Source of the DNA: Owenia fusiformis
Lineage: Eukaryota > Annelida > Polychaeta > Sabellida > Oweniidae
Length of the DNA stretch: 64,000 bases
NCBI GenBank assembly: GCA_903813345.2
Contig: CAIIXF020000007.1
Location: 9,803,730 to 9,867,729, forward strand
Direction of reading: 5' to 3'
In this document: piece by piece, positions 1 to 64,000 of the stretch
Layout of the letters: each line of letters begins with the position of its first letter
Position numbering within the stretch: the stretch's first letter is position 1
Program-made: the position numbers and the translations under genes
The notes under the pieces: generated by a model
The model's database searches: none
What the model was told of the DNA's origin: nothing
Seen by the model: the letters and a program-made list of their open reading frames with translations, nothing else

Positions 1-1184
1 GAGTTATTGGGTAACTTACTGAACTTTGAAAAGTGTTCCACTTACAGAAATGTTCATCTACTGGTTTTACAGCAGCTCGAAAGTAATTGATCAGTCCTTT
101 TTTCAGGACTTACCTCTGAAAATATGCAGTACATTTAGATAACATAATCTAAGAAATATGTCTTTCAACTTTGACATAAGTAACACTGAGGCCTGGAGCC
201 TGTCAGAATGTTAAGAATATGCAAATGAAATAAATGACAATAACATAAACCATAAGGAGAATGATTCCTGACATTCTTCAAGTGTTTTATGTAATTGAAC
301 TCTCCAACATTGAAACATACAGGTGTTACAATTAGTTCAGATTATAACATACTTTGCAACTATTTAAACACCTCATTTTAGAAATTGGAAAAAACTGAAA
401 AAGTGTGATATTTTGAATTTGTGCACTTTTCTTGGTATATAATGGTCAGACGGTTGAATAAGAATAATTTTGTACCCAGTTGAGAAAGTACCAAGAGGAG
501 AAAATATGTGATGTTTTTTGAAAACACAAATACATGAACTATGTTTATAAAAAGTCTCTTGGTCAAGACTCTGCCCCCCCCCCCCCTTCCCCCTTTTCTA
601 TTACTCCCACTAGAGTAAGAGACGGGGGAGGGGGTACAGGATGTTAATGCAAGATAACAAAATTGCCAATAATAACATTCCCAAAGTCCTCTCAAGGCCT
701 AGACACCAACAAGCTGTCAAGATGAGTTTTTTATTGTGCAGTTGACATTACACGTTCATGATGACCAATGTAAGGCAGTGAGAAGACAAGAGGGATGGCA
801 CTGTATAATGTAGAGCAAATGTTTTCATTTATTGCAGAATAACTCCCATGCACTTATTGGAAATTCAGAATATAGAAAATGATGTTTGTAAATTCTGAAT
901 TACAAGGCTGATTTCTTATTTTGAATTTCCTAGCATTTTTGAAATGATGATTTTAGTATTTTAGAATTTCATTCAGGCCTGCAAATACCAAAGATGAAAT
1001 AATTGAAAAAATCTGTGAAATGTAATTGATGAAGAAATCATTAACTTTTCAAAATTAACAAAAATCATCTAATATTTGAATTTCCAAAAATAGATTGCAT
1101 CAATGTTCAAACATTGAGATTTTTGACAGAATAAGCTATAAACTCTGTCCATTTGTTCTCATACCTGCTTGTGTATATCTGCAG
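1..1184 (+). other. Intron of receptor copy 1 (5' part outside window)
   Basis: This stretch precedes the first recognisable kinase exon and ends in an acceptor (tatctgcag). The exon that should come before it, carrying the GS domain and ATP-binding lobe (231 bp in copy 2), was not found here, so it lies upstream of the window. A C-run sits near 574-586. Nothing else recognisable is seen. Confidence 0.6.
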
Positions 1185-1352
1185 ATGTTGGTCCATGGAC
1201 TGAACTGTGGCTGGTAACAGATTACCATGAGAATGGGTCTCTCTTTGATTACCTCAACAAGTATGAGATTGATACTGCACGAATGATGAAGTTTGCTATA
1301 AGTATGGCAAATGGTATTGTGCATCTACATACAGAAATAACTGGAGTATTAG
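1185..1352 (+). CDS. Copy 1 exon: L45 loop and kinase N-lobe/C-lobe junction
   Basis: This 168-bp exon has a phase 1 entry and phase 1 exit, acceptor ctgcag and donor gtatag. It begins [11 protein letters not shown] and ends at the start of GKPAIAH. Bases 1185-1276 match the equivalent copy 2 exon at 91 of 92 positions by hand count; the remaining 76 bases match at only about 60%. Confidence 0.92.
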
Positions 1353-4300
1353 GTATAGGTTTTGATTTTACTATGTTTGCAGACTAATTCTAAACATGTA
1401 TATTCCAAAAAGGATCTTTGAATCAAAGGGGAATTTTCTTGAAAATGTTCAGTGCTGGGTTATACTTTGAAAATAGCAATGAATTAAAGAAAAGAAAACT
1501 ACTAGATAATATTCTGTTTTGCATAATATCAATTTTTTAGTTAAGTTCAGAAGTGGATTTGCACATATTTATTCTTCCAGGGAAACCAGCTATCGCACAC
1601 AGAGATCTGAAATCAAAAAATATTCTTGTTAAGTCAAACCACACATGTTGCATAGCAGATTTAGGTATGTAGCTTAAGTGACTGATTTCATTTGAATTTG
1701 GTATTTACTTAATGACATTTTTATTGATGACCAAAACTATCCGAGTGTCTGATTTATCAACATATCATGTATTTTTATATCTGAGTTTCTGTGAAACATC
1801 TCTAAGCCCAAAAGCATCTCAAAAGTAAAAAAGGTTTTCTCTGCATGAGAGCTATAATTTCTCAGATATTGTGACAAGTTTTATTTATTTATTTGGACTA
1901 TTCTGGCATACTGTTTGTAAATACAGATCAAATCTTTTGCAACAGGATGCAACTGGTCTGTATGTCCTATTGTCAGATTATTCAACCTGAAAAGTCGTCA
2001 GTGATTATCGACAATGTTACTTTTTGCTTAATTTTGTCATTTTGAGTTAATCATTTGTCTCACCTTTGTTTTGCCTGGAAAAAGTGTTCACTGTTGATAT
2101 AATTGCTATGATACTTCACGATACCTAGGAAATGTGAAATGTCAGGATGACCCAAATGTCATCTATCCTGGTGTCAGGATGTCTTGCTTGCATAAGGTTA
2201 CTCTACCCCTCATCTAGGATCTATAGGCTGTGATAATTTAAATGTTGATGCCTAAACAATGTAGTTAAGGGCACTCATACCCAATGCTTGATTGCCCTGT
2301 TGCTGCACAGATAGTACCTTCTGTATTTTTGTGCACTGATACCTGGAATAGGTACTGCCTTCCTTTTAGGAACCTACAATAAAAATTGATGAACAGCTGG
2401 CTGAGTCATTAATTCAAGACCAAATTACATTCATCGAGCATTTCTGGATTTTTTTTCATTTCTCACATCGAATAACTTGAAAAGTTGAGCGCTGCTTATT
2501 GCTAAGTAGTCGTAAATTGACATATTCATGTCAAGAAAGTAATTATTTGGAAATTTATCCATAATTGAGGTTATACAAAGCAGTAGAATGAATCAAGTCT
2601 ACTTTGTCTTCAAAGAAACACACTTTATTTATGGTTGATTAGCTTAATCACAAATCTTGCTAACTGTCTAGATGAAAAGAGCGCCAAATGTTAGCATTGA
2701 TAAATTAGATCAGCTCAGTTTGTGTTGAAAATGAGTCAATCTGCCTCAGAGTTACGATTTATGTTTTTCTTATGATTCTACTTTATTTGCCAATGACTTT
2801 TAATCAGGGACATTTTATGCTACATGTTATTTTAAAGCAGAACTCGGTTATCTTAGTTCAAAAAGTTCTAAAATCCACATGTTTTTTTTCATTTCCTGTT
2901 TATTTGGTGTAAAGGGGCAAGCTTTTTTAGACTGCTCTTATTTATTTAAGTTCTAATAATTATTTGACCACAAAAACAAATGCGTTTGTTTTGCCAATAT
3001 GTCATCTTCAATAAGGGACAATAGAATGAAAGTAAAGTCGTACAGATTATCTCTTAAGCTGTCATTAATCATGTTAATCCACCCATCATCACCAATTTTC
3101 CGTGATAATAAACCAATTTTCACAAAAAGTGCAGCATTTTATTCCAATTTTTACGACTAAATTGAATACTATTAGTCATGATTTACCTCTGAAAAGGAAA
3201 ACTGAGTCCCCTTGGGATTAGGATAATCCGAAAACAATGAAAATTTGAGGTCAAATATCTGATGTAAAAGCAACATTTTTTGATATGGTTACCATAATGT
3301 ACCAAAAGATTGGGGGATATTACATAATTGATCTCCATAAAAAAAATTACAAAATAAGAAAGGGATTATCTCACAATCCATTTGTTATAATCCATTATAT
3401 CTCATTATTCATGTTATTTTGTTATTTTTTCTTTTCTTGTTAATTAGTGAGGTGAATAATGTAGTGAAACTCAATATGCAAAAAGGTCAGGAGGGTTCTT
3501 GATTGTGCTATCCTATGGTATAGAGTCTCTTTAATAGGAAAAATGTTGATCATTAAAATTGCTGTTCTGCAGCACTGTCATGATCAAATAACATTAGTTT
3601 TAACAAATCAAATAGTACTAGTATTTTTTTAAATCTGCTGTTATTCCCAATATGACATGAAAAATACATAGAGAAATGTGTCCTCCCTGAAAATTATGAC
3701 CATTCCAATTTTGTTTGAAAATGCAATATGTTTACCTATGGTTTGCCCTGAAACTCAAAGAATAACATCATAACCAATAGGTGACACTTATAGACTATTA
3801 CCATTAGATTGATCTCTTGAAGTAAAATTGATTCCAGGGCTGGCCGTGCGGCATGAATCTTACACAGACACCGTTGACATATCACACAATGGTAACAGAG
3901 TTGGAACGAAACGCTACATGGCACCAGAGGTGTTAGATGATTCCATAAATCAAGCTCACTTCGAATCATTCAAGCGTGCAGATGTATATGCTATGGGGCT
4001 GGTGCTTTGGGAGATAGCACGAAGGTGTAATGGTTGTGGTTAGTATAAGACATATTTTTAAGGGTTGGGTTGAAATTGATAAAAAATAAGTGAGAGTGTA
4101 TGATTTGGGGTTGAGGATAATAACTTTGTTAAGTCTAGGTCAATATTTTCCTGGTTGAAATTTTGAGCCCCAGAATTAAAATGAATGGAATTTCACAATT
4201 TTATACAACAAACAAGTCCAAACAAGATTCTATAACTGCAATATGTTTTTAATTGTGTTTCTCGTAGTATGTTATCCATCTTTCAAAACAGATCTTCCAT

Positions 4301-7300
4301 CAAATATAGAATTCACAGTTGAACAAAAAGGTGTTGATATCTTATATTCAAAGGTCATTTATTAGAGTGTATTTTGATACAACATAATGACGTAATAATG
4401 TAAGCCTCTTAAAAAGGGACAACCTTCAAAATAAATCATGAATAGTGTTTTTATTTTTGCAAGTCACAAGAATCCCATATTTGTCATCTGACTATCAAAT
4501 TCTGTTATTGTGAACAATTCCAATGCTTAGAAAACTCAAAAAATGAAGAATTTAGGCCTAATGTTTAATATTTAAAACATAAGTATGAAACCCTAGTTGA
4601 TTAGAATACCGCCATATTACTAAGAGGAGAACTTTCCAGAGTCTAAGTATTACCTATTGGAATTGATGAATATGTGAAGTTTGATTACGTCAGAAAGGAA
4701 CACTAATTTGAGGTACAAAATTTATTCTACTTATTCGTTTCCCATTATTAGTAAATAGGAGTCTAAAGTTTACAAAATATTTAGACAACTATTTTTAGTG
4801 CATTGTCACAATACCAGTGACAGCCTCTGGTAAACAACAGTGTGAAATGTAAACACGCTTTCTTCGCAATTTGAAAATCTACTATTCTCACAATATCACA
4901 CAGACACTTAAAATATCAAGATTTTTTTGCCAAATTCCGAAATAGAGCAATGTAATGTTTGTTTGGCCAAGATGTTTAATTTTGAGACTCAGTCATTTGG
5001 ATATCATCGCAAAGGAATTTGATATAGAAATGGTGTGGATTGACCATCTTAGCCTGTCAACTTGTTCTTATCATAGCTCACAGTCCAAACAATGATGTCT
5101 GTACATAATCTATATTTGTATACAATTGTGTACTTTAGTGAGACTGAAACATCTCAAATCATTCATTTTCCAAATATATGTCATATTTGTTAATTTGCAA
5201 TGTCAAATTGTCTTTATTTATTCATAGAAAATAAATTGTTGAAATATAAGCAGCAAATATAATCTCCAAGTATGATGAAGTGATATTGCAAGAAATCCGG
5301 TCTCATTTAGGATACTTATTATGTACATTGTACTTTCATTGATTGCATGTGTATTGTACTTTCATGGATTGCATGTGTATTGTACTTTCATTGATTGTAT
5401 GTTTATTGTACTTTCATTGATTATATGTATGTTGTAGTTTCATTGATTGCATGGACATTATACTTTCATTGATTATGTGTACATTGTACTTTCACTGATT
5501 CTATATACATTGTATTTCCATAGATTGCATGTACATTGTAGTTTCATTGATTGTATGTGTATTGTACTTTCATTAATTGTATGTACCCTGTACTTTCATT
5601 GATTGTATATGTGTTGTACTTTCATCGATTGTATGGATATTGTATTTTCATTGATTATGTGTACATTGTACTTTCATTGATTGTACATACATTGTGCCCT
5701 TACAGCCCTTCTCCCATATCCACACATCACTACTCAAAACTATAATTTCATCCACACTCATTACATGGGATGGTGTGTTTCAGGTATAGTTGATGAGTAT
5801 CAACTCCCCTACTATGATCTGGTGCCCACTCTAATAACATGGGATGGTGTGTTTCAGGTATTGTTGATGAGTATCAACACCCCTACTATGATCTGGTGCC
5901 CACTGTAATAACATGGGATGGTGTGTTTCAGGTATTGTTGATGACTATAAACTCCCCTACTATGATCTGGTGCCCACTCTAATAACATGGGATGGTGTGT
6001 TTCAGGTATTGTTGATGAGTATAAACTCCCCTACTATGATCTGGTGCCTACTCTAATAACATGGGATGGTGTGTTTCAGGTATTGTTGATGAGTATCAAC
6101 TCCCCTACTATGATCTGGTGCCCACTCTAATAACATGGGATGGTGTGTTTCAGGTATTGTTGATGAGTATCAACTCCCCTACTATGATCTGGTGCCCACT
6201 CTAATAACATGGGTTGGTGTGTTTCAGGTATTGTTGATGAGTATCAACTCCCCTACTATGATCTGGTGCCCACTCTAATAACATGGGATGGTGTGTTTCA
6301 GGTATTGTTGATGAGTATCAACTCCCCTACTATGATCTGGTGCCCACTCTAATAACATGGGATGGTGTGTTTTAGGTATTGTTGATGAGTTTCAACTCCC
6401 TTGCTATGATCTGGTGCCCACTCTAATAACATGGGATGGTGTGTTTCAGGTATTGTTGATGACTATCAACTCCCCTACTATGATCTGGTGCTTACTCTAA
6501 TAACATGGGATGGTGTGTTTCAGGTATTGTTGATGAGTATCAACTCCCCTACTATGATCTGGTGCCTACTCTAATAACATGGGATGGTGTGTTTCAGGTA
6601 TTGTTGATGAGTATCAACTCCCCTACTATGATCTGGTGCCCACTCTTATAACATGGGATGGTGTGTTTTAGGTATTGTTGATGAGTATCAACTCCCCTAC
6701 TATGATCTGGTGCCCACTCTAATAACATGCCATGGTGTGTTTCAGGTATTGTTGATGAGTATCAACTCCCTTACTATGATCTGGTGCCCACTCTAATAAC
6801 ATGCAATGGTGTGTTTCAGGTATTGTTGATGAGTATCAACTCCCCTACTATGATCTGGTGCCCACTCTAATAACATGGGATGGTGTGTTTCAGGTATTGT
6901 TGATGAGTATCAACTCCCCTACTATGATCTGGTGCCCACTCTAATAACATGGGCTGGTGTGTGTCAGGTATTGTTGATGAGTATCAACTCTCCTACTATG
7001 ATCTGGTGCCCACTCTAATAACATGGGATGGTGTGTTTCAGGTATTGTTGATGAGTATCAACTCCCCTACTTTGATCTGGTGCCCACTCTAATAACATGG
7101 GATGGTGTGTTTCAGGTATTGTTGATGAGTATCAACTCCCCTACTATGATCTGGTGCCCACTCTAATAACATGGGATGGTGTGTTTCAGGTATTGTTGAT
7201 GAGTATCAACTCCCCTACTATGATCTGGTGCCCACTCTAATAACATGGGATGGTGTGTTTCAGGTATTGTTGATGAGTATCAACTCCCCTACTATGATCT

Positions 7301-10300
7301 GGTGCCCACTCTAATAATGTGGGTTGGTGTGTTTCAGGTATTGTTGATGAGTATCAACTCCCCTACTATGATCTGGTGCCCACTCTAATAACATGGGATG
7401 GTGTGTTTCAGGTATTGTTGATGAGTATCATCTCCCCTACTATGATCTGGTGCCCACTCTAATAACGTGGGTTGGTGTGTTTCAGGTATTGTTGATGAGT
7501 ATCAACTCCCCTACTATGATCTGGTGCCCACTCTAATAACATGGGTTGGTGTGTTTCAGGTATTGTTGATGAGTATCAACTCCCCTACTATGATATGGTG
7601 CCCACTCTAATAACGTGGGATGGTGTGTTTCAGGTATTGTTGATGAGTATCAACTCCCCTACTATGATCTGGTGCCCACTCTAATAACATGCAATGGTGT
7701 GTTTCAGGTATTGTTGATGAGTATCAACTCTCCTACTATGATCTGGTGCCCACTCTATAATAACGCTACCCTAATAACATGGGATGGTGTGTTTCAGGTA
7801 TTGTTGATGAGTATCAACTCCCCTACTATGATTTGGTGCCCACTCTCATAACATGGGATGGTGTGTTTCAGGTATTGTTGATGAGTATCAACTCCCCTAC
7901 TATGATCTGGTGCCCACTCTAATAACATGGGATGGTGTGTTTTAGATATTGTTGATGAGTATCAACTCCCCTACTATGATCTGGTGCCCACTCGAATAAC
8001 ATGGGATGGTGTGTTTCAGGTATTGTTGATGAGTATCAACTCCCCTACTATGATCTGGTGCCCACTCTAATAACATGGGATGGTGTGTTTTAGATATTGT
8101 TGATGAGTATCAACTCCCCTACTATGATCTGGTGCCCACTCTAATAACATGGGATGGTGTGTTTCAGGTATTGTTGATGAGTATCAACTCCCCTACTATG
8201 ATCTGGTGCCCACTCTAATAACATGGGATGGTGTGTTTCAGGTATTGTTGATGAGTATCAACTCCCCTACTATGATCTGGTGCCCACTCTAATAACATGG
8301 GATGGTGTGTTTTAGGTATTGTTGATAAGTATCAACTCCCCTTCTATGATCTGGTGCCCACTCTAATAACATGGGATGGTGTGTTTCAGGTATTGTTGAT
8401 GAGTATCAACTCCCTTACTATGATCTGGTGCCCACTTTAATAACATGCAATGGTGTGTTTCAGGTATTGTTGATGAGTATCAACTCCCCTACTATGATCT
8501 GGTGCCCACTCTAATAACATGGGTTGGTGTGTTTCAGGTATTGTTGATGAGTATCAACTCCCCTAGTATGATCTGGTGTCCACTCTAATAACATGGGATG
8601 GTGTGTTTCAGGTATTGTTGATGAGTATCAACTCCCCTACTATGATCTGGTCCCCACTCTAATAACATGGGATGGTGTGTTTCAGATATTGTTGATGAGT
8701 ATCAACTCCCCTACTATGATCTGGTGCCCACTCTAATAACATGGGATGGTGTGTTTCAGGTATTGTTGATGAGTATCAACTCCCCTACTAGGTGCCCACT
8801 CTAATAACATGGGATGGTGTGTTTCAGGTATTGTTGATGAGTATCAACTCCCCTACTATGATCTGGTGCCCACTCTAATAACATGGGATGGTGTGTTTTA
8901 GGTATTGTTGATGAGTATCAACTCCCCTTCTATGATCTGGTGCCCACTCTAATAACATGGGATGGTGTGTTTTAGGTATTGTTGATGAGTATCAACTCCC
9001 CTACTATGATCTGGTGCCCACTCTAATAACGTGGGTTGGTGTGTTTCAGGTATTGTTGATGAGTATCAACTCCCCTACTATGATCTGGTGCCCACTCTAA
9101 TAACGTGGGTTGGTGTGTTTCAGGTATTGTTGATGAGTATCAACTCCCCTACTATGATCTGGTGCCCACTCTAATAACATGGGATGGTGTGTTTCAGGTA
9201 TTGTTGATGAGTATCAACTCCCCTACTATGATCTGGTGCCCACTCTAATAACATGGGATGGTGTGTTTCAACTATTGTTGATGAGTATCAACTCCCTTAC
9301 TATGATCTGGTGCCCACTCTAATAACATGGGATGGTGTGTTTCAGGTATTGTTGATGAGTATCAACTCCCCTACTATGATCTGGTGCCCACTCTAATAAC
9401 ATGGGATGGTGTGTTTCAGGTATTGTTGATGAGTATCAACTCCCCTACTATGATCTGGTGCCCACTCTAATAACATGGGTTGGTGTGTTTCAGGTATTGT
9501 TGATGAGTATCAACTCCCCTACTTTGATCTGGTGCCCACTCTAATAACATTGGATGGTGTGTTTCAGGTATTGTTGATGAGTATCAACTCCCCTACTATG
9601 ATCTGGTGCCCACTCTAATAACATGGGATGGTGTGTTTCAGGTATTGTTGATGAGTATCAACTCCCCTACTATGATCTGGTGCCCACTTTAATAACATGC
9701 AATGGTGTGTTTCAGGTATTGTTGATGAGTATCAACTCCCCTACTATGATCTGGTGCCCACTCTAATAACATGGGATGGTGTGTTTTAGGTATTGTTGAT
9801 AAGTATCAACTCCCCTACTATGATCTGGTGCCCACTCTTATAACATGGGATGGTGTGTTTCAGGTATTGTTGATGAGTATCAACTCCCCTACTATGATCT
9901 GGTGCCCACTTTAATAACATGCAATGGTGTGTTTCAGGTATTGTTGATGAGTATCAACTCCCCTACTATGATCTGGTGCCCACTCTAATAACGTGGGTTG
10001 GTGTGTTTCAGGTATTGTTGATGAGTATCAACTCCCCTACTATGATCTGGTGCCCACTCTAATAACATGGGATGGTGTGTTTCAGGTATTGTTGATGAGT
10101 ATCAACTCCCCTACTATGATCTGGTGCCCACTCTAATAACATGGGATGGTGTGTTTCAGGTATTGTTGATGAGTATCAACTCCCCTACTATGATCTGGTG
10201 CCCACTCTAATAACATGGGATAGTGTGTTTCAGGTATTGTTGATGAGTATCAACTCCCCTACTATGATCTGGTGCCCACTCTAATAACATGGGATGGTGT

Positions 10301-13300
10301 GTTTCAGGTATTGTTGATGAGTATCAACTCCCCTACTATGATCTGGTGCCCACTCTAATAACATGGGATGGTGTGTTTCAGGTATTGTTGATGAGTATCA
10401 ACTCCCCTACTATGATCTGGTGCCCACTCTAATAACATGGGATGGTGTGTTTCAGGTATTGTTGATGAGTATCAACTCCCCTACTATGATCTGGTGCCCA
10501 CTCTAATAACATGGGTTGGTGTGTTTCAGGTATTGTTGATGAGTATCAACTCCCCTACTTTGATCTGGTGCCCACTCTAATAACATGGGATGGTGTGTTT
10601 CAGGTATTGTTGATGAGTATCAACTCCCCTACTATGATCTGGTGCCCACTCTAATAACATGGGATGGTGTGTTTCAGGTATTGTTGATAAGTATCAACTC
10701 CCCTACTATGATCTGGTGCCCACTCTAATAACATGGGATGGTGTGTTTCAGGTATTGTTGATGAGTATCAACTCCCCTACAATGATTTGGTGCCCACTCT
10801 AATAACATGCAATGGTGTGTTTCAGGTATTGTTGATGAGTATCAACTCTCCTACTATGATCTGGTGCCCACTCTAATAACATGGGATGGTGTGTTTCAGG
10901 TATTGTTGATGAGTATCAACTCCCCTACTATGATCTGGTCCCCACTCTAATAACATGCAATGGTGTGTTTCAGGTATTGTTGATGAGTATCAACTCTCCT
11001 ACTATGATCTGGTGCCCACTCTAATAACGTGGGTTGGTGTGTTTCAGGTATTGTTGATGAGTATCAACTCCCCTACTATGATCTGGTGCCCACTCTAATA
11101 ACGTGGGTTGGTGTGTTTCAGGTATTGTTGATGAGTATCAACTCCCCTACTATGATCTGGTGCCCACTCTAATAACATGGGATGGTGTGTTTCAGGTATT
11201 GTTGATGAGTATCAACTCCCCTACTATGATCTGGTGCCCACTCTAATAACATGGGATGGTGTGTTTCAACTATTGTTGATGAGTATCAACTCCCTTACTA
11301 TGATCTGGTGCCCACTCTAATAACATGGGATGGTGTGTTTCAGGTATTGTTGATGAGTATCAACTCCCCTACTATGATCTGGTGCCCACTCTAATAACAT
11401 GGGATGGTGTGTTTCAGGTATTGTTGATGAGTATCAACTCCCCTACTATGATCTGGTGCCCACTCTAATAACATGGGTTGGTGTGTTTCAGGTATTGTTG
11501 ATGAGTATCAACTCCCCTACTTTGATCTGGTGCCCACTCTAATAACATTGGATGGTGTGTTTCAGGTATTGTTGATGAGTATCAACTCCCCTACTATGAT
11601 CTGGTGCCCACTCTAATAACATGGGATGGTGTGTTTCAGGTATTGTTGATGAGTATCAACTCCCCTACTATGATCTGGTGCCCACTTTAATAACATGCAA
11701 TGGTGTGTTTCAGGTATTGTTGATGAGTATCAACTCCCCTACTATGATCTGGTGCCCACTCTAATAACATGGGATGGTGTGTTTTAGGTATTGTTGATAA
11801 GTATCAACTCCCCTACTATGATCTGGTGCCCACTCTTATAACATGGGATGGTGTGTTTCAGGTATTGTTGATGAGTATCAACTCCCCTACTATGATCTGG
11901 TGCCCACTTTAATAACATGCAATGGTGTGTTTCAGGTATTGTTGATGAGTATCAACTCCCCTACTATGATCTGGTGCCCACTCTAATAACGTGGGTTGGT
12001 GTGTTTCAGGTATTGTTGATGAGTATCAACTCCCCTACTATGATCTGGTGCCCACTCTAATAACATGGGATGGTGTGTTTCAGGTATTGTTGATGAGTAT
12101 CAACTCCCCTACTATGATCTGGTGCCCACTCTAATAACATGGGATGGTGTGTTTCAGGTATTGTTGATGAGTATCAACTCCCCTACTATGATCTGGTGCC
12201 CACTCTAATAACATGGGATAGTGTGTTTCAGGTATTGTTGATGAGTATCAACTCCCCTACTATGATCTGGTGCCCACTCTAATAACATGGGATGGTGTGT
12301 TTCAGGTATTGTTGATGAGTATCAACTCCCCTACTATGATCTGGTGCCCACTCTAATAACATGGGATGGTGTGTTTCAGGTATTGTTGATGAGTATCAAC
12401 TCCCCTACTATGATCTGGTGCCCACTCTAATAACATGGGATGGTGTGTTTCAGGTATTGTTGATGAGTATCAACTCCCCTACTATGATCTGGTGCCCACT
12501 CTAATAACATGGGTTGGTGTGTTTCAGGTATTGTTGATGAGTATCAACTCCCCTACTTTGATCTGGTGCCCACTCTAATAACATGGGATGGTGTGTTTTA
12601 GGTATTGTTGATGAGTATCAACTCCCCTACTATGATCTGGTGCCCACTCTAATAACATGGGATGGTGTGTTTTAGGTATTGTTGATAAGTATCAACTCCC
12701 CTACTATGATCTGGTGCCCACTCTAATAACATGGGATGGTGTGTTTCAGGTATTGTTGATGAGTATCAACTCCCCTACTGTGATCTGGTGCCCACTCTAA
12801 TAACATGGGATGGTGTGTTTCAGGTATTGTTGATGAGTATCAACTCCCCTACTATGATCTGGTGCCCACTCTAATAACATGGGATGGTGTGTTTCAGGTA
12901 TTGTTGATAAGTATCAACTCCCCTACTATGATCTGGTGCCCACTCTAATAACATGGGATGGTGTGTTTTAGATATTGTTGATGAGTATCAACTCCCCTAC
13001 TATGATCTGGTGCCCACTCGAATAACATGGGATGGTGTGTTTCAGGTATTGTTGATGAGTATCAACTCCCCTACTATGATCTGGTGCCCACTCTAATAAC
13101 ATGGGATGGTTTGTTTCAGGTATTGTTGATGAGTATCAACTCCCCTACAATGATTTGGTGCCCACTCTAATAACATGCAATGGTGTGTTTCAGGTATTGT
13201 TGATGAGTATCAACTCTCCTACTATGATCTGGTGGCCACTCTAATAATAACATGGGATGGTGTGTTTCAGGTATTGTTGATGAGTATCAACTCCCCTACT

Positions 13301-16300
13301 ATGATCTGGTCCCCACTCTAATAACATGGGATGGTGTGTTTCAGGTATTGTTGATGAGTATCAACTCCCCTACTATGATCTGGTGCCCACTCTAATAACA
13401 TGGGATGGTGTGTTTTAGGTATTGTTGATAAGTATCAACTCCCCTACTATGATCTGGTGCCCACTCTAATAACATGGGATGGTGTGTTTCAGGTATTGTT
13501 GATGAGTATCAACTCCCCTACTGTGATCTGGTGCCCACTCTAATAACATGGGATGGTGTGTTTCAGGTATTGTTGATGAGTATCAACTCCCCTACTATGA
13601 TCTGGTGCCCACTTTAATAACATGCAATGGTGTGTTTCAGGTATTGTTGATGAGTATCAACTCCCCTACTATGATCTGGTGCCCACTCTAATAACATGGG
13701 ATGGTGTGTTTTAGATATTGTTGATGAGTATCAACTCCCCTACTATGATCTGGTGCCCACTCGAATAACATGGGATGGTGTGTTTCAGGTATTGTTGATG
13801 AGTATCAACTCCCCTACTATGATCTGGTGCCCACTCTAATAACATGGGATGGTTTGTTTCAGGTATTGTTGATGAGTATCAACTCCCCTACAATGATTTG
13901 GTGCCCACTCTAATAACATGCAATGGTGTGTTTCAGGTATTGTTGATGAGTATCAACTCTCCTACTATGATCTGGTGGCCACTCTAATAATAACATGGGA
14001 TGGTGTGTTTCAGGTATTGTTGATGAGTATCAACTCCCCTACTATGATCTGGTCCCCACTCTAATAACATGGGATGGTGTGTTTCAGGTATTGTTGATGA
14101 GTATCAACTCCCCTACTATGATCTGGTGCCCACTCTAATAACATGGGATGGTGTGTTTTAGGTATTGTTGATAAGTATGAAGTCCCCTACTATGATCTGG
14201 TGCCCACTCTAATAACATGGGATGGTGTGTTTCAGGTATTGTTGATGAGTATCAACTCCCCTACTGTGATCTGGTGCCCACTCTAATAACATGGGATGGT
14301 GTGTTTCAGGTATTGTTGATGAGTATCAACTCCCCTACTATGATCTGGTGCCCACTCTAATAACATGGGATGGTGTGTTTCAGGTATTGTTGATGAGTAT
14401 CAACTCCCCTACTATGATCTGGTGCCCACTCTAATAACATGGGATGGTGTGTTTCAGGTATTGTTGATGAGTATCAACTCCCCTACTATGATCTGGTGCC
14501 CACTCTAATAACATGGGATGGTGTGTTTCAGGTATTGTTGATGAGTATCAACTCCCCTACTATGATCTGGTGCCCACTCTAATAACATGGGTTGGTGTGT
14601 TTCAGGTATTGTTGATGAGTATCAACTCCCCTACTTTGATCTGGTGCCCACTCTAATAACATTTGATGGTGTGTTTCAGGTATTGTTGATGAGTATCAAC
14701 TCCCCTACTATGATCTGGTGCCCACTCTAATAACATGGGATGGTGTGTTTCAGGTATTGTTGATGAGTATCAACTCCCCTACTATGATCTGGTGCCCACT
14801 CTAATAACATGGGATGGTGTGTTTCAGGTATTGTTGATGAGTATCAACTCCCCTACTATGATCTGGTGCCCACTCTAATAACATGGGATGGTGTGTTTTA
14901 GGTATTGTTGATGAGTATCAACTCCCCTACTATGATCTGGTGCCCACTCTAATAACATGGGATGGTGTGTTTTAGGTATTGTTGATAAGTATCAACTCCC
15001 CTACTATGATCTGGTGCCCACTCTAATAACATGGGATGGTGTGTTTCAGGTATTGTTGATGAGTATCAACTCCCCTACTGTGATCTGGTGCCCACTCTAA
15101 TAACATGGGATGGTGTGTTTCAGGTATTGTTGATGAGTATCAACTCCCCTACTATGATCTGGTGCCCACTCTAATAACATGGGATGGTGTGTTTCAGGTA
15201 TTGTTGATAAGTATCAACTCCCCTACTATGATCTGGTGCCCACTCTAATAACATGGGATGGTGTGTTTTAGATATTGTTGATGAGTATCAACTCCCCTAC
15301 TATGATCTGGTGCCCACTCGAATAACATGGGATGGTGTGTTTCAGGTATTGTTGATGAGTATCAACTCCCCTACTATGATCTGGTGCCCACTCTAATAAC
15401 ATGGGATGGTTTGTTTCAGGTATTGTTGATGAGTATCAACTCCCCTACAATGATTTGGTGCCCACTCTAATAACATGCAATGGTGTGTTTCAGGTATTGT
15501 TGATGAGTATCAACTCTCCTACTATGATCTGGTGGCCACTCTAATAATAACATGGGATGGTGTGTTTCAGGTATTGTTGATGAGTATCAACTCCCCTACT
15601 ATGATCTGGTCCCCACTCTAATAACATGGGATGGTGTGTTTCAGGTATTGTTGATGAGTATCAACTCCCCTACTATGATCTGGTGCCCACTCTAATAACA
15701 TGGGATGGTGTGTTTCAGGTATTGTTGATGAGTATCAACTCCCCTACTATGATCTGGTGCCCACTCTAATAACATGGGATGGTGTGTTTCAGGTATTGTT
15801 GATGAGTATCAACTCCCCTACTATGATCTGGTGCCCACTTTAATAACATTGGATGGTGTGTTTCAGGTATTGTTGATGAGTATCAACTCCCCTACTATGA
15901 TCTGGTGACCACTCTAATAACATGGGATGGTGTGTTTCAGGTATTGTTGATGAGTATCAACTCCCCTACTATGATCTGGTGCCCACTCTAATAACATGGG
16001 TTGGTGTGTTTCAGGTATTGTTGATGAGTATGAACTCCCCTACTATGATCTGGTGCCCACTCTAATAACATGGGATGGTGTGTTTCAGGTATTGTTGATG
16101 AGTATCAACTCCCCTACTATGATCTGGTGCCCACTTTAATAACATGGGATGGTGTGTTTCAGGTATTGTTGATGAGTATCAACTCCCCTACTATGATCTG
16201 GTGCCCACTCTAATAACATGGGATGGTGTGTTTCAGGTATTGTTGATGAGTATCAACTCCCCTACTATGATCTGGTGCCCACTCTAATAACATGGGTTGG

Positions 16301-19300
16301 TGTGTTTCAGGTATTGTTGATGAGTATGAACTCCCCTACTATGATCTGGTGCCCACTTTAATAACATGCAATGGTGTGTTTCAGGTATTGTTGATGAGTA
16401 TCAACTCCCCTACTATGATCTGGTGCCCACTCTAATAACGTGGGTTGGTGTGTTTCAGGTATTGTTGATGAGTATCAACTCTCCGAATATGATCTGGTGC
16501 CCACTCTAATAACATGGGATAGTGTGTTTCAGGTATTGTTGATGAGTATCAACTCCCCTACTATGATCTGGTGCCCACTCTAATAACATGGGATGGTGTG
16601 TTTCAGGTATTGTTGATGAGTATCAACTCCCCTACTATGATTTGGTGCCCACTCTAATAACATGGGATGGTGTGTTTCAGGTATTGTTGATATGAGTATC
16701 AACTCCCCTACTATGATCTGGTGCCCACTCTAATAACATGGGATGGTGTGTTTTAGGTATTGTTGATGAGTATCAACTCCCCTACTATGATCTGGTGCCC
16801 ACTCTAATAACATGGGATGGTGTGTTTTAGGTATTGTTGATAAGTATCAACTCCCCTACTATGATCTGGTGCCCACTCTAATAACATGGGATGGTGTGTT
16901 TCAGGTATTGTTGATGAGTATCAACTCCCCTACTGTGATCTGGTGCCCACTCTAATAACATGGGATGGTGTGTTTCAGGTATTGTTGATGAGTATCAACT
17001 CCCCTACTATGATCTGGTGCCCACTCTAATAACATGGGATGGTGTGTTTCAGGTATTGTTGATAAGTATCAACTCCCCTACTATGATCTGGTGCCCACTC
17101 TAATAACATGGGATGGTGTGTTTCAGGTATTGTTGATGAGTATCAACTCTCCTACTATGATCTTGTGCCCACTCTAATAACATGGGATGGTGTGTTTTAG
17201 GTATTGTTGATGAGTATCAACTCCCCTACTATGATCTGGTGCCCACTCTAATAACATGGGATGGTGTGTTTTAGATATTGTTGATGAGTATCAACTCCCC
17301 TACTATGATCTGGTGCCCACTCTTATAACATGGGATGGTTTGTTTCAGGTATTGTTGATGAGTATCAACTCCCCTACAATGATTTGGTGCCCACTCTAAT
17401 AACATGCAATGGTGTGTTTCAGGTATTGTTGATGAGTATCAACTCTCCTACTATGATCTGGTGCCCACTCTAATAACATGGGATGGTGTGTTTTAGATAT
17501 TGTTGATGAGTATCAACTCCCCTACTATGATCTGGTGCCCACTCAAATAACATGGGATGGTGTGTTTCAGGTATTGTCGATGAGTATCAACTCCCCTACT
17601 ATGATCTGGTGCCCACTCTAATAACATGGGATGGTTTGTTTCAGGTATTGTTGATGAGTATCAACTCCCCTACAATGATTTGGTGCCCACTCTAATAACA
17701 TGCAATGGTGTGTTTCAGGTATTGTTGATGAGTATCAACTCTCCTACTATGATCTGGTGCCCACTCTAATAACATGGGATGGTGTGTTTCAGGTATTGTT
17801 GATGAGTATCAACTCCCCTACTATGATCTGGTCCCCACTCTAATAACATGGGATGGTGTGTTTCAGGTATTGTTGATGAGTATCAACTCCCCTACTATGA
17901 TCTGGTGCCCACTCTAATAACATGGGTTGGTGTGTTTCAGGTATTGTTGATGAGTATGAACTCCCCTACTATGATCTGGTGCCCACTTTAATAACATGCA
18001 ATGGTGTGTTTCAGGTATTGTTGATGAGTATCAACTCCCCTACTATGATCTGGTGCCCACTCTAATAACGTGGGTTGGTGTGTTTCAGGTATTGTTGATG
18101 AGTATCAACTCTCCGAATATGATCTGGTGCCCACTCTAATAACATGGGATGGTGTGTTTCAGGTATTGTTGATGAGTATCAACTCCCCTACTATGATCTG
18201 GTGCCCACTCTTATAACATGCAATGGTGTGTTTCAGGTATTGTTGATGAGTATCAACTCCCCTACTATGATCTGGTGACCACTCGAATAACATGGGATGG
18301 TGTGTTTCAGGTATTGTTGATGAGTATCAACTCCCCTACTATGATCTGGTGCCCACTCTAATAACATGGGAAGGTTTGTTTCAGGTATTGTTGATGAGTA
18401 TCAACTCCCCTACAATGATTTGGTGCCCACTCTAATAACATGCAATGGTGTGTTTCAGGTATTGTTGATGAGTATCACTTCTCCTACTATGATCTGGTGC
18501 CCACTCTAATAACATGGGATGGTGTGTTTCAGGTATTGTTGATGAGTATCAACTCCCCTACTATGATCTGGTGCCCACTCTAATAACATGGGATGGTGTG
18601 TTTCAGGTATTGTTGATGAGTATCAACTCTCCTACTATGATCTGGTGCCCACTCTAATAACATGGGATGGTGTGTTTCAGGTATTGTTGATGAGTATCAA
18701 CTCCCCTACTATCATCTGGTCCCCACTCTAATAACATGGGATGGTGTGTTTCAGGTATTGTTGATGAGTATCAACTCCCCTACTATGATCTGGTGCCCAC
18801 TCTAATAACATGGGATGGTTTGTTTCAGGTATTGTTGATGAGTATCAACTCCCCTACAATGATTTGGTGCCCACTCTAATAACATGCAATGGTGTGTTTC
18901 AGGTATTGTTGATGAGTATCAACTCTCCTACTATGATCTGGTGCCCACTCTAATAACATGGGATGGTGTGTTTCAGGTATTGTTGATGAGTATCAACTCC
19001 CCTACTATGATCTGGTGCCCACTCTAATAACATGGGTTGGTATGTTTCAGGTATTGTTGATGAGTATCAACTCCCCTACTATGATCTGGTGCCCACTTTA
19101 ATAACATGGGATGGTGTGTTTCAGGTATTGTTGATGAGTATCAACTCCCCTACTATGATCTGGTGCCCACTCTAATAACATTGGATGGTGTGTTTCAGGT
19201 ATTGTTGATGAGTATCAACTCCCCTACAATGATTTGGTGCCCACTCTAATAACATGCAATGGTGTGTTTCAGGTATTGTTGATGAGTATCAACTCTCCTA

Positions 19301-22300
19301 CTATGATCTGGTGCCCACTCTAATACCATGGGATGGTGTGTTTCAGGTATTGTTGATGAGTATCAACTCCCCTACTATGATCTGGTGCCCACTCTAATAA
19401 CATGGGTTGGTATGTTTCAGGTATTGTTGATGAGTATCAACTCCCCTACTATGATCTGGTGCCCACTTTAATAACATGGGATGGTGTGTTTCAGGTATTG
19501 TTGATGAGTATCAACTCCCCTACTATGATCTGGTGCCCACTCTAATAACATTGGATGGTGTGTTTCAGGTATTGTTGATGAGTATCAACTCCCCTACTAT
19601 GATCTGGTGCCCACTCTAATAACATGGGATGGTGTGTTTCAGGTATTGTTGATGAGTATCAACTCCCCTACTATGATCTGGTGCCCACTCTAATAACATG
19701 GGTTGGTATGTTTCAGGTATTGTTGATGAGTATCAACTCCCCTACTATGATCTGGTGCCCACTCTAATAACATGGGTTGGTATGTTTCAGGTATTGTTGA
19801 TGAGTATCAACTCCCTTACTATGATCTGGTGCCCACTCTAATAACATGGGATGGTGTGTTTCAGGTATTGTTGATGAGTATCAACTCCCCTACTATGATC
19901 TGGTTCCCTCAGATCCCAGCATTGAAGACATGAAGAAAGTTGTGTGTGCAGACAAACTCAGACCTTCAGTTCCAAACAGATGGCAAACAAATGAGGTACG
20001 TTTATAATGATGAAAAATTATTCTTGTCTTTGTTAAAATACTTTTATTCTATTTGTGTTGATGACACCTGAAAGGAAATTCTGTAAACAGTTGTGTTCTT
20101 CATTCTATAGTGACGCAGTAAAATTTTGAACCTCTCTCCAACACATAGATTTGGATATTGCTATTTTTACAGCCTTCAATATTATTGGTAATCAAGATAC
20201 TGATAAAAATTGATTTTGCATCTGTAATGTCATTGATTCTGTTTGATTCTATGAAGAATGAGAAATCTTATCAGGCATATGCTTGTGCTACCCCTAAAGA
20301 CTTGGCGAGGATAAGCTTATTGATTTTTGAACTTGTAATTTGGTGATGTATCATGATATTTTGTATCATGAATGTACTTGGATCCTGGGAAAGGATTTCA
20401 CCAAGTAAATTCTTACTAATACTAATTGTTATTTTGGCCAAAAATGAAAACGAATGTTCAATGCCCATTGTGTCGCTATAGAATGAAGTACACAACTATT
20501 TACACATTTTCCTATTCATCAGGTATCATCTACACATATATGAATATATAGGGGTTATGCACTGGGAGGTTTTGGATACAGGGAATATCCCGAGGGATAT
20601 ACAATATATTTTCCTGAGGAACCGAAGGGACCGAGGGAAGATGTATTGTATATCCCAAGGGACATTCCATGTATCCAAACCGACCGTGCATAACTGGTGT
20701 ATCTCATACTTGAGTGGGTTTAGGGTAGATATAACAGGGCTGTCAACTTGGGACCACCTAATATGAGTGACTTACAAATGTTGGACACCGAAGTCCAAAT
20801 CTGAACACTTTTGTCCAAATTTTGAACACCTTTGGCCAACTTTTAAACACCTTTGGCCAAAGTTTGAGCACCTTTGCTAAACTTTTATAACCTCAAATTT
20901 TTCGCGCTCGCTACGCTCGCTATGTCGTCAACGGGGGGGGGGGGGGGGGGGTAGGTACGAAAATTTCCAATGAACATGCGTGACATATACGGGATTCGCG
21001 TGACAAATCCGAACAAATTGCGTTCGTTTTTTTCCGACGTTCGTATTTTTACCGTATCATAAACATATTTTGAAAAAATTTTTACAGAAACATATTTGCG
21101 TGACAATTACCAGGTAAAATGCGTATTTGCGTGACATTTTGTGTCACGCAAAAAAAACTGGCGTGACTTCAAATTCTTCAGCAAATGCGTGACAAATACG
21201 CAAATTGCGGGACAGTTGACAGGCCTGTATAACCTTTTCCACCTTTTTCAAATGACAAGATATTTATATTTAACATTTTCGTAATATTCTTTTTGTTCAA
21301 TATAAACTTTTGAAAAATTCCCGGGAGCGGGATGGATATATTATATCTGCCCGCATTTGGCCTGGAGCGGGACATATACAATATATCCTGCCCGCTCCTC
21401 AGATACGATATATATTCCCGGCTGATATCTACCCCAAACCCACTCAAGTATGAGATACAACTGAATACCCAACATGGCTCGGTTTATAGATTTTAAAAAA
21501 TGACTGTAAACTCCATATCTGGAGTCTGCGTAATTTAGGGATCATGCACACTTACTAGGGGTCTTGCGATTGCATGGATTTGCTCGAGCAATTAGACACG
21601 ATACGAACGTATCGATAGTAAACTTGAATAAAGGTTAAAATTCTGTATCGTTTTTAACCTCCCAAATCAGCAAAATCATTGTATCTTCCTATTTTTCCAT
21701 TTTGTTATTTTCCTTGTGTAATCTGGCATAGAATGTACCCCCAATAAAGGATATCTGGTTTTGTTTAATGAAAAAACTTGGAAAAAGAATGTGAAATAAA
21801 AATATAAACCATGAATGGACACCGGACACTAGTGGACATCAGTTGTAGGAAGACATTCATAGCTTCATACTGTTTCACAAGTTCGAAATTCGGCGGTTGG
21901 TACATTTGTCTTGTTTACCCATATATTTTTAAAAAATAAAAAAGTATTTGTTACGCTCTTACATTGCTCGTATCGTTTGTATCATATCGTGGGGTAAATA
22001 TCGTTGCTGGTATTGAAATTAAAGGTAATGTATCGTGGGACCCCTAACACTTACATTCTCATGGAACCTTTTTATTATTATTATTCATAAATACTATGAG
22101 CCAATTGTGGAAAGATACAGTGACCTAAGGCAGTAATGTCAATGCTCTCATTTTATTTTTGGATTTTCGTCAAAAATTTATTTACGATAGCATTCTTTAC
22201 AACCAAACAAGTTTGAATCTAGTTATTTTCCAAGGAGCCATCTATGTTTTCCTTTAGTGGGAACTACTTTTTGCATTTATGTATGAGGGTTGTTCAATAA

Positions 22301-22622
22301 ATACCAATAAAAATGGCTGTACTTATTTACCTATTTATATTTTTTTCAAACTTCCAATTGTGCTTTATTGAACTTTTAAGTTCTATCATGAGACAACTAT
22401 TTTAGATGACATTTTGGGGGAAAATTTTTATCTGTTTGGATATTGCTTACACGCTTTCGAATACTTTACATTTTTCTTCTACAATTTGTATTTCAGGCCA
22501 TGCAAGTTATGGGTAAAGTTATGAAAGAATGCTGGTTTCACAACGGTGCTGCACGCCTCACTGCACTGAGAGTCAAGAAAACTCTTTCCTCGCTAGGGGA
22601 ATCAATGAACCTGAAGAAATAA
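1185..22622 (+). CDS. TGFBR1-like: TGF-beta/activin type I receptor kinase, copy 1 (5' partial, spliced)
   Basis: Five exons join in phase (1185-1352, 1581-1664, 3838-4038, 19865-19995, 22497-22622) into 236 codons plus stop. They encode the kinase domain from the L45 loop ([11 protein letters not shown]) through HRDLKSKN (catalytic loop), IADLGLAV (the DLG form of the DFG motif used by type I receptors), [28 protein letters not shown] and the C-terminal [11 protein letters not shown] segment. The family phosphorylates R-Smads at the plasma membrane after type II receptor activation. The L45 region and [11 protein letters not shown] place it with ALK4/5/7 (Smad2/3 class) rather than BMP receptors. 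Exon sizes of 168 and 131 bp equal those of vertebrate TGFBR1, whereas the intron inside ADLG|LAV is different and shared with copy 2. No frameshift or lost catalytic residue is seen, so it looks functional. The intron before exon 19865-19995 is 15.8 kb because of a 74-bp exon-derived array. Confidence 0.92.
1581..1664 (+). CDS. Copy 1 exon: catalytic loop
   Basis: This 84-bp exon (acceptor ttccag, donor gtatgt) encodes [18 protein letters not shown] and continues to the DLG motif, with catalytic Asp in HRDLKSKN. The exon ends inside the DLG glycine codon, a position absent from vertebrate TGFBR1 but shared with copy 2 (48122-48205). Confidence 0.92.
1665..3837 (+). other. Intron of copy 1
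   Basis: This 2.2 kb AT-rich intron separates the catalytic-loop exon from the activation-segment exon. I see no tandem repeat, inverted repeat or coding segment in it. Confidence 0.7.
3838..4038 (+). CDS. Copy 1 exon: activation segment and APE motif
   Basis: This 201-bp exon (acceptor attccag, donor gttagt) encodes the activation loop (LAVRHES..DTVDI), the [16 protein letters not shown] segment and the kinase F-helix region ending ARRCNGCG. The donor gttagt is less canonical than the gtaagg in copy 2. Confidence 0.92.
4039..5320 (+). other. Start of the 15.8 kb intron of copy 1
   Basis: This 1.3 kb lies between the donor and the first tandem repeats. I see nothing recognisable in it. The equivalent whole intron in copy 2 (48689-49785) is only 1.1 kb. 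Confidence 0.6.
5321..5696 (+). repeat. 26-bp minisatellite, about 14 copies
   Basis: Degenerate head-to-tail copies of a 26-bp unit of the form tgtactttcattgattgcat plus six bases fill this stretch, directly before the 74-bp array. The reverse complement of the unit (ending caatcaatgaaagtaca) matches the arrays at 26910-29045, so one repeat family sits at two sites in opposite orientation. Confidence 0.9.
5763..19908 (+). repeat. 74-bp exon-boundary minisatellite, about 191 copies
   Basis: About 191 head-to-tail copies of a 74-bp unit fill 14.1 kb of a copy 1 intron. The 74-bp period was checked from successive cag positions (5781, 5855, 5929). Each unit holds about 30 nt of intron ending in gatggtgtgtttcag, then 44 nt identical or nearly identical to the start of the next coding exon (encoding [15 protein letters not shown]). 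The final unit runs without a break into the real exon at 19865, so the array arose by amplification of that intron/exon junction. Since 74 is not a multiple of three and each unit has taataa, no frame stays open. Unit variants (gtgggttgg, tactttgat, ttttagatattg, ttgataag, catgcaatgg) recur in blocks, showing higher-order duplication. Rare units carry small indels, such as 77 bp at about 13231 and a deletion near 8787. Confidence 0.97.
19865..19995 (+). CDS. Copy 1 exon: kinase C-lobe, source of the 74-bp array
   Basis: This 131-bp exon enters in phase 1 and leaves in phase 0, with donor gtacgt. It encodes [19 protein letters not shown], then [20 protein letters not shown] to QTNE. Its acceptor and first 40 nt are indistinguishable from array units; it departs from them at ggttccctcagatcc. 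If an upstream decoy acceptor were joined to this exon without further splicing, the message would shift frame or meet a TAA. Confidence 0.95.
19996..20553 (+). other. Intron of copy 1, 5' part
   Basis: This is AT-rich intron sequence between the exon donor and a cluster of inverted repeats. I see no further structure. Confidence 0.55.
20554..21461 (+). repeat. Nested inverted-repeat (MITE) cluster in copy 1 intron
   Basis: Three nested or adjacent inverted pairs are visible. A 141-bp palindrome (20554-20694) starts gttatgcac and ends gtgcataac. An outer pair of about 36 bp (20697-20732 and 21424-21461, atctcatacttgagtgggtt) encloses the rest. Inside, an inverted pair built on acagggctgtcaact lies near 20735 and 21208-21230. 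A run of about 19 G lies at 20934-20951. This looks like serial insertion of non-autonomous DNA elements. Confidence 0.7.
21550..22060 (+). repeat. Putative short-TIR MITE
   Basis: Ends related to acttactaggggtc (about 21550) and its inverse gacccctaacacttac (about 22045) bracket AT-rich sequence with several gtatcg-type words. The arms are short and imperfect, so this is tentative. Confidence 0.35.
22497..22622 (+). CDS. Copy 1 last exon, kinase C-terminus
   Basis: This 126-bp exon (acceptor tttcag) enters in phase 0 and ends with TAA at 22620-22622. It encodes [33 protein letters not shown] and the tail GESMNLKK. Size and content match the last coding exon of vertebrate type I receptors and copy 2 (50861-50986). 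Confidence 0.94.
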
Positions 22623-24429
22623 CAGTGCTTTTAAGGAGCCTAAACAGTGTATATATTAGTCATAGTGTTTCTAAGGAGTCTTTGTGCAATTGTGCGATAT
22701 CATAGCTATAATCTCAATGTGCCAACAATGATACAACTGAAATGACGATGCATTCTCCCAATACATTACATTTCTCTTTAAGTTCTAAGTTTGCCCTCTT
22801 CAGTTGGTAAACCAAAATTTTGATCTTCCATATTTTAGAGGCCAAATGCAGATAATCCAAACCTTTACGGTATCATTTATTTTACCAGTTATGATTGGAT
22901 CCCAAAGATGAAAACTCCTTACAGTATACACAGTTCTGTTACTAGGAGGTTAATGTATGGTGTGCACAGAGAATGGAGCACTTGGAGAATGCGAACAATG
23001 CTCAGATAGACCATGATATATTTATATATCTGTATATATTTCATATACTCTGATACATAAACCTTGTATCTGACATTCTCTCACTGAAGTTTTAACACTT
23101 CAATACTTCAGAAGAATACTCTGAATAACAGTGCTAGTCAAAGTAGATAAGCAATACAGTGTAAATATTTTTAAATAGTACCTGACTACCAATAGATACT
23201 GGAAAATTTGAAATGTCTGTTTAGGTGACATTTTACTTTTACTTTTCCCATTTTTCCTGGGTTTAAAATATTTCAGGGTTAGGGATATAAGTTTGAAATA
23301 CCCAGATGAGGTTCTGGGCAGTGAGAAGTTAACCTCATTGCTATTATTTGCTACAGAAGAGATACATGTCATATCTGTAGTCATTTGAAAACCTAGCATG
23401 CCAAGTCTTAACCAGTCATGTTGTGATTTTATATTTGATCTTTCTGACCAAAGAGAAACTGTTGTTGCAAAGGGTGCAATATGGAATTGCAATACAATTT
23501 GTTGAGTGCAAAAAGAGAAAAGTTGCAATTGAAGAAGTGAATCATCCCAAGAGTAACTATGAACTACCTCGCCACAGTTGTTTCTCAAAACTCAGCCTTT
23601 GCAATAAAATCATGATCTCATTCGAAAGTGGAAATTTGATTTATTTTCTTGAAAAACGATAAGAAGAATTCTTCATGTGATGTGCATTTTCATGATAGGT
23701 TAATGACTAGAGGAAAGCCATCAGATTTACAGATATTTAAGAACTATTGAATTATTGAAAAAGTTCCTCTCACTGTCAAATATTGCAGCATTAGTACATT
23801 GCAGTGTTAGCGCATTGCAGCATTGCAGTGTGGTGGTGCTCGGAAAGCCTGCTCCCAACATTTAAATTCTGTAAAATTAGGATTGTAAGGCTTCCTTTTT
23901 AAAGGTTTGCTCCCAATATTTACATTTTATCTAAATTTTAAGTTTGTAAGACAAGGTTTTCTTCCTATGGTCCAAATTAAACGATGTGAGCGAAATATGC
24001 CATGGGAACATATTCTGAAATGCACAATGGGAAGGCATCATGAAATACATTCACAAGATGTAAAAATATTAAATCTAACATACCATTGGAAAGTATTTAA
24101 CATACCAAATGAAAGTTAATACACCATGTGAAAATATTATACAGTCCAAGGGAATATTTAACAGTTAAAATGTGAATATATTTTCATGGAAGTATGTAAA
24201 TTTTATAATACTTGTATTCAGTAAATTTGCTTTAGAATATTGACAGTTAAGATTTCGTAGTTAGGATCTTTTGTATATTTATAGTCACATACTGTTTAAA
24301 TCTTAGGTACAACATTTTATTTGAAATCTTTACTTTTTGATAATTTAGGCATTAAAGTATTTTATGTACAGTACATACCACGCATGATATATTCAAAATC
24401 ATTTTTGTAATGCAAGATATTGTGTTTTA
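22623..24429 (+). other. 3' flank of copy 1
   Basis: This should hold the copy 1 3' UTR. An AATAAA occurs at 23603-23608, but whether it is the used polyadenylation signal cannot be told from sequence. No coding exon or clear repeat is seen. Confidence 0.4.
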
Positions 24430-25170
24430 TTGTCCCACCGAACGAAGTTCTTAGGGATATAGAGAAGCTGTCTGCGTTTGTCCATTCATTTGTTTGTCCG
24501 GTTGATAACTCAAATACTGGTTTATGGATTTGATTCAAATATTATAAGGTTATACCTTATCGGTGTAGGACCTCTGCTGAGAAAGAATTTTCAATATGGC
24601 CGTACAATTAAAAATGCCACATTTTGTTTTTGAGAACTCAAACAATGATTGACTGATTTTGTTCAAACTTTATATGCTGATACTTAGGGATGAAGGAACT
24701 CTGCTCACTGGAGTACCACTGAATTTTAAAATGGCTGCCATTTTTTGTAAAAAAGTAATTTTAACTAATAACTCAAATAACAGTGGACAGATTTGGTTCA
24801 GATTTGATATGCTGATGCCTAGGGACACAGGAGCACTGCTTGAGAAGAAATTTCAAAGATGGCAGCTGAATTTCAAAATGGCCACCATTTTTCGTAAGAA
24901 AAACTTGATCTTTGATGACCCAAATACTAGTGTACAGATTTCGTTCAAATTTTTTTGATGACAAAAGAGCTCTGCTTGAGAAGAAATATTCAGGATGACA
25001 GCTGAATTTAATATGGCTACCATTTTGTTAAAAAATCAATCTTTGATAACTTAAATACCAGTGGACAGATTTGGTTGAAATTTCTATGCTGATACCTAGA
25101 GATAAAGGAACTCTGCTCAAGAAGAAATTTTTAAGATGGCTACTCTTTATCAAAACATGTTTTGTTCCAT
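24430..25170 (+). repeat. Diverged tandem repeat, roughly 130-bp units
   Basis: About five diverged units follow each other, each with an order like ctcaaataccagtggacaga, ttggttcaaatt, atgctgatacctaggga, aactctgctcaagaagaaat and atggctgccattttt. Short open frames here are products of the repeat and not genes. The sequence tgtcccaccgaacgaagttc at the left edge may be the start of the element. Confidence 0.7.
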
Positions 25171-25862
25171 GGGATCTACTACTCGCTGGATTTGCTGTTT
25201 TCTTGTTGAAATATTGTAATAACATGAAACATTATATACAATAATATGCACAATTGTATGTACCTTGTAATTACAATGTATTTTATTTAGATTTGATAAG
25301 CTATGCAAAGGGAACAGAAACATGCTCTAAAAGCTCAATTTTGGTTTAGAACATGAACTATATTCATATAAAATGTTTCTAACAATATTATTGATGATGT
25401 CATCTACATATCATATGACATCAATTAAATGGTTAATGTGTTGGTTAATGTAAGACTACTGATGTCATCCTTATATTTGTATATATAATATTTGTATGTT
25501 ATATTTTGTCGAAAGTGAGACACAAGCTTGTTCATAAAATGATATCACCGAAAGTATGTTTTCACATACTCCATATAGAAAATAATGTATAGAGTAAAAT
25601 CCAAAAAATAGAAGACCTCTGTAAACAGAACACCTCTGCACCTTTCTAGATGAAACATTTCAAAGTTCTGTATAAGTTGAACACCTCCTAAGGGGAACAC
25701 TGTTTTCAGGTGTTCCACTTAGATAGGTTTTCATAACTGTACTGTGTTTCTTTCATAGCCACCTATGGTGCTATAGCATTACTTAAATAGGCAACAAAAG
25801 ACAAATACAAGCTGTGGGTAATTTTTTATTAAAGATATTTTTGTTCACAGTTAGCACTCCAT
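25171..25862 (+). other. Intergenic, no gene seen
   Basis: AT-rich sequence between the tandem repeat and the large foldback. I see nothing I can name. Confidence 0.5.
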
Positions 25863-26402
25863 CACTGCTACCCACCTAGCTACACAGACGTATCGTCAGT
25901 GTATCATGGCGGAACTACTTCCGGGACTAGGTTTCGGTAAGATTTTTTTATTTCCCGATTTACACCTACTTATAAGTCACGTTGTGGGTAATAATTTGGC
26001 TCGAATTTAAGGAAGATAGTCTAGTTTGAGAATGTGTCGATGGTTTTAGGTTTTATATGTTAACGAAGACACAATTCACGTATTTAGTCCCTCGCTTTTG
26101 TTACACTGACGAATGACCAATATCAGTGTAATATTGCCAATATTAATGCCGATTGTCAGTGTAATAAAAGCGAGGGACTAAATATGTGAAATGCATCTTC
26201 GTTAACATACCAAACCTAAAACCATCGACACATTCTCAAACTAGACTATCTCCCATAACTTCGAGCCAAATTATAATCCACATCGTGACTTATAAGTAGC
26301 TGTAAATCGAGAAATAAAAATATCTTACCAAATTCAAATCCCGGAAGTAGTTCAGCCATGATACACTGACGATACGTCTGTGTAACTAGGTGGGTAGCAG
26401 TG
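25863..26402. mobile_element. 540-bp foldback element with 248-bp arms
   Basis: The left arm 25863-26110 is the diverged inverse of the right arm 26155-26402, with a 44-bp spacer. The direct repeat tccat lies immediately outside both ends (25858-25862 and 26403-26407), consistent with a 5-bp target duplication. Each arm carries a promoter or first-exon-like piece, atcatggcggaactacttcc followed by gggactaggtttcg and a donor-like gtaaga (25923-25942 on the left). The element encodes no transposase. It is either a foldback transposon or an inverted duplication of a captured gene start. Confidence 0.85.
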
Positions 26403-26909
26403 TCCATGGCATATTTCATTTTTAAAAGCTCCATTAGTTCATACTCTATTTCATGAAAGGCCTTGATTTTATAAGATCAATTGGTAAATCTTGAAAAAGG
26501 TGGGTGTCCCTTTTTCATTTTTCATTTCAATCTAGACCTTTCTACGTACTTCAATTTTTGATCAGATGCCTCAAATCTTTTTTTCAGCTTGATATTGGAA
26601 TTACTATAAGGAACAAATTGCCAGGTTTATTGAAAATTTTGCCTCCAACATTTTACATTTTGTCCTTTGCTGCCAAATTGATATTTCTGCTACATTTTGA
26701 CTGCATTGATAGTCAAATTGTTATATTTTTGTCATATATACAATATAGAGGGACTATATTTTCAAAATCAGTTAAGTTTTGTAATTTTTACCGAAAATAT
26801 ATTCAAGTATAACAAAAGATGAAAAAATCTATTTTTGTCATCAAACTAGAGCGCATGTACATACATGTATGTTATACTATAAATTCAGTTAACCTGGTAA
26901 AAGCTACAT
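26403..26909 (+). other. Intergenic, no gene seen
   Basis: AT-rich sequence between the foldback and the minisatellite. Short frames here lack any recognisable domain. Confidence 0.5.
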
Positions 26910-29045
26910 ACAGTCATTAAGAGCAAACTGTACATCGAATCTATGAAAGCACGATGTACATGCAATCAAAGAAAGAACAGGATATGTGAAATAAATGAGA
27001 GGACAATGACATATAATCAATGAGAACAGACTGTACAGCCAATCAATGGAAGAACAATACACTGTACCTGCAATCAAAGAGAGTACAATGTTTATGATTT
27101 CATTGAGAGCACAATGTGCACACAGTCAATCGGAACACAATGCATATGCAATTAATGAGAGCACAATGTACATTCAATCAATGAGAGCACAATGTACACA
27201 CAATCAATTGAACACAATGCATATGCACACAATGAGAGCACAATGTCCACACAATCAATTGAACACAATGCATATGCAATTAATGAGAGCACAATGAACA
27301 TTCAATCAATGAGAGCACAATGTACATACAGTCAATTGAACACAATGCATATGCAATCAATGAGATCACAATGTACACACAATCAATTGAACACAATGCA
27401 TATGCAATCAATGAGAGCACAATGTCCACACAATCAACTGAACACAATGCATATGCAATTAATGAGAGCACAATGAACATTCAATCAATGAGAGCACAAT
27501 GTACATACAGTCAATTGAACACAATGCATATGCAATCAATGAGATCACAATGTACACACAATCAATTGAACACAATGTATATGCAGTCAATGAGAGCACA
27601 ATGTACACACAATCAATTGAACACAATGTATGTGCAATCAATGAGAGCACAATGAACTTACAATCAATTGAACTTAATGATATGCAGCCAATGAGCACAA
27701 TGTACACACAATCGATTGAACACAATCTGACAATGCATATGCAATCAATTAAGAGCACAATATACATATGATTAATAAGAGTATAATGTAAATGCGACCA
27801 ATTAAAAAGCACAATGTACATATCATTTATAAGAGTATAATGTAAATGCGACCAATGAGAGCACAGTGAACATAAAATCAATGAAAGAAAATACACATTC
27901 ATTCAATGTGAGTACAATGTACATATTATAATCGATGAACAGAAAATGCACGTCCAATTAACCCTTTCACGACGATAGGCTCCATATGGAGCCCTATTAT
28001 GTAATACCTTTCAGGACGATAGGCTCCTTTTGGCACCATTATTTTTATCTATATACATCAATGAAATGACAATATCTCCAGTTCTATTCAGTATTTTTAC
28101 ACCAAATTTTGACAAGTTGTTCTAATGTGATAATCCTTACTAGAAATTGTATTTCAGTATAAAATTCAGGGTATAGGTCCCGGGGCGTAGGTATTTTGCA
28201 GTTTTCCCCTAAAAACTGCTCTTACTTATCCGTCACCAGGGCCAACATTTTCCTCTTATACTCATGTTGGGAAAGGGTTAATGAGAGTGCAATGTACAAA
28301 TAATCAATGAAAGCAAAATGCACAATTGGTCAATGTGATTACAAAGTACATAATCAATGAAAGCAAAATGCACATTCAATCAATGAGAGTGCAATGTACA
28401 AACAATCAATGAACGCAAAATGCACATTCAATCAATGTGAGTGGAATTCACAAACAATCAATGAAAGCTAAATGCACATTCAATCAATGAGAGTGCAATG
28501 TACAAACAATCAATGAATGCAAAATGCACATTCAATCAATGTGAGTGGAATTCACAAACAATCAATGAAAGCTAAATGCACATTCAATCAATGAGAGTGC
28601 AATGTACAAACAATCAATGAATGCAAAATGCACATTCAATCAATGTGAGTGGAATTCACAAACAATTAATGAAAGCAAAATGGACATTCAATCAATGAGA
28701 GTGCAACGTACAGACAATCAATGAAAGTAAAATGCACATTCAATCAATGAGAGTGCAATGTACAGACAATCAATAAAAGCAAAATGCACATTCAATCAAT
28801 GAGAGTGCAACGTACAGATAATCAATGAAAGTAAAATGCACATTCAATCAATGAGAGTGCAATGTACAGACAATCAATAAAAGCAAAATGCACATTCAAT
28901 CAATGAGAGTGCAACGTACAGATAATCAATGAAAGTAAAATGCACATTCAATCAATGAGAGTGCAATGTACAGAGAATCAATAAAAGCAATGAGAGTTTA
29001 CATGTACGTGAGAAATGAAAGTAGACTGTACATGCAATCAATATG
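26910..29045 (+). repeat. 26-bp minisatellite family, two blocks
   Basis: Units of 25-26 bp such as caatcaatgagagcacaatg plus tacaca fill about 26910-27957 and 28282-29045. Neighbouring units alternate in two types, giving a 52-bp dimer in many places (caatcaatgaaagcaaaatg with caatcaatgagagtgcaatg). The left edge is degenerate. Many overlapping short frames on both strands are translations of the repeat. A TTAA-flanked element at 27962-28277 splits the array. The family is the inverse of the array at 5321-5696. Confidence 0.93.
27962..28277. mobile_element. piggyBac-like MITE inside the 26-bp minisatellite
   Basis: The 316-bp insert starts CCCTTTC and ends GAAAGGG and is flanked by TTAA on both sides (27958-27961 and 28278-28281). 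TTAA duplication and CCC-type ends are the hallmarks of piggyBac elements. Removing the insert and one TTAA rebuilds a normal repeat unit (caattaatgagagtgcaatg), so the insertion point is exact. It has no transposase frame. Confidence 0.75.
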
Positions 29046-30272
29046 TGTACAGAGTGCTAACATTATGATTCATTATCAGTTATCATTTACACCATATATA
29101 CTGGTACATGTAATCTTAAAAAACTGTTAGCTGTATAATTCATACAGCTGATTATGAAAATTAAGGAATTGTACGCTTATATGTGTAACCAATAAAAGTC
29201 AATATTTTTATTAAAATTATGATTTGTTGTAGGCCTCTTTCCATTCATAATATGGTGAGTGTAGAATGCATATCTTTTCATGTTATTTGATGTAAAACAA
29301 GTTTGTTTATCAACTTATGAATTCTGAGGCTTGAATTAATTCGTTAACAGTATCAATTCGATGATTGTTCCTAGCCATGATTTTCCACTTACATCAATAG
29401 GAATTCATATTAAAATTTAAAAAGCCCGCTCAAATTTGTTCCCGTCAGATTGGCTTTTTCCTTCAGATTATTTTGGCTTAGAGAAGCCATATTTATTGTT
29501 ACTTCTAAGTGGTTACAATATAGATAAATCCCCAAGAAACATTGTATTCTGTTTTCGACTTATTGCGTTCAATTCTGACACTTGGTTGTTCTTTTGGTTG
29601 TCCTGTTGATATCCTCAATATATTGTCGATATCGTGCTTATGATTTGGTCTCAAGATATATCTAAGATATATATGATGTTTCATGAGCAATTATATTGGG
29701 ACATTACTGATTGTCCAGAACAGAAATCTGGACGACTCGATCTCTTTAACAGCTTAAAACCGAACACCTGTCATTGTGAACACCTTTTCTCAATCCAAAT
29801 TTTGTTATCTTCCTTTGACCCACATAATATAAGAAACCATGGAATACAGTGATATGCAAATGTGCAAATTTATGGGGAGACCGTTGAGGGAAATTCAATA
29901 ATGCTGGTTATCTATAAATCAATTTGAATACCAATATTAAACAATTTTGTTTTGCAATATCACCATCATACACTTTTGTTTTCAATGCAATTGATAGATG
30001 TCTCTGTCGCAGAAGCGTAAACATTTTGTACTACTTTATGACCTAGCAGAATATAATTCTGATTACAAACATATAAAAATATTGAAGGGACAATTAATCT
30101 ATATTTTGTTTCCGAAATGTATGCCTATACGCGAGGTATTTACAATGTCATCTTGATTGATGGTACGATTGTTTGGAAATCCCACGAATCTATCTGCGTA
30201 TGGATATGACCCAGCCAGGAAGTAATACGGTTTTGGCACTATGAAAGTACATTTTGACAAAACTCCCATCTT
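29046..30272 (+). other. Presumed upstream region of receptor copy 2
   Basis: This 1.2 kb separates the minisatellite from the copy 2 start codon. It should contain the promoter and 5' UTR, or a splice acceptor for an upstream non-coding exon. I see no clear TATA box and no other gene. Confidence 0.4.
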
Positions 30273-30345
30273 ATGATGCCAAAAATGGCAGCTTTTCGGC
30301 TTTTGCTGATCGTCAATGTACTACTTTGTGTAGCCGAAGTAACAG
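30273..30345 (+). CDS. Copy 2 exon 1, signal peptide
   Basis: This exon encodes [20 protein letters not shown] followed by AEVT and leaves in phase 1 with donor gtatga. The hydrophobic core and small residues after it make a classic secretory signal peptide. The true start may be any of the first three Met codons. Confidence 0.82.
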
Positions 30346-32124
30346 GTATGAATATATATTAATTTCAAAATTATCGTGTCTTCTTTGGAACCAGAAAAGT
30401 CGTAAACATCTTTAAAAAAATTTCAGACAAGAATTCATAAATTCAAGATGGCGTCAATATTTGTTTCTCTTTTCTGGGTCAATTTGCACACTCTTGTTTT
30501 GATCTTTGTAATCGTAGGTTCACCTTTAATGGAAGCTATATTGGAGTTTCGTATATCGTGATCGACCTTAGATGGTACCAACACTATGTAGTAGTGATAT
30601 CATGTAGATCTCATGAATCTGAAATATATTTTTCTTTTGGAACATTTTTTTTTATTTAGGCTATTTTGAAAAAGTCGGGTATCAGTGGCCTTATTCACAA
30701 AGTAGGCTATCACAATTTGAATACGCTTGCTATTGCTAAGCGTTCTGTTTGTGCAGTATTCACAATGACATAAATATCAATCGCAGTTGGTTCGCTGTAA
30801 TACGTAAGCAAAAACAAAACAAATAAATAATGTGGTTGAAATTACTCACTTTGAGAGCCATGTTAGATTTTGAAACTTATGGCTCTCAAATGGAGAAATT
30901 GACAGCTGAATAATAATGACCTTTGAAACACGAATCAAGTCGATCCACGGCTTACTTTTATTCTCTAACTACTACTTTTTTCAAGGCCTGACTTCGTCGC
31001 TAACATGCTAAATATAAGAGTTAGCTGACGTTTGGGAGTCTGACTTACCTTCTAAAGGTTAGAACCCGAATCTTAATGAGACCATATCACCTTTGTTGCG
31101 TCAACCATGGAGTATTTGCCACAACATCCAAGAGGTAAATCATGGACCGAGAAAACGAATGATTTCCTTGTAAGTTCCGGAAGTTTCAATACGAAAAATT
31201 ACCGAACATATATGAAAACCGAATATTTGTTCGTTGTTTTCACGATTTACAGGTTCGTATGTTCTTCAATATTTTGGTCTAAATTATAAAGCATCACCAA
31301 CAGGTCTTACTCTATTAATCGACTAATACAGCAGACGGCTCATATTTCTACGTAGCATTTCGTTCAGACAAATAGTGGGACTGTAGATCACGCAGTTTCG
31401 TTCGTTGCGTACTTCACTTGAAATTGGTAATTTATATTGGCTACTTCACTTAGCTTGGCGGATGTAGAACATTGCTTAATATTCTTTTAATTTTCACACC
31501 AGACATGCTTGGTTGACACGTCAACAAAGTAAAGTTCAAGGGTCAATGCGTTATTTCGTGATAACTACAACGCCTTCCCGAAAGTCAACATTGATGAAAA
31601 ATGAAAAAGTCGGAAAAGCATTTACACTAATTTCTATCAAATGCTATGTTTATGCATCATCATCGACGCAACAAAGGTGATATGGTTTCATTAAGATTCG
31701 GGTTCTAACCTTTAGAAGGTAAGTCAGACTCCCAAACGTCAGCTAACTCTTATATTTAGCATGTTAGCGACGAAGTCAGGCCTTGAAAAAAGTAGTATGT
31801 TATACATCATTATCATCCTTCCGTGCAAGTATTGGAGCGCTGGAGTACTTCCTTTTCGATCAAGACTTGTAATTGTTAGTCGAGTGAATGTTTTTACTGC
31901 CAAATTGCAATATGTCTTTTTTTCTGCTCGGACATTTTCGTAAATCTCCGGAGGTTGTCCGAACCAAAACCATTCTCAAAATTCATTTCGTTCTTTGCTT
32001 ATCTCGCTCCTAGCAAACCGCCATATTGGAAATGGGTTGAAAAAAGATTCACTCGATGGACAATTTACAAGTCTCGATAGAAAAAGAAGTATTTCAGCGC
32101 TCCAATACTTGCAAGGATTGATGA

Positions 32125-32160
<36 letters not shown>

Positions 32161-35100
32161 ATTTATTCAAGTTTTAGATTTACATTATAATATAAGGTTA
32201 CATGATAATACATATTATAAGAAAGTATATAAGGGGGGTTTACAGGGGAGGGGAGAGACTATAATTACTTGATCTAAGTATAGTGGGTCAAATGTGAGAG
32301 TTTGGTTTTTCTATTTAGGTCTTCTTTTTACCCCCTTTCTGACTCTGTATGTATGTTTTGTAGTATTTGATTTCCAGCTCAGAAAGGGGGGTTATACATA
32401 ATTTTCTATCATTGAATTTATAAGATTCCATTTTCTGTCATGCAATTCTTCTTGTCCATGTGATTTTGCAATATATTTGTCAGCCTTCTTTTCTCTTATT
32501 AAGTATCTTTGAAAAGCATTTATGGTAGGTGTTTTTTCTTCCAATTTATTAATATACATGAATCTCTTTATGAGTAAGGTTGCTAGGTTTTGGCTGAGAG
32601 ACAATCTTGGAGATCCTAACATAAAAGCTTGGTCATCAGGTATCTCTTCATTCAGGATTCTGTAGCATTGTTGTTTGAAATCTTCCATCACTTGGCATTT
32701 CAGGAAACCATGTTCTATATCGTCCATTTGGTTGCTATTGCACAGTACGCATGTTTGGGTTTTTACTTTTTTCATTTTGAAAAGTATTTTTCTGAAGTAT
32801 ATTGCCCTATTTAGTATCCTATATTGAAAATATTTCATTTTCGTATCTTTTGTCAGTTTGTTTATTAGATTATATATTTTTTTCCATTCTATGTCTTTTT
32901 GAAAGTAGTCTCTCCATTTGGTTTGACCTGTAGGGGTCTTTTGCTTGAACTTTTTGCTGAGCTTTTGGTACGTTTTTTTATTGTCCCATGTTTTTAATCT
33001 CTCAATATTATCTTCGTCATCTTGTAAGTTGGTGTTTGCCATTAGGGTTTTCCACCTTGGTGGTATGCATCTTATAACAGTGTGGTAGTTGAGAAAGGTC
33101 TGGTTTTGTAAATTATATTGATTTCTTAGTTGATCATAACTTTTTAAGTGACCATTTTGGTATAAGTGTTTAATTCTTGTTATACCTTTCCTTTCCCATT
33201 CTTTATTTTGAAGCGGGTTTTTGTTTTGCTTTATACATTCATTGTTCCATATGATTTCATTGGAGGGGTTGTCAATATCCTGTTCTTTTATATATTTTAC
33301 CTCATGCCATATTTTAAGAACTTCATCCAAGCTTTTCAAATTAGTTGTAATTACATCAGACTTGTAAGGGTTTTCAATGTTATACTCTAAAATGTTATTG
33401 TCTCTGTTTTTGTCTAGTTTGCTCATCCAGATTCTTTTCCACTTACTGTTGCAATCTTCATCTTTTAGTTTACGCAGCCATTTTAGCTTTAGGTTTTTTG
33501 CATACGATTCAAGGTGTGTCATATCTAGTCCTCCTTCTTCTGTTGTTCTCCTAAGTGTTGCTCTTGCAATTTTGTCATTTTTATTTGACCATATAAAGTT
33601 GTAGAGGAGATCTTCTAGGTCTTTTAATGTGTTGTCTTGTGGTATTGGAACTGTTGTCAAAACGTAAGAAAGTTGGGACTGAATTAAGGACTTTATTACA
33701 CATATTTTACCAACTGGCGTTAGAGATCTTTCTTTCCATGTTTTAATTAAATTCTTAATCTTCTGTATAGGTTTTTCTAAGTTGGCTTTCCCGATAGGTC
33801 TCCCATCCAATGGAATTGTAATTCCCAGGACCTTGATTTCAGTTTTTTCTAGTTTTGTGCCTACCTCATTGCATATGTTTTCTGCCTCTGCTGTTATAGC
33901 TCTGGTACTTTCTCCTAGTATACCTATTTTGTTTTTTCTTTATTTATCTTTAGTCCTGAAACTTTACCAAATTTTTCAAGCATGTCTACGGAGGGTTTAA
34001 TTGATGCTTTGTCATTTAGGTACAACACTGTGTCATCGGCATACTGTGACACCTTACAGTTCACATTGTCTATATCAATGCCTTTTATGTCTTTTGTTGC
34101 TCTAAGTGCAGTACTTAGTATTCCGGCACACATAATAAAAAGATAGGGGCTTAATGGGCAGCCTTGACGTACTCCTCGTTCAATGTTTATGTAATTTGAT
34201 GTATATCCGTTGTTGATGATAGTGCTTGTGTTGTCTTTATATATTGTTCTTATCCAGTTTGTTATTCGTTCTCCAAAGTTAAAGTATTTCATAGTTTTAT
34301 AGATAAAGTTATGTTCTAGTGTGTCAAAGGCTTTTTGAAAATCTATCATCATTACTATACCATTCCTGCCTTCTTGTTGAAGTCTTTCATTTGTATCTAT
34401 GAGAAGCCTTATGTTTTCCCCTATGTATCTGCCTTTAAGAAAACCAGTCTGGTCTGTGTTTATGACTTTTTCTAGGTTGCTTTTAATTCGGTTAGCAATT
34501 GTTTTAGTAAGAATCTTGTAATCTGTGTTTAAAAGTGTAATTGGTCTCCAGTTTTTCAGTTTTGTGGCATCTTGGCCCTTTTTTGGTATGATTGTAATTA
34601 TTCCGCGTCTTTGTTCTGTAGTTAATAGACCGTTTTCAAGAGAGAAGTTATAGCTTAGTATTAGTGTGTCTTTGATCTCTTTCCAGAAGTGTTTATAGAA
34701 CTCTACTGGAATACCATCTGTTCCAGGTGACTTTTTATTCTTCATATCTCTAAGCGCTAGTACTAACTCTTCCTCTGTTAGATCTTGGTCACATTTTTCC
34801 TTGTCATATTCATTAATTGTTGTAATATTTCTTACTTGTGGAAAAAAAATGTCGTCATACTCATTTAGATTGTTTTTGGTTGCTTCGTAGAGCTTGCTGT
34901 AGAAAGCTGCTTGTTCCTTTGCTATTTCAGCTTGTGTTTCCACGCTTTCACCATTGTCTTTAATAACCTTTGACATTGTTCTGTTGTTGAAGTTTCGCTT
35001 TTCAAGTTTCAGAAAATAAGATGTTGGTTTTTCTCCTTCTGCTATCCATTTTGTTCTGCTTCTGAAAATTGTTGCTTCTGCATTTTGTGTATTTATTTGG

Positions 35101-38100
35101 TCGATGTCCTCAATTATATCCTGTAATTCGCGGTTTAGAAGTTCTTTCTGTCTTATTTCATTTGCATCTTTAATTTTATTTTCAATTTCTTTTGCCTTAC
35201 TTTCCTTTAGTAGTAGGTCTGTATTTGTTTTCTTTTTCTGAGCCTTTGAGTACTCAATCGACACTTTTCTAATGTTGTATTTTGTTAGTTCCCATATTCC
35301 ATTCGGGTTCAAGTTGTTCCTTTGTTTAGTGTTACAGATTGTTGCTTTAATTAGATTATCATATTCAGGTTCTCCTATATATCTGGCATTCATTTTCCAT
35401 ATTCCTGGACCTCTTGGCTGATCTAGAAGTTTAATACATATAGAAATTAATTCGTGATCTGCTATTTTGTATTGGTTCCCTGGGGTTCTTTCTATTGCTG
35501 TCTGTTCCGTGTTCTGTGCTAGTTCATGGCTTACTAGAAAATAGTCTAATCGGCATTTTATTGTGCTATTATGATTTTCCCAAGTATACACTTTGGAGTT
35601 TGGATTTTTAATTCTAAATATGTCTATTAATGTACATTCTTCCTGGAGATTTAAGATTTGCGCTCGTGTCTTTTTATGGCTTGCTATGTTTCCTCCTTCT
35701 TTATCTAAGAGTGGATTGAGTGGCACATTAAAGTCTCCTCCACATATCGGTTGGTAGTCCCGGTTTTGTTCAAGTTTTTCCATGAGTTCCTCAAAGAGCT
35801 TACTTTCGTCATGGTTATGTCCGTATACATTTATTAATATTACTTTTTTACCTGCTATTTTACATTTGACAATGATATATCTGCCGTTTTTGTCAATTTC
35901 ATTGTCTATAAGCTCAATGTCTGCTTTTTGTGAAAATAGTATCGCTACACCTACTGTTTGTGTGCTAAATTGGGTGAAGAATGCTTTAAAACCCCATTCA
36001 AACTTCCATTGGACTACTTGTTTCGCTGCACAATGTGTTTCCTGTAGAAACATTACATCAAAATTCAGTCTCCTGGTCATGTTGAAAACCTTTCTTCTTT
36101 TAACCTTATTTTGTATACCTCTCACATTTATTGACCCTATTTTAAGTGATACCATTTATAACATATTTTATTTGTAAAATTTTATGCTCTCCCAGTCCCC
36201 TGTACGCCCTTACATCGTTATTAATTGTTAAGTCGTAGGCGAGGTCGAGGAAAAAGGGGGTCCCACTAGATGGGTACCGCACCCCTGCATACCTCAACAT
36301 TTTGAAAGGAAAAAACTCAGTTCGGTCTCTAAGCTTGAGCAAAAGTTAAGCTTAGCTTAGATCTAGAACAAAAACTAGGCTACAAAAAGTTTTCAAAAAA
36401 GAATGATTAAAAAATTCTGGGTACTCCACCTTTGTCTTATCTTGCGGGGATTAGTCCTCTATTTAACTGTGACGCAATGTTTTCACTTTTTATCGCCCTG
36501 TCTCGAAATTGAATGGTTTTGATTGAGGAAAAGATCGAAGTTTTCAAAAATTACCTCGGACTATATGCGCATCCCTAAGCAACAATGAATTTGATTGGAT
36601 AGTAATTACAATTGTGAGGGCGCCTCTGATTGGTTGCTATGTGTGATTGTTCTCGGTAGCCAAAAACCTTTTATATGTTAACAGAAAGATCGATCCTTTC
36701 CTCAGAAAAATAAAATGGAGACTTTGGGCTTATGTGGTACTAATAGATGCGTCAAATATATCTGAGAACATGTGATTATTAATTTGGAAATAAGGATACA
36801 TTTAGTAGTGTCTTAGTGAAAGTTCTGTTGTTATTGTTGTTGATGAAGTGCTTGGTCATGGTCTATTTGCTTCTGCTTTGTTTATGTCTAGGTTTTATAC
36901 TCATAAAGTTAGTGGGGAATAACGATTACTGTCTTTGCTGTGCGTTCCTTGATCGAGCCATTGCTTCTTTATATATTTCCTCTAAGTTGACCTTGTTACC
37001 GTCTATTATGAGCTTGAGTCCTACCCATCTGCATCTCTTTTGTTCTGCTTTAGCTTGTTTGATAATAGTTTTAAAAGCTTGATTTTTGATGAAGCGTGCG
37101 TCATCGGGGATGTCGTCTCCTATTTTACAGTTTATTGGAGGATTTTTTACCCAAGCCTTGGTTTTGAGTCTTTCAGCCTCTGCTGGTGACAGTAGTTGTG
37201 CTGGATTGATGATACTGATGTAAGCACAGTTAGAGACCAAAAGTAAGCTGCGGAAATCTTTATTCATGTTTTAAAGGTCACTATTATTCAGCTGTCCAAG
37301 TGCGCCGTTGGAAACCTATTATATCAAAATCCACATAGCTTTCGCAGGAAGTATGTTGAAATCACTATTAGGGCAAGGGAGTGTAATGTCGACGTGTGGG
37401 GTAATGTCCACATGGTAGGCGGGGTAACTTCGACACTTCCATATTAAAAGTAGAATTTCCGTTTTCCGCCATGTTTTTTTTCTGGAAAAATAAAAATCTC
37501 ATGAAATCTCAACCCATGCAAGAAAAAAACATGGCTTCTCCATAGAGCGAAAATTAGAGCAAATAAACAACAAGGTGTCAAAGTTACCCCACATGTCGAA
37601 GTTGCCCCATAATGGTATCGACGTTACACCCCTTCGGCCTAGGCCTAAAAGACAGGTCAAAGGGAGGCAGTGTTGCCCATTTAGGTAATTGTCGGACACT
37701 CAGTCCAACAATTTACTACATGGACAACATTGCCTCCTTGTACTCAATAATATGTTTGACTGCCATGGCTGTGATATGAAAACTATTATTACATATTCCT
37801 TATCCTGAGTTTATTAGCTTGTCTTTTATCATGTTTTATTTATTCAAAGGGAACATCCCAGTATGCTAAATAAATAAAGAAAAAACAATTCTGTTTAGAA
37901 TCTTGTTAAATTATAAACCGAAAAATTTTATTCTGAAATCACTGGCACTTTGGCATGCCATCATTGTGACTTATTTTGCAATTGTAATATTGCAGTCATA
38001 AAGAATGCTACACATTGAATATAAGGCCTTTGGTTTTCTCAACACTTAGTACCATGAGTTCAATCCCATTGTGATTGATTAATACACTGTCTTTAATTAG

Positions 38101-41100
38101 AAAACAATGTACAAATGATCTACAAAAAATCGTCAGTTTGTACATTGAACATCATATTGAAATATCCAGTTGTTATTTCTGTGCTGGGAAAAAGCCATGT
38201 TCTTTTGCATGGTTGGATAATGAACGCAATACAGTATACCCAAACTTGGATTCTAATAAACACACTTTGATCAAGAGGCATAATTCAAAGGAAGCTGTCA
38301 ATATTGCAATGTTCTACTTAGTATTAAATTAGGGGGTAAGGAAAGCTTGATTGGAGCTTGAGATTTAGCTGGGAGTGATTAAGCCATCACAAATTCTTTT
38401 CAGCTCATCAAGGTAAACTGTTCAAAGGATAATATGAAATTTGATATGAACTGATTCATATTTGGCCATGCTGGGTGATCAATAAGGTACAGATTCATTT
38501 AAACTATTTGAGTAGATATCCAAATTCGAACATATATCCTTGTTTTCTCCAGGAATATCATGTCACTGTAATGAACAAGCTTCCTGTGATGATAAAAATA
38601 ACGAGACGTGTGATGCTGGAGAAGGGGGTGCCTGCTACAAACAGGTTCATAGAAACGAGGAAACAAATGAACCTATCACAGCATATGGGTAAGTGTAAGT
38701 GTATCTCCAGCAAGATATCACAATATTAACCACATATTAACTACTCACAACTTTTCAAGTTTTGACAGGCATCACATCTTGTATCCTAAGGATATTAAAA
38801 TTTTACTTGACTAAGAATTGTATAAAACTTGTTGCTAAATTTGCATAAACTGTCAACTGGAAGCAAAATGATTTTCATCAAGATGAAAGTAAGGTACAGC
38901 CTCTAGTTAATATAATTCTTTGAAGATCATTTTTAATATAACATATCGATATGTCTGTCAGTATCCCCGGTGTGTTGTCTGCCACGGTTTGCAGTTGTTT
39001 GTTAGAACTTACAGTTATTTTCTACATTATTATTAAGTAAATAATTTCTGTTTATACATTGTTATCTTATCTTTAAGGTAATTTTTAACGTTACTATACC
39101 TGTTCGTTATGAATGCTCAGATTGAGCTGCTTGAACCTTAGTAATGTCACATTAACTATTCATTGTTATTAATAATATACACCATGACATTGTTATACAG
39201 TTTATAGATAATATTGGAGAATCCTGAAAAGGTCCAGATGTGAACTACAACCTGATATTACGTGTGTTCATATCTGAGAAATTACATCACAGTTGCAGTG
39301 GTCTCATTTAGTTTTTTTCTAAACTTGGTGCAAAATTATCATTTTGACTTGTTCTACTAAGAATTTCAAAATAAAGTTCTTCAAATTATCCACATTTTTT
39401 TGAAATGGGTCTTTAATTTATGTAAGGGGCAATTCGATTCTCAACTTGTGTTATATGTGACACTGCTGTAAGTTCGATCCTCGCCAGCTTTCATTGCAGG
39501 TTTTACATAAAACAGTTTGGTGAAGTTCCCTGACTCCTATTATCTGAGAGTCTAAGAGCTGAGAACTATCCATGCACAGTATATACAACAAACAAGCGCC
39601 ACTGTACAAAGGTCAGTATTATAGTTAAGGAGCCTTTTTAACGAGCCTTCTTTGTAGGTGTTTTGAAGAAGCTGACCTGAAGCCGGATAATAGGCCACTG
39701 AGGTGTGCAAACACTGAGAAAATACGGCATGTTAAAGTTATAGAATGTTGCTCTTCCAAAGACTATTGCAACAAATGGATGAATGTAACATTGAAGACAC
39801 TGCCAACTAAAGTTCCCAGTAAGTATATGTGCATGAAACTCATATAGTCCACTATACATGTAGTGACTAGGGGTGTAGTATGGTGTGGTGCTCTTTTCTA
39901 CCTGTATAGTGTGTAGTTACCCCTCCTTTTTCTAATCTTGGCATGGCTTGTATATCTTTCTAGATGTTACAAGAAATTTCAACTGCATCCCAAAGGGAAA
40001 CCCTCTTACTGTGAGTCTAAACCTGGCAGTGGATTGCAGATCAGCTGCTGCTATGAGACTTTGTGCAACAAGCCTATAGCAACACATGTTTATAAAAATA
40101 GCACAGGTCGGTATTTGACCACACTCCCTCATTCCCGCCTCCCCTTCCTGGACAAGTTGAGACGCTCACGGATATGCTTTATCGACAGATTCTGCTGTTA
40201 TTTAGGTCCAGATAGTAAGATTGTGTTTCATATAGAAATATGCAAGGAATTGCTTTATCATCATTAGAATATTCACCAATCCTTGAAATCCACTCACATT
40301 AGGTATACACATATTAGTATATTTCCATTCTCTTCAGTTAAAGCTCAACTGAAATTTGCAACTATAAAGATGCAGTTTTTGCAAGCCCAAATAAGTAGAG
40401 TTCTCCATTACAAAATAAATAAATGTTAATATTGTCTAATAACGATATTATAGAACCAATAGATCAGTCAGATTGACCCCTACGTGTCCAGTGATGTCAT
40501 ACTTATTTATAGTTCTGGTTTATTGATTTCTTGGTAATCATGACGTTATTGCAAATGTATGATTGTTGAGTAACCAAATAACAAAACACCTTCGAATTAT
40601 GACATCATGAATTATTGGACCAAAACAGGCCACCTGGGGGCCAAAATATGTCACAAACTATAAGTTATTGAATGATTTGAAGTGCAATTCAGGATATATT
40701 CTGCTCAAGAAATTCCGTATTGGAACGAGACGAGTCGAGTGCCAATACAGAATATCGAGAACGTTTTTATCGTGTGATCCTCTTTATTGCTACTGAGAAT
40801 GTCCCCTCCGTACCAATATTTTCAATGGGGACAATCTCGATAGCAATACAGATTGGTACAGCACAAGAACTGACCAATCAGAGGGCTTCATTTTACAGAT
40901 CATACAATAAATTTAAATATTGCTTATTAAACCACTACCACATTGAGTAGAATGAAACAGTTGCCACATTACTGATTAAGATGACATGTCCAAAAACATT
41001 CATTCGATTCGATAAAATCGATTCCTTTAGGCTAAAATTACTATTTCAGTTGTCCTTTAATATTGAATAATTAATGTCTCCAAGTTCCCGTTAACAAACT

Positions 41101-44100
41101 GGAGAATCATCCTAATTGGAGTATGGCTTACACTGACATAAATTGCCCTCTTTTTCTGGACTGTGTTAGGCACCATCCTGTAAAAGCATTCAGTGCCTGT
41201 TACAAATGGCAAGTGGTGCCATTTTTGAGGGTTGATTATATAGTTTTATTTGTCAGTGGAGGTTATTAAAATATCTTGCATTGTTTTCCTAATATATATT
41301 TAGTATACATTGGATAAATATTCTATATATACAAGTTCAATTAAACTGATCCTAGTACAAGATGTCTTATACATTTGTAATATTATTAAGTATTGAATTG
41401 CATACACCATCTTCCTTGTGATAAATCTCACTGCCATTCACTATTTACTAACCCTCTCTCAAGTAAGCCACCATTCACAAATACCCTATTTCTCCCAGTT
41501 TATATTCGCATTAAAAATCCTTGTACAGGGTGTCCTTTATTTGATGGAATGGGTGCTGGAACTTACAGTTATTAGTGGACACTCTGTAATTAGAGTAATT
41601 AATACGCTCATATTTCAGTGTGTTGCTATACCTTGTTCAGAAATTCTTATATAACATGTGTGTGCAGTTTTATTTTTTGGCTTTTTTATTAGTTAATTTT
41701 CTAGTTAATTGATTATTATTTATTTATTTATTATGACAAGAATAAAAATTTAATTTATAGATCTCCCAAGAGATGTTCCTCATAGAGTTCTATGCTAATT
41801 TTTATTGAACTAGATGTACAGGAATTCTAGAAAGTCTCTTTACACTTTGTACAATCCTTGTATTGAAATTGTAAAGATACTTTATGGACATCCTGTATAA
41901 TTCACATTAACTATTCTGAGGTAAATGTCTGAGCTGGTCAAAATTTAGATTTTTTATGATTTTTAACTCGGTATAGGGTAATTTAAACATTCCCAACTGG
42001 AAGCATTGTCGGATTGCTTCAAAGCAAAAGGAACATAAAGAACGTGTTAAATGGACCATTTGGGACACAATGAATCTTAAACATCTTTGGTTAACCTCAA
42101 TTATAGTATTTTTCTTCCACATATGCAGTGTAATTGGTCACATTGAAAGTTTAATACTAAATGAGGAATGTTTTACCCACAATGCTTTGATCTCTTGTGA
42201 CAGTGGTGGTGGTTAATCAATCCCAGAATGCTATTCAAAATCACTGTGGGAGGAAGCAGAATCATTCCCAGATTGCTTTAAATGGGTGAAATAATCCTTA
42301 ATAGTTGGTCTTGTTGACAATGAGGCTATTTCACAAAACACGCTGACTAGCATAATGATCCTAACACAAACATGTAGGGAGTATCTCTAGGCCTCCTAGA
42401 CTTCCAACAACGCGAACATCAGTTCTGACCTCGCGAACTACATTTCTTGCACTTCAACCATGATTCTCACATTGCGATTATGAAATCTTTAGTTACGCAC
42501 CACCATTTCCTCGCTCCCAAACACATTTCTCCACTCCAAACAGAGATCCGCGATCGCGAACAATTTGTACATAATGTATCCGGGTATTTGGGATTCCAAG
42601 TTATATGGAGCTTGAAGATGATGTCATCTTCAATAAGTGGATATTCATGAACAACTGGGAAACCATTTCTTCCTAATTTCAAATAAAAATAGTTGGTTGG
42701 AATTTAGTTATGCGTAATGAGAGGAATAAAATTACAGACTTTCTTTTCAGGTATGTTGTTCGCGAGATCTGTGCGCGAGTGGAGAAATATGTTTGAATTG
42801 TGAGAATTGTGGTTCGAGCGCAAGGAAGGTTGTTCACGAGGTCAGAATTGATGTTCGCGTTGGTGGAAGTCTAGGACGCTGTAACTGTTGTGTTATTTCA
42901 CCCTGGCGCTTCTTTTTCATTGGACAATTTCAACCATGGCTTGCAATTCAGATTTTTGAAATTGGCTATTTTAATTTTTGTTTCGCTTTTTAAAAAATCC
43001 AAAATAATATCATGGATGAAGTAGCCACAAAACAAAATAACTTTATTCATTGAAATTCGACATTAATAGTTAGAAATTGAATAAATCCAACTCTAATGGT
43101 AAGGCTAAAAAAGGTCAGATTGCCGACATTAAAACCAATAAACCACTTTTGTGAGTAAAATTATCTTGAGGTGGCATTGATATACAAGTAACCATGCATA
43201 GAGTTATGGACCATTGAAATTGTTCAAAGTTGAGTGTTTTTCGATGAATGGTGCCTATAACTTTCCTAAAATAACTCAGATTTATAGATATAGATTTCTT
43301 GGGGTTGTGGTAAGAATACTGTTTTTTAAGTACATTTATCTTTAGATTTTTACTATTTAATAACATCCTATCCTAGAGTGTATTAGTCATATTTAAAGAT
43401 AAAACCACTGGATGATTTATGTTTTATAGATCTATGCATGCTGGGTGTTATTAATTTCCGCTAGTAACATATTTTATGTATTGTATTGTATTGTAAATTT
43501 CTTAGCTGGTATTTAAGTAGACTGGTTGACCTGATCATAGGTTAGAATTTGTAGTTGTATGTTATAAGAGAACAGAACTATAATGATGTATTACTATTTG
43601 TGATAGACATGTACCCAGCTGCCTACTAGCTACCTAGTGTAATATAATTTAGAACATTAATTATCCCCTTTGAAACAAATATTTGATTATGCCTGTCTGA
43701 CACTTTTATTTCTTCGTTTATTGTAGGCAACAACGTCTCATGTTTATTAAATAATTGACATCACTACCTAATTATGTTACTTTCAAAATAATTATATCGA
43801 TCTGTAATAATTCTATTGACTTGTGCTTATAGAGCCAACAAAGACAGTTGGAGCTCTTGGTCTGAGCTGGTGGGAGTTGACGCTACTTATAGGCATTCCC
43901 GTTGCCTTCATTTGCATTATGGGAGTTGCCTTTTTCCTGTATGTTAAGCACCAAAAAGACCGACGCTACCTCTCCCACAGGTAACATCCCTTATTTGAAA
44001 CTAAAATCACATAGATAAGATTTGCACCATTTGCATTTCAATTCTTTGTGTAATGTTCCTTTAAATATTCTGTAATCTTCATCATGGTTAATTGCTCCTA

Positions 44101-47100
44101 AATGTTTTCAAATTTTGGGGCCTTTTATTGAATAAACATGGTTTTACAGCAAATGTCTGGGTCAAATGAAAAAATAAGTTATTCTAATATGTTTGATTTA
44201 TTTAGGTATCCTATCCACAGCACAGGACCTCTTCATCTACAGGATGAGTATGAGGGTCTAATGCCAGCTAACAGCACCCTGAAGGATCTTATATCTTCTG
44301 GTACCTGTTCGGGATCATCTGGGTCAGGTAGACACTAAACAATTTATTCATTTATTTTGTACATTGTTGGTACATGATTGGAACTAGATACCCAAAGGAA
44401 GGCGTTTCAGTGCAATTTTTCTTTTTTGATTTTATATTATATTTTCAAATTTCATTCTCTAGAGGGGGTAAAATCATTATAAAATTAACTTCATTTTTTC
44501 TTTCAACATTTAGAATGGGGAATATTAATATTGAAAACAAGTCAACTGAGATATATTTTAGGTTTTTTAGATGTTATGCACGATAAGCCAACATTATTTC
44601 TGTCATCTAAAGCAAGGAGTACAAATATACATTTGTGTTTTTAAATAATTAGAAAGTCATTTTTTATGTTTTGGCTAACTTGTATTTTCTGTTTTTATAA
44701 GTAACTGTTTATTATGATGATTTGTAGGTCTACCTCTGTTAGTACAAAGAACAGTAGCGCGGCAGATACAGCTTTACGAGACAATTGGCTTAGGTCGCTA
44801 TGGAAAAGTTCTACGGGGAAGGTGGCGGGGAGAAAATGTTGCAGTAAAAATAGTCCAAGCACGAGAAGAGCAATCGTGGTCCAGAGAATCTGAGCTCTAC
44901 CAGACATCCATGTTGAGACATGAAAATATACTGGGATTCATAGCTGCAGATAATAAAGGTAAGAGAGTGTTGAGTGGATCTAATATTATTTATTAATTTA
45001 ATTTCCTTCGTTCATCTCCGGTTGAATCTAGTGCTGAAAATCTCAGTGGCACTTTACTTTCAATGAATTCCTTGCACCCGATTTGCCTTCATTAAATCAA
45101 TATACTCTGAATGTCATGAAAAAATCTCCACAAACATTATCTCAAACGTGATATTACATATTTTGAAGTTACACAATAGATATTTGCTTTAGTTAAGGGG
45201 AGGCATCAAAAGATCAATGTCTGATAGAAAACTAAATAAATCTAGTTTGGGGGGGAGGGGGTCAAAGCTATTTCAGTTTGCTATCCGACAAATTTCAACA
45301 TTTAAATTTTTCGCAATTTCGACTCGAAATGCCTTGGAATGGTTTAAAAATAAAGACTTTACCAGATGCCTTCTTCACCAAGATGCATGCAACATGGAAT
45401 ATTATGCCTATTGTTGTTGGCACATGTTTTAAGAATCATAAATAAGTTATAGTACTGGCCCCATGAAAGTCCAAATTGAGTCGCTAAAACATGTGAAAAG
45501 TCCGCGATCAACTTTCATTGTATTTAGTTTTGAGGGGGAGGGGGGGGGGGTCCAACTCAAAACTAGATTTATTTAGTTTCATATCAGACATTGAACTTTT
45601 GATGCCTCCCCTAAAGTATCTTGACATCAGAAGATGTTTTGTATAGTTCAAATGTAAGCAAGTAAAAGATATTTTCAAGTGTTTGTGCTATAGTAGAGTT
45701 TGATTAATATGATATTATCTTTACATTGAAGTTTGATTGACTTTTTCAAATATTTACAATCACAAATAAGTGATTAAGTCTTATATATAGTACTACAGTT
45801 ATGTTATTAATTGAGCGTCATGTTATTCTATCTATCACACATAAATCAGGTGACATAAGAGATTAGGTCTTGAGGTTTTGTACTCTGAACTATATAAAAG
45901 CATAAGATTTATTTTAAGTTATGTACAAGGTATCACTTTATGAAGCTCAAAAGTTTGGGAACTGTTGTACCTTATGATTATGCTGCATGTCATTGTACAT
46001 ATATATTGTACATATATATTGTCATTGTACATATCTGCAAGTTATTGTATATATGAACGTGTGCTTCAGATTCAGGGGTCTATTGTTATGTCATCTTTTC
46101 TGTGTTATGTCGCCACCACAAGTGGTGATATATTTTTATGGTCTCCAATTTTTTGTGACCATTTTTGGCTTTCGGCGTCTTTAGCAAATGTCAGATGGTG
46201 ACATTTTGCATGTTAATGTCTTGTGATTTTCTTGTTACCAAGATTTACTAGGGGAGTAATACATTGATACATATATAAAAGGGATTATTACTTTCAAGTT
46301 CAAAACCTCATTAGTTTGAATGATTATCTCAAAATATGAAACTTCAGTTCTTGTGTTTTCCATTGACTTCCATGTCATCTGAATCTCCAAATAATATAAC
46401 ACATCTCAATGTGAACATCTTTACTGGTCTAGCACTGTTTACATAAAAAAAATGTTTTAGTGCAATTGTATTATTACAAATTAGATCCCACTAGAATTGT
46501 GGTTATGTACTAAAATGTAATAAGTCCTGTTGAGTCACTATAATATTCAAGGAGTGTGTTGCAGATCCTGTATGGCATGTGTTCGTTAACAAGTTTTTAG
46601 TTTTTGTTAACGCTAATAGTCTCAGAATTTCTGATAATAGCCATCATGAAAAGGAATTGTCATTTTGATGTGAACACCATTGCAAAACAACAGGAGATTT
46701 CTGTAAAATCTGCTAGGGAGGTTCCTGTGTTGCCTATTGCCTATAAAATCCCTGTTTTAGTATTAAGGTAGAATCTGTTACATTGGAAGATACAGTAAAC
46801 AAACTACAATCACTATCTCCATTGCACTTGTCATAATCCAGTCAATGTTTTTAGCATAATTATCTTAAAATTGTATTCTAGCAAATGTTTCAGATTTTAT
46901 TCTTCTATTTTATTCAGATTTTAAAAATAAAGGAGGATATGCATTTAAATCTGTTGGTATTTTGAGAAAAATGAAATTGACAAAAAATCGTTTGATCATA
47001 AAGAATTCTGAAATTGGAATTTTTGAATATGTTGCTTTCAGAGTGTCTCCTTTCAATATAAAGAAGGTCACTGACTTTTTCAAGTGGACGAGTCATGTCG

Positions 47101-50100
47101 ACTTGTTCAAGATAACTTAAGGCAAACACTTGTTATTGTCTATGGCACACATGCTTAAAATTTGTAATTATGATTATATTTTAATAGAATGGGCACAGTC
47201 AGGTTGTTTTGCTTCAGTGTGAAGTAGTTTGCAGTTATTAGAGTTTCACAGATGAAATGGCTTATCACAAATCACAAACTACTGTATTCTAGTTAACTTT
47301 CTGTAGATTTTACATAGCCATTGTCCTTCCTTATGTGCTAAATAGTGTTGATGATATAGATTTTACATAGCCATTGTCCTTCCTTGTGTGCTAAATAGTG
47401 TTGATGATATAGATTTTACATAGCCATTGTCCTTCCCTGTGTGCTAAATAGTGTTGATGATATAGATTTTACATAGCCATTGTCCTTCCCTGTGTGCTAA
47501 ATAGTGTTGATGATATAGATTTTACATAGCCATTGTCCTTCCTTATGTGCTATATAGTGTTGATGATATAGATTTTACATAGCCATTGTCCTTCCTTGTG
47601 TGCTAAATAACGTTGATGATATCCATGTGTTTTTATCTGCAGATGTTGGTCCATGGACTGAACTGTGGCTGGTAACAGATTACCATGAGAATGGGTCTCT
47701 TTTTGATTACCTCAACAAGTATGAGATTGATACTCCAGGCATGATCAAACTTGTTACAAGCACAGCTAGTGGCCTGGCCCATCTACACATGGAGATAGTA
47801 GGTGTACAGGGTAATACTAACTCACACTCTTATATTTTTTATTACATTTCCTACACAATACATCAATTACAAGTTTCCAATCAGTTTGGTTTGATAATAT
47901 CTTAAGAATACATATGGGATATCCTATGATTTTGAGTGATATCATTTGCAAAATATCGTATTTATATTTACCTGTTATCATACAGATTTGATTCTAAGTA
48001 TGGGATAAGCACAATTCTTCCTTTGATAATATGTGTACTCTGAGTATGTCTCAGTTGTTGATTTGTTGAAACTAAATATATTGAGTCCTTTCCTTGAATC
48101 ATTCACAATTTATGTTTTCAGGGAAACCTGCTATTGCCCATCGTGATTTAAAATCTAAAAACATCCTAGTTAAGTGGAACCATACATGCTGTATTGCTGA
48201 TCTAGGTACGTCACATCAAATCACTTATTAACAAAAATTGTGTATAGTAATAGTCTCGCATCAAGCCCCCGTACCAGTGGGGCTACTTCGTTGTCCAGTA
48301 AAAACCTTTTGTGTAACTTGATAGTACTTGACATATAACATGATAGGTATGATTCATCTGAATACATAACTAAATCGAACATTGTTAAATACTGAGCTCT
48401 AAAATGAATGAAATGTCTAAGTTTACAGATTTACTTCTTTTTTACTTCTTTATTATTCTTCACATTTGAATTGTTTCTTGTCTTTAGGTTTAGCTGTAAG
48501 ACATGAGTCTGCCACTGACACTGTAGATGTGGCACACAACCCTAATAGAGTGGGGACTAAACGCTATATGGCCCCAGAAATTCTAGATGAAACAATTAAC
48601 ACCTCACATTTTGAGTCATTCAAGAGAGCTGATGTCTACGCACTTGGTTTGGTTCTCTGGGAGATTGCACGCAGATGTAATGCTTGTGGTAAGGCTATGA
48701 TTCATCCTTATAGTCCCCTGCTATAACGGTTTTCATGTAAATTGAAATGAAGTTTGTAACACCAACAATGTTGATTTCAATAAAATATTGCTTTTTAGAG
48801 TAACCTCTAATTCATCAAATTGTTGGTTAGAAAGTTGAATGAAGCCTAAGTGAATAAAGCTTAATGCTCTCATACAAAGTCATACAGCTAGACATTGGTT
48901 AAGCCAGAACACACCCTCCAAAGGAGAGCCAGAGCAACAGAAATAGAAAAAACAACACATAAATCAACTACAGTCTTAAAGACCTGCCATTCTGCTCATT
49001 TTTCTGCAAAATTTCTTAACAGTAATTGGGACAATCCTTATGCTGTATTACAGGCCTGTGAAATTAACATATTCTTTGCTTTTTTGATCAATAGGGTATT
49101 TAATACTTTTCCCAATATTTTGTAACTTTGTATTAAATGCCAACCATTGAATAAATTATTTCTTGAAAATGTTTTCATACCTTAAAGCCTCACTATGCAT
49201 ATTTTCATCATTTTTTGCAAAAGAAAGACTTACTTTTGAACTTCACAGTGTACCCAATGGATTGACAAGTACTTAATCTTTCATTAGACATAAAAAACAG
49301 CTCAAACGGGCCACATCAAAGCTTACAATGAATTATTAAAAATATTTTTGATCTGTCAAGTTTTTATACATCAAGTTTTTACCATTGTCAATGATTCATT
49401 CATTTTTATAGAAGTATCACCATCTTTTAAATCAAGAGTTACTTAAAACATGCACTTTGTCTTTACTTCAAATTCTGTTTTCTACCAGTTATATTTTCTC
49501 AGTTCAATATTAATACAAATCAAGCTTTGTATCATACTTGATCGAGTGTGTAAATAACATGTTTATATGATTCTTTTTTCCCTCTAAATTAAGCATAGTG
49601 GGCCTTTAAGGAATGAAAAAAGTAAAGCAATATGTCATTGCATTGCCATTGATAGCATTTCTACCAAAGATGAAATTTAATCTTTTTTTTGATAGATATC
49701 AAGGGATGCCATAATTGACCAATTTATCAAACAATGCCTCTTTAAATTACTTGCATAAAAAGGCATTTTATTTATTAAATTGCAGGCATAGTTGAGGATT
49801 ACCAGCTGCCCTACTATGATGTGGTGCCCTCTGATCCTACAATGGAGGAAATGAAGAAAATAGTCTGTTGTGATAAACAAAGGCCTTCGATACCAAACAG
49901 ATGGCAAGGCAATGAGGTACATAGACAACTTTTAATTAGAGATATATTATATACAATCACCTGTTTCAATGTTCCATGAGGTACTACTCCTCTAGTTTGA
50001 ACAGTTTTTCACTTTTCAGTATAAGACCTGTGTTAAAATGACTTATTTGATAATGACTTTTAAGACCGACATTTGCCCTCATTGATATGCAAAAACCCAT

Positions 50101-50986
50101 GGGACGTTAAGATTGGTCTTTAACACATACCTCTGATTGTTGGATATAGGGAAGGGGGCTTAACACAGGGGCTTGCAGTAAGATCAGGTAACTATCATTT
50201 GAGGAAATCGTATGTTGAATTAGGAAGTTAGGGTTTAAAATATTAAGGAAATCAATATCTGCGTAAAAATTACCTTTCCTTTTAACCCCATTCGGTACAT
50301 TGGTTAATAAACAGAGTGGTGAGTCAAAGTGCAGTAATAAGATTAGGATGGCCTTAAGTTCAGATCATACTGACTTTGCTTTAGGTCAGAGTGTTTTTCC
50401 CGAATTAACCAAGTGTACCATAATTTATTTGTTTGAAGGCCTGTTATTTAGTGTCAAGGCTAACATTACCAATGTGCTTATTTATGTCATTCAACCCTCT
50501 TAGGCTCAAATGTTATTTTTATGTCTTTTTTACCCCTCCCCATTTTTGCTCATGATTAAACTCTAATCATCCCAAATACAACATTAATGAAACATGTTGA
50601 TTAATGTTTTATTGGGTTTCATATTTATGTCACAACCACAAGGGTGACATATTGTTGTTATGGTCTCCAACTTTTTGTGGATGGTGTGCAGAGTTCGGCA
50701 GTTGGTGTCCAGCATTCAGTGGTCAGTGTCTGTAACAAATGGCAGGTGGTGACATTTTGCATTTGAATGCCTTGTTCTTCATACTGAAATTTAATAACTA
50801 ATAGACTTTTCAAATAAAGTTGATATTTTAATGATTTAAAATCAAATCTGAATTTTTCAGTCGATGCGGATTATGGGTAAACTCATGAGGGAATGCTGGT
50901 ATCACAATGGTGCTGCACGGCTTACTGCGCTACGTATCAAGAAAACTTTAGCTTCTCTCAAAGAGTCACATGATATAAAAGTGTAA
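30273..50986 (+). CDS. TGFBR1-like: TGF-beta/activin type I receptor kinase, copy 2 (complete, spliced)
   Basis: Exons 30273-30345, 38553-38688, 39658-39818 (or 39964-40106), 43833-43980, 44206-44327, 44728-44958, 47643-47810, 48122-48205, 48488-48688, 49786-49916 and 50861-50986 join in phase into about 526 residues (520 with the alternative exon), close to the 503 of human TGFBR1. Order: signal peptide (1-25), cysteine-rich three-finger ectodomain ending in a CCxxxxxCN box (about 26-110), membrane helix (139-161), GS domain ([20 protein letters not shown], about 202-222), kinase with P-loop GLGRYGKV, Lys254 in VAVKI, L45 loop ADNKDVGPW (287-295), HRDLKSKN (353-360), DLG (373-375) and C-terminal [11 protein letters not shown]. 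It is of the ALK4/5/7 Smad2/3 class. The GS stretch has a Cys insertion relative to the usual TTSGSGSG, and the L45 loop has V and P where DNGT is usual. Three in-frame ATGs occur at 30273, 30276 and 30285; I chose the first. Confidence 0.93.
30970..31797. mobile_element. 828-bp TIR element, 133-bp arms, in copy 2 intron 1
   Basis: The left arm 30970-31102 and right arm 31665-31797 are near-perfect inverses (tactactttttt..., ...gttgcgtc). The 560-bp interior has no transposase frame, so it is a non-autonomous DNA or foldback element. I could not define a convincing target duplication. Confidence 0.8.
31809..32127. repeat. Inverted repeat next to the LINE insertion
   Basis: Arms of about 80 bp (31809-31890 and 32047-32127, including gcaagtattggagcgctg) face each other. 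The right arm ends exactly at the left target duplication of the LINE. Sequence beyond the LINE (gatactgatgtaagca) weakly continues the arm, suggesting the LINE landed in an older palindrome. Confidence 0.65.
32115..32127 (+). repeat. LINE target site duplication, left
   Basis: The 13-mer ggattgatgatac directly abuts the poly-T run and is repeated exactly at 37203-37215, bracketing the LINE. Confidence 0.85.
32392..36155 (-). pseudogene. LINE ORF2: endonuclease and reverse transcriptase, one frameshift
   Basis: Reading down from 36155, the first 743 residues contain an AP-endonuclease domain ([29 protein letters not shown]) and reverse transcriptase ([64 protein letters not shown], catalytic [10 protein letters not shown]). 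The frame then meets TAG at 33924 just after an A-rich run (gaaaaaacaaaatag). Homology resumes in another frame ([20 protein letters not shown]) and continues to 32392, including a C-terminal CxxC-H-C knuckle (CVLCN...HGFLKC). A one-base loss in the A-run explains the break, or a sequencing error there. It is otherwise complete, about 1,250 residues, typical of L1/Tx1-clade ORF2. Confidence 0.88.
36926..37202 (-). pseudogene. LINE ORF1 remnant, C-terminal part
   Basis: An open frame reads inward from the LINE 5' edge through [38 protein letters not shown] and [20 protein letters not shown] to a stop at 36926. I do not recognise the family. Its place upstream of ORF2, on the same strand and inside the target duplications, suggests the end of ORF1, cut off by 5' truncation. 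The frame runs on past the truncation point into host sequence, but that part is chance. Confidence 0.5.
37203..37215 (+). repeat. LINE target site duplication, right
   Basis: This exact copy of ggattgatgatac marks the 5' end of the LINE insert. Confidence 0.85.
37380..37632. repeat. Imperfect foldback in copy 2 intron 1
   Basis: Arms of about 60 bp (gtaatgtcgacgtgtggggt to ttcgacacttcc, and aaggtgtcaaagttacccca to cgacgttacacccc) are inverses with small indels. The element looks like an old MITE. Confidence 0.5.
38553..38688 (+). CDS. Copy 2 exon 2, proximal ectodomain
   Basis: This 136-bp exon (acceptor ttctccag, donor gtaagt) enters in phase 1 and leaves in phase 2. It encodes [20 protein letters not shown] and ...[12 protein letters not shown], six cysteines of the type I receptor three-finger fold, with a possible N-glycosylation site NET. 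The next exon must supply the G-C that follows AYG. Confidence 0.9.
38689..39657 (+). other. Copy 2 intron 2
   Basis: This intron of 969 bp contains no repeat or extra exon that I can recognise. Confidence 0.6.
39658..39818 (+). CDS. Copy 2 exon 3a, distal ectodomain, version A
   Basis: This 161-bp exon (acceptor tttgtag, donor gtaagt) enters in phase 2 and leaves in phase 1. It encodes [17 protein letters not shown], ...[20 protein letters not shown], with cysteine spacing C-x14-C-x13-CC-x5-CN, the closing box of TGF-beta superfamily receptor ectodomains, and a glycosylation site NVT. Its partner exon 3b follows after only 145 bp. Confidence 0.93.
39964..40106 (+). CDS. Copy 2 exon 3b, alternative distal ectodomain, version B
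   Basis: This 143-bp segment (acceptor tatctttctag, donor gtcggt) has the same entry phase 2 and exit phase 1 as exon 3a. It encodes [17 protein letters not shown], ...[13 protein letters not shown], spacing C-x14-C-x11-CC-x4-CN, clearly homologous to exon 3a but very different in sequence. Splicing both exons into one message would shift the frame and reach TAG within exon 3b, so they can only be used one at a time. The donor gtcggt is weak. If intron 3 were retained, the frame would continue 53 codons to a stop at about 40265, which would give a secreted ectodomain. Confidence 0.85.
41526..41895. mobile_element. Tc/mariner-type MITE, 370 bp
   Basis: The ends cagggtgtcctttat and its inverse (tttatggacatcctg) are flanked by TA on both sides, as for Tc/mariner insertions. 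The interior has no transposase. Related cagggtgtcaaataagtc ends occur near 61229 and 55532 (cagggcgtc). Confidence 0.6.
42394..42876. mobile_element. Foldback element with gcgaac-rich arms
   Basis: The outer arms (tcctagacttccaacaacgc... and ...gcgttggtggaagtctagga) are clear inverses over at least 100 bp, with indels further in. Both arms contain repeated cgcgaac words. There is no coding frame. Confidence 0.75.
43833..43980 (+). CDS. Copy 2 exon 4, transmembrane segment
   Basis: This 148-bp exon (acceptor cttatag, donor gtaaca) enters in phase 1 and leaves in phase 2. It encodes [14 protein letters not shown], the helix [20 protein letters not shown] and the basic stop-transfer [12 protein letters not shown]. 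It follows either exon 3a or 3b in frame. Confidence 0.9.
44206..44327 (+). CDS. Copy 2 exon 5, juxtamembrane and GS domain
   Basis: This 122-bp exon (acceptor atttag, donor gtagac) encodes [20 protein letters not shown] and ...[19 protein letters not shown]. The last part is the GS box phosphorylated by type II receptors. It is longer than the standard TTSGSGSG and contains a cysteine. Confidence 0.88.
44728..44958 (+). CDS. Copy 2 exon 6, GS end and ATP-binding lobe
   Basis: This 231-bp exon, the same size as in vertebrate TGFBR1, encodes [13 protein letters not shown] (FKBP12-docking and activation segment), P-loop [13 protein letters not shown] with the ATP-anchoring Lys, and [16 protein letters not shown]. 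The donor is gtaaga. Confidence 0.93.
45196..45612. mobile_element. 417-bp MITE with about 60-bp TIRs
   Basis: The left end aggggaggcatcaaaag... continues through tcaatgtctgatag to aaataaatctagttt; the right end is its inverse (aaactagatttatttagttt ... cttttgatgcctcccct). G-rich runs lie just inside both arms. There is no transposase frame. Confidence 0.8.
46107..46226 (+). repeat. Dispersed repeat, copy A
   Basis: The order gtcgccaccacaagtggtga, tatggtctccaattttttgt, ggtgacattttgcat is repeated with changes at 50627-50775. It is probably an old interspersed element; no ends are defined. Confidence 0.5.
47305..47621 (+). repeat. 53-bp tandem repeat, six copies, beside an acceptor
   Basis: Six near-identical copies of a 53-bp unit (agattttacatagccattgt, ccttccttgtgtgctaaata, gtgttgatgatat) end just upstream of the exon at 47643. 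The last copy grades into the acceptor region. Unlike the 74-bp array in copy 1, the unit contains no exon sequence. Confidence 0.92.
47643..47810 (+). CDS. Copy 2 exon 7, L45 loop exon
   Basis: This 168-bp exon (acceptor tatctgcag, donor gtaata) encodes [20 protein letters not shown] and ...[18 protein letters not shown]. Bases 47643-47734 are nearly identical to copy 1 1185-1276, the rest is diverged. Confidence 0.93.
48122..48205 (+). CDS. Copy 2 exon 8, catalytic loop
   Basis: This 84-bp exon (acceptor ttttcag, donor gtacgt) encodes [19 protein letters not shown] and ends inside the DLG glycine codon. Confidence 0.93.
48488..48688 (+). CDS. Copy 2 exon 9, activation segment
   Basis: This 201-bp exon (acceptor ctttag, donor gtaagg) encodes [36 protein letters not shown] and [20 protein letters not shown], ending RRCNACG. 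Confidence 0.93.
48689..49785 (+). other. Copy 2 intron 9, no array
   Basis: This 1,097-bp intron is the counterpart of the copy 1 intron with the 74-bp array. It has no tandem repeat and no extra copies of the following exon start. Confidence 0.8.
49786..49916 (+). CDS. Copy 2 exon 10, kinase C-lobe
   Basis: This 131-bp exon (acceptor attgcag, donor gtacat) encodes [20 protein letters not shown] and ...[12 protein letters not shown]. It is the paralogue of copy 1 19865-19995. Its start is gcatag, lacking the cag|gtat overlap seen in copy 1. Confidence 0.94.
50627..50775 (+). repeat. Dispersed repeat, copy B, in copy 2 intron 10
   Basis: This relative of 46107-46226 shares cacaaccacaagggtgacat, atggtctccaactttttgtg and caggtggtgacattttgcat in the same order and orientation. 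Confidence 0.5.
50861..50986 (+). CDS. Copy 2 last exon, kinase C-terminus
   Basis: This 126-bp exon (acceptor tttttcag) encodes [33 protein letters not shown] and KESHDIKV, with TAA at 50984-50986. Confidence 0.94.
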
Positions 50987-52660
50987 CATATGGTGCCACC
51001 TATCTGTACAGTAATGATAATGATAGAAATAATGTTGAAAGATGAAAGAGATAATGTTGAAAGAAGACAGAGATAATGTTGAAAGAAGACAGAGATGATG
51101 CTTAATGCTAGATAGATATAAAATCTTGATAAGAGAGAAGGTAGCTGAAATGAATATGGATGACATGTTGACTGCAGAAATAGTGTGATAAAGAGGCATC
51201 CAGAGAATGTCACCAAGATGGACTGAGCTGGCCAAAAGCTGAAGATCTAAACTGAAAGGTGCATATTAATGATATGAGCATAATGCCGACACCTAGGATA
51301 ATGTAAACACCTACAATAATGCAAACATCTACAATAAAGTACACCTACAATAATGCAATGTGTCAAGCAAAACAGCCATCAGCAAGTTGTCACCCATGTT
51401 ACTCAATAGCATTAATAGCATCTCAAGAATATTATGATGCTGCATTGTGGGTAAGCAGTACCTCTCTTGTCATGTTCGAGAGCAGACAATGTGTTATGTT
51501 CTAATGATTTATAGCGGATAAGTGTTAAAGTAAGCCAAGAATGTATGAAGGTTAACATGTGTAATATACGCAGATGTGAATAACCTTGAGAAGTTGAGAA
51601 ATAATCAGCAACACTGCAGTAGAGATGGAACAGCTTAACTGGGATATGATAGCTCTAGTCAAACACGATTGCATTCAGACAATGTTTCTCTAAGATACAA
51701 CAAATACAGGCCCAGAATGTAAACAATTCACTCAAGTGCAGATAACACAATGAAACAATTAACACCTGTTCGATTTTCTGATCGTAAATCTTTCAAAGAA
51801 ATAATATTTTAAAACGTGATAGAGTCACAGATGAGTTGAATCTCGGCTCAGAATAAACACTGAAACTAAGTAAAACTTGGATTGTTTCCTTTGTGATCGG
51901 CAGTGGCACATAGTGCTTTAACAAAGGGTTCCAATGTTAAGGGGAGGACAATGTTCAAGGAAGTATCAACATTGTATCAATTGATTACTTCTAATATAAA
52001 TTCTGAGATATTCGTTTAAATTTTACTCCTCTTGTGAGTTTTTTACATAATAATGAAAAGGGGATATAATGTGTGATTAGGTTTACAAAATGGATTTTAT
52101 CATTTTACATGTACTTAACTGAGGAAGATTTTCCAAATGCTTATGACATCACTGACTTATGAATCCAATCTTATGAGTGTTGTTAAAAATAATTCACAGG
52201 CTATTGTTTTATCAAATCTGACATTTAGAAGAAATATTGAGTAAATAATTGAACATTTTGAAGATTGCAGCAAACTAGAGGTACCCAACTTTTCAATAAA
52301 GTCTAGAATAGAGAAAAACATTTTGTTTGACTTAAATAGGACATCTTAGTAATGTAGTACCCAAGAATATGCTTATTTATAGTAAATTCCCTTTGCATTG
52401 AAAAATGGCATTCATTTGGTCAGATTCTTTGGTCATGTTGCACCAGTATGTGTTTTATGTATATAAGGTGTATATAAGCATAAGGCATGTATGTACAGAA
52501 ATATTGTCAGTTCTGTGTATATTTAATAGACATGTATAGTTCATAGATATCGTATACTGTACAGTGTAAATTAACTAAATCTAGTTTGATATATCTTTTA
52601 GTTTTTACCTTTCATTTAGTACACCAGATCAAAGAAATCATGTTCAGGTTTACAATTATA
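50987..52660 (+). other. 3' flank of copy 2
   Basis: This holds the presumed 3' UTR. Short tandem units occur at 51036-51100 (gataatgttgaaagaagaca) and 51285-51350 (acacctacaataatgcaa). An AATAAA lies at 51852-51857, not proven to be used. No other coding exon is seen. Confidence 0.45.
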
Positions 52661-53225
52661 ACTAGGCATGTTTAGGTTTCCGATGACATGTTCAGGTTAC
52701 CAATGACATGTTCAGATTACCAATAACATGTTCAGATCAGACATATTCAGATTAACAATGACATACATGTTCAGATCAGACATGTTCAGGTTACTGATAA
52801 CATGTTCAGATCAGAAATATTCAGATTAATGATGACATGTTCAGATCAGACATGTTAAGATTACCAATGACATACATGTTCAGATCAGACACGTTCAGGT
52901 TACTGATGACATTCAGGTTACTGATGACATGTTCAGATCAGACATGTTCAGGTTACTGATGACATGTTCAGATCAGACATATTCAGGTTACTGATGACAT
53001 GTTCAGATCAGACATGTTAAGATTACCAATGACATACATGTTCAGATCAGACACGTTCAGGTTACTGATGACATATTCAGGTTACTGATGACATGTTCAG
53101 GTTATTGGTGACATGTTAGATCAGACATATTCAGGTTACTAATGACTTGTTCAGATCAGACATGTTCAGGTTACCAGTGACATGTTCAGTTTACCGACGA
53201 CATGTTCAGATTACAGCTGAAATGT
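52661..53225 (+). repeat. Degenerate minisatellite, gacatgttcagatcagacatg type
   Basis: Short units built from gacatgttcaggttactgat and gacatgttcagatca alternate irregularly over about 560 bp. The repeats have no open frame and no relation to the 26-bp family. Confidence 0.9.
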
Positions 53226-54013
53226 TAAGTATATTTTCCTGTAACAAACATGCTATAGTATCACGCTTCAGCATTGAATTGATTCTAATGATACTGATTT
53301 TAGTTAACAATACGCAACCCCTCTAAAGTTCAACTGACATTTAGTTGTAATGAAAGATCAATAGATTTTGATAAGTTACTAATTTTTTATAAGTCACATA
53401 TTGCATGTGATATCATATGATATGAAGCGATATCATATTTATCACGAAGCTGTTATTATTATTTTATATTAATGTCAGGATGACTTGGAATGAATACTAA
53501 TAGTAAACTGAGTGCAACTCATTAATAAGCTGATATCGAGTAAAAGCATATATTGGATTCACCCCAGGAATCATTTTTTTCAAAATTAAAAATCTGTAAA
53601 GCCAAAAATATATATGTTATTTTCTAGATATTCAAACATGTGCATGGAATAACCGATTAAATGTTCTTGCCAAAAAGCTACACTGTTAATAGATATCATG
53701 AATATTGATGATGTTATTCCACTATTGTTAACATGATCAGGGGATAATCCACTGTACAATAACATTGTTATTATAGTTATTTTAAATTGCTTTTAGTTGC
53801 CATGGTAATGAGCCTGGAATTGTAAACTGAAGAGTTGATATTCAAGTATACAAGCTGTAAACTTGCTTTTAAGATGTAGATATTTTTTAGAAAACTTTGT
53901 CTGTTCAAACCTCATTTTCTATCAATCAGTATTATTGCCACTTTAAATCTGGAAAGTACGTATATAATTTATGTGTAATAAAATGCATATTGAGGAATTT
54001 GATTGGTCTATAT
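53226..54013 (+). other. Intergenic, no gene seen
   Basis: AT-rich sequence without recognisable exon or repeat. Confidence 0.5.
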
Positions 54014-54142
54014 TGGGGCAATCACAGGTGCTCCCTGGGTAATAAGAGTGTAGGACCTCCCTGCAATTAAATAAATCCAACTTTAATTGCAAGGAGACCC
54101 CACACTCTTATTACCCTTACCCAGGGGCACCTGTGGGGGCAA
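54014..54142. repeat. 129-bp palindrome
   Basis: Arms of about 60 bp (ggggcaatcacaggtgctcc, ctgggtaataagagtgt, tgcaattaa) face each other around a short centre. This is probably a MITE hairpin. Confidence 0.7.
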
Positions 54143-56122
54143 TTGACAATATACATAGATTCAAAGCAGTGATTTCCTCAACATTGAAGGTTTGGAAGCC
54201 TGTATACAGTTGAGAAATAAAAAAAATACCATTGCACTCTTATCCTTACCTGTCAAGATTTCCAATTATATCCTTACCTTGATTGATTATATCCTTACCT
54301 TGATTGATCTAGTTTTATAGATTTCATTAGGTAAAGTAAACTGAAGGATGCATCACTTTAAGCATAATTTTTTAAGACAAACGTCAGTAAATGTCTTCTC
54401 ACTGTCAACAGAAATTCATTAAGGCTCGGGTGTAATAAACTAGAATCTAAAGATGGGTTTCCTCTTGTTTTAAGGTGATAAGGAACTACATGTACTTCAA
54501 AATTTCTGATCAGTTAGGGATCAAGCCATTCAAGGGTGACAAAAATCAAGACTTCAATGGTGTATTCTTAATGAAGCAAATATGTGCAGTGTCCTACCTG
54601 TGTACCTAGCTTGAAAAAAACTGAAATTGGTTGGATTTAGACACTTCAAATGCTTCAAAGATATGAGGAAATAACAGTCGATGTTAAATAACTTGAGCTT
54701 TTGCCAATCATATTCCTTAATATGACAAAAGAATATATTAGGGATATTTTTATTACTGTCACTTGCACTAAAGCTCGAAATGAATATTTACAATATGGTC
54801 ATTTCTTGAAGACTTCATATTTAACACTGCATTTGCACTGATTCTGATAGTGAAGCTTATTACTGTTTTCCATTCATGGAACTGTCGTAACTTACGATTT
54901 AGTGGCAAGTCATTGTTTATCCAATAGTAGGCCAATGTAAGTTCGTAAGTTATGATTATGCCAAAAATGGAACCCTTAGATTAAGTCAAATGAGATATTA
55001 CAGTTGAAAAGAATATTTGTATAAATGTCACGGATTGAGAAAATTAAAATTGGTAGTTGATATCTCAGACTTGTTTTAAACATAAAAATGATGTGTATGT
55101 ATCTTTAGAATACATTTATTTTAGTACTGAATGCTTGCATTGATATACGTATGATGAAGAAAAAATCATGTGTTTTTAAATTCAATTTTGATTGTGAAAG
55201 AAATGTATCAGGAAATTGACATTATGGAAAATGAGTGCAATAAAGGACATGTACATTTCCAATGAACTCTGTGTTAAAGTGTTTGTTTCTTTTCATGGTA
55301 CATGCTATGGTTTCCCTTTCATTCCTAATTTTGTTATTATTTCCTCTCCGAAATATTTTTTTGTTGGATTTTGATGATATTTTGTCACAAGTTAGTCTGT
55401 ATCTGTATTATATGGGTTGATCACATCTTAAACAATAATGGTGGACTGTGATTGGTCAGTTTTCATCACATGGCCATTTGTTTTCCTTGAGGTGACATTT
55501 CGATATATCACTCTCCATCACGTAATATACAGGGCGTCAAATAAGTCTGTTCTCCCCCCTTAACTTTTTTATCATACTTTCCCATATATCATTTTGAAGC
55601 TCATGGAAAATGCTGATCACCCTCAAAAAAATCAATAATGAAATCTTATTTGAATAAGCAAATAATTTTTTCAATTTTTATGTTATGTTGTTCTTTTTCG
55701 CGAAAATTCTCAATGCACATAAGGCCAGGAAAATGTGTAACTTTAATATTCCTAACAGTCAAACATTTTTTTCTCTCAATTAACAGAGGACTCAAGGTAG
55801 ATATGGCTCTTGACCATAGTATAAATGCACCTGTCCGAATGATATGAGGAATATCCCTCCGATGATATCAATATTTGATATCGTCCTTGTGATATTCATA
55901 TCAAATCCCTCCAAAATACTGGTTTATAACATGCTGGAGAGTGATATATCACCTATTCGAACATGACTGTATTCACGCCTTCTATAAACTGTAAACAAAG
56001 TCAACCCTAGTAATACGTGTAATGTGTGACGTCATAACTGCGGGTCGTAGTAATGGCGGACCATAATGAATATTCCAAACATTTTGGTGAGTTTTCATGT
56101 TCGAATCGTAATATAGACCTCA
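54143..56122 (+). other. Intergenic, no gene seen
   Basis: The region has a short direct repeat (ttatatccttaccttgattg, 54266-54310), a mariner-like end near 55530 (acagggcgtcaaataagtc) and a 15-bp inverted pair (gatatatcactctcc at 55503, inverse ending 55950) that may mark a decayed element. No exon is seen. Confidence 0.45.
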
Positions 56123-56270
56123 GAGCAGGTGTAATATCGTAAAATACATCCCTAAGGGCTAGGCACAAAAGCTCTCGAACCACTCATTCCCTTCGGTCGT
56201 TCGGGGTACAGAAAACGTTTGTGCCTAGCCCTGCGGGGTGTATTCAACAATATAACCCCTGCCCTGCTCT
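56123..56270. repeat. 148-bp palindromic MITE
   Basis: Arms agagcagg...aagggctaggcacaaa and tttgtgcctagccctgc...cctgctct are inverses around a centre with cccttcggtcgttcgggg. It resembles the palindrome at 20554-20694 in size and layout. Confidence 0.7.
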
Positions 56271-57159
56271 TCGGTTTATATTTCTTAATTATAATGCTAT
56301 ACTGTCATCTCTCAGGACTTATCTAATGTCTGCTTTTAAGTCAACAAATATTTTGGTTGGAGGCGATTCAGAATTCACTTTATTTCTACAACTTTATAAC
56401 ATTATTACAGTTCCCACTCATCCACTTCATAGCAATATCACATATTACCTTGAAAATAAAGTGTAGTTACTTGTTACATGTGGTCTACATATTTTGCTAC
56501 CATTTGGCATCCTGGCTCCACCATTACATGTGGATTAGGAGGTGTTCATATTTCAAGGTTTTTAATATGTGAGTCAATGGGAGAAAAAAGTGTGAGGCAT
56601 TTGGATTAGAGGGGTGTTCAGATATATAGGTTTTACTGCACTCTATATTGACATACCACGCTGGGAGAAGATGATCCAAGTTGAATTCCTAAATATTATT
56701 TATAGATTTCATGAGTTTATATATGAAGTTAAAAGTTCAATTGTTCAAGCAAAAACCTGTATTTTATTGACAGTGAAGTTCTTTTTTAAAAGAAACTATC
56801 AAAATCATAAGATTAGGAATTTTGATAAAATGTTTAATTTCCATGTTGGAAATTGTCAGAATAAATCTTGAAAATTTCAATAAGAATGGTTGTTCCATTG
56901 CAAATATAGAGTAAAAAAACATGACTGCATCATTCAACCTGGCTGGGGTACTATACATGTAGCTAAAAAAATATAGCAAAAGTCAAGCTTTTGCTAAGTG
57001 AAGCAAGATTCTGGATCAATTTTATTTCTAGTATGATCTTTTCAAAAGATGGAACTACTGATATATAAACAATATTCTGTGATGTAATGTTACAGTTGAA
57101 ACTTCATGGCCAATCTGAACAGTACCATTGTATCTGAACAATACCATTTCAGGTATGGC
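56271..57159 (+). other. Intergenic, no gene seen
   Basis: AT-rich sequence; short frames have no recognisable content. Confidence 0.5.
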
Positions 57160-57164
57160 ATTTT

Positions 57165-58455
57165 CACGGCGTATAACCCAAACGCTCTTACATGCACGAC
57201 GGAGCGTTTCATTACTGAAATTAAACAAAGAAACGCTCCGGAGTAGGAAAACTGGCTGGCGGGAATGATGAGGTCTGACGATTTCCCCAATAATGGGAAT
57301 AAGAGGTATGAGTTACATATTTCGAGTATACCATTCGATGGTTGTGATATTCATGTTGTACTTGGCTGGCTGTTGACGTTTGAAGCAATTAGGAAGAGAT
57401 GTACGAAGCAGTATCGTTATCAAAATCCAAAAACGTATTTGTCATTCTACCGGTCAAAACCCCTTTATGTCGATACATGTGATTAGTTGAGCAAAGATTA
57501 GAGCACCAACGTATATTTTAGTCAAATTCCAATGCTTCAACGCACCATACATTATCGTAATAGTGATTTTATGACCGAGAATCCAGTCTTAAAATGATGA
57601 CATTCTCATATTCAAGAAACGCTCCGATCTGGTTAACACAGTGAACTGGAAACGCTCCGGTAGTCTAGATCTGTTTAGGAAATATATAGCTTGCCTTTCC
57701 TTTTCAGGAAGAGAAAGAAAAGATCTATTATACCCCTTGGCATCAAAAGAAGAGAGATTAATTCACATATAAATTTTCGTTTTTTCTATAGTTTTATGAT
57801 TTAGCACACATGTAAGCATGACATCCTCTAATGTAGGCTTAAATCAGCTTGTTGCACACGTTTAGCACCACCAGGTTCAGATGTTTCAATTTGCCTAACA
57901 AGTACAACACGTTTGTGAGAGAAAGATTCGATTCGGAACTCTTCTCTAATAATCTGAAAATGATATCAAAACAAAATGGTAATAGCGTTTCTAAAATTGT
58001 GTTCTAAATCGACGGAGCGTTTCAAGGAAAACAAGCGATTTCTTGAGAACAAATAATGGATTTGGACTTGGATTTTAGGAAATGAGAATATACGAGTTTG
58101 TGATCTACTACTTTAACAGAAAGATTAACGTTTTCATAGAAATACTAGTTTAATTCGTAATTTGTGGTCAACTCGTCATCTTCAGATTCGTTCGATCTAC
58201 ACTACGGAGCTTTGATCAAGCAAATAACAGTTTACCACCAGAAGTTGAATAAATAAGATCTTTGCTCACGGTATTGTTCATCGAATGGTACATAATACTT
58301 CACCATAACATATGATATGTAAGAGAAACGAGAGAAACAATACTGACGGTCATAGTGGAATCTTCATAAGCCGCCATTTTATTTCGCTCTGGAGCGTTTC
58401 CGCGTAAATGAAACGCTCCGTCGTGCATGTAGGAGCGTTTGGGTTATACACCGTG
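57165..58455. mobile_element. 1.3 kb TIR element with repeated gaaacgctccg motif
   Basis: About 50-bp terminal inverted repeats start cacggcgtataacccaaacg and include gcacgacggagcgtttcatt. The direct repeat atttt lies just outside each end (57160-57164, 58456-58460), a possible 5-bp target duplication. The word gaaacgctccg or its inverse recurs inside (about 57206, 57229, 57618, 57648, 58013, 58391, 58409). No transposase frame is seen. Repeated subterminal motifs of this kind are typical transposase-binding sites. Confidence 0.75.
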
Positions 58456-58754
58456 ATTTTTGAGTATGGTACTATACACACACAACTTTGGATTTGAATG
58501 GTACCACACCATACTGTGATTTCAGAGGTGGGTGTGCAGCTTCTTGTCTTACATCAAACCCTCTACCAAACGCCTCATCCTTTCTCGTCTCTAATACAGG
58601 CTGGATGAGGAAATGGATGTGGTTGACCACTTGATGCAAAATAATACAGCTAGATTCTGTACATAGTGGTGGTAGTTCATTTTGAAAGACTTAACAAATG
58701 AATTTTTACATATCATTTTGATGATAAAGTGTATGGTCCCTACCAGGCCCAGGG

Positions 58755-59052
58755 TCAATTGTTGTGTTCTAAAGCTGTATATTCTGCATCAGTTGTTCCA
58801 ACATTGATGTTATTGTTTTCAGGTTCGAGTGTTTCATAGTCTTTTTCAGGTTCAAGAGCTAAATAGTCTGCTCCAGGATTGGCTACTTCATTGGTGTAAT
58901 TGAGGTTCTCTATCACACTTGGATCTCTTACTAGTATTTCATCATAAACATCATGTTGTTGGATATTGTCATATTGAGCTTGGCTGTTCATGTTATTGTC
59001 TTGAAGTTCTACAGCAGTATTGTCTGCTCCTGGTTTAGTGCAGGTTACACAT
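58755..59052 (-). CDS. Receptor cytoplasmic-tail exon
   Basis: This exon (acceptor atactttag on the minus strand) enters in phase 2 and encodes CVTCTKPGADNTAVELQDNN, then five YxxL/I motifs: YDNI, YDEI, YLAL, YETL, YTAL. Two pairs (YDNI/YDEI and YLAL/YETL) are each separated by five residues. The tail is acidic and ends EYTALEHNN. Confidence 0.85.
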
Positions 59053-62000
59053 CTAAAGTATTTAACATATAAAAGAATGAATGTAAAAAGCTTAAACTGG
59101 AGGCATTATGAGGCCTATCAAAATAATAATTTTTAAAATGTTATGGATTACATTTATAAACATTCATCAGTTATCATTAAAATGAATTTAAAACATTTAG
59201 TTAAACGTGCATTATATATGTCAGTTATTGTCAGAGCACACGACATAGAAGAATGATTTTTAATGGCTGTATCTTTTTATTCAGATGGCATGAAATAAAT
59301 TTTGATATTTTTTCTTATCATGCATTAATACCTTTTTCTAAATCGCATGCAGATGAAGACAGCTCCTGTACCAAGAAGGAAGCCATTGAGCAGGCATACA
59401 ACCAATATTATAACTGTAGATGTTGGTATCACTGATCCATCTGGGGTTTCTACAGTTGTGGTAGTAGTAGGAACAGCTTCAGCTGTAGTTTTTATGTCTT
59501 CGATTGAATGTGTGTGTACTCCAGATATTGATGATGGGGAAACAGATATTGGTGATGGGGAAACAGATATTGATGATGGGGAAACAGATATTGGTGATGG
59601 GGAAACAGATATTGGTGATGGGGAAACAGATATTGATGATGGGGAAACAGATATTGGTGATGGGGAAACAGATATTGATGATGGGGAAACAGATATTGGT
59701 GATGGGGAAACAGATATTGGTGATGGGGAAACAGATATTGGTGATGGGGAAACAGATATTGGTGATGGGGAAACAGATATTGATGATGGGGAAACAGATA
59801 TTGGTGATGGGGAAACAGATATTGGTGATGGGGAAACAGATATTGGTGATGGGGAAACAGATATTGATGATGGGGAAACAGATATTGGTGATGGGGAAAC
59901 AGATATTGATGATGGGGAAACAGACATTGGAAGAGAATAAAATGCTAATGATGGAGTTACGGACAATGATTTAAAATCAGATGCTGAAGATGCTGATAGA
60001 GAGTCAGATACTGATGATGGAGTTACAGATAGTGACTGAGATTCAGATGCTGAAGGTGCTACAGTCATTGAGTCAATTGCTGTTGGTTGCACTGATATCA
60101 AGGTGGTTGATGTTGGTAGAATAGATGTTAGCCCTATTATTGATGTTTGTGGTGGTATTTGTGTTGTTGATGACATATCAATTGATGGCATGGATTGTAT
60201 AGTGGATGAAGCTTCTGGCTTTGGGCAACTACCGCCATTAGCTGATACACCTGAAATCAGTAAAATAAATCTGGTAACAGTCTACTGCTTCCATACTAAC
60301 TGCATATCACCCTGGAAGTGGAAGAGGAGTTCCCACCTATGAGAAGAAAGTTCAACATTTAATATAAGCACCTGTAAACATCATAATAGTTTTAATACTT
60401 TTGATATTGATTGACTAAAGAACAGAACAGTAGATATTTTATCAATTTTTGACTGGAATTTTAATGTCTAAAGTAGTGTTTGTAAAATATTCTTACTTGG
60501 ATCATAATCGTTTTCAACACATTCAATATTAACAAATGGGGAAAGAGAATTCTCTTCATCAGTGGCTGGTCTGTAACCATCTTTGCATTGACAAGTCCCG
60601 TCTTTACATTCTTGTTCTTTCTCATGACACACCTAGTTAGTAGTAAACATATACTTATCAGTATTATAGCTATGAAATCAGGCTCCAGGAGCATCATTGT
60701 CCCCTCCCCTATTATTTCGATGCTTGAATTACAATTTGTGAATGTAATTCTTGTCATAAAAAATACTTCCATACTTTTCCAACTCAATGATTCTTAACAA
60801 TGTTGTTGTCCCCTGTAATTATAGAGTCTGGTCATAAATTGGAACAGTGAATAGGAAATCGTAATTTTTACTTTTTGGTTATCACCAGTTTCTTTACAAT
60901 CTTCTCCCAACAGTGACCAGGTGTAGTCTTTAAAGTTTGAGATGTCTTCTTTGCAACGTGTGTCATCCACTTGTATGTACCCCTGTTGACACTCGCATAT
61001 ACTGTTCACACATACAGTCCTACCCCCGGGACACCTAATGGTGTCATTGCATGATCCCCCAATAGTAGAAACTGAAAAGAATAAAATATCAACAAGCTTG
61101 CTCAGTTTAAAACGCCCTTAAATCTAATAAAGTTGGGACCTCCCAAATCACACATCCAGATAAGATATTAAGAAAAGCTTTTAACTCTAAACTAATGATC
61201 GCATGTATTTGTATTTTATGCATGTGCATCACATACAGGGTGTCAAATAAGTCCCGTCCCCCCCCCTCTACAGCAAAAACCAAGATATTTGGTACCAAGT
61301 GTGATATATCATTGGGAAGGTCTTCCAAAGTTAAGTTGATTGGCATACGTATATCTGACACATGTCAATCAATCTGCACAAAATATAATGCTAATACAAG
61401 AGACGCAATATACATGTATATTGCAGAATTCAAGATAAACATAACTTCGTGCAAAGAATCTAGATTATTCCCCCTCTTGCCTCAGAAGGAACACATCTGA
61501 ATGTCTACTTGGATAACTATCTCAAGGGATATAATTAATATGAAATGGTTCTATATAGTCTTGCAGCAAGGCTCTTAAAATCACCACCCACCTTATGAAG
61601 GATCACAAGCAAGACCATAAACAGTTCATTCCGTAATTTGATACCCATGACAACCATTTACTATACATTACCTTGTAAACATTGATCATTATTAACGTTT
61701 GATATTGTTCCCACATTACAGATGCAAATATTGCTGTTGCATCCCCTGGCCTTGCACGCTGCATTTGGGATACAGTTTTCGTCCGAATCACATTCCTCAT
61801 AAATTTTAACTAAAAAACAAAATGAAGTGTAAAGAAAATTGTATTCCTTCTTTACCCTTTGTATCGCTCATTTACATTTGTCTCGCAAAAATTATTTATC
61901 TTGAGTACGGCCCTGTTAGCTGTAATATCTGGTCCATTCTACGGAGTTCAGTTCATTACAATGCGTAATCAAATCTTGAAAATACATTACCCCCCAAAAA

Positions 62001-63805
62001 GACGAAACTATTCTTACGTACCTATAGATGGGCAGGAAACCTGGGTATTGTTCACTAAAACAAGATTTAGACATTGTAATTAGTTAAACATTTAGTTTGA
62101 AATAATACAAATAGTACACTATAATTACTTTTTTCTTTTTTCATTCATTTTATACTATCCTAAGAATGTAATATGATTATTGATTACAGAGAACAGTCCA
62201 TACAGCAACAAATTACGAGAAATTATAAGATATAAAGCTAATTCAGAATGCAAAATAAAAAAGTATAGGGTCAAACTGAAAATGTAAGACCCTGTTATGA
62301 AAAAAATTAAAACCAAATGAACAAAAAAATCCTAAAAGTATAAAGTACTAAACTGTACCTATGCCACGCGAAATTAAAATATAATATTTATAAAGATTGA
62401 AACAAGTAATAATAAGAAACAAGATAAGTAAATAACTTAAAATAAATGACACACAAATAAACAAATAAATTAACTTGTAAAACTTTTTCTATTTCTACTT
62501 GATAAAACTAATCAATAGGTTTATTGAGATATTCTAAAATTGAAGGATTAAAATTGATTTATATTTGAACCATCTAGCAGGCAGATCAGATTGACTGTTA
62601 GATGTTGGTAGAAGGGGTCCTACTCTTTCCTTAATTCTTCATATGGAAGAAAAAAGAGGTGGATTCGGAATATTCTTTGTCTGGTAATTTTAGATCATAT
62701 GAACATAATCACTATTTGTAAAAAAACAAATATTTCTGGACTTGATATGTATGAATTTTTTTATGTATGAATATTAGGTCTTGCCAACATTGAAAAAGCC
62801 TTCTCAAATGCAACTTTCATATGATGAAGACAGCATAATGACCAAACAAAGAATGAATCTTAGAAATACACTTTTACTTCATATTGAGACGGATTTACAA
62901 TAACATGTATATGATAAATAACCCCATAGATGCAAGTGACTGATGGCTCCAGCGTTATACTTCCCAGTTTCGAAAGTATAACATATCTTAGCGATTAAAA
63001 CAGTTGACTATTACAATAATCTTGCTTATTGAAGAGCAGATTTGTTTTTAATTGATATCAACTTTCAACTACAAAATTTCGGATTTGTTTGTGAGGAGAT
63101 TTTTGGAGCCACCATACCCTCATATTTATCATAATAATTAATTAAAATAGTAAAAGGTTTAATGTTTAAGTTGAAGCTAATCTGTCAATAATCTATGAAT
63201 TGCTTCATTTACCTACAACAACATTAGGACCTGCAATAAATAAATTAAAATACACTTATTGGTTTACTTATTGGTTTAATTTATTTTAATATCAATTTAA
63301 TGAATTTGGATTTAAGCAACTTGAAATCAAGTAATTGATAAAGGTTATGGACCTTGGTTACTGAATCTTGGTAAATGTGAAAATAACCAAAAATATAGAA
63401 AGGCTATATTGTGTTTTAAATTGATAAAGTGAACAATGAGATGTTTAATTGGGTACTCACTTAAGTCAATATCCAAGCGGCATTCAAATGTGTTGGAAGG
63501 TTCTAGTGATATATCATCTACTGTGGCAGCTCTGTACCCATCCTTACATGTACACACATTAGATACGCAATCCTGGAAAAGTCCTGAACATATTTTCTTT
63601 GAATTGTCACAAGCCTCGCCAAGCAGAGGGAAAGATGTGCCATCTGATGTTGGATCTTTTCTACATCTGCCACTAGATTCAAAATACTCGTCTTCACATT
63701 CACATTCACGTTGAGGGACTAATGGATTGAATGGTGGGCATCGTGAATTCGGTCGTAAGCAAAATACGTTTGCTTCTGGGTTACATTGTTCCCCAAGATC
63801 AGCAG
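58755..63805 (-). CDS. EGF/EB-like, mucin-stalk transmembrane receptor (5' partial, spliced)
   Basis: On the minus strand, exons 63805-63461, 63230-63213 (tentative microexon), 61809-61672, 61071-60872, 60632-60497, 60250-59332 and 59052-58755 join in phase to a stop at 58755-58757. The product has a cysteine-rich ectodomain with EGF/EB-like modules (two clear paralogous ones, LLGEAC...NVCTCKDGYRAAT and LLGEDC...GTCQCKDGYRPAT), a Ser/Thr/Pro stalk of about 270 residues with a seven-residue repeat, a membrane helix (STVIILVVCLLNGFLLGTGA) with basic stop MRFRKR, and a cytoplasmic tail of about 98 residues. The tail has YDNI, YDEI, YLAL, YETL and YTAL, the YxxL/I form bound by SH2 proteins in ITAM-like tails. 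The layout recalls engulfment receptors such as Draper/CED-1/MEGF10, but I cannot assign it to a named family. The N-terminus is outside the window. Confidence 0.85.
59053..59331 (-). other. Intron between TM and tail exons
   Basis: This 279-bp intron has donor gtatta and acceptor atactttag on the minus strand. Confidence 0.75.
59332..60250 (-). CDS. Receptor mucin stalk and transmembrane exon
   Basis: This 919-bp exon (acceptor gatttcag, donor gtatta) enters in phase 1 and leaves in phase 2. It encodes VSANGGSCPKPEASS, a Ser/Thr-rich region, about 20 copies of the heptad SVSPSPI/SVSPSSI, a Thr-rich stretch (PTTTTTVETPDG), the membrane helix and FRK. Such a stalk would be heavily O-glycosylated and extended. 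Confidence 0.9.
59522..59935 (-). repeat. 21-bp in-frame coding minisatellite
   Basis: About 20 copies of a 21-bp unit (on the plus strand gatattggtgatggggaaac plus one base) encode the heptad repeat of the stalk. The period is a multiple of three, so copy-number change alters stalk length without breaking the frame. Units alternate between ggtgat and gatgat, giving P or S at one position. Confidence 0.95.
60497..60632 (-). CDS. Receptor exon, second half of EB-like module
   Basis: This 136-bp exon (acceptor actaactag, donor gtaaga) enters in phase 0 and encodes VCHEKEQECKDGTCQCKDGY, RPATDEENSLSPFV and ECVENDYDP, leaving in phase 1. Confidence 0.82.
60872..61071 (-). CDS. Receptor exon, EGF-like module and start of EB-like module
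   Basis: This 200-bp exon (acceptor ttttcag, donor gtaaaa) encodes STIGGSCNDTIRCPGGRTVC, VNSICECQQGYIQVDDTRC and ...LLGEDCKETGDNQK. It leaves in phase 0 and the module is completed by the next exon. Confidence 0.82.
61672..61809 (-). CDS. Receptor exon, EGF-like module
   Basis: This 138-bp exon (acceptor tttttag, donor gtaatg) is symmetrical, phase 1 to phase 1, as is typical of shuffled extracellular modules. It encodes KIYEECDSDENCIPNAACKA, RGCNSNICICNVGT and DQCLQ. Confidence 0.85.
61810..63212 (-). other. Receptor intron
   Basis: This 1.4 kb AT-rich intron has no recognisable repeat or further exon. Confidence 0.55.
63213..63230 (-). CDS. Possible 18-bp microexon of the receptor
   Basis: Between tttattgcag and gtaaat on the minus strand lie 18 nt that fit phase 1 entry and exit and would add S-P-N-V-V-V between two cysteine-rich modules. 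It could be a chance match; skipping it also keeps the frame. Confidence 0.4.
   Translation of the reverse strand, partial: VLMLL
63461..63805 (-). CDS. Receptor exon, cysteine-rich and EB-like modules
   Basis: This 345-bp phase 1 to phase 1 exon (acceptor tcattgcag, donor gtgagt) encodes ADLGEQCNPEANVFCLRPNS, ECECEDEYFESSGRC, then LLGEACDNSKKICSGLFQDC, VSNVCTCKDGYRAATVDD and ECRLDIDL. The second half is a paralogue of the module split across 61071-60872 and 60632-60497. Confidence 0.85.
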
Positions 63806-64000
63806 CTGCAATGATATGTAATGATAAACTAAATGAATTGCAATAACAATCAGTTTACAATCAAATATTGAACAAGCATGGACCTAGATGAGGAGGAACG
63901 AGAGAGCTCAGGAGGAATATAAATCGTATGTGCTGTTTCAAATCAGTTTCAAAATGTCAGCTAAATCCTAACAATGGGTCCTATTCAAAATCAGAAATCT
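63806..64000 (-). other. Upstream intron of the receptor
   Basis: This sequence precedes the acceptor of exon 63805-63461 on the minus strand. Further 5' exons are outside the window. Confidence 0.6.

Follow-up and report, generated by a model that had tools for sequence, protein, structure and literature searches.

A 14-kb minisatellite built from a splice acceptor and the start of a kinase exon in a TGF-beta receptor-like gene of Owenia fusiformis

One intron of a receptor kinase gene in O. fusiformis holds a long series of near-identical copies of the splice acceptor at its end, together with the beginning of the exon that follows. This raises the question of how such an array arose, how the real acceptor can be chosen among its copies, and whether the arrangement is confined to this gene. 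Positions refer to the window, i.e., the whole stretch of 64,000 nucleotides that was analyzed.

The receptor gene and its array

The window contains two copies of a kinase gene. The closest PDB match of the kinase is TGF-beta receptor type 1 (TGFBR1, E 6.5e-73), and further matches include BMPR1B (4.4e-61) and ACVR1 (2.6e-54); ALK4 and ALK7 chains are absent among the PDB matches listed. The receptor carries the HRD motif, a GS segment and GLPLLVQRT, and judged from its sequence the gene is an ALK4/5/7-like type I TGF-beta receptor kinase. The upstream kinase exons are open, and comparison of exons C-E between the copies gave a dN of 0.159 and a pS of 0.79, the latter saturated. This pattern places copy 1 under purifying selection, so that it is probably spliced correctly. 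The features are as follows (all on the + strand):

1185..1352, +, exon A, copy 1
1581..1664, +, HRD exon, copy 1
3838..4038, +, exon C, copy 1; its donor GTG/GTTAGT starts the 15.8-kb intron
5752..19864, +, 74-bp boundary minisatellite in the exon C-D intron of copy 1: 190 decoy units plus the intronic portion of the final unit
19865..19995, +, true exon D, copy 1, of the ALK4/5/7-like kinase (131 nt); its first 44 nt belong to the last array unit
22497..22622, +, last exon E, copy 1, with the stop codon
44728..50986, +, copy 2 kinase exons, whole set; exon D without boundary array
44728-44958, +, copy 2 VAIK exon
47643-47810, +, copy 2 exon A
48122-48205, +, copy 2 HRD exon
48488-48688, +, copy 2 exon C
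49786-49916, +, copy 2 exon D
50861-50986, +, copy 2 exon E

Including its last unit, the array spans 5752-19908 and comprises 191 units (~14.1 kb), in agreement with the initial annotation, which had described about 191 copies of a 74-bp unit with an acceptor and 44 nt of exon start. One unit joins ~30 bp of intron end to the first 44 bp of exon D. The spacing between units is exactly 74 bp in 184/190 cases, the remainder measuring 68, 76, 90 and, three times, 77 bp. Identity to the consensus averages 97.7%; 67 distinct units are present among the 191, 52 units match the consensus fully, and GATGGTGTGTTTCAG is found exactly in 108/191. The acceptor AG is intact in 189/191 units, so that the roughly 190 near-identical acceptors first proposed are indeed on offer. 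The last unit consists of the true exon D acceptor and the first 44 nt of the exon (19865-19995); the genuine exon thus closes the array as its terminal copy, again as first described. The exon C-D intron of copy 1 measures 15,826 bp, that of copy 2 1,097 bp. The expected lack of such an array in copy 2 was borne out, none being listed in the matching intron (48689-49785). The array is a minisatellite built from a splice acceptor and an exon start, and is specific to exon D.

Uniqueness and growth of the array

The search for further copies covered all sequence not reading N of the 498-Mb assembly (498.3 Mb), in which contigs C1-C12 measure 32-62 Mb. A 26-base core across the boundary gave 141 exact matches genome-wide (0 reverse, 0 control) and 141 in the window alone. 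With as many as 3 mismatches allowed, the intronic half gave 188 genome-wide (0 reverse, 0 control) and 188 in the window alone. Because the genome-wide counts equal those of the window, the array unit is unique to this locus, and a widespread satellite independent of exon D, an alternative named in the initial annotation, is ruled out for the non-N sequence. Haemoglobin-linker-type genes (PF16915 matches; PDB linker chains), which mark annelids, were also seen in the genome; together with its base composition they make amphioxus an unlikely source. COX1 was sought in the assembly and not found.

Within the array, the 1,601-bp stretch 9000..10600 (+) recurs exactly at 10998-12598, a block duplication at an offset of 27 units. 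Exact repeats of 1,601, 857, 526, and 506 bp occur at offsets of 27, ~31, 10, and 21 units, respectively, and such blocks of up to 1,601 bp, seen in one assembly, fit unequal exchange. A strong higher-order repeat was rejected, as the lag of 27 units forms only a weak peak (20% identical units versus roughly 4-13% at other lags up to 30). The two exact 1,601-bp copies could also be an assembly repeat, in which case the true array would be much shorter or hold blocks repeated by the assembler; according to the excerpted text of PMC3087553, one comparable array in amphioxus was apparently aberrantly assembled in the genome draft. We regard an artefact as quite improbable, since it has to be reconciled with 67 distinct units and irregular spacings, with a position inside a 39.8-Mb contig, and with smaller boundary arrays (<600 bp) in other surveyed genes.

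The frequency of variant units per site is 1.8% in the exon half versus 3.0% in the intron half, for which reason a weak constraint on the exon half may exist; the number of alleles per site is 1.21 in the exon half versus 0.93 in the intron half. Coding selection on the decoy exon halves is not supported, as the variant alleles (20, 17, and 14 at codon positions 1, 2, and 3, with 14 sites each) show no excess at position 3. Selection for or against the decoy splice signals left no signal either: 19% of random 9-site sets were as poor in alleles as the branch-like and AG sites.

Splice signals and the fate of decoy junctions

The acceptor of exon D is pyrimidine-poor (9 of 18, other measured acceptors 8-13), and the real site is therefore not specially strong. 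Folding of two short stretches, run without a control, revealed nothing that distinguishes the real acceptor. As the local sequence cannot separate the real site from the decoys, the context must. The true donor of exon D, GAG/GTACGT (the slash marks the splice boundary), lies 131 nt downstream of the last acceptor.

The initial annotation held that the reading frame cannot run through the array, each unit carrying taataa. This taataa is not in the exon frame, but a retained array still meets a stop: if a decoy is used, the first stop follows after 41 codons in 153/190 units (range 9-72). The related claim, that use of any decoy truncates the receptor unless followed by further splicing, is only partly right, as the frame could in principle be kept. 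An AG, 63 nt and a GT are present in this order in 182/190 units, and in 181/190 the segment is open in the exon frame and keeps phase 1-1.

Such segments (CAG/GTATTG to ATG/GTGTGT) might sometimes be included as in-frame pseudo-exons, each adding 21 residues before a 13-residue segment and so creating receptor variants. The pseudo-exon donor ATG/GTGTGT occurs 155 times and has 7 of 9 consensus matches by a simple 9-base count; the array holds 167 donor-like 9-mers at this score, within the range of 5-8 of 10 real donors of both genes, so that the match to the consensus cannot by itself account for pseudo-exons being passed over. Nevertheless, we think their use very unlikely. Neighboring pseudo-exons would leave an intron of 11 nt, which is too short for splicing, and only non-adjacent units would be usable. 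The open frame is likely to have arisen by chance, as 42 nt come from the real exon, and both the missing codon-position-3 excess and the lack of an array in copy 2 count against such use. It would be more improbable still that the array serves as a splice-active tuning device, its length setting the rate of 63-nt in-frame pseudo-exons or failed junctions, with the smaller arrays at other exons acting likewise genome-wide; if true, receptor isoforms or dose would differ between individuals with array length.

Each TTTCAG/GTATTG can also be read as a joined acceptor and donor, through which the 15.8-kb intron would be removed in many steps, decoy use being harmless and corrected. Juxtaposed acceptor-donor ratchet points are reported for long Drosophila introns (PMC8605326, as excerpted), in which, as in the 163 array 9-mers CAG/GTATTG, an acceptor is directly followed by donor-like sequence. 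Unlike at those ratchet points, the AG/GT of the array is a by-product of an exon that itself begins with GT, and GTATTG is weak as a donor, scoring 6 of 9 with mismatches at the three outer intron positions. Given also that variation at the branch-like and AG sites is not significantly lower than in random sets, we consider stepwise removal unlikely.

In our view the array is probably a neutral minisatellite of the type known as mirages (see below), which began across the acceptor, grew by unequal exchange or slippage, and is tolerated by splicing. An initial tandem duplication, possibly via a short stretch, CC, shared by exon and intron, would have covered the acceptor plus the initial 44 nt of exon D, and growth to 191 units would have proceeded blockwise, with as many as 27 units at a time, the array having no useful role. 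Splicing would tolerate the array because only its outermost copy adjoins a complete exon with a donor of its own, GAG/GTACGT, and exon definition would normally pick this last acceptor. A decoy junction, if formed, could be re-spliced via the regenerated G/GTATTG site; otherwise the frame-shifted transcript would presumably be destroyed by RNA decay. The array may also be young and already harm correct splicing. Purifying selection in spite of ~190 near-perfect acceptor copies would make this locus a strong natural experiment on how a splice site is selected.

Boundary arrays in other genes and genomes

The array type proved not to be unique to the receptor gene: boundary arrays also occur at further exons of kinase and myosin genes in the genome. 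Our survey comprised 60 kinase/myosin regions with 136 exon matches, 272 exon-match ends and 26 minisatellites (GC was 0.36 across 32 fetched loci). Boundary arrays were found at 7/272 ends. Seven of the 26 minisatellites straddle an exon-match end versus 9.7 expected by random placement, which lends no support to an attraction to exon edges, and 0/26 lie inside an exon match (2.2 expected). Boundary arrays are thus frequent in this genome and not targeted to exons. Left out of the seven is the array at L019, whose donor exon is not covered by any family match and is less certain. The arrays at L030 and L035 were read and judged off-boundary (the latter follows a stop codon), and those at L034, L037, L072 and others were judged so by position only. 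The 53-bp x 6 array of copy 2 (47304-47622) stops 20 bp short of exon A (47643) and was likewise rejected as a boundary array. The figure of 5/70 is a lower bound, with L003, L006, L019, L030, and L032 read in frame out of 30 loci; the array-bearing L008, L011, and L018 are among the others. A survey of sugar transporters was dropped (9 matches, almost all of them in one long frame each).

Related repeats are known elsewhere. In human segmentally duplicated genes, internal tandem repeats (~30 bp x 4 on average) lie at exon-intron boundaries, as the array does, and change gene structure; new introns are said to arise from some of them, and the excerpted text includes no giant array among those described (PMC2812944). 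VNTR6-1 in intron 6 of human TERT (38 bp, 24-66.5 units), treated in a paper on TERT splicing, is an intronic minisatellite as well, but the excerpt does not say that it copies a splice boundary (PMC11830802).

The closest relatives are the mirages, and the initial view that no exon-boundary array of this kind had been described does not stand. According to the excerpted texts (PMC3087553, PMC3902484), mirages are minisatellites copying an intron-exon boundary, described in cephalochordates and found in amphioxus Adh3, the globins BflGb6/BflGb9, troponin C and PGBD5, on the acceptor or donor side and with varying unit number. The Adh3 units measure 10-72 bp, the BflGb6 mirage has 6 and 3 units of 150-160 bp in two haplotypes, and in PGBD5 a 108-bp unit is imperfectly triplicated. 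The 7/272 ends suggest that mirages, far from being peculiar to lancelets, are to be expected where the minisatellite load is high, and boundary arrays could supply material from which introns are gained and boundaries shift. As in amphioxus, the tandem units at exon D span the intron-exon boundary, many of them carry the splice signal, and the genuine exon is left in place as the terminal copy. With 191 units and 14.1 kb, in contrast to the far smaller numbers (6, 3, 3) in the excerpted amphioxus accounts, the exon D array is an unusually long case of this known class.

The receptor pair and the anatomy of the array

The protein predicted from copy 1 exons C-E gave TGF-beta receptor type 1 as its best PDB match (E 6.5e-73), the other matches including BMPR1B (E 4.4e-61) and ACVR1 (E 2.6e-54), and we refer to the receptor as ALK4/5/7-like. 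The upstream exons, located in the genomic locus L001, are open and comprise a membrane segment, a GS-like segment and the kinase lysine exon. Copy 2 lies downstream of copy 1, and its intron between exons C and D measures 1,097 bp (1.1 kb in the initial annotation), whereas that of copy 1 measures 15,826 bp. Over exons C-E the copies show a dN of 0.159 with saturated synonymous sites (pS 0.79); the pair is under purifying selection. Exons D and E are 77-81% identical between the copies; identity is approximately 95% over the lysine exon and the beginning of exon A, the match stopping partway through exon A, and these tracts look like gene conversion tracts.

Features of the receptor genes (window positions unless a contig or locus is named)
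C7:9801508, GS match of the receptor
1581-1664, HRD exon of copy 1
48122-48205, HRD exon of copy 2
1170-1287 versus 47628-47745, tract of ~95% identity, exon A side
L001 7701-7961 versus window 44717-44976, tract of ~95% identity, lysine exon

Tandem Repeats Finder (TRF) and a unit-by-unit parse identified 191 units of approximately 74 bp at 5752-19908, within a few bases of the coordinates and count first proposed. Each unit contains a short intron end with a branch-like CTAATAAC, then GATGGTGTGTTTCAG, followed by the start of exon D, GTATTGTTGATGAGTATCAACTCCCCTACTATGATCTGGTGCCC; the spacing is exactly 74 in 184 of 190 cases. The units (67 of them distinct) have a mean identity to the consensus of 97.7%, and the last is continuous with the real exon D, which is 131 nt long (19865-19995). 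As the units are copies, nearly every one carries an acceptor resembling the real one, in agreement with the approximately 190 such acceptors of the initial annotation, and the AG is retained in 189 of 191.

Other repeats and open frames were observed as follows.

Further features of the window and L001
5320-5695, 26-bp minisatellite beside the array; matches 26/52-bp minisatellites at 26929-28987, opposite strand, with 71-84% identity
47304-47622, 53-bp x 6 array without exon sequence; its end is 20 bp upstream of copy 2 exon A
59522-59930, 21-bp x 19.5 array within a minus-strand open frame that contains SVSPSPI repeats
32392-36155 (minus) and L001 4779-6908 (plus), long open frames of 743, 515 and 709 aa

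We read the 26-bp and 26/52-bp minisatellites as a putative dispersed family, and the long open frames resemble, on visual inspection, reverse transcriptases of the LINE type.

Uniqueness and growth of the array

Exact matches to a 26-base core of the boundary number 141 across the 498-Mb assembly, and the window by itself contains 141; for the intronic half of the unit, with up to 3 mismatches, both counts are 188. Neither query gave reverse-strand or control matches in the assembly (for the core, the control was the reversed sequence). Since these counts are equal, the 74-bp unit is not a satellite widespread in the genome, a possibility raised initially: all matches lie in the window, assembly stretches reading N excepted.

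The longest exact internal repeat is 1,601 bp (starts 9000 and 10998, an offset of 27 units), and others span 857, 526 and 506 bp; these repeats suggest that blocks of units were recently duplicated through unequal exchange, or they stem in part from assembly. In the exon half, each codon position comprises 14 sites; variant alleles number 20 at the first position, 17 at the second and 14 at the third, and this distribution therefore gives no sign that decoy units are kept as coding sequence. Variant units per site amount to 1.8% in the exon half and 3.0% in the intron half, with 1.21 and 0.93 alleles per site, respectively. Compared with the exon of copy 2, the first unit has 7 differences over 44 sites, the consensus 8 and the real exon 9; the first unit matches the consensus at 70 of 74 sites and the last at 73. 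It is only suggestive that the first unit preserves an older state.

Splice site choice among the decoys

The real acceptor is distinguished by its attachment to a complete exon with donor GAG|GTACGT, and it alone is so joined, which makes exon definition the best explanation for how it would be selected. The initial annotation held that use of a decoy would truncate the receptor unless removed by further splicing. Truncation is predicted if the array is retained, with a stop 41 codons downstream in 153 of the 190 units (range 9-72), but need not follow in every case: AG, 63 nt and GT are present in 182 of 190 units, and in 181 the segment is open in the exon's frame with the phase preserved, so that it could act as a symmetric pseudo-exon encoding 21 residues. 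Its candidate donor, ATG|GTGTGT, fits 7 positions of the 9-position donor consensus, on which 10 real donors of both genes score 5-8. Two adjacent pseudo-exons would not be usable together, because the intron between them would be 11 nt. Most units (163 in the array) also contain CAG|GTATTG, in which a weak donor follows directly on the acceptor, an arrangement that would permit re-splicing after a decoy junction.

Boundary arrays elsewhere in the genome and in other animals

We surveyed 70 kinase loci (30 cut out automatically and 40 regions hand-picked from further kinase matches, 26 of these for holding several exon matches) and 20 hand-picked myosin regions, all chosen independently of repeats, before their repeat content was determined. 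Among the array-bearing loci read in frame, boundary arrays were found in at least 5 of the 70 kinase loci, from a subset of such loci, and in 2 of the 20 myosin regions.

Boundary arrays in the surveyed loci
L019, kinase, donor side, 49 bp x 8.4; candidate exon without family match
L033, kinase, donor, 26 bp x 19.5
L046, kinase, acceptor, 52 bp, ~11 units over L046 and L093
L058, kinase, acceptor, 42 bp x 3, diverged
L068, kinase, acceptor 86 bp x 3.8 and donor 71 bp x 2
L077, myosin, donor, 34 bp x 4; unit holds only ~4 nt of exon
L089, myosin, acceptor, 61 bp x 4.5, before ATYARDALCKAIYSRLF

In L046, a second minisatellite (1061-1963; 51 bp x 15, plus a further 2.2 copies) lies in the intron just after the array-bearing kinase exon, so that one exon is flanked by two arrays. 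On contig C9 (37986009-37994334), one segment of the myosin head (profile ~18-84) is matched 12 times within 8 kb, and these matches may be a set of alternative exons of a muscle myosin.

Placement was analyzed in 60 regions (L033-L092; 118 kb, 136 exon matches, whose ends are family-match ends rather than proven splice sites). The 26 merged arrays (unit at least 20 bp, TRF score at least 80) occupy 4.8% of this DNA. Seven of them straddle an exon-match end, at 7 of 272 ends. When the arrays were placed at random 2,000 times, 9.7 +/- 2.1 did so; 293 of the placements gave 7 or fewer and 1,884 gave 7 or more. None of the 26 lies inside an exon match (2.2 expected). Exon-match ends thus neither attract arrays nor are clearly avoided by them. 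The most economical interpretation is that the genome carries a high minisatellite load, in which arrays may arise at any position and persist wherever an intact exon is left at the edge. These data are evidence that boundary arrays are common in the Owenia fusiformis genome.

The assembly has a GC of 0.36 over 32 loci. Three matches to PF16915, the erythrocruorin linker domain and presumably a pointer to annelids, occur in it as a cluster; a linker-like protein from this cluster has only three PDB matches, all haemoglobin linker chains and weak (E 0.0006-0.003).

In a search limited to open-licence papers we found no boundary array of comparable size and no mirages in annelids. Earthworm metallothionein genes contain intronic minisatellites (excerpt of PMC12783039), and human exon-intron boundaries carry repeats smaller than those described here (excerpt of PMC2812944). 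Amphioxus mirages are described as minisatellite-like duplications of intron-exon boundaries. They affect two globin genes, BflGb6, of which one haplotype has 6 units and another 3, and BflGb9, and were preceded by cases in Adh3 with units of 10-72 bp; they show length instability, and Adh3 data and globin RT-PCR suggest that regular splicing is undisturbed (PMC3087553). PGBD5 is a further mirage gene, and troponin C is cited as another (excerpt of PMC3902484). The annelid host is probably a new animal group for mirages. The array is a real, locus-specific, extreme member of the mirage-type boundary minisatellites: its surprise lies in size and frequency, the principle being already known, and its anatomy, as far as the amphioxus cases are described in these excerpts, is the same.
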